DNA of 64,000 nt from NCBI RefSeq assembly GCF_040958095.1, contig NC_091208.1:5294061-5358060 (forward strand). Direction: 5' to 3'. Both the position numbers and the translations under genes were made by a program. Source of the DNA: Procambarus clarkii. Lineage: Eukaryota > Arthropoda > Malacostraca > Decapoda > Cambaridae. The notes beneath the pieces were generated by a model that saw only the letters and a list, made by a program, of their open reading frames with translations, was not told the DNA's origin and ran no database searches. This document shows positions 1 to 64,000 of the stretch, piece by piece (position 1 is the first letter of the stretch; every line of letters begins with the position of its first letter).

Positions 1-631
1 CACTCGACGGTTTTCTCGCTGTGGCGGAGCAGGGGGAGCTATCCCTAGTTCAGCTCGCCTCAGCTCCACATCCCTGTTAACTTCTATCTCTTGCTGTCTC
101 GTTCTAGCTTCTAGCTTCTAGCTCGTCCCTGCGCAGCTGTGCTTCTCGCTCTTGTTCTTCCCTGCGTAGCTGTGCTTCTCGCTCCTCACGCTTCAGCTGT
201 GCTTCTCACTCCTCACGCTTCAGCTGTGCTTCTGCTTCTCGCTCTTCTTTGCGCTGCTGTGCTTCTTCTCTCTTCAGCTGCGCTTCTCTGCGCTGCTGTG
301 CTTCTCGCTCTTCTCGCTTCAGTTGTGCTTCCAGTTGCAACTTCATTATTTCCAGCTTAACGCTGTGCCTGCTGCCGCTGGATCCCCTGCTGCTTCCACC
401 AATGCTCAGGTGTTCTCCCACACTGGCAGGTGTTTGGGGCCGTTCCTCCCCCAAAGCTTCGTCTCGTGCCCTGAGCTGTGCCATTACCTCTAGTCTTCTT
501 TCACCAACTCTGGCAGATCTCAGCTTTATTCCAAAATGATCCGCTATTGCCTGTAACTGTGCCTTGGTGCACTCCTCCAGCACCTGTTCATCTCTAGTGT
601 CAATAAACCTTGTTACTTTATCATCCTCCAT
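1..631 (-). CDS. gag: Partial Gag-like protein of an LTR retroelement, N-terminal part
   Basis: The longest open stretch is 206-631 (141 codons, Met at 631). The N-terminal half has a SAP-like helix pair (around residues 20-50) and the second half is a charged coiled coil built from imperfect KREE/AQLKREE repeats. The same architecture, SAP-like helices then a Glu/Arg/Gln coiled coil, opens the Gag of the LTR element at 19175-20062, which is why I call it Gag. The stop at 206 lies inside the repetitive GCTGTGCTTCTCGCTC-type stretch. Similar coding repeats continue to base 1 in other frames, so a repeat-length change probably broke the frame. Capsid, zinc knuckle and pol would lie beyond the left edge. 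A host coiled-coil protein is possible but less likely. Confidence 0.6.
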
Positions 632-711
632 CTTGTGCTATGAGTGATAACCTGCACCTGATCTCTAATATCACTGCCAATTACCACCACTGCAACCTTT
701 ACTTCGATCGA

Positions 712-812
712 TATCCTGGCAAGGTCGCCAATGTTGGGGTATTCAGTTCTCTCTCTACTCGGTTAGCAACCTTAACTGTACTTTATCCTGGCAAGGTCGC
801 CAATGTTGGGGT
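712..812. repeat. 72-bp tandem duplication carrying a PBS-like motif
   Basis: The sequence TATCCTGGCAAGGTCGCCAA, followed by TGTTGGGGT, occurs at 712 and again at 784, so a 72-bp unit is present about 1.4 times. It lies just upstream (minus sense) of the partial gag, in the expected leader/LTR-junction position. Confidence 0.7.
785..802 (-). promoter_or_regulatory. Candidate primer-binding site of the left LTR element
   Basis: On the minus strand this reads TGGCGACCTTGCCAGGAT. It starts with the TGG that pairs with a tRNA CCA end and resembles the tRNA-Arg-type PBS of 412/mdg1-like gypsy elements. The preceding minus-strand bases end in CCCCAACA, a plausible LTR 3' end, so an LTR could start at 804 on the plus strand. 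The far LTR end was not found. Confidence 0.4.
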
Positions 813-3276
813 TTCACCTTTACCTGTTGTTCCTCGGTGAGCAACAGTTATGCTCAAGGTCACTCACCGTAGCCCTGCGGGTCTTCACTCTAATCCTCTC
901 GGCGCAACTGCACGCCAGGAGAGTATCCCAGTCAATCCCAACCGGCCTCTGATTGAGAAGGAGTGGGAACACACTTCTTGTTCACTTAACTGTTGTGTGC
1001 CCGCCCCAACAATAGGGCTTTACTATTAACCACAAGGTCGCCAACTGGTGTTTTCGGTGTCCAGTAACACGTCAGTGGACTGGTTGAATTAGTGGTAGCC
1101 TTGGCAAGGTCACACTCAATAGATCAGGAATCAGGCAGGTACTTACTTTTATCACTCTTTGCTTTCCAGTATAATATAGCCACAAGATAAATGGAGGGGA
1201 TGATATAAACACAAAAGTATTTTGTATTTTACTTAAAATTCATGAAAGATGTCACAAGGTCATATCAATAAATAAATCAGCTGATCCTGGCGGGAGTCGG
1301 TCGTTCCCACGAATATTACACGCTCACTACGGTGGCAACACTCCCCCTCTCGTCAATGTCACGATCAGCTGAGCGCCCCTCTTCTGCGCGAAAGTTTTTA
1401 TTGCTTGTTTCTCTAGCGGCACGCGCGCTGTTTCTTTAAGTTCCCAAAGATCACTAGAAGTTCGCACACTCGATATTGGCAACAATAGCACGTATTACTT
1501 CGCTACACTGTACTTGGGCTCAAACAATCGTTTCTATAATAAATGCGACAATAATTCACTATAATGGCTTTACACACTGCCCTTCATTTCAATGGTAACT
1601 TATGGAGTATTTAACACTGGAATTCTCAGTACTTCCTTTCGTGGGCGATAACACAATAAATCACTGCACTCACAAATGATTATTCAATGCACGAACATAG
1701 ATATATATATAATATAGATAAATCAGGCATCAATAAATGGTAAATAAATAGTTACTGGGCACATAGCCTAACTTCCAAATACTGGCATAATATTATATAT
1801 AATTTCTCACTATATGTTCACATTAAAGTCTCATGCAAGATATACGAAAGTACAGTAAATTCATCACTTGCTCCGGGTGCCTGTACACACCAATAATAAA
1901 CATGAATATTATAAGTACTCTTGATAGTACTTTCCTGCACACTGGTGCCTTACTGTGACATGGGTGAGACTTGCTCACAACATACAAAATCCTCAGGCTA
2001 GATAATATAGCTGAATAATATAGCTGACTAAAGGGGAATGGGGAGGGACACTAGAAACACCTACTTCAACCTATCCTCCGATGAGAGTTGAGTTGTAGCT
2101 CCTGGTCCTGGTGTAGGGAACGCCCCCACACACACGTTGTCGTGTCCTCCAGGAACCATTCGCCGTCCCACCGTTTAGCGCGTCGTCTCCGTGCCTTCTT
2201 CCCAGCAGGTCCGTGCTCCTCCTCGACTTCTTGTAGGGTTGGAGTCCCTGGCCGTCGACTTCTCCCAGCTGCGGCTACCGCCTACGTCTCGGCTGCAGTC
2301 GTCCGGATTCCCAGCTAGTCCTCTTCTTCCTCTTCTACCCAGTGGCTCTGGTCAGCCACTACGCCATCACGAATGGGTGAACTGCCTCAGACGTCGCCTA
2401 CGTCACTGCACAGACTTCACTTCTTCTTGCATAGTACCTGTCCTGGAGCACTTGTCGCTCAATAACCGTCGATTCCCTCTCTGGTTCAACACATGAACTA
2501 GGGAAGACCTCACAGAGTACTGGCAGACTTCAGGTGACGCGTAAATCCACGGGAGCGGGAAACAACTGTCAAACTGACAGGACCAATCGTCGCACGTCCA
2601 ACCTCCTTGACGTGTCGTGTCTGACTGATGGCGCCAACGCGGCGCGCTGCCCGGACCCCCTTCCTTCGTGACGTCACATTCGCCACGGGAGGTTTTCATT
2701 GGCTCCCGGTGCCACATTGCTGTCGGTGACCAATCCGGTGTCACTGACGTCACACCGTTTTGGCGGGGAAACAGGAGAGCCAGCGCCATCTTGGCTTCCT
2801 AAAGGGCCTAAACCACAGGCCAAAATCTTATTGTTTCACAAATTTCTCGGCTCTCCGAGAACACTCCACTCTCCCACATATATCAAATTGATGCCTGCGA
2901 CGTAGAGAACGCTTGGGTAAAGTGGACATGACTCTTACTGCAGGCGTAGGAGAAATATAAGGGGGGGAACACCGTCACAATATCTATCATATTGTTAGTA
3001 CATCACACGTGTAGTGAGTCAGATTACAAGTGTGTGATTCATTCATTATTGTGCAGTGATATACGGGGAAATTATACCAGTGTTAGTGTCGCCCTGACCC
3101 CCGCCCCCACCCAGCGCCCAGGCCGGGAAGTACCTGCTCTCCCCCTCCTACTCACCCCACCACGTCGCCTCCCCACCCACGAGGCCACCTTGCCACCCGC
3201 CCATAGAAGCCGGGAGGCTCCTATGTGTGTCTACGCCACCCACCCACCCAATGTATACCCACATATTGTGTAGTGG
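813..3276. other. Non-coding stretch; possible LTR/leader and R2-like 5' UTR
   Basis: No convincing gene. The only ORFs are short. The part next to 804 may be a long LTR of the left element. Around 2600-2780 there are two perfect CRE palindromes (TGACGTCA at 2669-2676 and 2745-2752) and CCAAT/ATTGG motifs, so this part may be promoter-like. The last few hundred bases are probably 5' untranslated sequence of the R2-type element, but its 5' end could not be fixed. Confidence 0.35.
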
Positions 3277-6200
3277 GTGTATGCCCACACTTTGTATAGA
3301 GGTGGTATATGTATTACCACTCACCTGAGTAGTAAGTGCCACGGCCAGCTGATCACCTCCCAGCCTCCAACCGCCGCCCACCCTCCAGTCTCCACCCGCC
3401 GTCCACCTTCCCGCCCAGCGCCCGCCCAGCGCCCGCCCATGTCGCAGCTCTCAACAGATAGCCAGGCTTCTCCAAGCCAGGATGAGCCATCAAGCAGAGG
3501 TAGACAAGGTAGATGTCAGACGTGTGACCGGGTATGCTATATCCGGTTGAGTGACGATAATGTGCGCCTTCATTACCACAACAGAGCCAGGTGTTTGGGT
3601 TCTGGGCGCCCTCCCAGGGAGAACACCAATCAACAGCCCACACCACCCGTAAGGCAAAACACCTCCCAGACCTTCTTTCCCACAGAAAATTTATTAGAAG
3701 CTATCAAAGCAACATCGGCCAGAACCTTGCAACACATCCCTAAAGCAGCCCGCCCCCATGCAGCAGCCAAATTATCTGCCCTCCTGAGAAAGGTCAACGA
3801 CTCTCCTGGAACGACCCAAGCATGGCACAACCTCCTAATGTTTGGCAACATATGTCTAGCCACCCCTGCAAGGAGAGACAAAACCTTAGCTGCCTCAGTC
3901 ATCAAAACTATAAATGATTTTCCCAGGGAGGACAACCAGGTGCGCCTTCCCACTCGCGCGAGAAACACCCACGGCAGGAAGAGCAAAAGTGGCATATCCG
4001 AGACATCAAAAATCAGAACATCAGTCATCAAGAAAATAGAAGAAGGAAACACTATTGGCGCAATACGAGTCATCACCAGTGAGGACTCAATTGCCGACAG
4101 AGATGCCGCAACAGCTCAAGCCCTAAGGGAGAAACACCCACCCAGGGCTCCGCGTGAGGACGACATTGTACAAGTGGGGGCTACCGGAGCAGAACCTCTC
4201 TGGGTGGCTGAATCTGTGGTCCATAAAGCAGCCATGTCCTTCCCAACAGGATCAGCAGGTGGGTTCACAGGACTAAAACCCAACCACCTCAAGCAAATGC
4301 TCAACCCTGCACTGGGTGACATTGCAAAGAACCTCTTGGTGGAACGAACCAGATTCACCAACACATGTCTAGCTGGCAACATACCAGCGTCCATAAGACC
4401 TATCTTTTTTGGAGCATCTCTCTGTGCTCTAAAGAAAAAGGATGGAGGGATCAGGCCAATAGCTGTGGGCAATTCTCTCCGGCGTCTCGTCGCAAAGGCA
4501 GCTGCAAGAACAGTTAGTGATGCAGCGGCCAACATGCTGAAGCCAAAACAGCTCGGGTTTGACATTCCAGAAGGGTGTGAGGCGGCAGCCCATGCAGCAC
4601 GAGCCTTCATCGCCAACATCACAGACGAAAAGGCCCTTATCAAGCTAGATTTCAAAAATGCCTTCAATTTGGTGCGGAGGGATGCTGTACTCCGTGCGGT
4701 TCATAGTCATTTCCCTTCCCTCTACCCTTTTGTACATTCATGCTACATTATGGATCTTAAGCTACTTTTTGGCGAACATGAAATTGACTCGCGAGAAGGC
4801 GTCCAACAGGGTGACCCCCTTGCTCCTCTCCTTTTCTGCTTAGTCATCAAACAAGTCACAGAGGTCCTGTCCAGCGAGCTTAACATCTGGTTCATGGATG
4901 ATGGTACCCTAGCTGGTTCCCAAGACTCCCTCCTGGAGGACATAAGAAAAATCCAGGAGCAAGGTGCAGTTTTAGGCCTCACCCTGAACCCTTCTAAATG
5001 TGAAATAATATGTCCCAACCAGGGCATCGTAGAGAGAATAGAGGGTCTTCTGCCAAATATCCATAAAACTAAACCTGAAGACAGCACACTCCTAGGAGCT
5101 CCCCTGGGGTTGAAAGCCATCGATGAGGTCGTTGATAAGAAAATCGCCGACCTTAAGAGGATGGATGGGAGGATTGAGGATATTGATGCTCATGATGCAC
5201 TCTACCTCATCACCAGATGTCTGTCCCTCCCCAGGTTAACCTACTTTCTGAGGTGTTCACCATCTTACAGTAGCCAAAAACTAAGTGAGTATGACCAGTT
5301 ACTGAAATCAATGCTAGAAAAAGCCCTTAACCTCTCTCTCGATGACCTACAGTGGAAACAAGCCTCTCTTCCCGTAAGACTTGGGGGCCTCGGAGTTCGA
5401 ACAGCAACGCAAATCGCTGTTCCAGCCTTCCTGTCCTCCTTATCAGCATCCGACGACCTTGTGAAGGAAATTCTACCTGCCCACTTACATCAGCTGGCAG
5501 GTGTACATGATCCCAATTTTACACGCTGTGCCACAGAGTGGGCCTCTCGTGCAGGCCAATCACCTCAACCACCATCCCCAAAAGCCCACAAGCAATCCAG
5601 CTGGGATGGTCCCATTGTAGACCAAGTTGCTGCAGAGTGCCTGGGTGCTGCAACAACACAACACGACATTGCTCGCCTCACAGCAGTAGCAGCACCACAT
5701 GCAGGGGATTTCCTGTTAGCAACCCCAATGTCGGCAACTGGCACGCGTCTCACACCACACGCCCTCCGAATTGCTGTGGCCCTCCGCCTTGCTGCCCCAA
5801 TCCACACCAGATATAGGTGGATTTGCGGCGAGGTGGTGGCTGACAGGTACGGCCACCATGGCCTACTCTGCCAAAGCACAGGGGGATGGCACTCGAGGTA
5901 CAGTGAAGTTAACGACATCATCAAGAGGAGCCTCACCACAGCTGGATGCCCAGCTGAAAGAGAGCCCCGTTACCTAACGCCCCGTAACTCTGATGCTCTT
6001 ATTGGTCGCCCGGATGGTATCACAGTGAACCCCTGGAAGAATGGCAAGCAGTTGGTATGGGACTACACGTGCGTATCAACCCTGGCTAACACCTACATTA
6101 ACCTCAGTGTTGCACAACCAGGTGGCGCTGCCACCCACAGGGAAGCAGCCAAATCCCGTAAGTATAGAGAACTGGATCACCACTACAATTTTGTCCCCAT

Positions 6201-6408
6201 CGCTTCTGAGACACTCGGCGCCTGGGGTAAAAGTGCTACCAGTTTTTTGAAGGAACTGGGTTCTAGGCTCATTGAAACAACAAGGGACCCGAGAGCTGCA
6301 AGCATTCTTTTCCAGCGCCTCAGTGTGGCGATACAGAGGGGAAATGCGCACTGCATCCAGGGTTCCTGCCCGCCATCTGAGGAGCTGGAGGAACTCGACA
6401 ACCTATGA
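3277..6408 (+). CDS. R2-type non-LTR retrotransposon protein: zinc finger, RT, restriction-like endonuclease
   Basis: Uninterrupted 1043-codon ORF. A downstream Met at 3439 (residue 55) is an equally good start because the first 54 residues are low-complexity Pro/Arg. N-terminal Cys/His cluster: C80, C83, C87, H99, H101, C106. The RT fills the middle, with catalytic FMDDG at residues 539-543 preceded by an LDFKNAF block and QGDPLAPLLF. The C-terminus has an incomplete Cys/His knuckle (ICG...GHHGLLC, with Trp where the first Cys is usual), then RPDG at 911-914 and WDYT with Asp 929. This is the PD-D pattern of the restriction-like endonuclease of R2/R4/NeSL-type elements. Such proteins nick target DNA and copy their RNA by target-primed reverse transcription. 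No apurinic-type endonuclease is present. No 28S rRNA flank is visible, so the target is unknown. The intact frame suggests recent activity. Exact clade is uncertain. Confidence 0.8.
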   Translation: MYAHTLYRGGICITTHLSSKCHGQLITSQPPTAAHPPVSTRRPPSRPAPAQRPPMSQLSTDSQASPSQDEPSSRGRQGRCQTCDRVCYIRLSDDNVRLHYHNRARCLGSGRPPRENTNQQPTPPVRQNTSQTFFPTENLLEAIKATSARTLQHIPKAARPHAAAKLSALLRKVNDSPGTTQAWHNLLMFGNICLATPARRDKTLAASVIKTINDFPREDNQVRLPTRARNTHGRKSKSGISETSKIRTSVIKKIEEGNTIGAIRVITSEDSIADRDAATAQALREKHPPRAPREDDIVQVGATGAEPLWVAESVVHKAAMSFPTGSAGGFTGLKPNHLKQMLNPALGDIAKNLLVERTRFTNTCLAGNIPASIRPIFFGASLCALKKKDGGIRPIAVGNSLRRLVAKAAARTVSDAAANMLKPKQLGFDIPEGCEAAAHAARAFIANITDEKALIKLDFKNAFNLVRRDAVLRAVHSHFPSLYPFVHSCYIMDLKLLFGEHEIDSREGVQQGDPLAPLLFCLVIKQVTEVLSSELNIWFMDDGTLAGSQDSLLEDIRKIQEQGAVLGLTLNPSKCEIICPNQGIVERIEGLLPNIHKTKPEDSTLLGAPLGLKAIDEVVDKKIADLKRMDGRIEDIDAHDALYLITRCLSLPRLTYFLRCSPSYSSQKLSEYDQLLKSMLEKALNLSLDDLQWKQASLPVRLGGLGVRTATQIAVPAFLSSLSASDDLVKEILPAHLHQLAGVHDPNFTRCATEWASRAGQSPQPPSPKAHKQSSWDGPIVDQVAAECLGAATTQHDIARLTAVAAPHAGDFLLATPMSATGTRLTPHALRIAVALRLAAPIHTRYRWICGEVVADRYGHHGLLCQSTGGWHSRYSEVNDIIKRSLTTAGCPAEREPRYLTPRNSDALIGRPDGITVNPWKNGKQLVWDYTCVSTLANTYINLSVAQPGGAATHREAAKSRKYRELDHHYNFVPIASETLGAWGKSATSFLKELGSRLIETTRDPRAASILFQRLSVAIQRGNAHCIQGSCPPSEELEELDNL

Positions 6409-7122
<714 letters not shown>

Positions 7123-7170
<48 letters not shown>
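7123..7170. repeat. (TA)n microsatellite
   Basis: TA tract joining the foldback element to the 260-bp satellite. Confidence 0.95.
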
Positions 7171-7175
<5 letters not shown>

Positions 7176-10100
7176 AACAAGCCTGAATGGTCCCCAGGAC
7201 ATATGCAACTGAAAACTCACACCCCAGAAGTGACTCGAACCCATACTCCCAGAAGCAACGCATCTGGTATGTACAAGACGCCTTAATCCACTTGACCATC
7301 ACGACCGGACAAAATGAGGTGATAGCCGAGGCTATTTGAACCACCCCACCGCCGGCACTCGGATAGTTATCTTGGGCATAGCATTTTACCAAATCACCTC
7401 ATTCTTTGGGGCAACACGTGAGGAACACAAATGCGAACAAGCCTGAATGGTCCCCAGGACATATGCAACTGAAAACTCACACCCCAGAAGTGACTCGAAC
7501 CCATACTCCCAGAAGCAACGCATCTGGTATGTACAAGACGCCTTAATCCACTTGACCATCACGACCGGACAAAATGAGGTGATAGCCGAGGCTATTTGAA
7601 CCACCCCACCGCCGGCACTCGGATAGTTATCTTGGGCATAGCATTTTACCAAATCACCTCATTCTTTGGGGCAACACGTGAGGAACACAAATGCGAACAA
7701 GCCTGAATGGTCCCCAGGACATATGCAACTGAAAACTCACACCCCAGAAGTGACTCGAACCCATACTCCCAGAAGCAACGCATCTGGTATGTACAAGACG
7801 CCTTAATCCACTTGACCATCACGACCGGACAAAATGAGGTGATAGCCGAGGCTATTTGAACCACCCCACCGCCGGCACTCGGATAGTTATCTTGGGCATA
7901 GCATTTTACCAAATCACCTCATTCTTTGGGGCAACACGTGAGGAACACAAATGCGAACAAGCCTGAATGGTCCCCAGGACATATGCAACTGAAAACTCAC
8001 ACCCCAGAAGTGACTCGAACCCATACTCCCAGAAGCAACGCATCTGGTATGTACAAGACGCCTTAATCCACTTGACCATCACGACCGGACAAAATGAGGT
8101 GATAGCCGAGGCTATTTGAACCACCCCACCGCCGGCACTCGGATAGTTATCTTGGGCATAGCATTTTACCAAATCACCTCATTCTTTGGGGCAACACGTG
8201 AGGAACACAAATGCGAACAAGCCTGAATGGTCCCCAGGACATATGCAACTGAAAACTCACACCCCAGAAGTGACTCGAACCCATACTCCCAGAAGCAACG
8301 CATCTGGTATGTACAAGACGCCTTAATCCACTTGACCATCACGACCGGACAAAATGAGGTGATAGCCGAGGCTATTTGAACCACCCCACCGCCGGCACTC
8401 GGATAGTTATCTTGGGCATAGCATTTTACCAAATCACCTCATTCTTTGGGGCAACACGTGAGGAACACAAATGCGAACAAGCCTGAATGGTCCCCAGGAC
8501 ATATGCAACTGAAAACTCACACCCCAGAAGTGACTCGAACCCATACTCCCAGAAGCAACGCATCTGGTATGTACAAGACGCCTTAATCCACTTGACCATC
8601 ACGACCGGACAAAATGAGGTGATAGCCGAGGCTATTTGAACCACCCCACCGCCGGCACTCGGATAGTTATCTTGGGCATAGCATTTTACCAAATCACCTC
8701 ATTCTTTGGGGCAACACGTGAGGAACACAAATGCGAACAAGCCTGAATGGTCCCCAGGACATATGCAACTGAAAACTCACACCCCAGAAGTGACTCGAAC
8801 CCATACTCCCAGAAGCAACGCATCTGGTATGTACAAGACGCCTTAATCCACTTGACCATCACGACCGGACAAAATGAGGTGATAGCCGAGGCTATTTGAA
8901 CCACCCCACCGCCGGCACTCGGATAGTTATCTTGGGCATAGCATTTTACCAAATCACCTCATTCTTTGGGGCAACACGTGAGGAACACAAATGCGAACAA
9001 GCCTGAATGGTCCCCAGGACATATGCAACTGAAAACTCACACCCCAGAAGTGACTCGAACCCATACTCCCAGAAGCAACGCATCTGGTATGTACAAGACG
9101 CCTTAATCCACTTGACCATCACGACCGGACAAAATGAGGTGATAGCCGAGGCTATTTGAACCACCCCACCGCCGGCACTCGGATAGTTATCTTGGGCATA
9201 GCATTTTACCAAATCACCTCATTCTTTGGGGCAACACGTGAGGAACACAAATGCGAACAAGCCTGAATGGTCCCCAGGACATATGCAACTGAAAACTCAC
9301 ACCCCAGAAGTGACTCGAACCCATACTCCCAGAAGCAACGCATCTGGTATGTACAAGACGCCTTAATCCACTTGACCATCACGACCGGACAAAATGAGGT
9401 GATAGCCGAGGCTATTTGAACCACCCCACCGCCGGCACTCGGATAGTTATCTTGGGCATAGCATTTTACCAAATCACCTCATTCTTTGGGGCAACACGTG
9501 AGGAACACAAATGCGAACAAGCCTGAATGGTCCCCAGGACATATGCAACTGAAAACTCACACCCCAGAAGTGACTCGAACCCATACTCCCAGAAGCAACG
9601 CATCTGGTATGTACAAGACGCCTTAATCCACTTGACCATCACGACCGGACAAAATGAGGTGATAGCCGAGGCTATTTGAACCACCCCACCGCCGGCACTC
9701 GGATAGTTATCTTGGGCATAGCATTTTACCAAATCACCTCATTCTTTGGGGCAACACGTGAGGAACACAAATGCGAACAAGCCTGAATGGTCCCCAGGAC
9801 ATATGCAACTGAAAACTCACACCCCAGAAGTGACTCGAACCCATACTCCCAGAAGCAACGCATCTGGTATGTACAAGACGCCTTAATCCACTTGACCATC
9901 ACGACCGGACAAAATGAGGTGATAGCCGAGGCTATTTGAACCACCCCACCGCCGGCACTCGGATAGTTATCTTGGGCATAGCATTTTACCAAATCACCTC
10001 ATTCTTTGGGGCAACACGTGAGGAACACAAATGCGAACAAGCCTGAATGGTCCCCAGGACATATGCAACTGAAAACTCACACCCCAGAAGTGACTCGAAC

Positions 10101-10449
10101 CCATACTCCCAGAAGCAACGCATCTGGTATGTACAAGACGCCTTAATCCACTTGACCATCACGACCGGACAAAATGAGGTGATAGCCGAGGCTATTTGAA
10201 CCACCCCACCGCCGGCACTCGGATAGTTATCTTGGGCATAGCATTTTACCAAATCACCTCATTCTTTGGGGCAACACGTGAGGAACACAAATGCGAACAA
10301 GCCTGAATGGTCCCCAGGACATATGCAACTGAAAACTCACACCCCAGAAGTGACTCGAACCCATACTCCCAGAAGCAACGCATCTGGTATGTACAAGACG
10401 CCTTAATCCACTTGACCATCACGACCGGACAAAATGAGGTGATAGCCGA
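7171..10449 (-). repeat. 260-bp tRNA-like satellite, reverse-oriented array (about 12.6 copies)
   Basis: Near-identical 260-bp units; for example ATGCGAACAA recurs at 7171, 7431, 7691 and so on. On the minus strand each unit carries a tRNA-Ser/Leu-like segment with an A-box-like TGGTCAAGTGG and a B-box GGTTCGAGTC. The repeated 88-codon ORF in every unit is a by-product of the array. The array ends at an inversion point near 10449/10450. Confidence 0.9.
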
Positions 10450-12564
10450 TGGGTTCGAGTCACTTCTGGGGTGTGAGTTTTCAGTTGCATATGTCCTGGG
10501 GACCATTCAGGCTTGTTCGCATTTGTGTTCCTCACGTGTTGCCCCAAAGAATGAGGTGATTTGGTAAAATGCTATGCCCAAGATAACTATCCGAGTGCCG
10601 GCGGTGGGGTGGTTCAAATAGCCTCGGCTATCACCTCATTTTGTCCGGTCGTGATGGTCAAGTGGATTAAGGCGTCTTGTACATACCAGATGCGTTGCTT
10701 CTGGGAGTATGGGTTCGAGTCACTTCTGGGGTGTGAGTTTTCAGTTGCATATGTCCTGGGGACCATTCAGGCTTGTTCGCATTTGTGTTCCTCACGTGTT
10801 GCCCCAAAGAATGAGGTGATTTGGTAAAATGCTATGCCCAAGATAACTATCCGAGTGCCGGCGGTGGGGTGGTTCAAATAGCCTCGGCTATCACCTCATT
10901 TTGTCCGGTCGTGATGGTCAAGTGGATTAAGGCGTCTTGTACATACCAGATGCGTTGCTTCTGGGAGTATGGGTTCGAGTCACTTCTGGGGTGTGAGTTT
11001 TCAGTTGCATATGTCCTGGGGGCCATTCAGGCTTGTTCGCATTTGTGTTCCTCACGTGTTGCCCCAAAGAATGAGGTGATTTGGTAAAATGCTATGCCCA
11101 AGATAACTATCCGAGTGCCGGCGGTGGGGTGGTTCAAATAGCCTCGGCTATCACCTCATTTTGTCCGGTCGTGATGGTCAAGTGGATTAAGGCGTCTTGT
11201 ACATACCAGATGCGTTGCTTCTGGGAGTATGGGTTCGAGTCACTTCTGGGGTGTGAGTTTTCAGTTGCATATGTCCTGGGGACCATTCAGGCTTGTTCGC
11301 ATTTGTGTTCCTCACGTGTTGCCCCAAAGAATGAGGTGATTTGGTAAAATGCTATGCCCAAGATAACTATCCGAGTGCCGGCGGTGGGGTGGTTCAAATA
11401 GCCTCGGCTATCACCTCATTTTGTCCGGTCGTGATGGTCAAGTGGATTAAGGCGTCTTGTACATACCAGATGCGTTGCTTCTGGGAGTATGGGTTCGAGT
11501 CACTTCTGGGGTGTGAGTTTTCAGTTGCATATGTCCTGGGGACCATTCAGGCTTGTTCGCATTTGTGTTCCTCACGTGTTGCCCCAAAGAATGAGGTGAT
11601 TTGGTAAAATGCTATGCCCAAGATAACTATCCGAGTGCCGGCGGTGGGGTGGTTCAAATAGCCTCGGCTATCACCTCATTTTGTCCGGTCGTGATGGTCA
11701 AGTGGATTAAGGCGTCTTGTACATACCAGATGCGTTGCTTCTGGGAGTATGGGTTCGAGTCACTTCTGGGGTGTGAGTTTTCAGTTGCATATGTCCTGGG
11801 GACCATTCAGGCTTGTTCGCATTTGTGTTCCTCACGTGTTGCCCCAAAGAATGAGGTGATTTGGTAAAATGCTATGCCCAAGATAACTATCCGAGTGCCG
11901 GCGGTGGGGTGGTTCAAATAGCCTCGGCTATCACCTCATTTTGTCCGGTCGTGATGGTCAAGTGGATTAAGGCGTCTTGTACATACCAGATGCGTTGCTT
12001 CTGGGAGTATGGGTTCGAGTCACTTCTGGGGTGTGAGTTTTCAGTTGCATATGTCCTGGGGACCATTCAGGCTTGTTCGCATTTGTGTTCCTCACGTGTT
12101 GCCCCAAAGAATGAGGTGATTTGGTAAAATGCTATGCCCAAGATAACTATCCGAGTGCCGGCGGTGGGGTGGTTCAAATAGCCTCGGCTATCACCTCATT
12201 TTGTCCGGTCGTGATGGTCAAGTGGATTAAGGCGTCTTGTACATACCAGATGCGTTGCTTCTGGGAGTATGGGTTCGAGTCACTTCTGGGGTGTGAGTTT
12301 TCAGTTGCATATGTCCTGGGGACCATTCAGGCTTGTTCGCATTTGTGTTCCTCACGTGTTGCCCCAAAGAATGAGGTGATTTGGTAAAATGCTATGCCCA
12401 AGATAACTATCCGAGTGCCGGCGGTGGGGTGGTTCAAATAGCCTCGGCTATCACCTCATTTTGTCCGGTCGTGATGGTCAAGTGGATTAAGGCGTCTTGT
12501 ACATACCAGATGCGTTGCTTCTGGGAGTATGGGTTCGAGTCACTTCTGGGGTGTGAGTTTTCAG

Positions 12565-12566
<2 letters not shown>
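10450..12566 (+). repeat. 260-bp tRNA-like satellite, forward-oriented array (about 8.1 copies)
   Basis: Same unit as 7171-10449 in opposite orientation. The A-box-like TGGTCAAGTGG (e.g. 10654-10664) and B-box GGTTCGAGTC (e.g. 10712-10721) are spaced as in a tRNA with a long variable arm. Order and wording match tRNA-Ser (…GTGG.TTAAGGCGTCT… …TCTGGGAG…). Stems are imperfect, so this is a tRNA-derived repeat, not a tRNA gene. One unit has a G for A at about 11021. The array ends at TTTTCAGTT directly against (TA)n. Confidence 0.9.

Positions 12567-12618
<52 letters not shown>
12567..12618. repeat. (TA)n microsatellite
   Basis: TA tract closing the inverted satellite block. It is followed by AAAATTTTGTGAGGGTACC, the inverse of 6604-6628. 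Confidence 0.95.
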
Positions 12619-12624
<6 letters not shown>

Positions 12625-12647
12625 TTGTGAGGGTACCACCTCTGGTA

Positions 12648-12901
12648 CTCTGAGTGTAAACTAAAGTCTTTGAAAATGTAATAAGTTATTACGAAATGTG
12701 TTCAAGTGTCGCGTCAGACTAGAAATGAAAATGAATTTTGGAGAATTGATTTTTCAATTACAAACAACAGTGAAAAGAATTATAAGAAATATTGAGAAAA
12801 TTCGTGTTAGAATTATTAATCTTTCTTTTTTGGTCATATTTAATAATATATGTCTACAGGAAAGACTGCTACCAATATGTATATATATTCAAAGACTTTA
12901 G
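12648..12901 (+). pseudogene. Penelope-like family A: pLTR piece and start of the RT ORF
   Basis: Matches 14508-14690 in direct orientation (GTAAACTAAAGTCTTTGAAA, then an N-terminal coding start). The reading frame from the Met at 12731 begins MNFGELIFQL and runs to about 12901. Equivalent starts occur at 14580 and 30370 with the shared pattern FGEL(L/I)F(Q/E)L, then an Ile/Lys-rich helix, IFN and LLP. I read this as the N-terminus of a Penelope-like polyprotein cut off after about 57 codons. Tandem, truncated copies joined through pseudo-LTRs are typical of Penelope-like elements. Confidence 0.6.
12662..12700 (+). ncRNA. Hammerhead-like motif, family A pLTR (degenerate)
   Basis: A TTTGAAAAT box, a perfect hairpin GTAATA-AGT-TATTAC and then CGAAA, the order of a hammerhead core (CUGANGA, stem II, GAAA). 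Penelope-like pLTRs are known to carry hammerheads. The first core base and others are changed, so this copy is probably inactive. Confidence 0.35.
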
Positions 12902-13101
12902 TTTACACACACACAACTATAACTTGCAAACACTAAACAGAGTTTAAACAGTTTTGACTTTATACCTGCATTTGGGTGAGGTGATATGTTACAACAGTTT
13001 TGGATGAGGTGAAAACAAACTTTCAACACAAGACAGAACACGAAACAATGGGTATAATATTTTGTAAGTTAAATGGAAGAATGGAAGTAACTGCAAAGGG
13101 C
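12902..13101 (-). mobile_element. Inverted 3' UTR/pLTR piece of Penelope-like family A
   Basis: Non-coding. Its minus strand repeats sequence found in plus orientation at about 14279-14530, including the CACCTCA…CCCAAATG stretch and the GTGTGTGTAAACTAAAGTC stretch. It contains the shared motif GGGCCAATA…CTGCA near 13091-13112 in inverse orientation. Confidence 0.55.
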
Positions 13102-13452
13102 CTATTGGCCCATATTTCTTGATGCTTCTATATTGGTGCGGAGTCTTGAAGTGGGTAGAACATAGTTGTGCATTAATTGGTTGTTGATTGCTGGTGTCGA
13201 CTTCTTAATGTGTAGTGCCTCGCAGATATCAAGCCGCCTCCTATCGCTGTATCTATCGACGATTTCTGTGTTTTTTGTTAAGACTTCTCTGGTGATGGTC
13301 TGGTTGTGGGAAGAGATTATATGTTCCTTAATGGAGCCATGTTGCTTATGCATCGTTAATCGCCTGGAAAGAGATGTTGTTGTCTTGCCTATATACTGAA
13401 TTCTTTGAGGCTTACTGGAAAGAATTCTGGATAGGAGCGGAGGTTTCCACAC
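13102..13452 (-). pseudogene. Inverted fragment: GIY-YIG endonuclease end of Penelope-like family A
   Basis: The minus-strand frame (116 codons) has QYIGKTTTSLSRRLTMHKQ, then a helix ending CEALHIKKSTPAIN. It is almost the same as the C-terminal endonuclease at 13980-14275 in plus orientation. It lacks the RT and the upstream Tyr of GIY. It lies head-to-head with the plus-strand copy, the junction being near 13410-13452. Inverted 5'-truncated copies beside a second copy are a known Penelope habit. Confidence 0.75.
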
Positions 13453-14278
13453 TGCAGTCTACACTAAGGAAACAAACATAGGAATGTGCCTGAATGCCAA
13501 CAGTGACTGCCCAGACAGGTACAAGAGGAGTGTTGTTAACGCTTATGTCGACCGTGCCCTCAGCCACAGCTCAGAATGGAAGCAAGTCGACGAAGAACTC
13601 TGTAGGGTAAGGCTGGTCTTAGTCAACAACGGCTTCTCCAATGGTTTCGTGGAAGACATCATAAGAAGGAAAGTGAAACGCCATGCAACCTCTGAAGAGA
13701 CAACTAACACAACACCTATACCCCCTATTAGACTATTTTACAGGAACTTCTTTTCCACAGCCCATAAAACGGAGGAAAGGGTCCTGAAAGATATTGTCAG
13801 TAGAAACGTTATCCCTACAGACAAAAATCAGAAGATACAACTGACGATTTACTATAAAACCAGAAAAACGGCCAGCCTACTCATGAGAAACTCTCCAGAC
13901 ACAAAACAGAACGCTTTAAAAGAGACCAACGTCGTCTATGCCTTCAAATGCCCTCTTGGGGACTGTAAGCCTAAAAAAAAACAGTATATAGGCAAGACAA
14001 CAACATCTCTTTCCAGGCGTTTAACGATGCATAAGCAACAGGGCTCCATTAAGGAACATATAATCTCTTCCCACAAACAAACCATCACCAGAGAAATCTT
14101 AGCAAACAACACAGAAATCATCGATAGATACAGCGATAGCAGGCGGCTTGACGTCTGCGAGGCACTACACATCAAGAAGTCAACGCCAGCAATCAACAGC
14201 CAATTAATGCACAACTATATTCTACCCACTTCAAGACTCCGCTCCAATATAGAAGCATCAAGAAAAATGGACCAATAG
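13425..14278 (+). pseudogene. Penelope-like family A: RT C-terminus plus GIY-YIG endonuclease, 5'-truncated
   Basis: The annotated Met is at 13484, but the frame is already open upstream, coding VYTKETNIGMCLNANSDCP, which matches the family B protein (VYTKPTNIGLCLNGRSECP). The catalytic RT palm is missing. The C-terminus has a Cys pair (CPLGDC) then QYIGKTTTSLSRRL and CEALHI with the Glu expected of GIY-YIG nucleases. The active enzyme would nick DNA for target-primed copying. The remaining frame ends at 14275 with no internal stop, so the copy is truncated more than decayed. Confidence 0.75.
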
Positions 14279-14507
14279 GCTTTCTACAATTACTTCCAAT
14301 CAATACCCATTGTTTCGTGTTCTGTCTTGTGTTTGAATTTAATACCCATTCAATACCCATTGTTTCGTGTTCTGTCTTGTGTTGGAATTTAATACCCATT
14401 GAATACCCATTGTTGAAAGTTCGTTTTTCACCTCATCCACCTCACCCAAATGTAGATATAAACCTCGAAGATGTGTTAGCTCTATTCAGTTTCAGTTGTG
14501 TGTTTGT
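14279..14507 (+). mobile_element. 3' UTR/pLTR of Penelope-like family A with a 50-bp tandem repeat
   Basis: Non-coding. CAATACCCATTGTTTCGTG occurs at 14301 and 14351 with a degenerate third copy at 14401, a 50-bp period. Just after the stop comes the GGACCAATAGGC motif shared with the other Penelope-like copies. Confidence 0.55.
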
Positions 14508-14686
14508 AAACTAAAGTCTTTGAAAATGTAATAAGTTTTACGAAACATGCTCAAGTGTCGCGTCAGACTAGAAATAAAAATGAATTTTGGAGAATTGATC
14601 TTTGAATTACCATCAACAGTGAAAAGAAACATAAGAAAGATAGAGAAAATTCGTGTTAGAATTATTAATCTTACTTTTCAGTCATA

Positions 14687-14690
<4 letters not shown>
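14508..14690 (+). pseudogene. Second pLTR/N-terminal ORF start of Penelope-like family A
   Basis: Direct repeat of 12648-12850. It includes a hammerhead-like CTTTGAAAAT…TACGAAAC stretch (about 14517-14545) and an ORF start MNFGELIFELP at 14580. The frame is cut by (TA)n at 14689. With 13425-14278 this forms the partial head-to-tail arrangement seen in Penelope-like elements. Confidence 0.6.

Positions 14691-14770
<80 letters not shown>
14689..14770. repeat. (TA)n microsatellite
   Basis: TA tract directly against the LTR at 14771. The other side of that LTR element, from 21660, is also (TA)n, so the element inserted into a TA tract. Confidence 0.95.
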
Positions 14771-14773
<3 letters not shown>

Positions 14774-15451
14774 GACGGTAAAGCGTTGGTGCTCGGCCGT
14801 TTCAAAAGCTAGGGGCATGGCCTCGTCACATAAAGAAAAAAAAAAGAGAAAAGCTGGAACTTTCGTCTGTGGTAAGGTAATGGGAAGACACACAAAACAC
14901 AAGTAAATTTAACAATGAAATTTTAATTACGTTAGAAAAGCAAGACATGAATAAAATTGAGCATAAAATGTAACAGACAAATCAACAAACAAAATAATAA
15001 GAATAATCACTGGCAAATGAAAAGTTACGTTAAGACAAGTGAGTAATAGCAAAGTATATGATAGTGCCGGAATATTGGCTTCGAGCTGCCACCTCCCTTA
15101 GTACACGTAAGCCGAGGCTTAGTATACCAATGATACGTGCCAACTGCAAGGAGTACTGGAATATTCTGCCTTCTCTGGGCCGCTGCAGCCCAGACATCAA
15201 CTCGGCAGAGGGTGGTGGGACAGGTGCGACTGGACACCAGCCAATCAACGACCGGCAGGCGATGGACAAGCAGTTTGCCGGTTAATGGTGGCGGGGGCGA
15301 GCAGGTGTGCCGGTGTGCTGGATACGTTTTGCTCTCTGGGCAAAACGTTTTGGAGATACTTGTTGGATATATCTTCTATATTATCTGTTGATGTGACGTA
15401 CTTTGGAGGGAAGAGCAGGCTCAATCTCTCTTGAAAGAGATTATCGTCACA
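14771..15451 (-). repeat. 3' LTR of the Gmr1-like element
   Basis: 681 bp, TGTGACG…CGTCACA with 7-bp terminal inverted repeats. Direct repeat of 20982-21659. The two differ by a few percent by eye, so this is not a very recent insertion. Confidence 0.9.
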
Positions 15452-15979
15452 ACTCTCCCCCGAAGCCTGCGGTTCTGGAAGAAGTACGTCGTTATGTGGT
15501 GGAGTAATAGGTGGAGTTGCTTCTACTTCATAAACTCTGGAGAGGGCATCGGCTATGATGTTGTCAGAACCCTTGATATAGCGGATCTCCAGGTTGAAAT
15601 CTTGTAGGTATAAAGCCCATCGTAGAAGACGCTGGTTAGTGAGTTGGGCTTGATGTAAGAAGCGGAGAGGGTTGTGGTCTGAGAAGATGGTGGTAGACCT
15701 GGCACCTTGTAGGTACGGAGCGAAGTGTTGGAGATTCAGGACGATGGATAGTAGCTCCTTTTCAATAGTGCTGTAGTTCCTCTGGTGGGGTTTTAATTTG
15801 TAGCTGTAGTAGCTGACAGGTAGAACCTCCTCGCCTCGTTGCTGCATCAGGACACCACCAACGCCGGTACCACTGGCGTCGACATGAAGGACGAAAGGCT
15901 TGGTGATATCTGGCGAGGCGAGGATGGGATTAGAACAGAGGAGGAATTTGAGTTGTTCGAAAGCAACGGTTTGCTGCAT
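15245..15979 (-). pseudogene. pol: RNase H domain of the Gmr1-like Pol (C-terminal segment)
   Basis: The 244-codon frame opens with the RT-RNase H connection. It shows VLHVDASGTGVGGVL (first catalytic Asp), TIEKELLSIV (Glu) and TIFSDHNPL (Asp), then ends the RNase H domain at DALSRVYEVE. This enzyme removes RNA from the RNA-DNA hybrid during copying. The last ~70 codons run into the 3' LTR. It is separated from the RT frame at 16058 by a frameshift and an in-frame stop near 16012, so the current copy cannot make one Pol chain. Confidence 0.85.
15452..15463 (-). promoter_or_regulatory. Polypurine tract of the Gmr1-like element
   Basis: The minus strand reads GGGGGAGAGT directly before the 3' LTR, the expected place and composition for plus-strand DNA priming. 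Confidence 0.65.
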
Positions 15980-16057
15980 GGTCCACTTATACCGTTGCTT
16001 GGGACTGGTTAATTAGGATTAAAGGTGTGGCGAACTGTACTGAAATTTCTCACAAAC

Positions 16058-17440
16058 CTACGGTAGTAGGAGGCAAGACCAAGGAAGCGCAGGAAGCTTC
16101 TTCCTGGTGGTAGGCTGTGGATAATGTTGGATGGCTTGAGTGTGTGAGTTTAACGGAGCTAGGCTGCCACTCCCAATAACATGACCCAGATAACGCACTT
16201 TACCTTTCGCGAAGGTGGACTTGCCCAGGTTGATGGTGAGGCCGGCTGTCAGGAGCTTGGCGAACAGTCGTCGCAGCTGGAGCAGATGTTCACTCCAGGT
16301 GTTGGATGCTACGACGATATCATCCAAATAGGCGTACATGTTACCCAAGCCCTGGATGACACGGTTGACAGCTCTCTGAAAGGTGGCCGGGGCATTACAT
16401 AGTCCGAAAGGAAGGCGTTCATATCTGAAAAGTCCAAAAGGAGTGATAAAGGCAGATATTTCTTTAGCTCGCTCCGTTAAGCACACTTGGTAATACTCCT
16501 TAAGCAAGTCCACTTGGGACAAGTACCGGGCATTACCAATGGCGTCAAGAATGTCATCTATCCTTGGTAAGGGGTATGCATCCTTGACAGTCACGTTATT
16601 TAACTTACGATAGTCAGTACATAGCCTCACCTTACCTTGGGGTTTTGGGACCAAGATACAGGGTGAGGCCCAGGGGGACTCACAAGGTGTAGCCAGTCCA
16701 TGATCCAAGAGATACTGCACCTCAGCACGCATGACTTCCTTCTTGCTAGGGCTGATTCGGTAGAAGGGTTGACGAATCGGCCGGGTGTCGGGGAGCAGTT
16801 GGATGTCGTGCTGGGTAACATTACACTCTTGGGGGTCATCTCTGAACAACTCCTGATGTTCTCTGAAGATTTTGACGAGAGGTGCACTATGTTTGTCCTG
16901 AAAATAGTTGGGAAGATCATTAAGGATTTTCGAATTAGAAAGCGCTGAATCCTTGTCAGTGCTTTCGGGAGGAGAAGCAGGGAAGGTTTCACTGTGGATG
17001 TATGGTTCTGTAAAAGCAGAGTAGTTTAGCATGACAGTGGGAGGAGTACCATTATATAGCTTCAGGAGGTTGACGTGGCACAGCTGGGTCTTCCGCCGCC
17101 TATCTGGAGTCTCTAGAACGTAGTTATGGTTGTTTCTGCACTCCTTGATGCGGTAGGGTCCTGAAAACCTGTTTTCTAAAGGAGAACCTGGGATAGGGAA
17201 GTAAGCGAGCATGAAGTCTCCCGGCTTAAATTTTCTTACTTTGCTGGTCTGGTCGTAATGAGTCTTCATCCTCTCCTGTGCTTTCAATAGATTATCTTGG
17301 GCAAAACTGTGGACTCTCTCTAGAATGTGTTGAAGGTTTTGAAGAAACTGGGGCACATTCTGATGCTCACTGAAGGTGGCATCACGTAGAAAGTCTTTGA
17401 AAGCCTTGAGAGGAGTACGGCACTTACGTCCGTAGAGCAT
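16058..17440 (-). pseudogene. pol: Integrase C-terminus and reverse transcriptase of the Gmr1-like element
   Basis: 460 codons. Residues 1-130 are the integrase C-terminal region with the GPY/F module (RFSGPYR about 91-97, following FKPGDFMLAYFP). RT follows from about residue 180: SPWASPCILVPK, VRLCTDYRKLN, FGLCNAPATFQR and catalytic YLDD at 371-374. This is direct proof that integrase sits before RT. The frame is lost at the 3' end in the thumb (LPALPWSCLLLP), and the 5' end is separated from the integrase core by a break near 17450-17490, next to a short expanded TA run. Confidence 0.85.
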
Positions 17441-17457
17441 CTCATAAGGAGATACTC

Positions 17458-19260
17458 CTAGGGACTCATTGGGAAGACTTCTATATATATATGCATTATC
17501 AGATCTATTTGCTTATCCCAATCCTTAGAGGTTTCACTACAAAACTTTTTAAGAAGTGCTTTAATAGTCTGATGACTACGCTCAAGAGAACCCTGTGAAG
17601 CAGGATGATAGGGGCTGGACAATACCTGTTTGATGTTGAACTCCTCCAGTGTCCTTTTGAAGAGATCACTGGTGAAGTTGGTGCCACAGTCGCTCTGAAC
17701 CTCCCTGGGAAATCCATACTGGGTGAAGATCTTCAATAAGTGCTTCACAACCGTAGCAGCCGTAATGTTCTTCACTGGAACTGCTATGGGAAATCTGGTG
17801 GTAGGACACAGGATGGTTAAGATATAGGCGTTACCTGAACTGGTCCGAGGTAAAGGACCAGCACAGTCTATAATAAGTCTGTGGAAAGGTTCCGCAGGCA
17901 CCTGTATGGGAATCAGTGGCGCTCTGGGAATAGAGATGTTCGGTTTACCTGCCATCTGACATGTATGACACTGTTTTACGTACTGTTTGACGCTATTTAC
18001 CATACCTGGCCAGTAGTAGTCTTGACGGATTCCATGGTAAGTCTTGTTGAATCCGTAGTGGGAGAGTGCTCCGTGGGCCAGGTGTAGAATAGTGGGCCGC
18101 AGGCTGGCAGGAATCACAAGTTGTTCGACGTTGGCCCAATCGTCCTCCTCCTTCAGTTTACTGGGTCTATATCTGCGGTAGAGCAAGTCGTTCTCTAGGA
18201 AGAACCCAGGAATACTGTCGGGTTGAATCTCAGCCTGGAAAAATATTGGTGTTAAGGTAAGATCTTCCCTCTGTAACTTACGGAACTCCAACTTGGTCAG
18301 ATTCGGGGGTAGTTTCTGAGGGTCTTGAGGGAGAGCGGTAGCAGTAGAGTCAGCTGGCTGTGGTCGTGCGGCTTGTGCACGGGTGGTCACTAGAACCGGA
18401 GGAGAAACTTCATCACTCTCTTGAACCTTTGCTGGAACATACTCAAATATAGGGTTGTCTGGCACAGAGGTACACACCTGGGGTTTGTCCATGACGATCA
18501 GGTTGGTCGGTTGCAGGTCTTCTGCCAAGTCGTTGCCCAGGAGAAGTTGCACTCCAGGCATGGGAAAAGGCTTTTCCCTGACGGCGACTTGGACTTCTCC
18601 GTTCACGAAGGGACAATCCAGGTGGACTCTGGCGAGAGGATAAGGAGTGGTAGCAGTGAGGTCAGTGATGAAGACAGTTTCTCCGGTGTAGGCGATGTTG
18701 GGCACAGCCGACTTCAAGATGATCGATTGAAGAGCCGCTGTGTCCCTCAAGATCTTCAATTTGAAACGTCCCTCCGGATTTGAACCTTTGGCAGAGACAG
18801 TTCCAGTATACAGGTGGTTACTGAAAAGAGAAAGATCATTAACATGAACACCAACATTCATCACAGGCTTACTGGACTTAGGAGGAGTTGGTTTGGGTTT
18901 TTGCATTTCGGCGGTTCCTTTGTATTGAGACTTACCACATTTATCTATGGTATGTCCATAGAGTCTACAATACTTGCAGTACAATTGCGAGCCAGCTTGA
19001 TCGGTACTCACTTTCTCGTAACTGTACCACGACTTCTTACTGGAGGATGGTTCGGGTGTCAGCCGGTGGATGAGGCTGTACGTGTCAGCCGACTTAGCAC
19101 ACTTCAGGTAGTCGGTTTCTTCTTTATCTGCTAAATATAGACGGACAGGAGGCGGCACACGCCTCAAGAATTCTTCAACTAGCATCAGGTTGACGAGTTC
19201 TGCAAAGGTAGAGACATGTGCTGCTTCCAGCCATTTCATATCTCTTTTTGGTGTTAGCAA
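17458..19260 (-). pseudogene. pol: Gag C-terminus, protease and integrase core of the Gmr1-like element
   Basis: 600 codons. End of capsid, then a zinc knuckle C95-C98-H103-C108 (CX2CX4HX4C). Aspartic protease: DTA at 173-175 and LLGNDL about 240-245. Integrase: HHCC zinc domain about 393-434 (HLAHGALSHYGF…CHTC), then catalytic D465 (IIDCAG), D524 (QSDCGTNF) and E560 (GSLERSHQ). This layout puts protease and integrase directly after Gag. It overlaps the gag frame by 86 bp. A one-base change in an A5 run near 19250 explains the shift better than programmed recoding. The frame ends at a stop near 17458. Confidence 0.85.
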
Positions 19261-20062
19261 ACTCGAGAAAGGTAGTGGTACTTGCCTTCAGGTGGTCACG
19301 GAATTTCCTTCGATAACTTTCGGTGGAGAGAAGGTAGGCGTCCAACACTGCTTGTTTCAGAGTCTGGTAGTCATTCTCAGACGCCAAAGTACTGAGTGTG
19401 ACTGCAGCTCTACCTGTAAGATGTACTCTGAGAAGGGTGGCCCATTGGTCGGCAGGCCAACTGAGTTGATTAGCAAGGGTTTCAAAGGTGGTGAAAAACA
19501 CGTCAACTTCTGTTTCTACAAATGATGGCATTAACTTACTTGCATGTGATATATTAAAACTGATGGGAAGATTGGCAGTAGCTTGCTGGCGTTGAGCGAG
19601 GTGTGAAGTTTCCAACGCGAATTCTCGTTGACGACATTCCATAGCCAGGGTTGCTTGGTGCTTGTCATGTTCGTGTTGCATTTCCAACTGGCGTCGTTTT
19701 GTTTCGAGCTGTATTCGTTCACGTTCACGGAGTAATGCAATCTCACATTCTTGTTCTTCCTTTCGTATTGCAGCTGCTTCCCTTTGCTGCTCACGTTCAA
19801 TCTTGGCCAGCTCTAGTTTGAGTTTCATCGTTGCCAAATCAGTTTTATCTGCAATAAAGTAAATTTCGTGAGTTTCAGAGTCTATCTTACCTTGCTCTAA
19901 GAAGTGATCCAGTAACAGGTTGTGTATTTCATTTTTGTTGGCTTGGTAGGGAACTTCCAGTTGATACTCATGTGCAAGAGTTTGTAATTCAGTCCTCTTG
20001 GCACGACTTAAAGTCCCTATTTCACCTGCTGGATCTGCACGGAAAGCTTGGAGACGAAACAA
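19175..20062 (-). pseudogene. gag: Gag of the Gmr1-like element (matrix/coiled coil/capsid)
   Basis: 295 codons. Residues about 18-57 look like a SAP-type helix pair (LSRAKRTELQTLAHEYQLEV). Residues about 80-165 are a charged Glu/Arg/Gln coiled coil. The capsid-like part follows (FFTTFETLANQLSWPADQWATLLRVHLTGRAAVTLSTL…). Gag packages the element RNA in particles. The true Gag continues in the next frame through the zinc knuckle of the following segment; the last ~28 residues here are out of frame. The SAP-plus-coiled-coil start is shared with the partial Gag at 1-631. Confidence 0.8.
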
Positions 20063-20981
20063 GCATTCGTGAAATTGGTGAAATTAGCAAATAAATGCAC
20101 AACGAATATACCGTTGTGATATAGTGAATGTCAGAAACAGGACAACGTGGCAACTGGTACCTATCCTGTGGAATCTTTAACAATTAAAGTTAATTACAAG
20201 ATGTTAAATGATTAATTAAATCAAGGTCGCAGGAAATCTTGTACCCGGTACTCATGTAAGAGGATAAGGGCAAGAAAATCCTACTAAACAAGTGAAACTG
20301 AGTTTGTAAAACAAATGAAACAGTTAATTGTCTCAAAAGTAAAATTGGTAGTCCAAGGATGTAGGCATACCTTGCCGAGTCTCTATAGGACATAAGCAAG
20401 TTTTCCCACTGAAATTAATATGATACTTACAGAATTAGCGAACTTTTGTGCTCTGAAAAAGAAAGCTAATTCCCTACCAATGTATGTATCATCATCTCTG
20501 ACTGACATGTAGGGGTGCGAGGTGTCAACTGGTGACGAGAACTGCTGCTGAGGTTCCAATTCAGCAACTAAAGTTCGTGCTAGAGGAACTATGGCCCTCT
20601 TTATCCTCCTACTGTCAGATTGCAGAAGATTAGGTGCACTTGACCCGGGGGCAGACCACAGTACCAGGGTACCAATATGATGATCTGTCGAAAATATGAG
20701 AAATATCCAAAGGACAAAAGATGGTAAACACGAGTAATAACACGGAGGGAGAGATGACCAATTAAGAGTATGACTGAGGCCTACAGTCACCACGTAATCC
20801 AAAGTTGTCTCACCTTCACTATATGCTACTCTCGGAATGCACAATACACACAGCACCATATAAAAATGAAATTGAATATGAAAAATAGTAAAAGCTACGT
20901 TACCAAAGCCAAATACGCTTACCATAAATTACTACTTGGCACCAGTACCTGAGTGAAGCTCCCGGACAGGCCCCCACTTTA
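20063..20981 (-). other. Leader of the Gmr1-like element
   Basis: About 0.9 kb between PBS and gag. A 180-codon minus-strand ORF (20383-20925) with hydrophobic stretches is present, but it lies upstream of gag, has no recognisable domain, and is not supported as a gene. Otherwise nothing coding is seen. Confidence 0.5.
20959..20976 (-). promoter_or_regulatory. Primer-binding site, tRNA-Pro-like
   Basis: The minus strand reads TGGGGGCCTGTCCGGGAG, five bases inside the 5' LTR. It matches the well-known tRNA-Pro PBS (TGGGGGCTCGTCCGGGAT) at 15 of 18 positions. Confidence 0.65.
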
Positions 20982-21659
20982 CGTGACGGTAACGCGTTGG
21001 TGTTCGGCTGTTTCAAAAGCTAGGGGCATGGCCTCGTCACATAAAGAAAAAAAAAGAGAAAAGCTGGAACTTTCGTCTGTGGTAAGGTAATGGGAAGACA
21101 CAAAACACAAGTAAATTTAACAATGAAATTTTAATTACGTTAGAAAAGCAAGACATGAACAAAATTGAGTATAAAATGTAACAGACAAATCAACAAACAA
21201 AATAATAAGAATAATCACTGGCAAATGAAAAGTTACGTTAAGACAAGTGAATAATAGCAAAGTAAATAATAGTGCAGGAAAATTGGCTTCGAGCTGCCAC
21301 CTCCCTTAGTACACGTAAGCCAAGGCTTAGTCTACCAATGAGACGTGTCAACTGTGTGGAGCACTGAGATATTCTGCCTTCTCTGGGTCGCTGTAGCCCA
21401 GACATCAACTTGTGGAGGAGGGTGGTGGGGCAGGTGCGACTGGGCACCAGCCAATCAGCGACAGGCAGGCGATGGACAAGTAGTTTGCCAGTTAACGGTG
21501 GTGGAGGCGAGCAGGTGCGCCGGTGCTGGATACGTTTTGCTCTCTGGGCAAAACGTTTTGGAGATACTTGTTGGATATATCTTTTATATTATCTGTTGAG
21601 GTGACGTACTTTGGAGGGAAGAGCAGGCTCAATCTCTCTTGAAAGAGATTATCATCACA
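20982..21659 (-). repeat. 5' LTR of the Gmr1-like element
   Basis: 678 bp direct repeat of 14771-15451, ending ATCATCACA against (TA)n. Confidence 0.9.
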
Positions 21660-21993
<334 letters not shown>

Positions 21994-22016
21994 TTATATG
22001 TATGTATGTATGTGTG

Positions 22017-23846
22017 TGTGTGTGTACTCACCTATATGTACTCACCTATATGTGCTTGCAGGATCGAGCATTGACTCTTGGATCCCGCCTTTCGAGCATC
22101 GGTTGTTTACAGCAATGACTCCTGTCCCATTTCCCTATCATACCTGGTTTTAAAATTATGAATAGTATTTGCTTCCACAACCTGTTCCTGAAGTGCATTC
22201 CATTTCCCCACTACTCTCACGCTAAAAGAAAACTTCCTAACATCTCTGTGACTCATCTGAGTTTCAAGCTTCCATCCATGTCCTCTCGTTCTGTTACTAT
22301 TCCGTGTGAACATTTCGTCTATGTCCACTCTGTCAATTCCTCTGAGTATCTTATACGTTCCTATCATGTCCCCCCTCTCCCTTCTTCTTTCTAGTGTCGT
22401 AAGGCACAGTTCCCTCAGGCGCTCTTCATACCCCATCCCTCGTAGCTCTGGGACGAGTCTCGTTGCAAACCTCTGAACCTTTTCCAGTTTCATTATATGC
22501 TTCTTCAGATGGGGACTCCATGATGAGGCGGCATACTCTAAGACTGGCCTTACGTAGGCAGTGTAAAGCGCCCTAAATGCCTCCTTACTTAGGTTTCTGA
22601 ATGATGTTCTAACTTTTGCCAGTGTAGAGTACGCTGCTGTCGTTATCCTATTAATATGTGCCTCAGGAGATAGATTAGGTGTTACGTCCACCCCCAGGTC
22701 TCTTTCACGCGTCGTTACAGGTAGGCTGTTCCCCTTCATTGTGTACTGTCCCTTTGGTCTCCTATCTCCTAGTCCCATTTCCATAACTTTACATTTGCTC
22801 GTGTTGAATTCTAGTAGCCATTTCTCTGACCATCTCTGCAATCTGTTCAGGTCCTCTTGGAGGATCCTGCAATCCTCATCTGTCACAACTCTTCTCATCA
22901 ACTTTGCATCATCCGCAAACATCGACATGTAGGACTCTACGCCTGTAAACATGTCGTTAACATATACAAGAAATAGAATTGGTCCCAGCACCGATCCTTG
23001 TGGTACTCCACTTGTTACTGTTCGCCAGTCCGACTTCTCGCCCCTTACCGTAACTCTTTGGCTCCTTCCTGTTAGGTAGTTCCTTATCCATTCTAGGACC
23101 TTTCCCCCCACCCCCGCCTGCCTCTCGAGCTTGAACAGCAGTCTCATGTGCGGTACTGTATCAAAGGCTTTTTGGCAGTCCAGAAATATGCAGTCTGCCC
23201 AACCATCTCTGTCCTGTCTTATCCTCGTTATTTTATCATAGAATTCCAGAAGGTTTGTTAGGCACGATTTCCCTGTCCAGAACCCATGTTGATGTTTGTT
23301 CACAAACCTAATGTTCTCCAGGTGTGCAACCAGTCGTAGCCTAATTATTCTTTCCAGTATTTTACAGGGGATGCTTGTCAGTGATACAGGTCTGTAGTTA
23401 AGTGCCTCCTCCCTATCTCCTTTCTTGAAGATCGGCACGACATTTGCCTTCTTCCAGCAACTGGGCAATTCTCCTGACATAAGTGACTCATTAAAGATCA
23501 TTGCCAGAGGCACGCTGAGGGCCTGTGCTGCTTCTTTTAGTATCCACGGTGATACTTTGTCTGGTCCAACTGCTTTAGTTGCATCTAGAGTTGTCAACTG
23601 TTTCATTACCTCCTCTGCTGTCACCTCTATATCTGATAGTCTTTCATCTAGGGTAACCCCTTCCAACAATGGGAGCTGCTCAGGCTCGGTAGTGAACACT
23701 CCATGGAAACTGGCATTCAGTGCCTCGCAGATTTCCTTGTCACTTTCAGTATATGCCCCCTCTGTCTTCCTTAGTCTTGTCACTTGGTCGTTCACCGACA
23801 TTTTTCTTCTTATATGACTGTGTAGTAACTTAGGTTGTTTTTAGGT

Positions 23847-23848
<2 letters not shown>
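22017..23848 (-). mobile_element. CR1/Jockey-type LINE, 5'-truncated
   Basis: RT ORF plus a short 3' UTR on the minus strand. The 3' end consists of two copies of a 14-bp unit (TACTCACCTATATG on the plus strand, 22023-22050), like the short tandem tails of CR1-type LINEs. The endonuclease is absent. The 5' break is at a (GT)n tract. Related copies are at 59903-61745 and 61953-64000. Confidence 0.8.
22107..23801 (-). CDS. Reverse transcriptase ORF of a CR1/Jockey-type LINE (partial)
   Basis: 564 codons, no internal stop. RT blocks: ANVVPIFKKGDREEALNYRP, QHGFWTGKSCLTNLLEF, CIFLDCQKAFDTVPH, SGVPQGSVLGPILFLVYVND and catalytic FADD (MSMFADDAKLM). The C-terminal region (LEYAASSWSPHLKKHI, VPELRGMGYEERL, MSHRDVRKFSFSVRVV) is shared with the LINE at 62056. 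The frame is open a little upstream of the Met, coding PKLLHSHIRRK, until near 23838. The apurinic-type endonuclease expected at the N-terminus is missing, so the copy cannot mobilise on its own. Confidence 0.85.
   Translation of the reverse strand: MSVNDQVTRLRKTEGAYTESDKEICEALNASFHGVFTTEPEQLPLLEGVTLDERLSDIEVTAEEVMKQLTTLDATKAVGPDKVSPWILKEAAQALSVPLAMIFNESLMSGELPSCWKKANVVPIFKKGDREEALNYRPVSLTSIPCKILERIIRLRLVAHLENIRFVNKHQHGFWTGKSCLTNLLEFYDKITRIRQDRDGWADCIFLDCQKAFDTVPHMRLLFKLERQAGVGGKVLEWIRNYLTGRSQRVTVRGEKSDWRTVTSGVPQGSVLGPILFLVYVNDMFTGVESYMSMFADDAKLMRRVVTDEDCRILQEDLNRLQRWSEKWLLEFNTSKCKVMEMGLGDRRPKGQYTMKGNSLPVTTRERDLGVDVTPNLSPEAHINRITTAAYSTLAKVRTSFRNLSKEAFRALYTAYVRPVLEYAASSWSPHLKKHIMKLEKVQRFATRLVPELRGMGYEERLRELCLTTLERRRERGDMIGTYKILRGIDRVDIDEMFTRNSNRTRGHGWKLETQMSHRDVRKFSFSVRVVGKWNALQEQVVEANTIHNFKTRYDREMGQESLL

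Positions 23849-23876
<28 letters not shown>
23849..23876. repeat. (GT)n microsatellite
   Basis: Short GT tract at the LINE's 5' truncation point. Confidence 0.9.
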
Positions 23877-23879
<3 letters not shown>

Positions 23880-24720
23880 CACGAAAAATAAACACGTGAT
23901 TTGCCATTCCTAGATGTACTTATTCATAGGGAAGACTTTTCACTAAAGTTTAGTGCCTACAGAAAACCTACGAATAATATATCTTATGTTCATTATTTTT
24001 CAGTTCATATATTTTTTTATACAACGTGAAAAAATAATTTTTTTCTTCAATGTATCTAAGAGCTCTTCGAGTTGTGAGTCCAGAATTCTTAGATGAAGAG
24101 TTTAAGAATATTGATTCGATTGGTCTCAAGCTTTGTTACCCACTGAATTTTTGGGAAGTTTGCTGTAGCAAAGCACGTCGTACATATTATAATAATATAT
24201 GCAGACAAAAAATTCGCCCAAAGAATGTGTTATGTTTACCATATTTCTCTGGGTTTGAGAATATTGTCAAGGCCTTGAAACTTTTTGATATACATGTATT
24301 GTTTAGCTACGAAATTACTGTTGGTAAGCTATTAGTTAGGAACAGCTCTCGTAGTGATATTTGTGTCATTTGTAAAATACCTTGTTAAGACTGTAATAAG
24401 TTCTATGTTGGGCAAACATCTAAAAATTTGAAATGTAGAATTTCGCCAGATAAATACTCTGTAAGACATGGCCAATTGTCTAATGCTTTGTTTGTTCATC
24501 TGTCAGAAGATGCTCACTAAATTGATTGGGAGATGGCTTCTTCAATAACGAATTGTAGAAGCACCTAAAACAGAAACATAATTGAATCTGCTTTGATACA
24601 GATCACAAAAGAAAGTAATTTGAACATTAGCAGTGGTTTATATAACTTAGATCCATTTTTAATAGATCAATTAAAGGGCGATTTGAGTAGGATCATTGGA
24701 ACACATTTGTCTCACTAATT
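23880..24720 (+). pseudogene. Decayed Penelope-like element, family C (RT end and GIY-YIG)
   Basis: Starts with a segment coding LPFLDVLIHRE, the conserved RT thumb of Penelope-like elements. The 112-codon frame 24050-24388 follows, with RALRVVSPEFLDEEFKNID and a Cys pair CVICKIPC. After a TAA (about 24386) the same frame continues with NKFYVGQTSKNLKCRI, the GIY-YIG motif, then more stops and a terminal helix. The palm is missing. Several stops show that it is dead. It differs clearly from families A and B. Confidence 0.65.
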
Positions 24721-25549
<829 letters not shown>

Positions 25550-25563
25550 ATATATATATATAT

Positions 25564-26351
25564 GTTTTCAGTTGCATATTGTCCTGGGGACCATTCAGGC
25601 TTGTTCGCATTTGTGTTCCTCACGTGTGCCCCAAAGAATGAGGTGATTTGGTAAAATGCTATGCCCAAGATTACTATCCGAGTGCCGGCGGTGGGGTGGT
25701 TCAAATAGCCTCGGCTATCACCTCATTATGTCCGGTCGTGATGGTCAAGTGGATTAAGGCGTCTTGTACATACCAGTTGCGTTGCTTCTGGGAGTATGGG
25801 TTCGAGTCACTTCTGGGGTGTGAGTTTTCAGTTGCATATTGTCCTGGGGACCATTCAGGCTTGTTCGCATTTGTGTTCCTCGCGTGTGCCCCAAAGAATG
25901 AGGTGATTTGGTAAAATGCTATGCCCAAGATTACTATCCGAGTGCCGGCGGTGGGGTGGTTCAAATAGCCTCGGCTATCACCTCATTATGTCCGGTCGTG
26001 ATGGTCAAGTGGATTAAGGCGTCTTGTACATACCAGTTGCGTTGCTTCTGGGAGTATGGGTTCGAGTCACTTCTGGGGTGTGAGTTTTCAGTTGCATATT
26101 GTCCTAGGGACCATTCAGGCTTTTTCGCATTTGTGTTCCTCACGTGTGCCCCAAAGAATGAGGTGATTTGGTAAAATGCTATGCCCAAGATTACTATCCG
26201 AGTGCCGGCGGTGGGGTGGTTCAAATAGCCTCGGCTGTCACCTCATTATGTCCGGTCGTGATGGTCAAGTGGATTAAGGCGTCTTGTACATACCAGTTGC
26301 GTTGCTTCTGGGAGTATGGGTTCGAGTCACTTCTGGGGTGTGAGTTTTCAG

Positions 26352-26352
<1 letters not shown>
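25564..26352 (+). repeat. 260-bp tRNA-like satellite, second locus, forward array (about 3 copies)
   Basis: Same unit as at 10450-12566 with small differences (GCATATTGTCC, CACGTGTGCCCC). A/B-box-like motifs are retained. Ends at TTTTCAGTT against (TA)n, the same phase as at 12566. Confidence 0.9.

Positions 26353-26402
<50 letters not shown>
26353..26402. repeat. (TA)n microsatellite at the inversion point
   Basis: TA tract separating forward and reverse satellite arrays. Confidence 0.95.
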
Positions 26403-26404
<2 letters not shown>

Positions 26405-26407
26405 TAT

Positions 26408-27716
26408 CTCACAACCCAGAAGTGACTCGAACCCATACTCCCAGAAGCAACGCAACTGGTAACTACAGGGCGCCTTAATCCGCTTGACCATCACGGCCGT
26501 CAAAAGGAAGTGATAGCCGAGGCTATTTGAGCCACTTCCCCGACGGCAACTCGGATGGTAATCTTGGGCATAGCATTTCACCAAATCACCTCATTCTTTG
26601 GGGCACACGTGAGGAACACAAATGCAAACAAGCCTGAATGGTCCCCAGGACTATATGCGAATGAAAACTCACACCCCAGAAGTGACTCGAACCCATACTC
26701 CCAGAAGCAACGCAACTGGTAACTACAGGGCGCCTTAATCCGCTTGACCATCACGGCCGTCAAAAGGAAGTGATAGCCGAGGCTATTTGAGCCACTTCCC
26801 CGACGGCAACTCGGATGGTAATCTTGGGCATAGCATTTCACCAAATCACCTCATTCTTTGGGGCACACGTGAGGAACACAAATGCAAACAAGCCTGAATG
26901 GTCCCCAGGACTATATGCGAATGAAAACTCACACCCCAGAAGTGACTCGAACCCATACTCCCAGAAGCAACGCAACTGGTAACTACAGGGCGCCTTAATC
27001 CGCTTGACCATCACGGCCGTCAAAAGGAAGTGATAGCCGAGGCTATTTGAGCCACTTCCCCGACGGCAACTCGGATGGTAATCTTGGGCATAGCATTTCA
27101 CCAAATCACCTCATTCTTTGGGGCACACGTGAGGAACACAAATGCAAACAAGCCTGAATGGTCCCCAGGACTATATGCGAATGAAAACTCACACCCCAGA
27201 AGTGACTCGAACCCATACTCCCAGAAGCAACGCAACTGGTAACTACAGGGCGCCTTAATCCGCTTGACCATCACGGCCGTCAAAAGGAAGTGATAGCCGA
27301 GGCTATTTGAGCCACTTCCCCGACGGCAACTCGGATGGTAATCTTGGGCATAGCATTTCACCAAATCACCTCATTCTTTGGGGCACACGTGAGGAACACA
27401 AATGCAAACAAGCCTGAATGGTCCCCAGGACTATATGCGAATGAAAACTCACACCCCAGAAGTGACTCGAACCCATACTCCCAGAAGCAACGCAACTGGT
27501 AACTACAGGGCGCCTTAATCCGCTTGACCATCACGGCCGTCAAAAGGAAGTGATAGCCGAGGCTATTTGAGCCACTTCCCCGACGGCAACTCGGATGGTA
27601 ATCTTGGGCATAGCATTTCACCAAATCACCTCATTCTTTGGGGCACACGTGAGGAACACAAATGCAAACAAGCCTGAATGGTCCCCAGGACTATATGCGA
27701 ATGAAAACTCACACCC
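26408..27716 (-). repeat. 260-bp tRNA-like satellite, second locus, reverse array (about 5 copies)
   Basis: A distinct subfamily: the tRNA-like part has AAGCGGATTAAGGCGCCCTG and the downstream part differs (CTTCCTTTTGACGGCCGTG). Units are near-identical to each other. Ends at CACACCCC, directly joined to a foldback-element end. Confidence 0.9.
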
Positions 27717-27780
27717 CTTATTAGGCAAATCGGGACTTGCATAGTAGGCTGAGAAGTGAGTTCTGGCTACTAGGTACGAC
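27717..27780. mobile_element. Foldback/MITE-like element, right end only (copy 3)
   Basis: About 62 bp matching the right terminal repeat (…TTCTGGCTACTAGGTACGAC), joined directly to the satellite. Confidence 0.7.
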
Positions 27781-28264
<484 letters not shown>

Positions 28265-30107
28265 TTGAGTCGTGGGGTTAAGATTGTAGATGAATATGTT
28301 CCTCGTTTTTTCCCTGCTCAAAGAAGCAGCGAAACAACTAAAAAATCTGAAAGACGTAACAATAAGAAAAGCCGACAAAACAGCAGCATATGTATTGATT
28401 CCTACCCATGAATACATGAACAAAATTAGCGACATCCTAAGTGACGACTCCAAATTTCAACGAATTACGAGGAACCCCGTAGAAGACCTTAAGCGGAAAG
28501 TAAACAAAACAATTACAGCAATCAACGCAAAGAAAGGTAGTGTGCATTTCAATAAACTTCAAGGCGACTATGGCTTAGGATATGCCTACGGCAATGTTAA
28601 GACGCATAAACCAGGTAACCCACTACGCCCTATAATCAGCCAAATACCAACCCCAACTTATCACCTGGCAAAGAAACTCAATGAACTCCTAACTCCATAC
28701 ACTCCAAGTAAGTTTAGTCTACAATCATCAGCAGATTTCCTAGAATTGATCAAATCTACCCAGCCCGATGGAATCATCGCTTCCCTGGACGTTGAATCCC
28801 TTTTTACCAACGTCCCAGTCGACACAACCATAGGAATGATACTGGACAGAGTATACAGAGACGAGAGCACCCCCAAATTAGACATACCTGAGCCACACTT
28901 GAAATGTCTTCTCGAAGCATGTACAAAGGAAGCCCCTTTCATCAGTCCACAAGGAGACATGTATTTACAAATAGACGGAGTAGCAATGGGCTCCCCCTTA
29001 GGAGTTTTATTTGCTAATTTTTATATGGGAACCATCGAAGATAGGGTCTTCAGTAGCAGACAAAAACCAACTGTATACTGCCGTTATGTAGATGACATAT
29101 TCGTAATAGTAAAAGACTCAGATGAACTAATTGACCTAAAAAGACACCTAGAGAGAGAGTCAGTACTCCGATTTACACATGAAAATAGTGAAAATAACAG
29201 TCTGCCATTCTTGGATGTACTAATAACAAAAACAGGAACCTCTTTAAGCACCAACGTATATACCAAGCCCACCAACATAGGATTATGCCTGAACGGTAGA
29301 AGTGAGTGCCCCCAAAGATACAAAGCCAGTGTTCTCAATGCTTATATTCGTCGAGCGCTTACCCACTGCTCTGAATGGAGCAACGTGAGTAGAGAGTTTG
29401 AAAGAGTAACTCAGGTATTGGTGAACAACGGATATAGCAACGCGGAAATAAACGCTGCTATAAGAAGACACTTGGACCGTTGGTATAATTCAGAACCTAG
29501 AACAGAAACCACAACACCCCCAATAAAATTATATTACAAATCAACCATGCACAGTGAACATATAAAAGAGGAAAGAATAATGAAAGAAATAATCCGTAAA
29601 GGAGTAAAAAGCACTACTCCTAACCAAAACATAAACCTGATAATATTCTACAAAACCAAGAAGACTTCCGAACTCCTTATCAAAAACAGCCCGAAGCCGA
29701 CGGAGAACCCTCTACAGCAGTCAAGCGTTGTATACATGTACACTTGCCCCCACGAAGGATGTAACCTTCAATGTAAGTACATAGGTATGACGTCGACCAA
29801 ACTGACGAGGCGTTTGACATGCCATCTTCAATCTGGTGCCCCTAGGAATCACATGAGACAAGCCCATGACATTACTCTAACAAGAGAAATGTTGAACAAG
29901 AATACTTGCATAATAGACAAAACCCAAGATTCAAGAAGATTACAAATTCTTGAGGCAATTCACATAAGAATAGAGCGACCTACCATGAACACCCAAATCA
30001 CGGAACTATTTACTCTACCCACCATGAGAGTAAGGACAAGACAAGAATATATCGATGCCAACACAGAAGACAATGTCCAACATAACAGGCCAATTACACT
30101 GGATTAA
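28265..30107 (+). CDS. Penelope-like element family B: RT plus GIY-YIG endonuclease, 5'-truncated
   Basis: 605-codon intact frame (Met at 28290). RT: KADKTAAYVLI, GYAYGNVKTHKPGNPLRPIIS, IIASLDVESLFTNVP, GVAMGSPLGVLFANFYM and catalytic YVDD at 266-269, then LPFLDVLI. C-terminus: Cys/His-containing GIY-YIG domain (VVYMYTCPHEGC…CKYIGMTSTKLTRRL) with the late Glu in QILEAIHI. Penelope-like enzymes are related to telomerase RT and use the nuclease to nick DNA. The N-terminal FGELLFQL region seen downstream at 30370 is missing here, since the element starts at the foldback-element boundary. The frame itself is clean, so the copy was recently functional. Confidence 0.85.
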
Positions 30108-30369
30108 TCTTTGTGTTTAGATAGGAGATGCCTCGTATGGGCCAATAAGCCTTCTGCAGCCCCTATGTTTATCCCTTATGTATCCCCCCATGTTTTCACC
30201 TTCATTGTATTATCACCTGACCTAATGCGGGTATAAAATCAACTAGTATTGTAAGATCTGTTCACTTGAGAATGAACCATGGAGGTTCGAAACGTCGTGC
30301 AAATTATACAAATAAGTGTAATACACTCTATAGTAAATCACTTCTTTTCTTCACCTTAAAAGTACGAAA
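30108..30369 (+). mobile_element. pLTR/3' UTR of Penelope-like family B
   Basis: Non-coding. Contains the shared TGGGCCAATA…CTGCAG motif (30138-30159) and a hammerhead-like core (30263-30298). Leads directly into a new ORF start at 30370. Confidence 0.6.
30263..30298 (+). ncRNA. Hammerhead-like motif, family B pLTR
   Basis: CTTGAGAAT, then a perfect stem GAACC/GGTTC closed by ATGGA, then GAAAC and GTC, as in a hammerhead with a GUC cleavage site. The CUGANGA box is changed at key positions, so this copy may be inactive. Confidence 0.4.
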
Positions 30370-30520
30370 ATGAGTTTTGGAGAACTCCTATTTCAATTAA
30401 GCCCTGATGCTAAGAAAATAGTTAGAGGGATAGAAGCCCTAAACCAGAAAATAATAAATACAGAATATGCGGTCATATTCAATGAAACATGTTTGAAAGA
30501 AAACCTGCTGCCAGTATACA

Positions 30521-30528
<8 letters not shown>
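30370..30528 (+). pseudogene. N-terminal start of a second family B Penelope-like ORF
   Basis: Begins [20 protein letters not shown] and runs to LLPVYTNI before (TA)n. It is homologous to the family A starts at 12731 and 14580. Its position just after the pLTR shows partial head-to-tail tandem copies. Confidence 0.6.
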
Positions 30529-30609
<81 letters not shown>

Positions 30610-30610
30610 C

Positions 30611-30685
<75 letters not shown>

Positions 30686-30686
30686 T
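30526..30686. repeat. (TA)n microsatellite, two blocks
   Basis: TA tracts interrupted by ACTGAA near 30609-30614. Confidence 0.95.
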
Positions 30687-31034
30687 TTTTTTTTATTAAT
30701 TTATTAGGTACATCTACATTTGTGTAGCTACCCTAGACTATATGTCGGGGAGTACAGTCTCAAAAAGCTATCTATGTGATGGTAAAATCCCCATCACACA
30801 GGATGGTTAGTCATACAGAGGCATGTGATGGGCAGTCTGCACTGACAGACTCCGGGTGCATTATGAGGATATCATCAACACAAGAGTGAATAAGGCAGCA
30901 ATGGTAATAGAAGTCCCCATCTCACAGGATGGTTAGTCATACAGGGCCATATGTTCAGTAGCCTGCACTGGCAAATTTTGGGTGCAATATGAGGATATCT
31001 TCATGAACACGAGAGTGAACGAAGTAATTGCAAA
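30687..31034 (-). repeat. Unrecognised repeat with a 126-bp tandem duplication
   Basis: Starts with a T10 run, suggesting a poly(A) end on the minus strand. CCCATCACACAGGATGGTTA at 30790 is repeated as CCCATCTCACAGG… about 126 bp later. No coding signal. Could be the 3' end of a retroposon. Confidence 0.4.
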
Positions 31035-31804
31035 GCGGTGGTGGAAAGGGGAGAGAGTGGTTGCAAGGGGAGAAAGTGGTTGAAAGGGGAGACGGTAGTT
31101 GCAAGGGGAGAGGGTGGTTACAAGGGGAATGGTTTGTTGCAAGGGGAAGAGGGTGGTTGCATGGAGAGAGGGTGGTTGCAAGGGAAAAGGGTTGTTGCAA
31201 GGGGAGAGGATGGTTGCAAGGGGAGAGGGTGTTTGCAAGGGGAGAGGGTGTTTGCAAGGGGAGAGGATGGTTGCAAGGGGAGAGGGTGTTTGCAAGGGGA
31301 GAGGGTGTTTGCAAGGGGATAGGGTTGTTGCAAGGGGAGAGGATGGTTGCATGGCGAGAGGGTCGGTGTAAGGGGAGATGGGGGTTGCAAGGAGAGAGGG
31401 TTGTTGCAAGGAGAGAGGGTTGTTGCAAGGGGAGAGGGTGGTTGCATGAGGAGAGGTTGGTTGCATGGGGAGAGGGTGGTTGCATGGATAGAGGGTGGTT
31501 GAAAGGGGAGAGGGTGGATGCATAGGGAGAGGGTAGTTGAATGGGGAGATGGTGGTTACAAAGGGAAAGGGGTTGTTGCAAGGGGAAAGGGAGGTTGCAA
31601 GGGGAGATGTTGGTTGCAAGGGGAGAGGGTGGTTGGAAGGGGAGAGGGTGGTTGCAAGGGGAGAGGGTGGTTGCTTTGGAAGAGGGTGGTTGCAAGGGGA
31701 GAGGGTGGTTGGAAGGGGAGAGGGTGGTTGCTTTGGAAGAGGGTGGTTGCAAGGGGAGAGGGTGGTTGCTTTGGAAGAGGGTGGTTGCAAGGGGAGAGGG
31801 TGGT
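31035..31804. repeat. 19-bp minisatellite, block 1
   Basis: Imperfect tandem TTGCAAGGGGAGAGGGTGG units, 19-bp period (e.g. 31214, 31233, 31252). Open in several frames only because of the repeat. The array continues at 41196-41439 and 46557-46656 beyond two insertions. Confidence 0.9.
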
Positions 31805-33448
31805 TGTGGGACATTTGGGGCTTGACTCTAATTATTTAAATATTAATGTAATGAAAATCAATTGCGAAGGACCACCCGCTTTTATAGTAAAGAGGTAAAC
31901 TAAGAAAATATGATCATTAGAAAATTCCTAGATGAACCAGTATCTATGGATAAAATACTAGAGAATATGATCACTGAAATAATTAATGGGCTGTATAATT
32001 TAAAGAATCAAAGCCTCAAACACCTACATTGGGGGGTGTATTACTGGAACTCAATACGTCCAGGAACTAGTGTGGTTCGTTCACCAGTCCAATGTATAAT
32101 AATCTAATCCTATGAATATTTATAGAGTCATTATCTTTATTATCAATGAGAACATAGGTTACGAACATAAAAGGGAATAATTATAATAAACACATGTTAA
32201 TCCAATGAACAGAGTTCTGCATGTAAAGGAATACAGATAATAAAAATCAAGGAATACGAAATAAGTCTTAGCTTAAAGACGATTTCCAAAAAGTTAGTTA
32301 CGACTCATCCTCTGATTCTCCTGGACTCGTCATGGAACACTGGGAGTTGATTAACATGGGAAATGACAGCTCGGAGAATTCTTCACACACGCTGTAAGTC
32401 AAATTGTATTCAGTAGTAACAGATTAAACTACTAAATATCTATGTTCAAGAAATTGAGATTAATAATAAGAGGAAATAATGACGTAGTTTTTTATTGTCG
32501 CACGGCGTCACGACAAGCTACCCAGCTATAAACCCACCCCCTATATGATGCATCAAATAAGGATCAAGGTACTTAGCTAATATGGGCACTGTGTAAGTTA
32601 AGGCTTGCCGAAGTTCGCGTCCTAGGTTCCCGTCCAGCCTATCCTAGATACTGACGCGCTTCACTGGCCGGTCACGTGATATTACATAGAACCAAATTTA
32701 ACAGGTTCTGGCTGAATATCAAATTAATCTCTTGACCATTCGACTTGTTATGTAAATGACACTGACACCAGTAAAGTTTAATGTCTGCAAAGGTTCTTCA
32801 CATCTCACAGTGGCGACTTTCTTCTAGAGATCTTGATGGCGTCTACCCTGGTGGCTGGGGTAATGGCGTCTCGTCGTGAGCGCGTTGCCTCGTGTACTGG
32901 CGTCTCCTCCGCCCCGCTCCGCATCCCGCATTTGTTACTCAAATTATTTATTGCGTATATTATCATTCCTCGCAGTTGTGATTGAAATGCTCGGATAAGG
33001 ACGGGTTTATTATTTGGAGGAGTTAAATATTATTATTTGCCCGTTTTATGATAGTAAACGAACAATGGAGATGAATTAAAGTCTCTCCAGGGCATTCACG
33101 CGTGACGTTAATTTTATTACTAGATAACAGTTATAACTATAAACGCTCTATTTGGCTTTAGTTGGAGATCAGTTTATCTGTAATTAATTATCACACAGAA
33201 CACCGTTGTTTATAGAGAATCAAATTCAATTCTCAGACACACTGGATATAAATGTGTTTATTACAATGGAATCTGACGCAATACTGGCGTCGGGTGACGT
33301 AAGAATTCTAGCCTTATTGTACAGATGTAATTATTAGTACATGTGAACTCTATGCTTGGTTAATTTTAATCACTACAATGATTAGTAGAATTAGTAATAA
33401 TTAATGAGAATACAACAGTGTTGTATTTAGTGTTGGAAATTTCCAACA
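31805..33448 (-). repeat. 3' LTR of the BEL/Pao-type element
   Basis: 1644 bp, TGTGGGAC…TTCCAACA on the plus strand. Ends in the palindrome TGTTGGAAATTTCCAACA. Direct repeat of 39550-41195. Confidence 0.9.
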
Positions 33449-35948
33449 TAACTCCGGGGGGAGGATTCTAGGGTCGTAATGTAATGTGGAGTACTGACAC
33501 CTATCCCGAAGTTGAGATTAATATTAGTATATTAGTATGTTAGTATGTTAGTACACACATAACGAATGTCCCGTATTTGTCAAGGACATACAAGAAACTT
33601 AAGTCTTGCTGATTTTCATGTTAAATGGAACACGTTATTATGAATTACCTAAAGCTAATAATTAAGAAAGCCTACAATAACTCTGAGATGGTGTCGCTAT
33701 GACATGTAATGTGTATGTTACAATTCTCTAAGTCTGCAAACTCTCAGGTACTCTAGATAAATAATGTTATTTATAGCCTACACAATAATTAAAGATTTAA
33801 ATCACACAATTTAAACAACTGAGAATCTACTGTGATGAGAATGTCTTGGGTCATAGTGACTTGTAATGGTTTGTTACTTGACACCACACCACCGTATCAT
33901 CATGGTTGCTTAAATTGGATGTAAAGTTATTTGCTCTTAGTTAAGAACTATAATAGGCTTGTAGTTTCCTTTTGCGTGGTTGAAGAACTGCTCTAGTGGA
34001 AACATGTATTAAATATTGAAACATTAGATGATTAAGTTATCGGTAATCAGGAACCCTCTAAAGCTCACAATAAACTCAACAACTAGGGTCGTAGTGACAT
34101 GTAATGGTGTATTACGTAGCTGCTGAATCGTAGGTAAACTCAGAATAAGTTCCTAAGAACTGATAACAATATTGTATAAGTTGTACAGTAAAGTATTATT
34201 GGGTCATTTAAGATCAAGGAGACTATGACACTACAGTAAGGTCACTGTCTAGGGTCGCTGTGACTTGTAACTATTGAATTACTAGACAATAACATCACGC
34301 AGCATCATGATCACCCCAAAATCAAATGAGGAAATTGAATTTAATGTGCACTGCCGTGCAGTAGTCATTCTGACTGATGGTACAACTAATTTGCTAACTA
34401 GCTAAAATAATAGAAAAGTAGAGAACTGAAAAGTTTATTCATTAAAATCAAGGAAAATTCTGAGTCGACAGTGAGATTAGCAGCCTAGTCATTCTGACTT
34501 ATGAGCTAATTGAATGGCAGCTCATAGGCTTGACACTGTAAACTTGTTAATACGAAATCAACCTTTACATGAAATTGAGTTTATTAAATCAGTCTCTATA
34601 AGTATAGTCAACTGCAATTAATGTTGAGTACAGATTAGGCTAGTACTCAGTTGACACTACTAAAGTCCCTAAACCTACCTAAATAAATGGTTTAAATTTC
34701 TAACCTATCTAAGTAAGGGACGAAGCTAATTGTGAGCAAAAATGTACTCGAATTAACATTGGGAGCTATATTGAGCTCATTAAACATGTTAATAAGGTGA
34801 GTTATAGTAAACTCCTCAACAGTGTTGACAGGGTGAGCTGCAGTGAGCTCGTTAACAGTTAACAGGGTGAGTTATATTGAACTCGTCAACAGTGTTGACA
34901 GGGTGAGCTACAGTGAGCTCGTTAACAGTGTTAACAGGGTGAGTTATATTGAACTCTTCAACAGTGTTGACAGGGTGAGCTACAGTGAGCTCGTTAACAG
35001 GGTGAGTTATATTAAACTCGTCAACAGTGTTGACAGGGTGAGCTACAGTGAGCTCGTTAACAGTGTTAACAGGGTGAGCTACAGTGAGCTCGAATTAACG
35101 AGGTGGAGTATTGCATCATTCAATTATCATGGCGAGCAGTGCTCGTGGCATGGGGAACATTAAAGCATTCGATTGTCATGGCGAGCAATATTGAGCTCGT
35201 ATGCGCATGGGGAACAAGAAGCACTCAATTATTACGTTAATTCTAAGGTGAGCTATATTAAGCTCATGAAGCATGTTAATTAACAATGCTGATGTTTAAC
35301 GATAATGCATTAAACAAAGAGAAACCTAAGATTGCTGGAGATTAAATTACTGCTACGATTAATCCTATTCAAGATAATTTGTAACATTTTCCCAACCAAA
35401 ACGTTTCACGGGTTATTAGTTCTCTGTAAATTCACTTACGTATTGGTAAGTTTGCAAGTTTGTTCGTGCTGCGCTCCTACACTAATTAAGCAGAAACGAA
35501 AGAAAAACAACTCAAACAAATTGATGCAAGTATTTATCACTAACTCTTAGTGCAGAAAACATGGTATTAAGAAGGTTTTCTTGGCAAACCTTTAAGCGCA
35601 AGTATAGTGGACCAGTGGTCCTAGTGAATTTATAATTACAGAAGTTGCTTGAAGACTTCATAGTATTACTAAATTCAGGAAATGCCAGTGGCAATGAGTG
35701 CTAGATTCTCTAGCCTAACATTATCGATTACCTAGGGAGTACTAGATTCTCTAGCCCAACATTACAATTTACCTAGGTAGACTGAGTGTGGTCAATTACT
35801 ACTTGTCGAGAATAATTCTAGGTCTGCAGTGGATTCAATGGCTTGATCGCTGTGACTTGTACTTGTTTGAGTACGGACCATTGGTTTTCACTGAGAGCTA
35901 TGAAACATCTCGGCGAGTACTAATTGCACTACATTCAATCTGAGTTTA
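33449..35948 (-). other. Non-coding interior of the BEL/Pao-type element
   Basis: About 2.5 kb without any pol ORF. Contains a dispersed motif like GGGTCGTAGTGACATGTAAT (at about 33471, 33691, 33848, 34086, 34252, 34361, 34484 and 35840), a ~36-bp minisatellite (34755-35100) and a 41-bp duplication (about 35695-35776). No clear polypurine tract in minus sense next to the 3' LTR. Confidence 0.7.
34755..35100. repeat. GAGCTC/GTTAACAGTGTTAAC minisatellite (~36-bp half units)
   Basis: Alternating GTGAGCTACAGTGAGCTCGT and GTGAGTTATATTGAACTCGT half units separated by (T)AACAGTGTT(A/G)ACAG. Diverged units extend to about 35290. Confidence 0.85.
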
Positions 35949-37868
35949 TTACTCAGCTGTGTTTCTCCTTTTAGCTTGCTGCTGGAGAATTGATTTACTG
36001 CTGACTAATTTATTATTGTTGGCAGGCTTAGGCTTGTTCACATTCAGAACTTTACCAGTAAGTAAGTAGCCACCTGCAGATTGGAGCATATTCATTCCCA
36101 ATCGTTTAACATATCCAGTTATGAACTGGCAATAGTAGTCGGCTCCTACTAGTACATCTACATTGTTAAGGCGGTCAGACGTTAACTTGTTGTCAGCCAA
36201 ATTAATTTCACGTTCCTGCAGGAAGTGGGCTGTGTACCCCAGACCCTTAATGTTTAAGTCTAAAGGTATTTGATCTACAACAATGGCTTGGACAGCCTTG
36301 GCATGACTACCTAGTCGTACAAGCGGTTGAACTACTGAGTATTCATGGGTTCCTCGATTTATCATGAACCCTGACAAGTTTAATTTTACCTGTCCTATTG
36401 GTTGTAAATTAAGTGCCTCTGCTGCCCTTTGAGTAATGAAAGTTCTCTGGGAACCTTGGTCAAATAGTCCACGTGTGGTGATCTTGGCTCCTCTGTTCTT
36501 CACTTGAAGTTGGGCAGTAGGCAAAGCAGCATCCACTTGAGATGCTTGTGAAGTTACGCTGTACACATCTCGCACCTTGTAGCACTGTACTGGTGTAGAT
36601 TCTCTACGTCCTATTCTAGGATTGACATAATTTGTCCTAACTAATTTGCACAGTGCAGCATGATGCTTGCCCCTTCTACACCTATTGCAGGTGTTCAGTG
36701 GGGTTTCACAGCTATTAACATTATGTGATTTGAGACACCTAGTACATTTGTGTAACTGTTTGAGTCGTCTGACTCTTGTGTCTCTATTAGGATAATTGGT
36801 ACATTTGTACAGAGAATGTTTTTGATTGCAAAACAAGCACATTCCCCATCCTACAGCTCGTTTAGGGGTTACCGGTTTAGGCAAAACAGTAACTGTAGGT
36901 TGTGATGGTTTTGCTGCTTGCATTTGCTTGTTATTTATTCTCTTGTGAGTACTTGGTGTACTCTGGGGAACCATTAATAGGCTCTTGGGAGTGCTCTTTG
37001 GACTATTAGGTCTCTTAGGAGCACCTGTGGAGTTATTAGGAGTGCTCTTTGGACTATTAGGTCTCTTAGGAGCACCTGTGGGGCTCTTAGGCCTTACTGA
37101 TGAATCAGTGTTTGACTGATTGTTATTACATTGATTATTAGCACCTTTGTTACCTAGTGACAGTGTCACTTTAGGAGTTTCAGGTAAGGAAACTGATGTA
37201 GGTACAGTTTTGGTGCATTCAGATTTAGCATTAATTGCCTGGTCTGCTGTATGATTGCTCATATTGCGCAAACCTGTAAATATATCCTGCATTGACAGGG
37301 TATTACCATTCTGGTATACATATAATTTATTAAGTGTGTCACCAGACAATTTTCTCTGGATGATAATTTTAGTCATCCACTCAGTAGTTGGGTGATCCAC
37401 CTCTTTACTGAAAGAATTTATCAGTGACTCAAGCTGGAAACTAAAGGCTTGTAAAGAGTCAACTGATTGTTCTGGTGAAGATAAATTTAATAATTGGTGC
37501 ACAAGGTTTATAATAGTCTTCTCATTGTTAGCACTTACTTTAGAAGGCTGTTGTGAGCAATTGTGACCATTACTTGTGTTGCTTAAGGCTTCTTGTTTAG
37601 CCTCAGCTTTGATTACAGCTTCGACTGCTGCTGCAGCATTAGCTTTATCATTTTCTGGTTCAGATTCACTGATTATTGCAGCTTCACTTGTTTCATCTGC
37701 AGCTTCACTTGTTTCATCTGCAGTTTCACTTGTTTCATCTGCAGCTTCACTTGTTTCTCTGGGTTCTTGTGATAAGCTAGTTAATTCAGTAGCCTTATGT
37801 ATTGAACTTATAGAATCCAGGGAACATTGAGAAGAGCTGTCTGAAATTTGATCAGACTCTGTAAACAA
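35949..37868 (-). CDS. gag: BEL/Pao Gag C-terminus with zinc knuckles and aspartic protease
   Basis: 639 codons. N-terminal acidic repeat (TSEAADE units), then a capsid-like region around residues 120-210 (SLQAFSFQLESLINSF…). Ser/Pro-rich linker with two near-identical ~20-residue repeats (GAPKRPNSPKSTP). Three Cys/His knuckles follow (CLFCNQKHSLYKC, CTRCLKSHNVNSC, CNRCRRGKHHAALC), typical of BEL/Pao Gag. Then a BEL-type protease with FDQGSQRTFIT at the active-site position, where DSGSQ is usual, and VDVLVGADYY. The Ser-to-Gln change after the Asp is notable. The chain stops soon after the protease and no RT follows. Gag would package the RNA; pol would have to come from another element. Confidence 0.8.
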   Translation of the reverse strand: MFTESDQISDSSSQCSLDSISSIHKATELTSLSQEPRETSEAADETSETADETSEAADETSEAAIISESEPENDKANAAAAVEAVIKAEAKQEALSNTSNGHNCSQQPSKVSANNEKTIINLVHQLLNLSSPEQSVDSLQAFSFQLESLINSFSKEVDHPTTEWMTKIIIQRKLSGDTLNKLYVYQNGNTLSMQDIFTGLRNMSNHTADQAINAKSECTKTVPTSVSLPETPKVTLSLGNKGANNQCNNNQSNTDSSVRPKSPTGAPKRPNSPKSTPNNSTGAPKRPNSPKSTPKSLLMVPQSTPSTHKRINNKQMQAAKPSQPTVTVLPKPVTPKRAVGWGMCLFCNQKHSLYKCTNYPNRDTRVRRLKQLHKCTRCLKSHNVNSCETPLNTCNRCRRGKHHAALCKLVRTNYVNPRIGRRESTPVQCYKVRDVYSVTSQASQVDAALPTAQLQVKNRGAKITTRGLFDQGSQRTFITQRAAEALNLQPIGQVKLNLSGFMINRGTHEYSVVQPLVRLGSHAKAVQAIVVDQIPLDLNIKGLGYTAHFLQEREINLADNKLTSDRLNNVDVLVGADYYCQFITGYVKRLGMNMLQSAGGYLLTGKVLNVNKPKPANNNKLVSSKSILQQQAKRRNTAE

Positions 37869-38379
37869 ATCATCACGTGAAGTTGTATTAGATGAGAGGT
37901 TAGAAAATGAAGGTTGAACTTCAGTTGTTGATCCTGTGTAGTGATCAGTATTGATTTGAGGATTCTCCTCATCTTGAGGTAGCTCAAGTATTTCATCTGA
38001 GCTGGGTGCTTGCTTGGTTGTAGCTACGTCTTCTACAAAAATGTTCTATCCAATCAGGATCATTTTGTTTCGCAAGCACTCTTTTATAGTGATCTTACTT
38101 GTCTTGAATGGTATCTTCATATTCATCAAGATCAGATTCTATCAGACATAATTCGTCTGGGTCAGTATTACTGCTAAAGAGTTTGTCCTTATAAGCCTCG
38201 ATTGTCTCCTTCACCTGGACATATTTTTCGTTAGCTGCCTCTGTGAAGAGGTTGAACTCAAAGAAGTCAATTGGGTTGTTTTCTAAACAGTTGTCGCATT
38301 CGTCAAGTCGTCTTGACAGGTACCTTTGGAGACCTCTCAGTATAATACTGATTCTCTTTAATATTTCAGGAGTATCCAT
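37869..38379 (-). pseudogene. gag: BEL/Pao Gag N-terminus, broken
   Basis: 38095-38379 (94 codons from Met 38379) has the N-terminal helical region of a BEL Gag (LKRISIILRGLQRYLSRRLDECD…). It ends at a TAA; the same frame continues past it for ~25 codons until a T5 run near 38045, after which the frame of the main Gag takes over. So one stop and one one-base shift separate this from 35949-37868. Confidence 0.65.
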
Positions 38380-39549
38380 TCTGGATGTAAATTTGAGCCT
38401 TATAAGGCTTATATAGCTACTTGTACAGCTATGGTGTCTGCTCCTTGATGTAGAGCAGGTATAATTATTGACAGCCTGATATTTCTTGAGGCTGGTTGTA
38501 AGTTACTTCATTTAGAGGTTAGCTACCTACCTAATAATAAGCAACTAAGATTTGAGTGGTACCTTGGTCTCACTACAGGTGTTCCTCAGCTTAGCTCTTC
38601 AAAATCAGCCTCGGTTGGGTAGTGGACTTACAGTAACACTCAAAGACATACATGGAAATATGCAATAAAATATAATTACACAATAAATGGTTAATCCCAC
38701 CCTTGATAGGGTCAGCACAAAAATGAATAATATATGTGCCACTAACTAGCTCAAGCCTAGTCGTGAGAATTTCTACTTAAGAAACTACAACTATATTTAG
38801 TCTGTGCTTGTGCCAAATTCAACACAATCACAGCCTAAATTGCTACCTAATAAAGGTTGGCAAAGATTATATTGTGGTGCAATAATGTGCAAATAATTGT
38901 GCTTTGTTTTTGTTTTTTTTGGATTTTATATAATATACACTTGTATAATTATGTGTATAAGAAATTAAATGAACACAAGAGAATTAATTGTGTTTGACAA
39001 GTATTCTACTGCCGTAAATATTATCTAACTCCTGAATGTACTCCTAATTGTGGAATAAAATGTTATCAGGGTTAGTAATGATTAACTAGTATGAGATCAG
39101 TAATTTATATTAGTATACTGGATCCCTAAATGTTAATGATCCACTGACTTGAGTGAATCAGTAACTATAACATGGATTCAGGCTATAATGGACAGTCTGC
39201 TGATAGCCATATATTGAAACATTTGTATAGCCCAAATGGTTAACACATAATTGGTGTTAGTGATTAATATAAGGTTATGAGCTGTTGTTCCTGGTGACCT
39301 AAAGATTCTTACTTCAGTATGAAGTGTAGGCCTAAGTGTTGTGGGCAATAAACTGTCCCACGAGTGCTACCTTATACATAAGGTATAAGTAGCAATGAAT
39401 TGGTGTTATTTAGGCTAACTTATGTGTTACGTTGTTAGTAGACACAATTAATTAAAAAGGTTAGTCTTGATTACATAACAAGGATTAGTTATTAATAATT
39501 AGTATTTATAATTATAATTTATGTTTATTCGGTTCGAAGAGGACCATAA
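38380..39549 (-). other. Leader of the BEL/Pao-type element
   Basis: 1.17 kb between the 5' LTR and gag. No coding signal. Next to the LTR the minus strand reads TGGTCCTCTTCGAACCGAA (about 39529-39547), two bases from the LTR, a candidate PBS starting with TGG. Confidence 0.5.
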
Positions 39550-41195
39550 TGTGGGACATTTGGGGCTTGACTCTAATTATTTAAATATTAATGTAATGAA
39601 AATCAATTACGAAGGACCACCCGCTTTTATAGTAAAGAGGGAAACTAAGAAAATATGATCATTAGAAAATTCCTAGATGAACCAGTAACTATGGATAAAA
39701 TACTAGAGAATATGATCACTGAAATAATTAATGGGCTGTATAATTAAATGAATCAAAGCCTCAAACACCTACATTGGGGGGGGGGGGTATTACTGGAACT
39801 CAATACGTCCAGGAACTAGTGTGGTTCGTTCACCAGTCCAATGTATAATAATCTAATCCTATGAATATTTATAGTCATTATCTTTATCATCAATGAGAAC
39901 ATAGGTTACGAACATAAAAGGGAATAATTATAATAAACACATGTTAATCCAATGAACAGAGTTCTGCATGTAAAGGAATACAGATAATAAAAATCCAGGA
40001 ATACGAAAGAAGTCTTAGCTTAAAGACGATTTCCAAAAAGTTAGTTACGACTCATCCTCTGATTCTCCTGGACTCGTCATGGAACACTGGGAGTTGATTA
40101 ACATGGGAAATGACAGCTCGGAGAATTCTTCACACACGCTGTAAATCAAATTGTATTCAGTAGTAACAGATTAAACTACTAAATATCTATGTTCAAGAAA
40201 TTGAGATTAATAATAAGAGGAAATAATGACGTAGTTTTTTATTGTCGCACGGCGTCACGACAAGCTACCCAGCTATAAACCCACCCCCTATATGATGCAT
40301 CAAATAAGGATCAAGGTACTTAGCTAATATGGGCACTGTGTAAGTTAAGGCTTGCCGAAGTTCGCGTCCTAGGTTCCGGTCCAGCCTATCCTAGATACTG
40401 ACGCGCTTCACTGGCTGGTCACGTGGTATTACATAGAACCAAATTTAACAGGTTCTGGCCGAATATCAAATTAATCTCTTGACCATTCGACTTGTTATGT
40501 AAATGACACTGACACCAGTGAAGTTTAATGTCTGCAAAGGTTCTTCACACCTCACAGTGGCGACTTTCTTCTAGAGATCTTGATGGCGTCTACCCTGGTG
40601 GCTGGGGTAATGGCGTCTCGTCGTGAGCGCGTTGCCTCGTGTACTGGCGTCTCCTCCGCCCCGCTCCGCGTCCCGCATTTGTTACTCAAATTATTTATTG
40701 CGGATATTATCATTCCTCGCAGTTGTGATAGAAATGCTCGGATAAGGACGGGTTTATTATTTGGAGGAGTTAAATATTATTATTTGCCCGTTTTATGATA
40801 GTAAACGAACAATGGAGATGAATTAAAGTCTCTCCAGGGCATTCACGCGTGTTGTTAATTTTATTACTAGATAACAGTTATAACTATAAACGCTCTATTT
40901 GGCTTTAGTTGGAGATCAGTTTATCTGTAATTAATTATCACACAGAATACCGTTGTTTATAGAGAATCAAATTCAATTCTCAGACACACTGGATATAAAT
41001 GTGTTTATTACAATGGAATCTGACGCAATACTGGCGTCGCGTGACGTAAGAATTCTAGCCTTATTGTACAGATGTAATTATTAGTACATGTGAACTCTAT
41101 GCTTGGTTAATTTTAATCACTACAATGATTAGTAGAATTAGTAATAATTAATGAGAATACAACAGTGTTGTATTTAGTGTTGGAAATTTCCAACA
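39550..41195 (-). repeat. 5' LTR of the BEL/Pao-type element
   Basis: 1646-bp direct repeat of 31805-33448. Differs by a G10 run near 39778-39787 and scattered substitutions. Confidence 0.9.
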
Positions 41196-41438
41196 GTGGT
41201 TGGAAGGGGAGATGTTGGTTGCAAGGGGAGTGGGTGGTTGGAAGGGGAGAGGGTGGTTGCAAGGGAAGAGGGTGGTTGCAAGGGGAGAGGGTGGTTGCAA
41301 GGGGAGAGGGTGGTTGCAAGGTGAGAGGGTGGTTGCAAGGGGAGATGTTGGTTGCAAGGGGAGTGGGTGGTTGCAGGAGGATATGGTGATTGCATGGGGA
41401 AGAGAGTGGTTACAAGGAGAATGAGTGGTTGCAAGGGG

Positions 41439-41439
<1 letters not shown>
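41196..41439. repeat. 19-bp minisatellite, block 2
   Basis: Continuation of the array at 31035-31804 (GGTTGCAAGGGGAGAGGGT units) directly after the BEL target duplication. Confidence 0.9.

Positions 41440-41511
<72 letters not shown>
41440..41511. repeat. (TA)n microsatellite
   Basis: TA tract at the 3' end of the L1-Tx1 copy 1. Confidence 0.95.
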
Positions 41512-41515
<4 letters not shown>

Positions 41516-41599
41516 ACCACAGAAGGAACCACACACACACCCAGCACAGCCCCCCCGAGGATGCCCACCAGAGGATCTAGGATGAAAACAGAAGACCAC

Positions 41600-44500
41600 T
41601 CACCCAAAAGCAACCCCACGCACATACCCACCCGTGAACCAACCACGAAACTCGCTCGGAAACGCACGCTGCACCCACCACCACGTGAACCGCAAACGAC
41701 CCCTCAAAAAACCCAAAAGCCTAGCAACCCAATAACCCTCCCTCCGACCCACCCACACACAATACACAAAGTCAGCAACAAGAAGACAAAGCGTATTTCG
41801 AACACGGCACGACCTCCGTGGAAAGGACAAAAACAAAAACCTCAAAAGGTCACCCCGACACCCAGGCCCACAAATCCCAACCAACACGTCCCAAAACCAA
41901 TCAATCAAACCCCGCAACCGCCCGCAAAAATAAAAAACATGCAACTGTGTCTCAGGGAGACCACAGTGCACACACGCATCAGAGGCACGCAAACCCAGCA
42001 TGCACAACCGTGCATTAGTCGCCAACGACAAATGCAAGAGCCGAAACAACAATTCCCGCTGTTGCGGAGCCAGAAACCGAGCCCCCAGCGCCGCCCACAC
42101 ATCCTCCCAATCCCAACACGGGAACAAACCCTCCACCCGCGGTGGAACACGACGAAACAAAACCCGATACACTGCCTTGACCGACAAGGACAGGAACCCC
42201 GGACAACGGCAGACTTCCCGAAGAATCGCCACCGCCCAAGAGTAAACCGTGGGGTTACAGACCGCCGCCTCCCGACAAACACCAAAATCCACCAAATAGC
42301 TAAACCGAACAGAGCAATAATAAATACACAAACCATTGAGCCCCCCCACCCAACTCAAATCCCTGACACAACGAGACCCAAAAAAGTGCCCGAGCCCTCG
42401 AGAACACATCAGGAATGCCCACCCCACCCTCCCGCACAGCCAACACCAACGTCGACCGGCGAACTGGGTGGTAACGACCACACCACACATAACGATAAAC
42501 CTGGCGTTCCAACTCGAAAGCCAGCTTACGATCCAGGGGGAAGCACCGAGCCACGAACCAGATCCGGGACAAAACTTTGCAATTCACAAGCAGCGCCCGC
42601 TGATAAAGCGTCAACGGGCGCACAGCCAGCAACCCAATCGCAACACCGACACTCCGGGAAACCATTTCCCAATTGCAAGCCAAGGACCGCTCATAGGAAG
42701 CGAACCAGGTAAGCCCCAAAACCCGCATAGAAGCGACAACCGGAAACCATGACCCCACCCACACACGGCGAGAGGACCACCCACCAAGACCCATAAGACC
42801 GGATTTCGCACGGTTTACCTGCGCCCCAGTGGCCAACTCAAACCTCTCAACCACAACCTGGACCGCCCCAACCGACCCCTCCGAGGCCACGAACAGGACG
42901 GTATCATCTGCATAACCGCAGATAGGCAACCGAAGACCTGACGGCAAACGGGGGGGGGGGGGGGAAAGACGATCAACCGGCATTCCTTGATCGCCCGAAA
43001 AAAAGGCTCCTGAAAGACGATATACAGGGGCATCGAAAGCGGACAACTCTGCCGCACCGAGCGACGCACAGGGAAAGAATCACTCAAAAACCCATTTACA
43101 CAGACCCGACTACAACATTGAGCGTACAACATGAGCACCCAACGAACAAACAAGGGCGGAAATCCCAGCCTCCCCAACACGCGAAACACAAAATCGAGCA
43201 ACACACGGTCGAAAGCCTTCGACCAATCCAGACAAATCATCGCTGTCGACAAGCGAGAGTCGGACACGTACAAGAGCACATCTTGAAACAATGCATTGCA
43301 ATGCAACAAGGAACGACCCGGAACACCACAAAACTGCTCCACAGAGACAACAGACGCCACAACACTGCGACACCGACCAGCCAAGACCTTAGACAGGATC
43401 TTGTAGTTTACATTCAACAAAGTAATGGGCCGCCAGTTTGAGAAGAACCGTAAATCGCCCGACTTCGGGAGAAGCCGCACAATCCCAACGCACTGAGACA
43501 TAGGCAGAACACACTCCCGAAGACAAGTCCGGACCACCTCCAGCAGAACATCCCCCAACACATCCCAAAAGGCGACATAGAACTCAATAGGAAGACCATC
43601 CGAACCCGGCACCTTCCCGGAACGAAACGACCGCACCACCACAAGCAGCTCCGCCAAGGAGACCTCTTTCACCAGAGCAGCACACTCCGCAACCGACAAC
43701 CCAGGAAGGCACCGACCCAAGAAATCCTCCGCAAGCGCGGCGTCCCCAGCCACTTCCGCATACAGCGCAGCCAACTCCTGCCGAACATAGTGCAACACCC
43801 CACCAGTGTCCGAAACAACCGTCCCAACTGGCCGTTGCAAGGCCGTAAAAAGAACAGAGTCCCGTGCGGCCTGTACCTCACTTAAAAGAAACGGAGAAAT
43901 CCGTTCTCCGTCTACCCTCTTAATTACACGAGCCCTCACACACACACCCTCTGCCCACTCACTCCGCAACCCGCATATCTTGCAGTCCACAATCTCATCA
44001 AAACAATCAACACCAGCATCGTACCTTACATACAACCTCGACAGCTGCGCCTGCAACAACCGCAGCAACCCAAAGCGACCAGCAGCCTCGCGTTTAGCAA
44101 CCACACGAAAAAACAAACGACACTGCACTTTACACCACTCCAAGACAGACAGAAACTCACAACGCCGGGCCCGAATCCCGACCCACCAACACCGAAACTG
44201 ACGACAAACACGTGGAGAACGCAACAACCCACAGTTTAGCTTCCACCACCCCGCACCGACCCGCACCTGACCACCTGGATCCCAGAAACCGCAGGAACGC
44301 ACCACCTCCTGCAGCGCACCCGAGACATTCTGCAGACGAGCGCTACAACAATCCCGTGCACTCGTCACACAATTGAAGTCCCCTCCAAAAATCATGCCCC
44401 GCGTATCATGGCGCAAGAAAGGGAGAAGCCCCACCCGAAAAAACTCCTCCCTCTCCCGACGACGCGCCACACCCGAGGGGGCGTACACCATCAAGAACGA

Positions 44501-44816
44501 AATGACGACCCCCCAAAAACTTAACCCGCACAAATAACACCCGCCCATCCTCGTCCAACTCCGTGTGAAGCACGGAGAAGGAGGTCCTATGAGAGAATAA
44601 CATAAGGGTCCCCCCGAAAGGCGTCCTCGGCGGGTTGAGCACCACATGATAATGCACGCTCAGACACTGCAACACAGACACATCATGCACATTATGCTCC
44701 TGTATGAGAGCTACATCCACACGTTGCTCCTGCAAAACATCCAACAGGCCCAACTGGACCCCAAGAGCAATCAAACCCCGAACATTCAAGGACGCACAAA
44801 CAATGGAGGGCGCCAT
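41600..44816 (-). pseudogene. ORF2 of L1-Tx1-type LINE, copy 1 (endonuclease, RT, Cys motif)
   Basis: Starts at Met 44816 (MAPSIVCASLNVRGL). Endonuclease: SLNVRG, ALIQEHNV, MVYAPSG and GGDFNCV. RT: KVPGSDGLPIEFYVAFW, LLNVNYKILSKVLA, CLDWSKAFDRV, then after a break GYADDTVLF. C-terminus: CVHCGLPETQLHVFYFC-type Cys/His motif. It would nick target DNA and copy the element RNA. Breaks: one-base change in a G6 run near 44513, a C14 run at 42950-42963 just before the catalytic ADD, and a shift near 42300-42490. Two of the three sit in homopolymers. The RT spans segments 42815-44647, 42300-43046 and 41600-42490. Confidence 0.8.
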
Positions 44817-45388
44817 CGGGACAACCTCAGGACACCCCTAACCTGTCGCGACACACAGGCCGCACATCATCCTGGACCCCAGGGCTATCACAGTGAACAC
44901 CGCCAGTCGCTGTACCCAGCCTCACAGATGAGCCCCCTGCCGGATCCGCAGAGCCCCCACCAACCGGAACAAGGGCCGAAGCCCCCCGACAGTTATCTTT
45001 AGACAACACGACCACCAGGTCCCGGTCACCGCGATGAGCCACCCACCCAGGGGTGCCACCATCAGGAGTCGCAGCTGCCGTCACTGGAGGCACCACAGAA
45101 GAAACCTCCCCGATGTCCTCGCCCGCAACCTCCATCGCAACACCGCCCTCTGCCCACAACCGACGAGGCGATGTATTCTGAGCCGAACGACGGCGCTTCA
45201 CATGAGGCTGCTGATCCTCGGTACAACGACCCCCAGCAAGGGGTGCTCCAGAAGAACCCGACGTGGGCGGGCCCAAAGCCGAGGCAGGACGGACACACAA
45301 AGCAGCAACCTCCACAGCATGGGGCCACAGCTTACCACCACGCCCGGAGACCGGAGCAGGCCCAGAAAGCGGGAGAGCACACTCCAGC

Positions 45389-46520
45389 TCACAGGGGGGC
45401 ATCCACCACGGACGCCGAGGCAAGCGCAGCTGATGAACCACTGGACGAGGCGACCTTCGCAGACGAAAAGGGAGTCGACGCAGAGTCAGAGGGCAGGGAG
45501 GAGGACTCACACCCCACCACCCCAGCATCCCCGGGCAGCAGACAATCTTCAGCAGGGGAAGCAGGCACCACACCAACAGCAGCAGCCGAGGACCGCACAG
45601 AAGCCTCCGGCTGCAGATGCACCTCCGCCACCACCGAACGAGGAACCCCCGAGGCAGGAGCTCCCGCTCCCACAGAGCACACCGGGGAAGCAGACGTACT
45701 ATGTCCCGATCAAACAGGGACAGAGGGAGCACTTGCCGAACCCGCCGCAGGAACCACCCCAGGCACCTCGCCAGGCCGAGAAGGCGACGAGAAAGCCCCC
45801 CGCGTCTCCAAAGGGGGGAAGTCACCCTCCAAGAAAACGGAGGGAGCCTCAGCTCGAGGAGCATCACAGCTCGCCGCCACATGGCCCTCAGCACCACACC
45901 GGAAACAAATGCGAGTCTGGCCCTGATAAAATACTCTGAGCGAGAGCCCCCGATACAGAAAACGAGACAGTACCGGTGACGTAATCTTCATACCTAGTGT
46001 ACGAATGCCTGTACGCAGCCCGCTCAGCCAACCTGTACGCAGATGGTTGAAGCGATGAAACTGCACCACTCCATACTTCTCAAACACAATCCGCAGCTCA
46101 ACCTCAGATAACGTCACCGGTACACCATGCACACTCACGTACTGCACGGCCCCCCAGGGATCCGAAATGGCCACAGACGCAGCCGTGGCCATTTCCGAGT
46201 GGAACCGAGTGGCCGGCCCAACGCGCCACAAAATCCTTGTACAGCGAGCTCCTGCAGAAGGTCATCGCCACCCGCGTAGGGGAAAGCTTTTCCAGCCCTA
46301 TAAAATCCTGGACATCCACTTGAAGCACATCGACGACAGCAACTTCCACAAGCGCCCAGTCCACATCCCCTGAGAAGTCAAGGCACGCCGTATCCACCCG
46401 CCTTACACGGGACACACTACCAACCACCATACCTCCAGCCGGGCCCTCCGGCCAGCGGGCGCACCACACCACGATCCACACCCGCCTCCACTCAGCACCA
46501 GGCGACAACTGGCAGGTCAA
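45389..46520 (-). pseudogene. ORF1 of L1-Tx1-type LINE, copy 1
   Basis: Two overlapping frames. 46104-46520 gives the N-terminal half (DVQDFIGLEKLSPTRVAMTF…), and 45710-46231 gives the second half with FEKYGVVQFHRFNHLRTGW, GIRTLGMKITSPV and a CCHC knuckle CFRCGAEGHVAASC. The C-terminal Ala/Ser/Pro-rich tail continues in another frame to about 45389. ORF1 proteins of this clade bind the element RNA. A shift near 46200 and one near 45700 disrupt it. The long plus-strand ORFs here (45034-45939) are antisense by-products of GC-rich sequence. Confidence 0.65.
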
Positions 46521-46556
46521 ACGAGCACGTCTTGGCCCTCTGGTGGCCAGTGAGCG

Positions 46557-46656
46557 AATCCCTCAAGGGGAAAAAGTGGTTGCAAGGGGAGATAGTTGAT
46601 GCAAGGGGAGAGGGTAGTTGCATGGGTAGAGAGTGGTTGCAAGGTGAGAGATCTGC
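46557..46656. repeat. 19-bp minisatellite, block 3
   Basis: About five imperfect GGTTGCAAGGGGAGA units, the right remnant of the same array. Confidence 0.85.
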
Positions 46657-46705
46657 CCAGCTGTTGTAATGTGTGTGAACGAGTGCACAAGCCTCCGTTG
46701 ACTCT

Positions 46706-47185
46706 CCTGAGTGCACGAGAGTGCGTGCACCAAGTCGAGGCTGATTAATAAGAAACTCAGTGATGCCTTGTTGGGATGTCTTTGACAGCTCCGGTCAATG
46801 GGATCCCATTGCTGCCACGATGGCCGTCGTCGTTGTCACCATTCAGTAGTTGGTGACGTAGGATGAACAAACTATGAGCTAGTTAACTCTATTGGATGAC
46901 AAATCCAGAAATAGAGTCTAGTGGTACATTGGAGAGCTGCGGTTAAGACAAGAACTATGGTAACAGGGGGGTACCCTTGTTGGTCTTGGCCTCTTCCGTG
47001 ACGCAGTCATGACGTCACGGGATCACGCCACCCAGCGGAACTGCTCGTGATTGGCTAAGCTTAGTGCCTGGAGCCTGATTGTTATTTTTTTGCTCAGAAC
47101 AAGGTCGGGGTGTGAGCCACGGCCTGGAGCAGGCCGCCTCATGCCTTCCCCCTCATTCTGAAGTTGTCGCTTGCATTAGGTAGAC
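46706..47185. repeat. 480-bp direct repeat, left copy (possible giant target duplication)
   Basis: CCTGAGTGCACGAGAGTGCG … CATTAGGTAGAC, repeated at 59262-59742 with about ten substitutions. Ends exactly at the poly(T) that marks the 3' end of L1-Tx1 copy 2. Contains a CRE palindrome (47010-47017) and CCAAT-like motifs. No coding sequence. The short stretch 46657-46705 holds nothing recognisable. Confidence 0.85.
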
Positions 47186-47380
47186 TTTTTTTTTTTTTTT
47201 TTTAAAGAATACACAATGTACAAAATAGACACCCGCCGAAAGAACAAGTCATGAACATACACAGGACAAATATAAAAAAGGAAGTAAACACGGATACACA
47301 AAACATACTCAACAAAAACCAAGAAAGAAAACACATGATACAAGGCACAAAAAGAGAAAGCCCAGAAACGGGCACAGTAT

Positions 47381-47739
47381 TGTAGAGGGAACCACATTCA
47401 AAGTGCCCGCCAAGGATACATTTTACAGTATAGGCAGGGCTGTGCCCTGATTGGTGGACGGCGACGGCGCACAGCCTACCCGCGCGGCAGCCCGCGCAGG
47501 CCGAGTGGGGCAGATTTGAACTGCATGTGACCCAGCGCGGACGACGCCTACCCGGCACCACTGGCACTTAGGATATGTGCCCATAGGACCCCTAAAGAGG
47601 CATTGACTCCCTCTGTCCTACCCTTCCTGAGGAGCCTAGACTTGCTCCACCTGCCCTACCAGCCCTACCTCTCCCTACGACGACAGTGCAAGGTGAAATA
47701 TTACTGTACTATTGTTGTAACACGTGGGTCACCTCTACA
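47381..47739 (+). repeat. 5' LTR of the gypsy-PHD element
   Basis: 359 bp, TGTAGAGG…CACCTCTACA with terminal inverted repeats. One T/G difference near 47415 from the 3' LTR was seen. Confidence 0.95.
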
Positions 47740-47740
47740 T

Positions 47741-47758
47741 TGGCGCAGTGAGTAAACG
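47741..47758 (+). promoter_or_regulatory. Primer-binding site of the gypsy-PHD element
   Basis: TGGCGCAGTGAGTAAACG, one base after the LTR, starting with the TGG complementary to tRNA CCA. The tRNA was not identified. Confidence 0.6.
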
Positions 47759-48857
47759 TTCCCACGCGGTGAACAAGAGGACCTCGCCAAGATATCTGCA
47801 TCATCGTTCTGCCGACTTCAGTCAAGACGTCTTAGATAGTGTTCAACGTTTCCAGTCTCGAATTACTGGCTTTGGTTGCACCATAGATGTTCTTCGGTTT
47901 GTTGTTCAATAGCGATGCCCAAGATATTTTAACCCCTGTTTTTTTTGTGCATATGTTTTATTCCACATCTCGTGCAATCCCCCAAGATTCTCCATAAGTT
48001 CCAGTTATCAGTGTTTTATACGGATTATTTCTCCGGATTTGTTGCATTTTATTGTCTTGTCCCCCAAGCACCGATTCCCGCGGTCCCCAAGTTCTTTGAA
48101 GAAGGGGAGACGAGTACCACCATTCACACGGAATACGGGCCACCGTTCATGAGCATACCCGACCTGTACTGTTTACGAATCCGCTCGCGGAGGATTTCAG
48201 GCTGTCGTTCCCGAGCGCATCCGTCTCCAGTGTGTTTACTACAGCGACGCTGGTCCCAGCTCTGCAGGGTGCTTGCTACAGGTCTGTTACTTTCTCATTT
48301 CTACTGTTAGCTAGACGTAACCTGTTCTAGGCTTTCTACAGAAGTAACGGCTCAAGGGGAAGAGATACATTAAGTGAGCCAGTGAGTTTGTGTTCATACC
48401 AGATTTAAGGTGGATGGTGATCCGCCCTGCACACAGTTCCACACGTTCACTTGAAAAAAGTGTTTTTGGGAACCCTCAGCCCAGTGCTTATGAAAATCAG
48501 GCACATTGCTTGTTAAAGTTCCTCAACGTGCCTGCCATATCAGATTTTCCAGTTTTGCAAGTGCAGTAAGTGCCCAGTTTTTGTCTAAGCCTCAAGTGAT
48601 TTAGGTACCAATTAAGTGTGCAGTGTTTTATGTTGCTTGAAACCCACCTGGCCCCATCATTTACATTATTGACTGTGCAGTGCTTATTTTTCCTGATGGA
48701 ACATTTATCCCTATCTCTGAACATTGGAACCTTAAGTGTGGCCATTGGTGTCTGTGTTTTTTTTGTTGTATACATGTGAGGTGCCTGGCCCCAGATCTAA
48801 GGCTTATTACCAGGTGTGGCACGATATATCGGAGCTTTAACTTTCGACACCAGCACA
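47759..48857 (+). other. Leader of the gypsy-PHD element
   Basis: 1.1 kb between PBS and gag. Short ORFs (e.g. 47945-48310) show no domain. Nothing else seen. Confidence 0.6.
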
Positions 48858-50414
48858 ATGGCCCTAATCAAGATAAACTCTGCTTCGGCTGCTGAGCTGC
48901 AGCTGCTACCGGGTGTAGGAGATAAATTGGCCGCTCGCATTATCAAGTTTCGGCATCGCCACGTGATCACGGAGGACAACATTTATGATATCAACCGCCT
49001 TCGGGCCAAACCCGAGTTGTTGGCTGCTATATCGTTTGAGGTGGACCCGTCCCAACAGGGCCCCGGGCCCTCAGGTCAGGGGGCAGGAAGTCGTTCATCG
49101 TCCTCGTCCAGCGAAACGGGTACCCGCCATCCCTCTAGGGGTGCCGCCAGCAGCAGACAACGTGGACGCCGACCTCAGTCACCAGCTTACTCCAGGGCTA
49201 GTGGCCAGCAAGGTACTCGGCAGGGGAGCCCCTCCCACCATCGATCGGCTCGATCAAGGAGACGGACAGCTCGACACTCGTCACACAGCTCTCGGACTTC
49301 CGATTCGGATGCCTCTCTATCCCGCAGCAGGCGGACAGGTTATCGCCAACAGAAAGAGACCTTCCGCACACCACCTCGGGCGTTGGACTATGACGGGAAG
49401 TCAGATTGGGCCACCTTCTACCGCCGCTTCACGTCTTATGCCTCGGAAAAGGACTGGAGCGGGCCTACGTTATTGACACAGTTAGGATGGTGCCTCAAGG
49501 GTAAGGCAAGTGATTTTTACAATCACTTACTGGACAGAGAACCGTCGATCGATTATAATCGTATGATGCATAAGATGATCAAGCGATTTGGCGATAGGGA
49601 AGTTCTGGATGTAGCCATGATGAAGTTTAACCAGGCCCAGCAGGAACCAGAAGAAGATATTGCTGATTGGGCAGATAGGGCCCACCATTTGGCTCATCGT
49701 TCCTACAAACATGTGCCACGATGGGAAGTGGAACAAATCGCAGTAATGAGATTCGGCCAGGGATTACAGGACAAGACTCTGGCGGAATACATTGCCAATG
49801 CAAGGAATTCGTCAATGGAGGAGGCCATCGACCGGGCCCAAACCTTCCAGCACAATGCCGTAGCAATCCACGGCTCCGCAGGTTCAAGCAGGCACGACTC
49901 CCATCGCCGCGGGTCCCAGGGGCCAGCAGTAAGAGTGAATGCAGTGGGCAGGTACTCCCGGTATGAGCAACCACCCAGGAGTAAGGACGCTTCTCGGCGC
50001 TCGACACCGGGTGCCTCGCCGGCTACCAGTCCCGCAGGCCGTGGAACCGGTACTCACCACCCGTCGAGTGCAGGCTCGGGTCCTTCATCTTCCATGGACA
50101 CGGAGGCGAAACTGGACGTCTTGGTAGCAGGTGTCTCAGAACTCAGCGGGAAATTGGATCAGGTGTGTGAGAGTTTGAGGCGTCTCACGATGGCCATCAT
50201 ATCGCCGCATATTCGTCGTTCCCCATCTCCCAGGCGACCGCTGCAGTGTTTCAGATGTAGGAAAGAGGGTCACGTGGCTCGGGACTGTCTGGAACCGGGA
50301 AGTGATGGGGAGGGAAGCCGCCGGCTCAGAGACCCCCTGGGCAACAAGCTGCGCGTTTCATTTGAGGACGAGAAAGAGTCTTTAAACGCGGATGGGTCGG
50401 TCCAGTCGGCCTAA
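48858..50414 (+). CDS. gag: Gag with N-terminal ComEA-type helix-hairpin-helix and CCHC knuckle
   Basis: The frame is open from a Met at 48816, but the Met at 48858 has a better context (CACAATGG) and starts the domain: MALIKINSASAAELQLLPGV. Residues 1-50 match the double helix-hairpin-helix of ComEA-like DNA-binding proteins (INSASAAEL, LPGVGDKLAARII). An Arg/Ser-rich linker follows to about residue 170. The capsid then resembles gypsy Gag (LDYDGKSDWATFYRRF, LTQLGWCLKGKASDFY). The zinc knuckle CFRCRKEGHVARDC is near 50246-50288. Gag forms the particle and binds RNA. An HhH at its start is unusual and may bind nucleic acid. The gag stop at 50412-50414 lies in the loop of the frameshift signal. 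Confidence 0.9.
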   Translation: MALIKINSASAAELQLLPGVGDKLAARIIKFRHRHVITEDNIYDINRLRAKPELLAAISFEVDPSQQGPGPSGQGAGSRSSSSSSETGTRHPSRGAASSRQRGRRPQSPAYSRASGQQGTRQGSPSHHRSARSRRRTARHSSHSSRTSDSDASLSRSRRTGYRQQKETFRTPPRALDYDGKSDWATFYRRFTSYASEKDWSGPTLLTQLGWCLKGKASDFYNHLLDREPSIDYNRMMHKMIKRFGDREVLDVAMMKFNQAQQEPEEDIADWADRAHHLAHRSYKHVPRWEVEQIAVMRFGQGLQDKTLAEYIANARNSSMEEAIDRAQTFQHNAVAIHGSAGSSRHDSHRRGSQGPAVRVNAVGRYSRYEQPPRSKDASRRSTPGASPATSPAGRGTGTHHPSSAGSGPSSSMDTEAKLDVLVAGVSELSGKLDQVCESLRRLTMAIISPHIRRSPSPRRPLQCFRCRKEGHVARDCLEPGSDGEGSRRLRDPLGNKLRVSFEDEKESLNADGSVQSA

Positions 50415-50438
50415 CTCCGACCCAATGTACAACAGGCC
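50381..50438 (+). promoter_or_regulatory. Programmed -1 ribosomal frameshift signal (gag-pro)
   Basis: Slippery heptamer TTTAAAC at 50381-50387 in the correct phase (T TTA AAC in the gag frame). Spacer of 6 nt. Stem GGGTCGG (50394-50400) pairs with CCGACCC (50417-50423). Loop bases GGCCT (50408-50412) can pair with AGGCC (50434-50438), giving an H-type pseudoknot. The -1 frame is open from here into the protease. Confidence 0.85.
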
Positions 50439-50839
50439 TAGAAAGGGAGAACACGATAGGGGCGGGCCAAGGGACGTCGGGCACGGAAGAGCAGGACGGG
50501 GGAAGAGATCACATAACCATCAGACAGCTCAGATCAGGCTCTATGTTTTGGATTAGAGTCCAGATCGGGGACGTGGAGGTCAAGGCGATTGTGGATACAG
50601 CGGCCGAGGTCACCATTATCTCCCAGGAGATCCATCAACGGTTGAACCCACCACCCCAGGTGATACAACACATAACCTTAAGCAAGGCGGGGAAACAAAT
50701 GCACCTTACGGGAACACTGGTGGGCCCCATCTCCTTGCTGGTTGCGGGACGGGAATACACTGTGGGAGTGTATGTGGCGCCTATTGCAGACGACATGTTG
50801 CTAGGGCTCGATTTCATGAAAAATACGGTGTTAGTATAG
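50388..50839 (+). CDS. pol: Aspartic protease of the gypsy-PHD element (gag-pro, -1 frame)
   Basis: Reached by -1 frameshifting from gag. The region after the Met at 50543 carries VQIGDVEVKAIVDTAAEVTI, with the DTA active-site triad, and MLLGLDFM, the usual protease C-terminal motif. It cleaves the polyprotein in the particle. The frame ends at a TAG at 50837-50839, but the continuation of the protease is in the next frame. One base missing in the A5 run at about 50820-50824 would explain this. A second programmed -1 shift is a less likely alternative because no good slippery heptamer is seen. Confidence 0.8.
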
Positions 50840-50856
50840 CCCTAGACAAGTCTCAA

Positions 50857-51523
50857 ATGATATTACAGGGACAGGTGATTCCTATGAAGCTAGAGACGAA
50901 AGAGGAGCCTGACCCTAACCTAGCTCCGTGCATCGCTAAGGTAGCAGTGTTCCAATACACTGTTATCCCACCACATTCAGTGGCCAGGGTCAAATGTGAA
51001 ATGGACAAAAGTATGCCCCAGTGTATAGTGGAGCCCCTGGAGGATGGGCAGGTGCCAGTGGTTCGCACACTCCATCAGGAGGGAGAATTCCTGAAGGTAT
51101 GTGTACTCAACGTAACAGGGCAGAATATTACATTAAAGAGGCGGATGCATGTGGCCAATGCAGAGGCAGTATGGGAAATTCGACCGGGGCCGGGCCAAGC
51201 GGTAGCAGCAAGGGCAGTGGGGAGGGTACCAAGTGAAACTCAAGTCAAATTACCTCCCCATATGATGACCATGGTACAGGACGTCGAGGAAACGCTGTCA
51301 GCAGAGCAGGCAAGCCAACTGACCCACCTGTTATGGAACTTCCAGGACATCTTTGCCGCAAGTGAATTTGACCTGGGATCATTCAAGGAGGTATCTCACC
51401 GCATCGACACGGGTAATGCAAGACCTGTGAAGCAAAAAATACGACGAACACCCGCATGCTTCGCACAGGAGGAGAAAGGACACCTTCAGCGCATGCTCGA
51501 TGCGGGCATCATCCAACCGTGAG
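50857..51523 (+). CDS. pol: Pol segment between protease and RT palm, ending at an in-frame TGA
   Basis: 221 codons in the same frame as the downstream pol ORF. The linker ends in the conserved RT entry (FKEVSHRIDTGNARPVKQK, RRTPACFAQEEK…LDAGIIQP). It stops at TGA 51521-51523, and the very next codons read SEWASAPVLV, the expected continuation. So this is a single nonsense codon in an otherwise intact Pol, either a mutation, a sequence error, or a readthrough site. The LTRs are nearly identical, so a recent single change is plausible. Confidence 0.75.
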
Positions 51524-54500
51524 TATCTGAGTGGGCATCGGCACCAGTTCTGGTAAGGAAAAGGGATGCGTCAGTTCGGTGGTGTGTACACTATCGAGGG
51601 TTGAACTCTCGCACCATAAAAGACGTGTACCCACTCCCTCTAGTCGATGAGTGCCTGGACACCTTGGCGGGAAACGAATGGTTTAGCAAGCTAGATGCCA
51701 ACTCGGCATATTATCAGATCAACATAGCAGAAGAAGATCGGAAGAAGACGGCATTCATAACAAAATACGGACTGTTTGAATTTAAGAAAATGGCCTTTGG
51801 TCTTTGTAACGCTCCGGCTACCTACGCCAGGGTTATGAACTTGGTGTTGCGGGAGCTAAATTGGGAAACTGTGCTAGCATTCTTGGATGACATCCTGGTG
51901 CTGGGCGATTCATTCCAAAGCCACCTCTCCAACCTAGCACAAGTATTTGAGAGATTCAGAACCTATGGTTTACGCCTGAAACCACAAAAATGCGCCCTCT
52001 TTAAGAAACGGGTTGAGTTCTTAGGCAGGATGGTCAGCAGGGCAGGACTAGAACTGGGAAAAGAGGCGATAGACACAGTGGTGAAATGGCAGAAGCCTGG
52101 ATCATCCAAAGACGTGGAAAGATTTCTGGGGCTGGCCAACTACCATCGGACATTCATAAAGGGATTTGCAGAGTTAGCCGCACCCCTATACTCACTGACC
52201 GGCGGAAACAGATTCGAATGGGGAGACAAGCATCAGGAGGCTTTTGCAGCTATCAAAATGGCCTTAACTACAGCTCCGGTGCTGGGATTACCTAATGGAC
52301 ATGACCCCTTCATCCTGGACACCGATGCCTCCGACTGGGCGATAGGAGCGGAGCTGCTACAGGTTCAAGAGAAGAAAGAAAAGGTAATTGCCTATGCCAG
52401 CTTCGCATTGACCCCAGAACAGAGAAGGTATTGCACCACGAGGAAAGAGCTATTGGCAGTAGTCAGGTTTACTAGGCTGTTCCGGCACTATCTCTTGGGG
52501 CGGCCTTTTACCATACGCACGGACCACGGCAGCCTGGTCTGGCTAGTTAGGTTTAAGAACCCCCAGGGCCAACTAGCACGTTGGCTGGAGGAGCTGAGCC
52601 AATTTGATCTAAAAATCCAGCATAGAGCAGGTAAAAAACACAACAATGCAGACTCTTTATCCAGGGAGGGAGGCACTCAACAGGCATGTACCCACTTTCG
52701 CCAGGACGTGCCAGTGCAGGACCTGCCGTGTGGAGGATGCCCATACTGTCGCAGGGCACATCAGAACAGGGCGACCTTCCAGGAGACGGTAGATGACGTC
52801 GTCCCACTGGCTACGGGGTCGTTCAGATGTGCATGTAACGTTCAGATCCGGGGGACGATTAGACACGTGAGCACTATAGCCCCTATTCAAGACTGGTGGT
52901 CGGAAGATTCCAACTTGGCTGTCTTCCCATGGGACCCTGGTGAAGATGGCCGAAGAAAGCCTGCCGAGACGCTGGATAAGGAAGAAGACGCAGTGGCCCC
53001 AGAAGTAGTAGACATTAGGATCATCACCAGAACAACGGCGGACAGGCTAGGGTTGCATTTACTCGAGTTACAGGAGCGGACGGAGAGAGACCCGGACATG
53101 AGAATGGTAAGAGAATGGGTGGGAGGCCGTCAGCCAACAGAAGGGGACCTGTTCGGGGCCAGCCCTGCAACAAAATACTACTGGTTAAACAAAGAGGCAC
53201 TTCTCATGGAAAATGGGCTTTGGTGGTGGCACAAAGTAGATCAGGGGGGAGCCGCCCAGAAGCTTTTGTATGTACCCAGCAGCCTGAGGCAGGAGGTACT
53301 TAATCTGTGCCATGATATACCTGATATGGGCCACCAGGGCCGGAATCGCACAATGGAGCGGGTCAAAGCAAGGTACTTCTGGTACGGGCTATCAACGGAT
53401 GTCGCAAATTACGTGGCATCATGCAACCACTGTAGTATGAACAAAAAAGCATCCAAGACCAGCAGGCACGAGCTGCTTAAGTACCAGGCGGGTGCACCAA
53501 TGGAAAGGGTACACTTGGACATTCTGGGACCATTGCCTAAGACTCCGAAAGGCAACGAATATCTCCTGGTAATGGTAGATCAGTTCACTAAATGGATTGA
53601 GTGTGTGCCACTACCGTCCCAGACGGCAGAGAACACCGCCCGAGCAGCACTCGATGGGTTCTTCACCAGGTTCGGGTATCCGTTTGAAATCTTCACCGAT
53701 CAGGGCAGGAATTTTGAAAGTGACTTGTTTACGAAGCTCTGCGAATTGATTCACATCCACAAGGCCCGTACTACCGCCTACAGGCCGTCGGCGAATGGGC
53801 AGGTGGAAAGGTATAACAGAACCATCATGGATGCATTGCGGTGTTATGCCAGTTCCCAACATGACAGCTGGGACACCTATATTCAACACATAGCAGGGGC
53901 CATCAGGTCTAGTGTGAACCGACAGACGGGGTTCACGCCCAACAAGTTAATGCTCGGTTGGGAAACCAACCAGCCAATAGATTTAATGAACCCCCGGGAG
54001 GTGCAACTTCAATCAGATGCAGTACCTTACCTAGCAAATTTGCAGAAGGAAATTGAAAAGGCGCATGGACTGGCACGGAAGTCTCTATCCACAAACCAGG
54101 AACGAATGAAGAGAGATTATGACCTACGGGCACGGCTACAGGTCTATGAGAAAGGGGACCTGGTTTACCTGCTAGACACGGCACAGGTGAAGGGGCAGTG
54201 CCGGAAGCTATCACCGCAGTGGAAGGGCCCAGGCGTCATCATCCACAAGTTCTCATGTTGCTTATTTAGGGTCAAGCTCCAGAATGACAACATCACAGCA
54301 AATCATGATAAACTAAAGAAGTGCAAGGACCGTACATGCCCGGGCTGGATTGAGAACTTTAAACATCATATGTCACAGGTTCAGGACCCAGTGGGAGGGC
54401 CATATAAGGACCTTTACTGTGTGTGTCGGCAACCATACGATGGAAAGTTTATGGTGCAATGCGATATGTGCGTGGAGTGGTTCCATGGGGTCTGCGTGGG

Positions 54501-54561
54501 AGTGACTCTGGCGAGTGTACGGTCAAAACCAGAGTATGCATGTCCTCGGTGTGAGCCATAA
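51524..54561 (+). CDS. pol: Pol: RT, RNase H, integrase and C-terminal PHD finger
   Basis: Open from 51524; first Met at 51601 (986 codons from there). RT: RWCVHYRGLN (before the Met), FGLCNAPATYARVM, AFLDDILVL (catalytic FLDD). RNase H: FILDTDASDWAIG, TTRKELLAVV, IRTDHGSL. A Cys-rich spacer follows (CGGCPYCRRA). Integrase: H-H-C-C domain (GHQGRNRTM…CNHCSMNK), VHLDILGPLP, IFTDQGRNFES, ANGQVERYNRT giving D, D and E. GPY/F-like region: LSPQWKGPGVII. The C-terminus (residues 939-986) is a PHD finger, C4HC3: YCVCRQPYDGKFM, QCDMCVEWFHGVC, ACPRC. It resembles H3K4me3-reading PHDs (KDM7/BPTF type) with aromatic residues at cage positions. It takes the place of the chromodomain of chromoviruses, which suggests chromatin-guided integration. 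Confidence 0.92.
54412..54552 (+). other. PHD finger coding segment
   Basis: Zinc ligands: C940 and C942 (CVC), then the CDMC pair, the His of WFH, the Cys of GVC, and the ACPRC pair with C984. The ligand order and the WFHGVCVG core leave little doubt about the fold. In characterised H3K4me3 readers the Trp before FH and an aromatic near the first Cys form the methyl-lysine cage. Confidence 0.9.
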
Positions 54562-54562
54562 G

Positions 54563-54566
<4 letters not shown>

Positions 54567-54596
<30 letters not shown>

Positions 54597-54818
54597 AAAG
54601 GGAATAGTGTAGTGTATGCAATGTTGAAACAGTTCATGTATAGTGCAAAGATAATACGGGTAATAATTGTAATGTTCGTGTACAGTGCAAAGATAATACG
54701 GGTAATAATTGTAATAGGACCCATTCATGAAACCAGACTTTTGTACAAAAAAGACATGTTGTATATAGTGAAACGTTTTCCCTCCAACATACCCATTGTT
54801 CTATAGGGACGGGAGGAG
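54567..54818 (+). other. 3' UTR of the gypsy-PHD element with A28 and a 42-bp duplication
   Basis: A28 run at about 54567-54594 just after the stop. AGTGCAAAGATAATACGGGT is repeated at about 54640 and 54682. The purine run GGGACGGGAGGAG (54806-54818) directly before the LTR is the polypurine tract. Confidence 0.8.
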
Positions 54819-55177
54819 TGTAGAGGGAACCACATTCAAAGTGCCCGCCAAGGAGACATTTTACAGTATAGGCAGGGCTGTGCCCTGATTGGTGGACGGC
54901 GACGGCGCACAGCCTACCCGCGCGGCAGCCCGCGCAGGCCGAGTGGGGCAGATTTGAACTGCATGTGACCCAGCGCGGACGACGCCTACCCGGCACCACT
55001 GGCACTTAGGATATGTGCCCATAGGACCCCTAAAGAGGCATTGACTCCCTCTGTCCTACCCTTCCTGAGGAGCCTAGACTTGCTCCACCTGCCCTACCAG
55101 CCCTACCTCTCCCTACGACGACAGTGCAAGGTGAAATATTACTGTACTATTGTTGTAACACGTGGGTCACCTCTACA
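54819..55177 (+). repeat. 3' LTR of the gypsy-PHD element
   Basis: 359-bp direct repeat of 47381-47739. Confidence 0.95.
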
Positions 55178-56041
55178 GTATTTACCACAAAAACAGAAGA
55201 TAACATAAATAGCACACAATATAAAGAACATAAAACATCGACACATCCACAAAACCGTAAGTACAGAAATACAAAAGGAGAACGCACATACAAGCCCAGC
55301 CCAACAACCCAAACACAGGTGCATAAGAGTACAGAACCACAGGCCTCCGAAACCCCTAACAAAGAGGCAAAATTACAACACTACATTAAACAAAAAAACT
55401 GGGAAATACAGAACATTGAAAGTCAAGCAGAAATAACTGAGTACATATTTTTTTTTTTACTTTGTCTCCTTATGCATAATAAAAAGTCATAATACAAAGG
55501 CAGAACACAAAACACAAATCAAAGAAAGAACAGATAAATAAGACATAAATAGCACAAGGCAAAGTACATGGCACATAAAAAGAGACAAATGACAATCAGT
55601 AATGGCAAAAAGAACACCCATAACACAGGAACAGTAGTACATGAAAGGGGGGGGGGGCAAAACATAAACCCGGGCACCCCAACCCCCACACAGAAAATCA
55701 CAAAATACAGAAGAGGCACGCTCCAAAGACATAGGAGCAAACAAGCACACATTCCATAAAGAACAAAAATGCACAAAACATACAACCTATACAAGGCAAA
55801 CAAAAAGGCCCACGCAGGAGCCAGGGAAAATATAAAAAACACACCCACACACAAGCACACCCAAACGAACACACACCCACAGGAGCAACCACAACAGAAA
55901 CAAAACAACCACCCACACACACACACCCCGCTCAACCCCCGCCGAGGAGGCCCACCGGAGGACCGGGGACCTAAGACAAACCGGAACAAGACCCACCCAA
56001 CCAACCCACAGCCAACATCCACGAGCCCAACCCATGACCAA
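55178..56041 (-). other. 3' UTR of L1-Tx1 copy 2
   Basis: A/C-rich on the plus strand. No gene; ORFs are by-products. The part 55904-55990 matches the 3' UTR of copy 1 at 41512-41580 (ACAACCAC…CCCACCGGAGGA-like), confirming identity. Confidence 0.6.
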
Positions 56042-58881
56042 TCACTCAAAAGCAGCCCCACGAACATACACACCAGTAAACCAACCGCAAAAATCATCCA
56101 GAAAAGCACGCTGCAGCCACCACCAGGTGTACCGCAAGCAGCCTCTCAAAAACCCCAAAACCCTATCAACCCCATAACCCTTCCTCTGGCCAACCCATAC
56201 ACAATACACATAGTCAGCGACAAGAAGACATAGCGTATTACACACCCGTCGAGAGCCCCGCGGAAAAGACAAACAAAAACGGCAAAAAACCACCCCGACA
56301 TCCCGGCCCACAAACCACGGCCAACACAGCACGAAACCAATTAAGCAAACCACTCAACCTCTCACAAAAATAGAAAACATGTAACTGAGTCTCAGGCAAA
56401 CCACAGTGGACACACGCGTCAGAGGCACGCAAACCCAGCATGCACAACCGGTCATTTGTCGCCAACGACAAATGCAACATGTGAAACAACAACTCCCGCT
56501 GCTTCGGTGGTACCACTAACGCCGCCCACACCTCCCCCAAATCCCAACATGGGAATAAAGTCTCCACCCGCGGCCGAACACGACAAAATAGAACCCCATA
56601 AATTGCCTTCACCGAAAGAGACATATAACTCGGACAACGACAGACAGCCCGAAGAATGTCCACCGCCCAGGAGTAAACAGGAGGGGTACAAAAGGCCACC
56701 TCCCGACAAACACCGCAATCCACCAAAAAACTGAACCGGACCGAACAATAAAAAATACACAAAGCATTGAGCGCCCCACCCAACGCTAAACCCTGACGCA
56801 ACGAGACCCAGAACAACGCCCGAGCCCTGGTAAACACATCAGGAATTCCAACCCCACCTTCCCGCACAGCTAACACCAACGTCGAGCGACGAACCGGGTG
56901 GTAACGACCACACCACACGTATCTATAAACCTGACGTTCCAACCCCAGAGCCAGCCGGCGATCTAGGGGGAAACACCAAGCCACGAACCAGACACGTGAC
57001 AGAATTTTACAAGTAACAAGCAACGCCCGCTGATAAATTGTTAACGGGCACGCAGCCAACAACCCAACCGCAACACCAACACTACGAGAAACCGCACCCC
57101 AATTAAATTTCAAAGATCTCTCGTAAGAAGCGAACCAGGTGATCCCCAGAACATGCAGAGAGGAGACCACCGGAAACCAAGACCCCTCCCACACAAGGCG
57201 AGAGGACCACCCACCGATACCCATAACACCAGATTTGGCACGATTGACCCTACCCCAGTGGCTAACTCAAACCTCTCAACCACGACCTGGACAGCCGTAA
57301 CAGAACCAGCAGAGGCCACAAACAGGATGGTATCATCCGCATAACCGCAGATGGGTAACCGAAGATCAGAAGGCAACCGGGGGGGATGGATCAACGCACA
57401 AGCCTCGACCGCCCGAAAAAAAAGGCTCCTGAAAGAGCAAATAAAGGAGCATGGAAAGTGGACAACCCTGCCTCACCGAACGGCGTACAGGGAAAGGAGC
57501 ACTCAACAACCCATTGATGCAAATCCGACTGCAACATTGAGCATACAACAAACGCATCCAACGAACAAACAAAGGCGGAAAACCAAGCCGCTCTAACACA
57601 CGAAAAACAAAAGCTAACGACACACGATCGAAAGCCTTAGACCAATCCAGGCAAAGCATCGCTGCCGACAAGCGAGAGCCCGACACGTACAAAAGCACAT
57701 CCCGAAATAACGCATTGCACTGCAGCAACGAGCGACCAGGAACACCACAAAACTGTTCCACAGAAACAACAGAAGCAACAACATGGCGACACCGACCAGC
57801 TAAAATCTTGGACAGGATCTTATAGTCCACATTCAACAAAGTAATGGGCCTCCAGTTCGAGAAGAACCGCAAATCGCCCGGCTTCGGGAGCAGCCGCACA
57901 ATCCCAATGCACTGAGACATAGGCAGAACGCACCCCCGAAGGCAAGTCCGGACCACCTCCAAAAGAACATCACCCAACACATCCCAAAAGGCAACATAAA
58001 ACTCGACAGGAAGACCATCTGAGCCCGGCACCTTCCCGGAACGAAACGACCTCACCACATCGAAAAGCTCCCCCAACGAAACATCTTCCTCCAAACCAAC
58101 ACAATCAGCAGCAGACAACCCCAGAGCACAACCACCCAAGAAACCTTCCGCAATCTCGTGGTACTCTACCACCTCCCCATAGAGCGCAACCAACTCCTGC
58201 CGCACATAATGCAACACACCACCGGTGTCCGAAACAATGGACCCATCTGGCCGTTGCAGAGCCGTAAAAAGAACACCGTCCCGCGCAGCCTTCACCTTCC
58301 CTGAAAGAAAAGGAGAGAGCCATTCCCCGTCAACACGTTCACTCACCCGAGCACGCACACAAACACCCTCGGCCCACTCATTCCGCAAACCACAAATACG
58401 CTCCTTACACTCCGCAATCTCCCCAAAACAGTCAATCCCAGCATTGTACCGCACATACAACCGCGAATGCCTTATGACGCAGGAAAGGGATAAGCCCCAC
58501 CCGAAAAAAATCCTCTCGTTCCTTATGGCGCGCCACCCCCGAGGGGGCGTACACCGTCAGGAACGGAAGAACGACACCCAAAAACTCAACCCTCACAAAC
58601 AAAACCCGCCCATCCTCATCCATCTCCGTATGAAGCAAGGAGAAGGAAGCCCTCCTAGAAAACAACATAAGCGTCCCCCCGAAGGACGTCCTCGGTGGGT
58701 TGAGCACAACATGAAAATGCGAACACAAACACTGCAGCACAGACACCTCACAAACATTATGCTCCTGGATTAGAGCCACATCCACACGCTGCTCCTGCAG
58801 AACATCCAACAGGCCCAACTGGACCCCAAGATCATTTAAACCTCGAACATTCAAAGACGCACATACAACAGAGGGCGCCAT
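56042..58881 (-). pseudogene. ORF2 of L1-Tx1-type LINE, copy 2
   Basis: Starts at Met 58881 (MAPSVVCASLNVRGLND). The endonuclease is cut short. After GVARHKEREDFFRVGLIPFL the sequence jumps to LYVRYNAGIDCFGEI. Compared with copy 1, about 150 codons including GGDFNCV are missing, an internal deletion near 58460-58470. RT follows in 57366-58460 (KVPGSDGLPVEFYVAFW, LLNVDYKILSKILA, CLDWSKAFDRVSL, RQGCPLSMLLYLLF). GYADDTILF lies in a different frame (about 57310-57340). 56238-57224 continues to CVHCGLPETQLHVFYFC. Non-functional. Confidence 0.75.
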
Positions 58882-59261
58882 CAGGAGAACCTCAGGACAC
58901 CCCCAACCCAACGCGTCCCCCAGGGGACACAACCGCACCCGCAGCGGGAGCCACATCCATACCACCAGGCTCAACCCCCTGCCGCACCGATCCCTTGGAG
59001 TGCGCTTCCGTCGAGGAACAGAAGAGCCCAATGCAACCACAGGAGGTACAGCACAAGCGACAGCAGGCGGTTGTGCCACGGCACCAGCATCAGGAACGCC
59101 GCAGGTCTGGCCGTCAGGAGACACAGTATCAACACCGCCCCTGGCCTCGGGAAGCACACCGGCCACTGCACACGGGCTGCCCGCCGGCACCACACCACAC
59201 ACGTCGGATTCCAAGGAGACACTCTGGTCACTATGTACCTCCGCCGCCACCAGCATAGGCG
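58882..59261 (-). pseudogene. C-terminal remnant of ORF1, L1-Tx1 copy 2
   Basis: Open in frame with ORF2 (58432-59286). Ala/Val/Pro-rich tail (PMLVAAEVHSDQSVSLESD…) like the ORF1 tail of copy 1. The first residues come from the 480-bp repeat, so the LINE is 5'-truncated here. Confidence 0.5.
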
Positions 59262-59742
59262 CCTGAGTGCACGAGAGTGCGTGCACCGAGTCGAGGCTGA
59301 TTAATAAGAAACTCAGTGATGCCTTGTTGGGATGTCTTTGACAGCTTCGGTCAATGGGATCCCATTGCTGCCACGATGGCCGTCGTCGTTGTCACCATTC
59401 AGTAGTTGGTGACGTAGGATGAACTAACTATGAGCTAGTTAACTCTATTGGATGACAAATCCAGAAATAGAGTCTGGTGGTACATTGGAGAGCTGCGGTT
59501 AAGACAAGAACTATGGTTACAGGGGGGTCCCCTTGTTGGTCTTGGCCTCTTCCGTGACGCAGTCATGACGTCACGGGATCACGCCACCCAGCGGAACTGC
59601 TCGTGATTGGCTAAGCTTAGTGTCTGGAGCCTAATTGTTATTTTTTTTGCTCAGAACAAGGTCGGGGTGTGAACCACGGCCTGGAGCAGGCCGCCTCATG
59701 CCTTCCCCCTCATTTTGAAGTTGTCGCTTGCATTAGGTAGAC
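59262..59742. repeat. 480-bp direct repeat, right copy
   Basis: See 46706-47185. Begins exactly at the truncated 5' end of L1-Tx1 copy 2. CRE palindrome at 59566-59573. Confidence 0.85.
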
Positions 59743-59762
59743 ATGAATTTCTAAGCTGTCGG

Positions 59763-59900
59763 CCCCTTGTGTCACACCCTGTGTGTCACACCCCGTGTGT
59801 CACACCCCGTGTGTCACACCCCATGTGTCACACTCCATGTGTCACACCCCATGTGTCACGTCTCATGTGTCACACCCCGTGTGCCACTCCCCATGTACTC
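59763..59900. repeat. 14-bp minisatellite, block 1
   Basis: CACACCCCGTGTGT / CACACCCCATGTGT alternating units, 14-bp period. Confidence 0.9.
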
Positions 59901-59902
59901 TC

Positions 59903-61745
59903 TTAGTTGTACTCACCTAGTTGTGCTTGCGGGGGTTGAGCTTTGGCTCTTTGGTCCCGCCTCTCAACCATCAATCAACTGATGTACAGATTCCTGAGCC
60001 TACTGGGCTCTGTCATATCTACATTTGAAACTGTGTATGGAGTCAGCCTCCACCACATCTCTTCCTAGTCCATTCCATTTACTAACTACTCTGACACTGA
60101 AAAAGTTCTTTCTAATGTCTCTGTGGCTCATTTAGGTACTCAGCTTCCACCTGTGTCACCATTTGCGTGTACCACCCGTGTTAAATAATCCCTCTTTGTC
60201 TACCCTGTCAATTCCCCTGAGAATTTTGTATGTGGTGATCATGTCTCCCCGAGCTCTTCTGTCTTCCAGGGACGAGAGTTGCAGTTTACTCAGCCTGTCC
60301 TCATAACTCATTCCTCTTAGTTCTGGGACTAGCTTAGTGGCATACCTCTGAACTTTTTCTGGCTTAGTCTTGTGCTTGACTAGGTACGGGCTCCATGTTG
60401 GGTATGCATACTCCAGGACAGTGCTTACATATGTAGTATACAACGATCTGAAGGATTCCTTACCCAGGTTTCTGAAAGCAGTTCTGATGTTAGCCAGTCT
60501 CGCATAGGCCGCTGATGTTATTCTCTTGATGTGGGCTTCGGGAGACAGGTTTGGCGCGATATCAACTCCTAGATCTTTCTCTCTGTCCGTTTCGTGAAGG
60601 ACTTCATCTCCCATTCGGTATCCAGTGTCTTGCCTCCTAGTTCTTCTTCCTAATTTCATTACCTTACATTTTCTTGGGTTGAACTTTAGTAGCCATTTGT
60701 TGGACCATTTATTCAGTTTGTCTAGTCTTCTTGTAGCCTCATACTATCTTCCTTTGTCTTGATCCTCCTCATAATTTTTGCATCATCAGCAAACATTGAG
60801 AGGAACGAGTCAATTCTTTCTGGGAGATCATTTACGTATATCAGAAACAGGATAGGTCCAAGGACTGAACCTTATGGGACTCCATTGGTGACTCCCAGCC
60901 ACTCCGAGACCTCACCCCTCAAAGTGACTCGCTGTCTCCTGTTGCTTAGGTACTCTCTTATCCAATGGAGTACCTTTCCTTTCACTCCTGCCTGCATCTC
61001 CAGTTTGTGCACTAGTCTCTGATGTGGTACTGTGTCAGAGGCTTTCTGGTAGTCCAGAAATATGAAGTCTGCCCAGCCCTCTCTCTCTCTCTTGCCTAAT
61101 TTTTATTGTCTGTTCATAGAACTAAATTAAATCTGTTAGGCATGATTTGCCATCTCTGAACCCATTCTGATGTTGTGTTGCAAAGTTCTTTCGCTCCAGA
61201 TGTTCTACTAGCTTTTTTCGCACAATCTTCTCCATCACCTTGCATGGAATACAAGTTAGTGACACTGGCCTGTAGTTTAGTGCCTCCTGCCTATCACCCT
61301 TCTTGTATATTGGGACAACATTAGCTGTCTTCCAAATTTTTAGCAGTTCACCAGTTACCAGTGAACAGGTGAACCAGTGTTCACCTGTTTGTTGTACATC
61401 ATGGAGAGTGATAGGCACAGATCTTCTGCTCCTTCTTTTTAGAATCCATGGTGAGATTCCGTCCGGGCCTATACCCTTTGGCATGTACAAATCTAGCAGA
61501 TGCTTCCTCACCTCCCAACTGGTAATCACAAACTCCACTAGTGGTGTCTGGTTTGATACTCCCTCTCTCTTATCTCTGGGACTTCTCCTTGCTCTGAGGT
61601 GGAGACCTCCTGGAATTTCTTATTGAGTTCCACGCATACTTCCTTGTCGTTTGTTTGAATCTGCCTGTTCCTATCCTCAGTTTCATTACCTATTCATTCA
61701 CTGTTGTTTTCCTCCTGATGTTGCAATGCAGCACATAGCCAGCCA
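59903..61745 (-). pseudogene. Decayed CR1-type LINE copy
   Basis: Minus strand; same family as 61953-64000. Recognisable RT pieces: 61122-61538 (ANVVPIYKKGDRQEALNYRP, QHQNGFRDGKSCLTDL) and 60156-60659 (LGVDIAPNLSPEAHI, VPELRGMSYEDRL). The middle, including the FADD region (about 60770-60810), is in other frames with stops. 5'-truncated near 61740; no endonuclease. The 3' end is at the TACTCACCTAGTTG unit near 59906. Flanked on both sides by the same 14-bp minisatellite. Confidence 0.8.
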
Positions 61746-61747
61746 GC

Positions 61748-61952
61748 TGTCACTCCCCATGTGTCACACCATTTGTGTCACCCTGTGTGTCACACCCCGT
61801 GTGTCATACCCCATGTGTCACCCTGTGTGTCACACCTCGTGTGTCACACCCCGTATGTCACACCCCATGTGTCACCCCGTGTGTCACACCCCATGTGTCA
61901 CACCCCATGTGTCACACCGCGTGTGTCACACCCCATGTGTCACACCCCGTGT
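61748..61952. repeat. 14-bp minisatellite, block 2
   Basis: Same CACACCCC(G/A)TGTGT units as at 59763-59900, at the 5' end of one LINE and the 3' end of the next. Confidence 0.9.
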
Positions 61953-64000
61953 ACTCACCTATTTGTACTCACCTATTTGTGCTTGCGGGGGTTGAGCTTT
62001 GGCTCTTTGGTCCCGCCTCTCAACTGTCAATCAACTGGTGTACAGATTCCTGAGCCTACTGGGCTCTATCATATCTACATTTAAAACTGTGTATGGAGTC
62101 AGCCTCCACCACATCACTGCCTAATGCATTCCATCCGTTAACTACTCTGACACTAAAAAAGTTCCTTCTAACGTCTCTGTGGCTCATGTGAGTACTCAGT
62201 TTCCACCTGTGTCCCCTTGTTCGCGTCCCACCAGTGTTGAATAGTTTATCCTTGTTTACCCGGTCGATTCCTCTGAGGATTTTGTAGGTTGTGATCATGT
62301 CTCCCCTTACTCTTCTGTCTTCCAGTGTCGTAAGGTGCATTTCCCGCAGCCTTTCCTCGTAACTCATGCCTCTTAGTTCTGGGACTAGTCTAGTGGCATA
62401 CCTTTGGACTTTTTCCAGCTTCGTCTTGTGCTTGACAAGGTACGGGCTCCATGCTGGGGCCGCATACTCCAGGATTGGTCTTACATATGTGGTGTACAAG
62501 ATTCTGAATGATTCCTTACACAGGTTCCTGAACGCTGTTCTGATGTTAGCCAGCCTCGCATATGCCGCAGACGTTATTCTTTTTATGTGGGCTTCAGGAG
62601 ACAGGTTTGGTGTGATATCAACTCCTAGATCTTTCTCTCTGTTCGTTTCATTAAGTACTTCATCTCCTATTCTGTATCCTGTGTTTGGCCTCCTATTTCC
62701 ACCACCTAGTTTCATTACTTTGCATTTACTCGGGTTGAACTTCAACAGCCATTTGTTGGACCATTCACTCAGTCTGTCTAGGTCATCTTGTAGCCTCCTA
62801 CTATCGTCCTCAGTTTCAATCCTCCTCATAATTTTTGCATCATCGGCAAACATTGAGAGAAACGATTCTATACCCTCTGGAAGATCATTTACATATATCA
62901 GAAACAGTATAGGTCCAAGGACTGACCCCTGCGGTACTCCACTCGTAACGTCTCGCCAATCTGAGACCTCACCCCTCACACTGACTCGTTGTCTCCTGTT
63001 ACTTAGGTACTCCTGTATCCAACGGAGTACCTTCCCTTTCACTCCAGCCTGCATCTCCAGTTTTTTCACTAGCCTCTTGTGTGGCACTGTGTCAAAGGCT
63101 TTCTGACAATCCAAAAATATGCAGTCTGCCCACCCTTCTCTTTCTTGCCTTATTTTTGTTGCCTGGTCGTAGAATTCAAGTAACCCTGTGAGGCAGGACC
63201 TGCCATCCCTGAATCCATGTTGATGCTGTGTTACAAAGTTCTTTCGCTCCAGATGTTCCACTAGCTTTCTTCGCACAATCTTCTCCATCAACTTGCATGG
63301 TATGCAGGTTAGGGACACTGGTCTGTAATTCAGTGCCTCCTGTCTATCCCCTTTCTTGTATATCGGGACTACGTTAGCTGCTTTCCAAATTTCTGGCAGT
63401 TCCCCTGTTGCCAGTGATTTGTTATTCACCATGGAGAGCGGGAGGCACAGTTCTTCTGCTCCTTCCTTTAGTATCCAAGGGGAGATTCCATCTGGACCTA
63501 TAGCCTTTGTCACATCCAATTCTAGTAAACACTTCCTTACTTCCCCGCTGGTAATCTCAAACTCTTCCAGTGGTTCCTGGTTAGCTATTCCCTCTCTTAT
63601 CTCTGGGATTTCTCCTTGCTCCAAGGTGAAGACCTCCTGGAATTTCTTATTCAGTTCCTCACACACTTCCTTGTCGTTTGTAGTGAATCCTTCTGCCCCT
63701 AACCTTAATTTCATAACCTGTTCCTTTACTGTTGTTTTTCTCCTGATGTGGCTATGCAGCAATTTAGGCTGAGTCTTTGCCTTGCTTGCGATGTCATTTT
63801 CGTATTGTCTTTCTGCCTCTCTTCTCATCCTAACATATTCATTCCTGGCATTCTGGTATCTTTCTCTGCTCTCCAGTGTCCTGTTATTCCTATAGTTTCT
63901 CCATGCCCTTTTACTTTGCTGCTTAGCTAGCCTACATCTCTGATTAAACCATGGGTTTCTCATCTTCATTTCACTGTTTTCCTTTTGGACTGGGACAAAC
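61953..64000 (-). mobile_element. CR1-type LINE, running off the right edge
   Basis: Minus strand. The 3' end has two copies of TACTCACCTATTTG (61953-61980), then a short 3' UTR and an intact RT frame. The endonuclease part, if present, lies beyond 64000. Confidence 0.85.
62056..63969 (-). CDS. Reverse transcriptase ORF of a CR1/Jockey-type LINE (partial, edge)
   Basis: 637 codons from the Met at 63969, and the frame seems to continue past the window edge. The N-terminal basic region (WFNQRCRLAKQQSKRAWRNYR) is the usual endonuclease-RT linker. RT: ANVVPIYKKGDRQEALNYRP, QHGFRDGRSCLTGLLEF, CIFLDCQKAFDTVPH, SGVPQGSVLGPILFLIYVND, SMFADDAKIM (catalytic FADD). The C-terminal region LEYAAPAWSPYLVKHKTK and MSHRDVRRNFFSVRVV is shared with 22107-23801. 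No stops; possibly recently active. The enzyme primes cDNA synthesis at nicked target DNA. Confidence 0.88.
   Translation of the reverse strand: MKMRNPWFNQRCRLAKQQSKRAWRNYRNNRTLESRERYQNARNEYVRMRREAERQYENDIASKAKTQPKLLHSHIRRKTTVKEQVMKLRLGAEGFTTNDKEVCEELNKKFQEVFTLEQGEIPEIREGIANQEPLEEFEITSGEVRKCLLELDVTKAIGPDGISPWILKEGAEELCLPLSMVNNKSLATGELPEIWKAANVVPIYKKGDRQEALNYRPVSLTCIPCKLMEKIVRRKLVEHLERKNFVTQHQHGFRDGRSCLTGLLEFYDQATKIRQEREGWADCIFLDCQKAFDTVPHKRLVKKLEMQAGVKGKVLRWIQEYLSNRRQRVSVRGEVSDWRDVTSGVPQGSVLGPILFLIYVNDLPEGIESFLSMFADDAKIMRRIETEDDSRRLQDDLDRLSEWSNKWLLKFNPSKCKVMKLGGGNRRPNTGYRIGDEVLNETNREKDLGVDITPNLSPEAHIKRITSAAYARLANIRTAFRNLCKESFRILYTTYVRPILEYAAPAWSPYLVKHKTKLEKVQRYATRLVPELRGMSYEERLREMHLTTLEDRRVRGDMITTYKILRGIDRVNKDKLFNTGGTRTRGHRWKLSTHMSHRDVRRNFFSVRVVNGWNALGSDVVEADSIHSFKCRYDRAQ

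What the first reader, a model, noticed from the sequence alone, without database searches (positions are those of the whole stretch)
54412..54561. Gypsy integrase ending in a PHD finger of the H3K4me3-reader type
Directly after the integrase GPY/F-like region the Pol ORF codes for a complete C4HC3 PHD finger (YCVCRQPYDGKFM…CDMCVEWFHGVC…ACPRC) and stops. Chromoviruses carry a chromodomain in this position to steer integration. A PHD suggests targeting to active, H3K4me3-marked chromatin. I know PHD domains from CR1 ORF1 proteins, but cannot name a gypsy lineage with this tail.
Basis: partly seen in the sequence, partly recalled or inferred. Interest (0 to 1): 0.88.

Follow-up and report, generated by a model that had tools for sequence, protein, structure and literature searches.

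The report
Jumping gene with histone-reading integrase tail
A virus-like jumping gene in what is probably a crayfish genome ends its DNA-inserting enzyme with a small domain that looks built to recognise the histone mark of active genes, and related elements in molluscs and sea urchins carry the same tail.

Summary
Window 54415-54552 codes for a complete C4HC3 PHD finger (43.5 bits, Pfam cut-off 24) behind the integrase C-terminal domain of a Ty3/Gypsy element with near-identical LTRs (1 mismatch in 359). It is no one-off: 105 of the 120 best relatives listed carry a PHD at the same end; of the other 15, 13 stop early or are broken and 2 have other tails. PHD and pol distances correlate (0.64). 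The nearest solved relatives include PHD fingers crystallised with H3K4me3 (PPS, DIDO, BPTF, PHF2), and an aromatic-Met-Trp cage is kept in 106 of 109. In the other half of the pol tree most listed elements show no reader, but three carry a CW zinc finger and one a Pygopus-type PHD in the same region. Best explanation: the tail tethers the intasome to H3K4-methylated nucleosomes, a counterpart of the chromovirus chromodomain. Binding and targeting are inferred, not shown. No second decapod copy with the tail was seen, and the own-genome search did not complete. Ten searches of an open-access library (listings, and passages of 15 papers) showed no report of PHD-tailed Gypsy integrases.

The parts
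47381..47739 (+). 5' LTR, 359 nt, TGTAGAGG...CCTCTACA
   Evidence: direct repeat; 1 mismatch to the 3' LTR over 359 nt
54819..55177 (+). 3' LTR, 359 nt
47377..47380 (.). target-site duplication GTAT, left copy
55178..55181 (.). target-site duplication GTAT, right copy
47740..47757 (+). presumed primer-binding site, directly behind the 5' LTR; tRNA not identified
   Evidence: position only; inference
48816..50414 (+). Gag ORF, 532 aa: helix-hairpin-helix at residues 18-49, Retrotrans_gag 225-318, CCHC zinc knuckle 477-491
50543..50839 (+). aspartic protease reading frame
   Evidence: gag-asp_proteas, 42.3 bits against cut-off 28.2
50857..51522 (+). open frame upstream of the RT core, in another frame from the protease and closed by a stop codon; pol is therefore not one open frame in this copy
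   Evidence: described only, not mended
51601..54561 (+). main pol ORF, 986 aa: RT - RNase H - integrase - PHD, with its stop codon
53272..53448 (+). integrase H2C2 zinc-binding domain (residues 558-616)
53494..53787 (+). integrase catalytic core rve (residues 632-729)
54136..54333 (+). integrase SH3-like C-terminal domain with a GPY/F-like stretch (WKGPG); matches the foamy-virus integrase C-terminal domain
54415..54552 (+). C4HC3 PHD finger (Y939 to C984), presumed cage residues Y939, M951, W960
54806..54818 (+). polypurine tract directly before the 3' LTR
   Evidence: by position and composition

Best explanation
The element is a Ty3/Gypsy LTR retrotransposon of a large PHD-tailed clade found in several animal phyla. 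After reverse transcription its integrase assembles on the cDNA ends. The SH3-like C-terminal domain does the usual DNA and target contacts, and the PHD finger on a variable linker behind it docks on histone H3 tails methylated at lysine 4. That tethers the intasome to nucleosomes at active promoters and so biases insertion there. It is the active-chromatin counterpart of the chromovirus chromodomain. Shown: a real, complete PHD of the H3K4me3-reader type, in frame behind the integrase C-terminal domain, kept through the clade. Inferred: H3K4me2/3 binding (about 0.8 likely) and steering of integration (about 0.6 to 0.65).
For: PHD in 105 of the 120 best relatives by precomputed Pfam (hand count of the table); in 99 of 109 pattern-complete PHDs, query included, 10 or fewer residues follow the last zinc cysteine. 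In one search (107-114 letters per column, of 121 rows) the zinc ligands and M951, W960 are kept in 96-100%. The main PHD clade has 119 tips at support 1.0, and 100 in a mixture-model tree of 50 rows. Pol and PHD distances correlate (r 0.645; best of 500 permutations 0.142). Nearest solved structures by sequence are DIDO1, PPS, BPTF, PHF2, PHF8 and others; by fold BPTF, AL1, PPS, DIDO and PHF2 are among the best rows, several of them H3K4me2/3 complexes by title. Aromatic-Met-Trp cage in 106 of 109. In the other half of the tree other reader-like domains occur in the same region behind the integrase C-terminal segment: CW fingers (P0152, P0205, P0233; that of P0205 closest to ZCWPW2 and MORC3) and a Pygopus-like PHD (P0225). 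Precedents: an ING2 PHD fused to the LEDGF integrase-binding domain redirected HIV-1 integration towards start sites and active genes (PMC8149907, passages); chromodomain and Tudor tails on Ectocarpus Gypsy integrases are discussed as chromatin readers (PMC12477816, passages and part 1 of section 5).
Against: No binding or insertion-site data. The one insertion examined lies among LINE-like ORFs, with no host gene seen by eye among ORFs of 230 aa or more. The second BPTF cage position (Y946 here; mapping by eye) is D in 60 of 109 PHDs and Trp or Tyr in only 32. Most listed members of the other half of the tree show no reader domain, so such a tail is not needed for Gypsy integration in general. 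P0020 and P0025 have lost a zinc ligand. No second decapod copy with the tail was seen. This copy's pol is interrupted upstream.
Confidence: 0.64

Rival explanations
1. The PHD binds histone H3 but its main job is not target choice: it could stabilise the intasome on nucleosomes, help cDNA binding or nuclear retention, or regulate integrase activity.
For: A chromodomain can have a second role: a title cited in PMC3601003 says that the Tf1 chromodomain promotes binding to cDNA as well as target selection (title seen in a reference list only). The tail is strongly constrained whatever its role.
Against: Other reader-like domains (CW in three proteins, Pygopus-type PHD in one) in the same region of related integrases share histone reading rather than one fold, which fits targeting better than a fold-specific structural role.
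Confidence: 0.18
2. The PHD reads another ligand: unmodified H3K4, another methyl-lysine, or a host protein with an H3-like N-terminus, and targets other sites or factors.
For: The PHF2 PHD, a near relative, is also solved with a VRK1 N-terminal peptide. The second cage position is not Trp or Tyr in 77 of 109.
Against: W960 and M951 are in 109 of 109 and an aromatic (Y or F) is at 939 in 106 of 109. The top profile matches in the PDB are mostly known H3K4me3 readers (reader class partly recalled, partly from entry titles).
Confidence: 0.13
3. A chance fusion or passenger domain without function.
For: Only one copy was read in the window, its pol is interrupted upstream, and no other decapod copy with the tail was seen.
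Against: 105 of 120 listed relatives carry it. Zinc and cage residues are kept while pol among PHD-bearing rows has diverged to a mean distance of 0.43.
Confidence: 0.02

Closest known systems
Chromoviruses (chromodomain-bearing Ty3/Gypsy)
   Same: Gypsy pol order, and a small histone-reader domain fused behind the integrase C-terminal domain (PMC3601003, PMC2774666; passages).
   Different: PHD zinc finger in place of a chromodomain. No chromodomain among the Pfam matches of this pol at E 1. Predicted mark is H3K4me3 rather than H3K9me (the latter recalled).
Ectocarpus Gypsy elements with chromodomain or Tudor tails (PMC12477816)
   Same: Independent gain of chromatin readers at the integrase C-terminus; the authors call theirs the first reported TE with a Tudor domain.
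   Different: Brown algae and other domain folds; the word PHD does not occur in that paper's main text.
Ginger1-9_HM DNA transposon (PMC2836005)
   Same: A Gypsy-type integrase-like transposase whose C-terminus carries a PHD, together with Ulp1 (passages and abstract).
   Different: Cut-and-paste DNA transposon of Hydra with terminal inverted repeats; in its Table 1 the other Ginger1 families list OTU or Ulp1 without PHD, and one lists none.
PHD domains of CR1-like LINE ORF1 (Kapitonov and Jurka 2003)
   Same: PHD carried by a retroelement.
   Different: Non-LTR element, not on an integrase (title seen in reference lists; ORF1 location from the finding and recall; paper not read).
Host PHD fingers DIDO1/PPS, BPTF, PHF2/PHF8, CXXC1
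   Same: Same fold, and matching cage residues where aligned; 43-50% identical to those of them listed in the fold table (CXXC1 only by sequence).
   Different: Host chromatin regulators, not integrases.
Mollusc and annelid Gypsy clades (MolGy, PolGy, C-clade)
   Same: Large invertebrate Gypsy clades, one of which may be this one.
   Different: Defined on RT or RT/RNase H trees; PHD is found 0 times in the main texts of the three survey papers searched. Correspondence not tested: no reference sequences at hand.

Membership tests
Ty3/Gypsy LTR retrotransposon | LTRs with TG...CA ends and a short target-site duplication | tested here: met
   359-nt LTRs, 1 mismatch, TG/CA ends, GTAT duplication
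Ty3/Gypsy LTR retrotransposon | gene order gag - PR - RT - RNase H - integrase | tested here: met
Chromovirus | chromodomain behind the integrase | tested here: not met
   no chromodomain among Pfam matches at E 1; PHD instead
Retrovirus-like Gypsy with env | env gene between pol and the 3' LTR | tested here: not met
   only 257 nt lie between the pol stop and the 3' LTR
Ginger DNA transposon | terminal inverted repeats and no RT | tested here: not met
   LTRs and RT present
H3K4me3-reading PHD finger | C4HC3 zinc ligands and PHD fold | tested here: met
H3K4me3-reading PHD finger | methyl-lysine cage: aromatic, Met or aromatic, Trp | tested here: met
   Y939, M951, W960; 106 of 109 in the set. 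Cage definition is recalled; positions assigned by alignment to readers solved with H3K4me3. The further cage position 946 is Trp or Tyr in only 32 of 109
H3K4me3-reading PHD finger | selective binding to H3K4me3 peptide | not testable with these tools
   needs a binding assay
MolGy1, MolGy2 or other named invertebrate Gypsy clade | groups with the reference elements on an RT/RNase H tree | not tested
   no reference sequences available here

The most novel reading that the evidence does not exclude
Animal Gypsy integrases have taken up at least three different kinds of H3K4-methyl reader (DIDO/BPTF-type PHD, CW zinc finger, Pygopus-type PHD) behind the integrase C-terminal domain. They form a previously unnamed guild of retrotransposons that aim at active promoters, and the PHD-tailed elements span molluscs, echinoderms and (by the window, probably a crayfish) arthropods.
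Probability: 0.55. Interest if true: 0.86.

Novelty: new variant of a known kind. Interest (0 to 1): 0.73.

Why it matters
Chromoviruses are the textbook case of retrotransposons whose integrase reads a histone mark of silent chromatin. A clade that carries a reader of the opposite type, with related elements that took up other H3K4-type readers in the same region, would show that targeting by chromatin reading evolves repeatedly and towards active genes too. It is directly testable: purified PHD against modified H3 peptides, and young insertions against H3K4me3 maps, with reader-less relatives as natural controls. It also gives invertebrate Gypsy elements, now sorted mainly on RT, a functional character for classification.

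Tried and rejected
One-off fusion: rejected (105 of 120 listed relatives). A search with residues 846-986 alone found nothing at E 1e-3 or better among 22 candidates; I put this down to the word filter, since the search with the full ORF scored 8,000 candidates and 2,974 passed. Two separate origins of the PHD, suggested by the free trees: not supported, because the tree that holds both PHD groups together had a log-likelihood 23.58 higher and was not rejected (p-AU 0.82). So I count the PHD as taken up at least once, the CW finger once and the Pygopus-type PHD once (one protein only); the root is not known, so gain and loss cannot be told apart. DNA-level selection test: no DNA of relatives was obtained; viral contigs gave 0 confirmed relatives among 13 pattern matches, and genome contigs gave 1 of 23, a contig labelled Nitrospinota MAG that matched only in the PHD part and showed no pol ORF by eye. 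Other copies in the own genome: the genome search did not complete. Fold table: absence of a family is not evidence. Helix-hairpin-helix in Gag: not followed beyond Pfam. A control that I first counted (0 of 110 tails not labelled PHD) was withdrawn as circular.

Literature: ten searches (one search was a format error) showed no paper on a PHD, CW or Pygopus-type tail of a Gypsy integrase. I saw listings (25 of 104 papers, 20 of 146) and opened 15 papers for passages, one of them also for part of a section. Repbase and most subscription journals were not searched, and PHD-plus-rve architectures are already visible in precomputed Pfam tables, so prior notice in a database is likely.

Rows dropped before counts: the trees hold 237 of 238 rows (P0093 lacks the integrase). 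One search left out 18 of 238 rows by hand before parsimony (end before the tail, frame broken inside it, or tail not classifiable). The label 'none' lumps the basic-motif tails with other tails lacking these domains, by pattern and by eye. Three of the 105 PF00628 relatives (P0020, P0025, P0110) fail the strict C4HC3 pattern (lost ligand or truncated). One search used 50 of 237 rows, picked for spread; one search used 66 of 120 relatives, picked by hand among those with a PHD.

Full report
What is there. Window 47381-55177 is a Ty3/Gypsy LTR retrotransposon: two 359-nt LTRs with one mismatch, a GTAT target-site duplication, and a purine tract before the 3' LTR. A Gag ORF 48816-50414 is followed by a protease frame and by the pol frame 51601-54561, which holds RVT_1, RNase H, H2C2, rve and, at its very end, a PHD finger. 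Pol is not one open frame in this copy: the protease lies in another frame, and a stop closes the upstream part of the RT frame at 51520-51522. I describe this and did not mend it. The closest named relative is a Procambarus clarkii protein, 96% identical over 49% of the query but ending before the integrase (P0093), so the window is most likely from a crayfish (inference).

Not a one-off. Of the 120 best relatives listed (2,974 passed 1e-3 among 8,000 scored candidates), 105 carry PF00628 (hand count of the table). A strict C4HC3 pattern finds 102 of 120. The 15 without PF00628: seven end before the PHD, six break or end inside it, one (P0116) has another long tail, and one (P0119) belongs to the other half of the larger tree. 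Named hosts with the tail are Pinctada imbricata, Lytechinus pictus and Batillaria attramentaria (in the second PHD group); several hits named as MAGs of clam symbionts are probably host DNA (inference). No named decapod relative with the tail was seen, so within decapods the tail rests on this one copy.

Constraint. In the 120 plus the query, the zinc ligands and M951, W960 are kept in 96-100% of the aligned letters, Y or F at 939 in 110 of 114. Among 109 pattern-complete PHDs (query included) M and W are in 109 and the aromatic-Met-Trp set in 106; position 946, the second BPTF cage position, is D in 60 and Trp or Tyr in 32. As a whole the PHD is not more conserved than the RT or rve cores (mean column entropy 1.66 against 1.01 and 0.83), but more than the linker before it (2.35). 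PHD and pol distances correlate (r 0.645; best of 500 permutations 0.142), as expected if the PHD travels with pol.

The other half of the tree. A second search from P0119, a relative without PHD, listed the best 120 of 3,232 that passed. Eight have PF00628 (P0190, P0196, P0214, P0227, P0229, P0232, and P0001, P0002 from before), three have zf-CW, and one (P0225) has a C4HC3 finger closest to Pygopus (below the Pfam PHD cut-off, 21.3 against 24). Of the 118 tips in that half of the tree, 81 end in a short basic motif like RxGRxxxxPxxLxDY by pattern. The CW fingers of P0152, P0205 and P0233 score 46.8-52.9 bits (cut-off 27.5) and lie behind the integrase C-terminal segment; that of P0205 is closest to ZCWPW2 and MORC3. 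That CW and Pygopus fingers read H3K4 methylation is recalled. P0225 is a single case.

Trees. FastTree on 237 pol cores, tails left out, midpoint root: 119 tips form the main PHD half (support 1.0; 103 pattern-complete, 7 partial, 9 short or other); the other 118 include a PHD group of six (1.0), the CW group of three (1.0) and P0225. Parsimony needs 4 changes on 220 classifiable tips, against a mean of 75 and a minimum of 62 in 200 shuffles. A mixture-model tree of 50 rows agrees, but holding the two PHD groups together is not rejected and even scores better (p-AU 0.82). So: PHD at least once, CW once, Pygopus-type once; the root is unknown.

How it works. The integrase C-terminal domain contacts DNA and target; the PHD behind a variable linker docks on H3K4-methylated tails and brings the intasome to active promoters. 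The engineering precedent is the ING2-PHD fusion that moved HIV-1 integration towards start sites (PMC8149907, passages). Steps shown: domain, position, fold, cage, conservation. Steps inferred: binding and targeting. Against: this one insertion sits among LINE-like ORFs with no host gene seen (ORFs of 230 aa or more only); no genome-wide insertions could be examined, since genome search did not answer in 12 attempts.

Known or new. Reader-tailed integrases are a known kind: chromoviruses and CoDi-A Copia (PMC2774666, passages), and chromodomain and Tudor tails in Ectocarpus (PMC12477816). A PHD on a Gypsy-like transposase is known from Ginger1-9_HM (PMC2836005). Three mollusc and annelid surveys of Gypsy clades have the word PHD 0 times in their main texts (PMC6238403, PMC8556966, PMC8220671). 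Ten library searches showed no report of PHD-tailed Gypsy integrases (listings, and passages of 15 papers). I file it as a new variant of a known kind.

Noticed in passing
48867-48962 (+): The Gag N-terminus carries a helix-hairpin-helix motif (HHH_3, 33.1 bits, cut-off 27), a DNA-binding type unexpected in Gag. Whether relatives share it is unknown.
   Followed up: no
50839-51601 (+): Pol is interrupted (frame change after the protease, stop at 51520-51522) although the LTRs differ at only 1 of 359 positions; an assembly error or a very recent defect.
   Followed up: partly
54566-54594 (+): A run of 29 A close behind the pol stop codon, inside the element before the 3' LTR.
   Followed up: no
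15245-20062 (-): Second Gypsy element in which integrase homology (18138-17210) lies upstream of RT-RNase H homology (16603-15536), the Gmr1-like order; no PHD match there.
   Followed up: partly
P0235, residues 28-135: A pol of the other half of the tree begins with a Macro domain (116.9 bits).
   Followed up: no
P0033 (1379 aa): A PHD-tailed pol is listed with PF01885 and named RNA:NAD 2'-phosphotransferase by its source.
   Followed up: no
41600-45897 and 56238-59286 (-): Two similar LINE-like elements flank the Gypsy insertion on the minus strand (by eye).
   Followed up: no
13484-14278 and 28290-30107 (+): Two ORFs that look like Penelope-like elements with a GIY-YIG-like stretch (by eye).
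   Followed up: no
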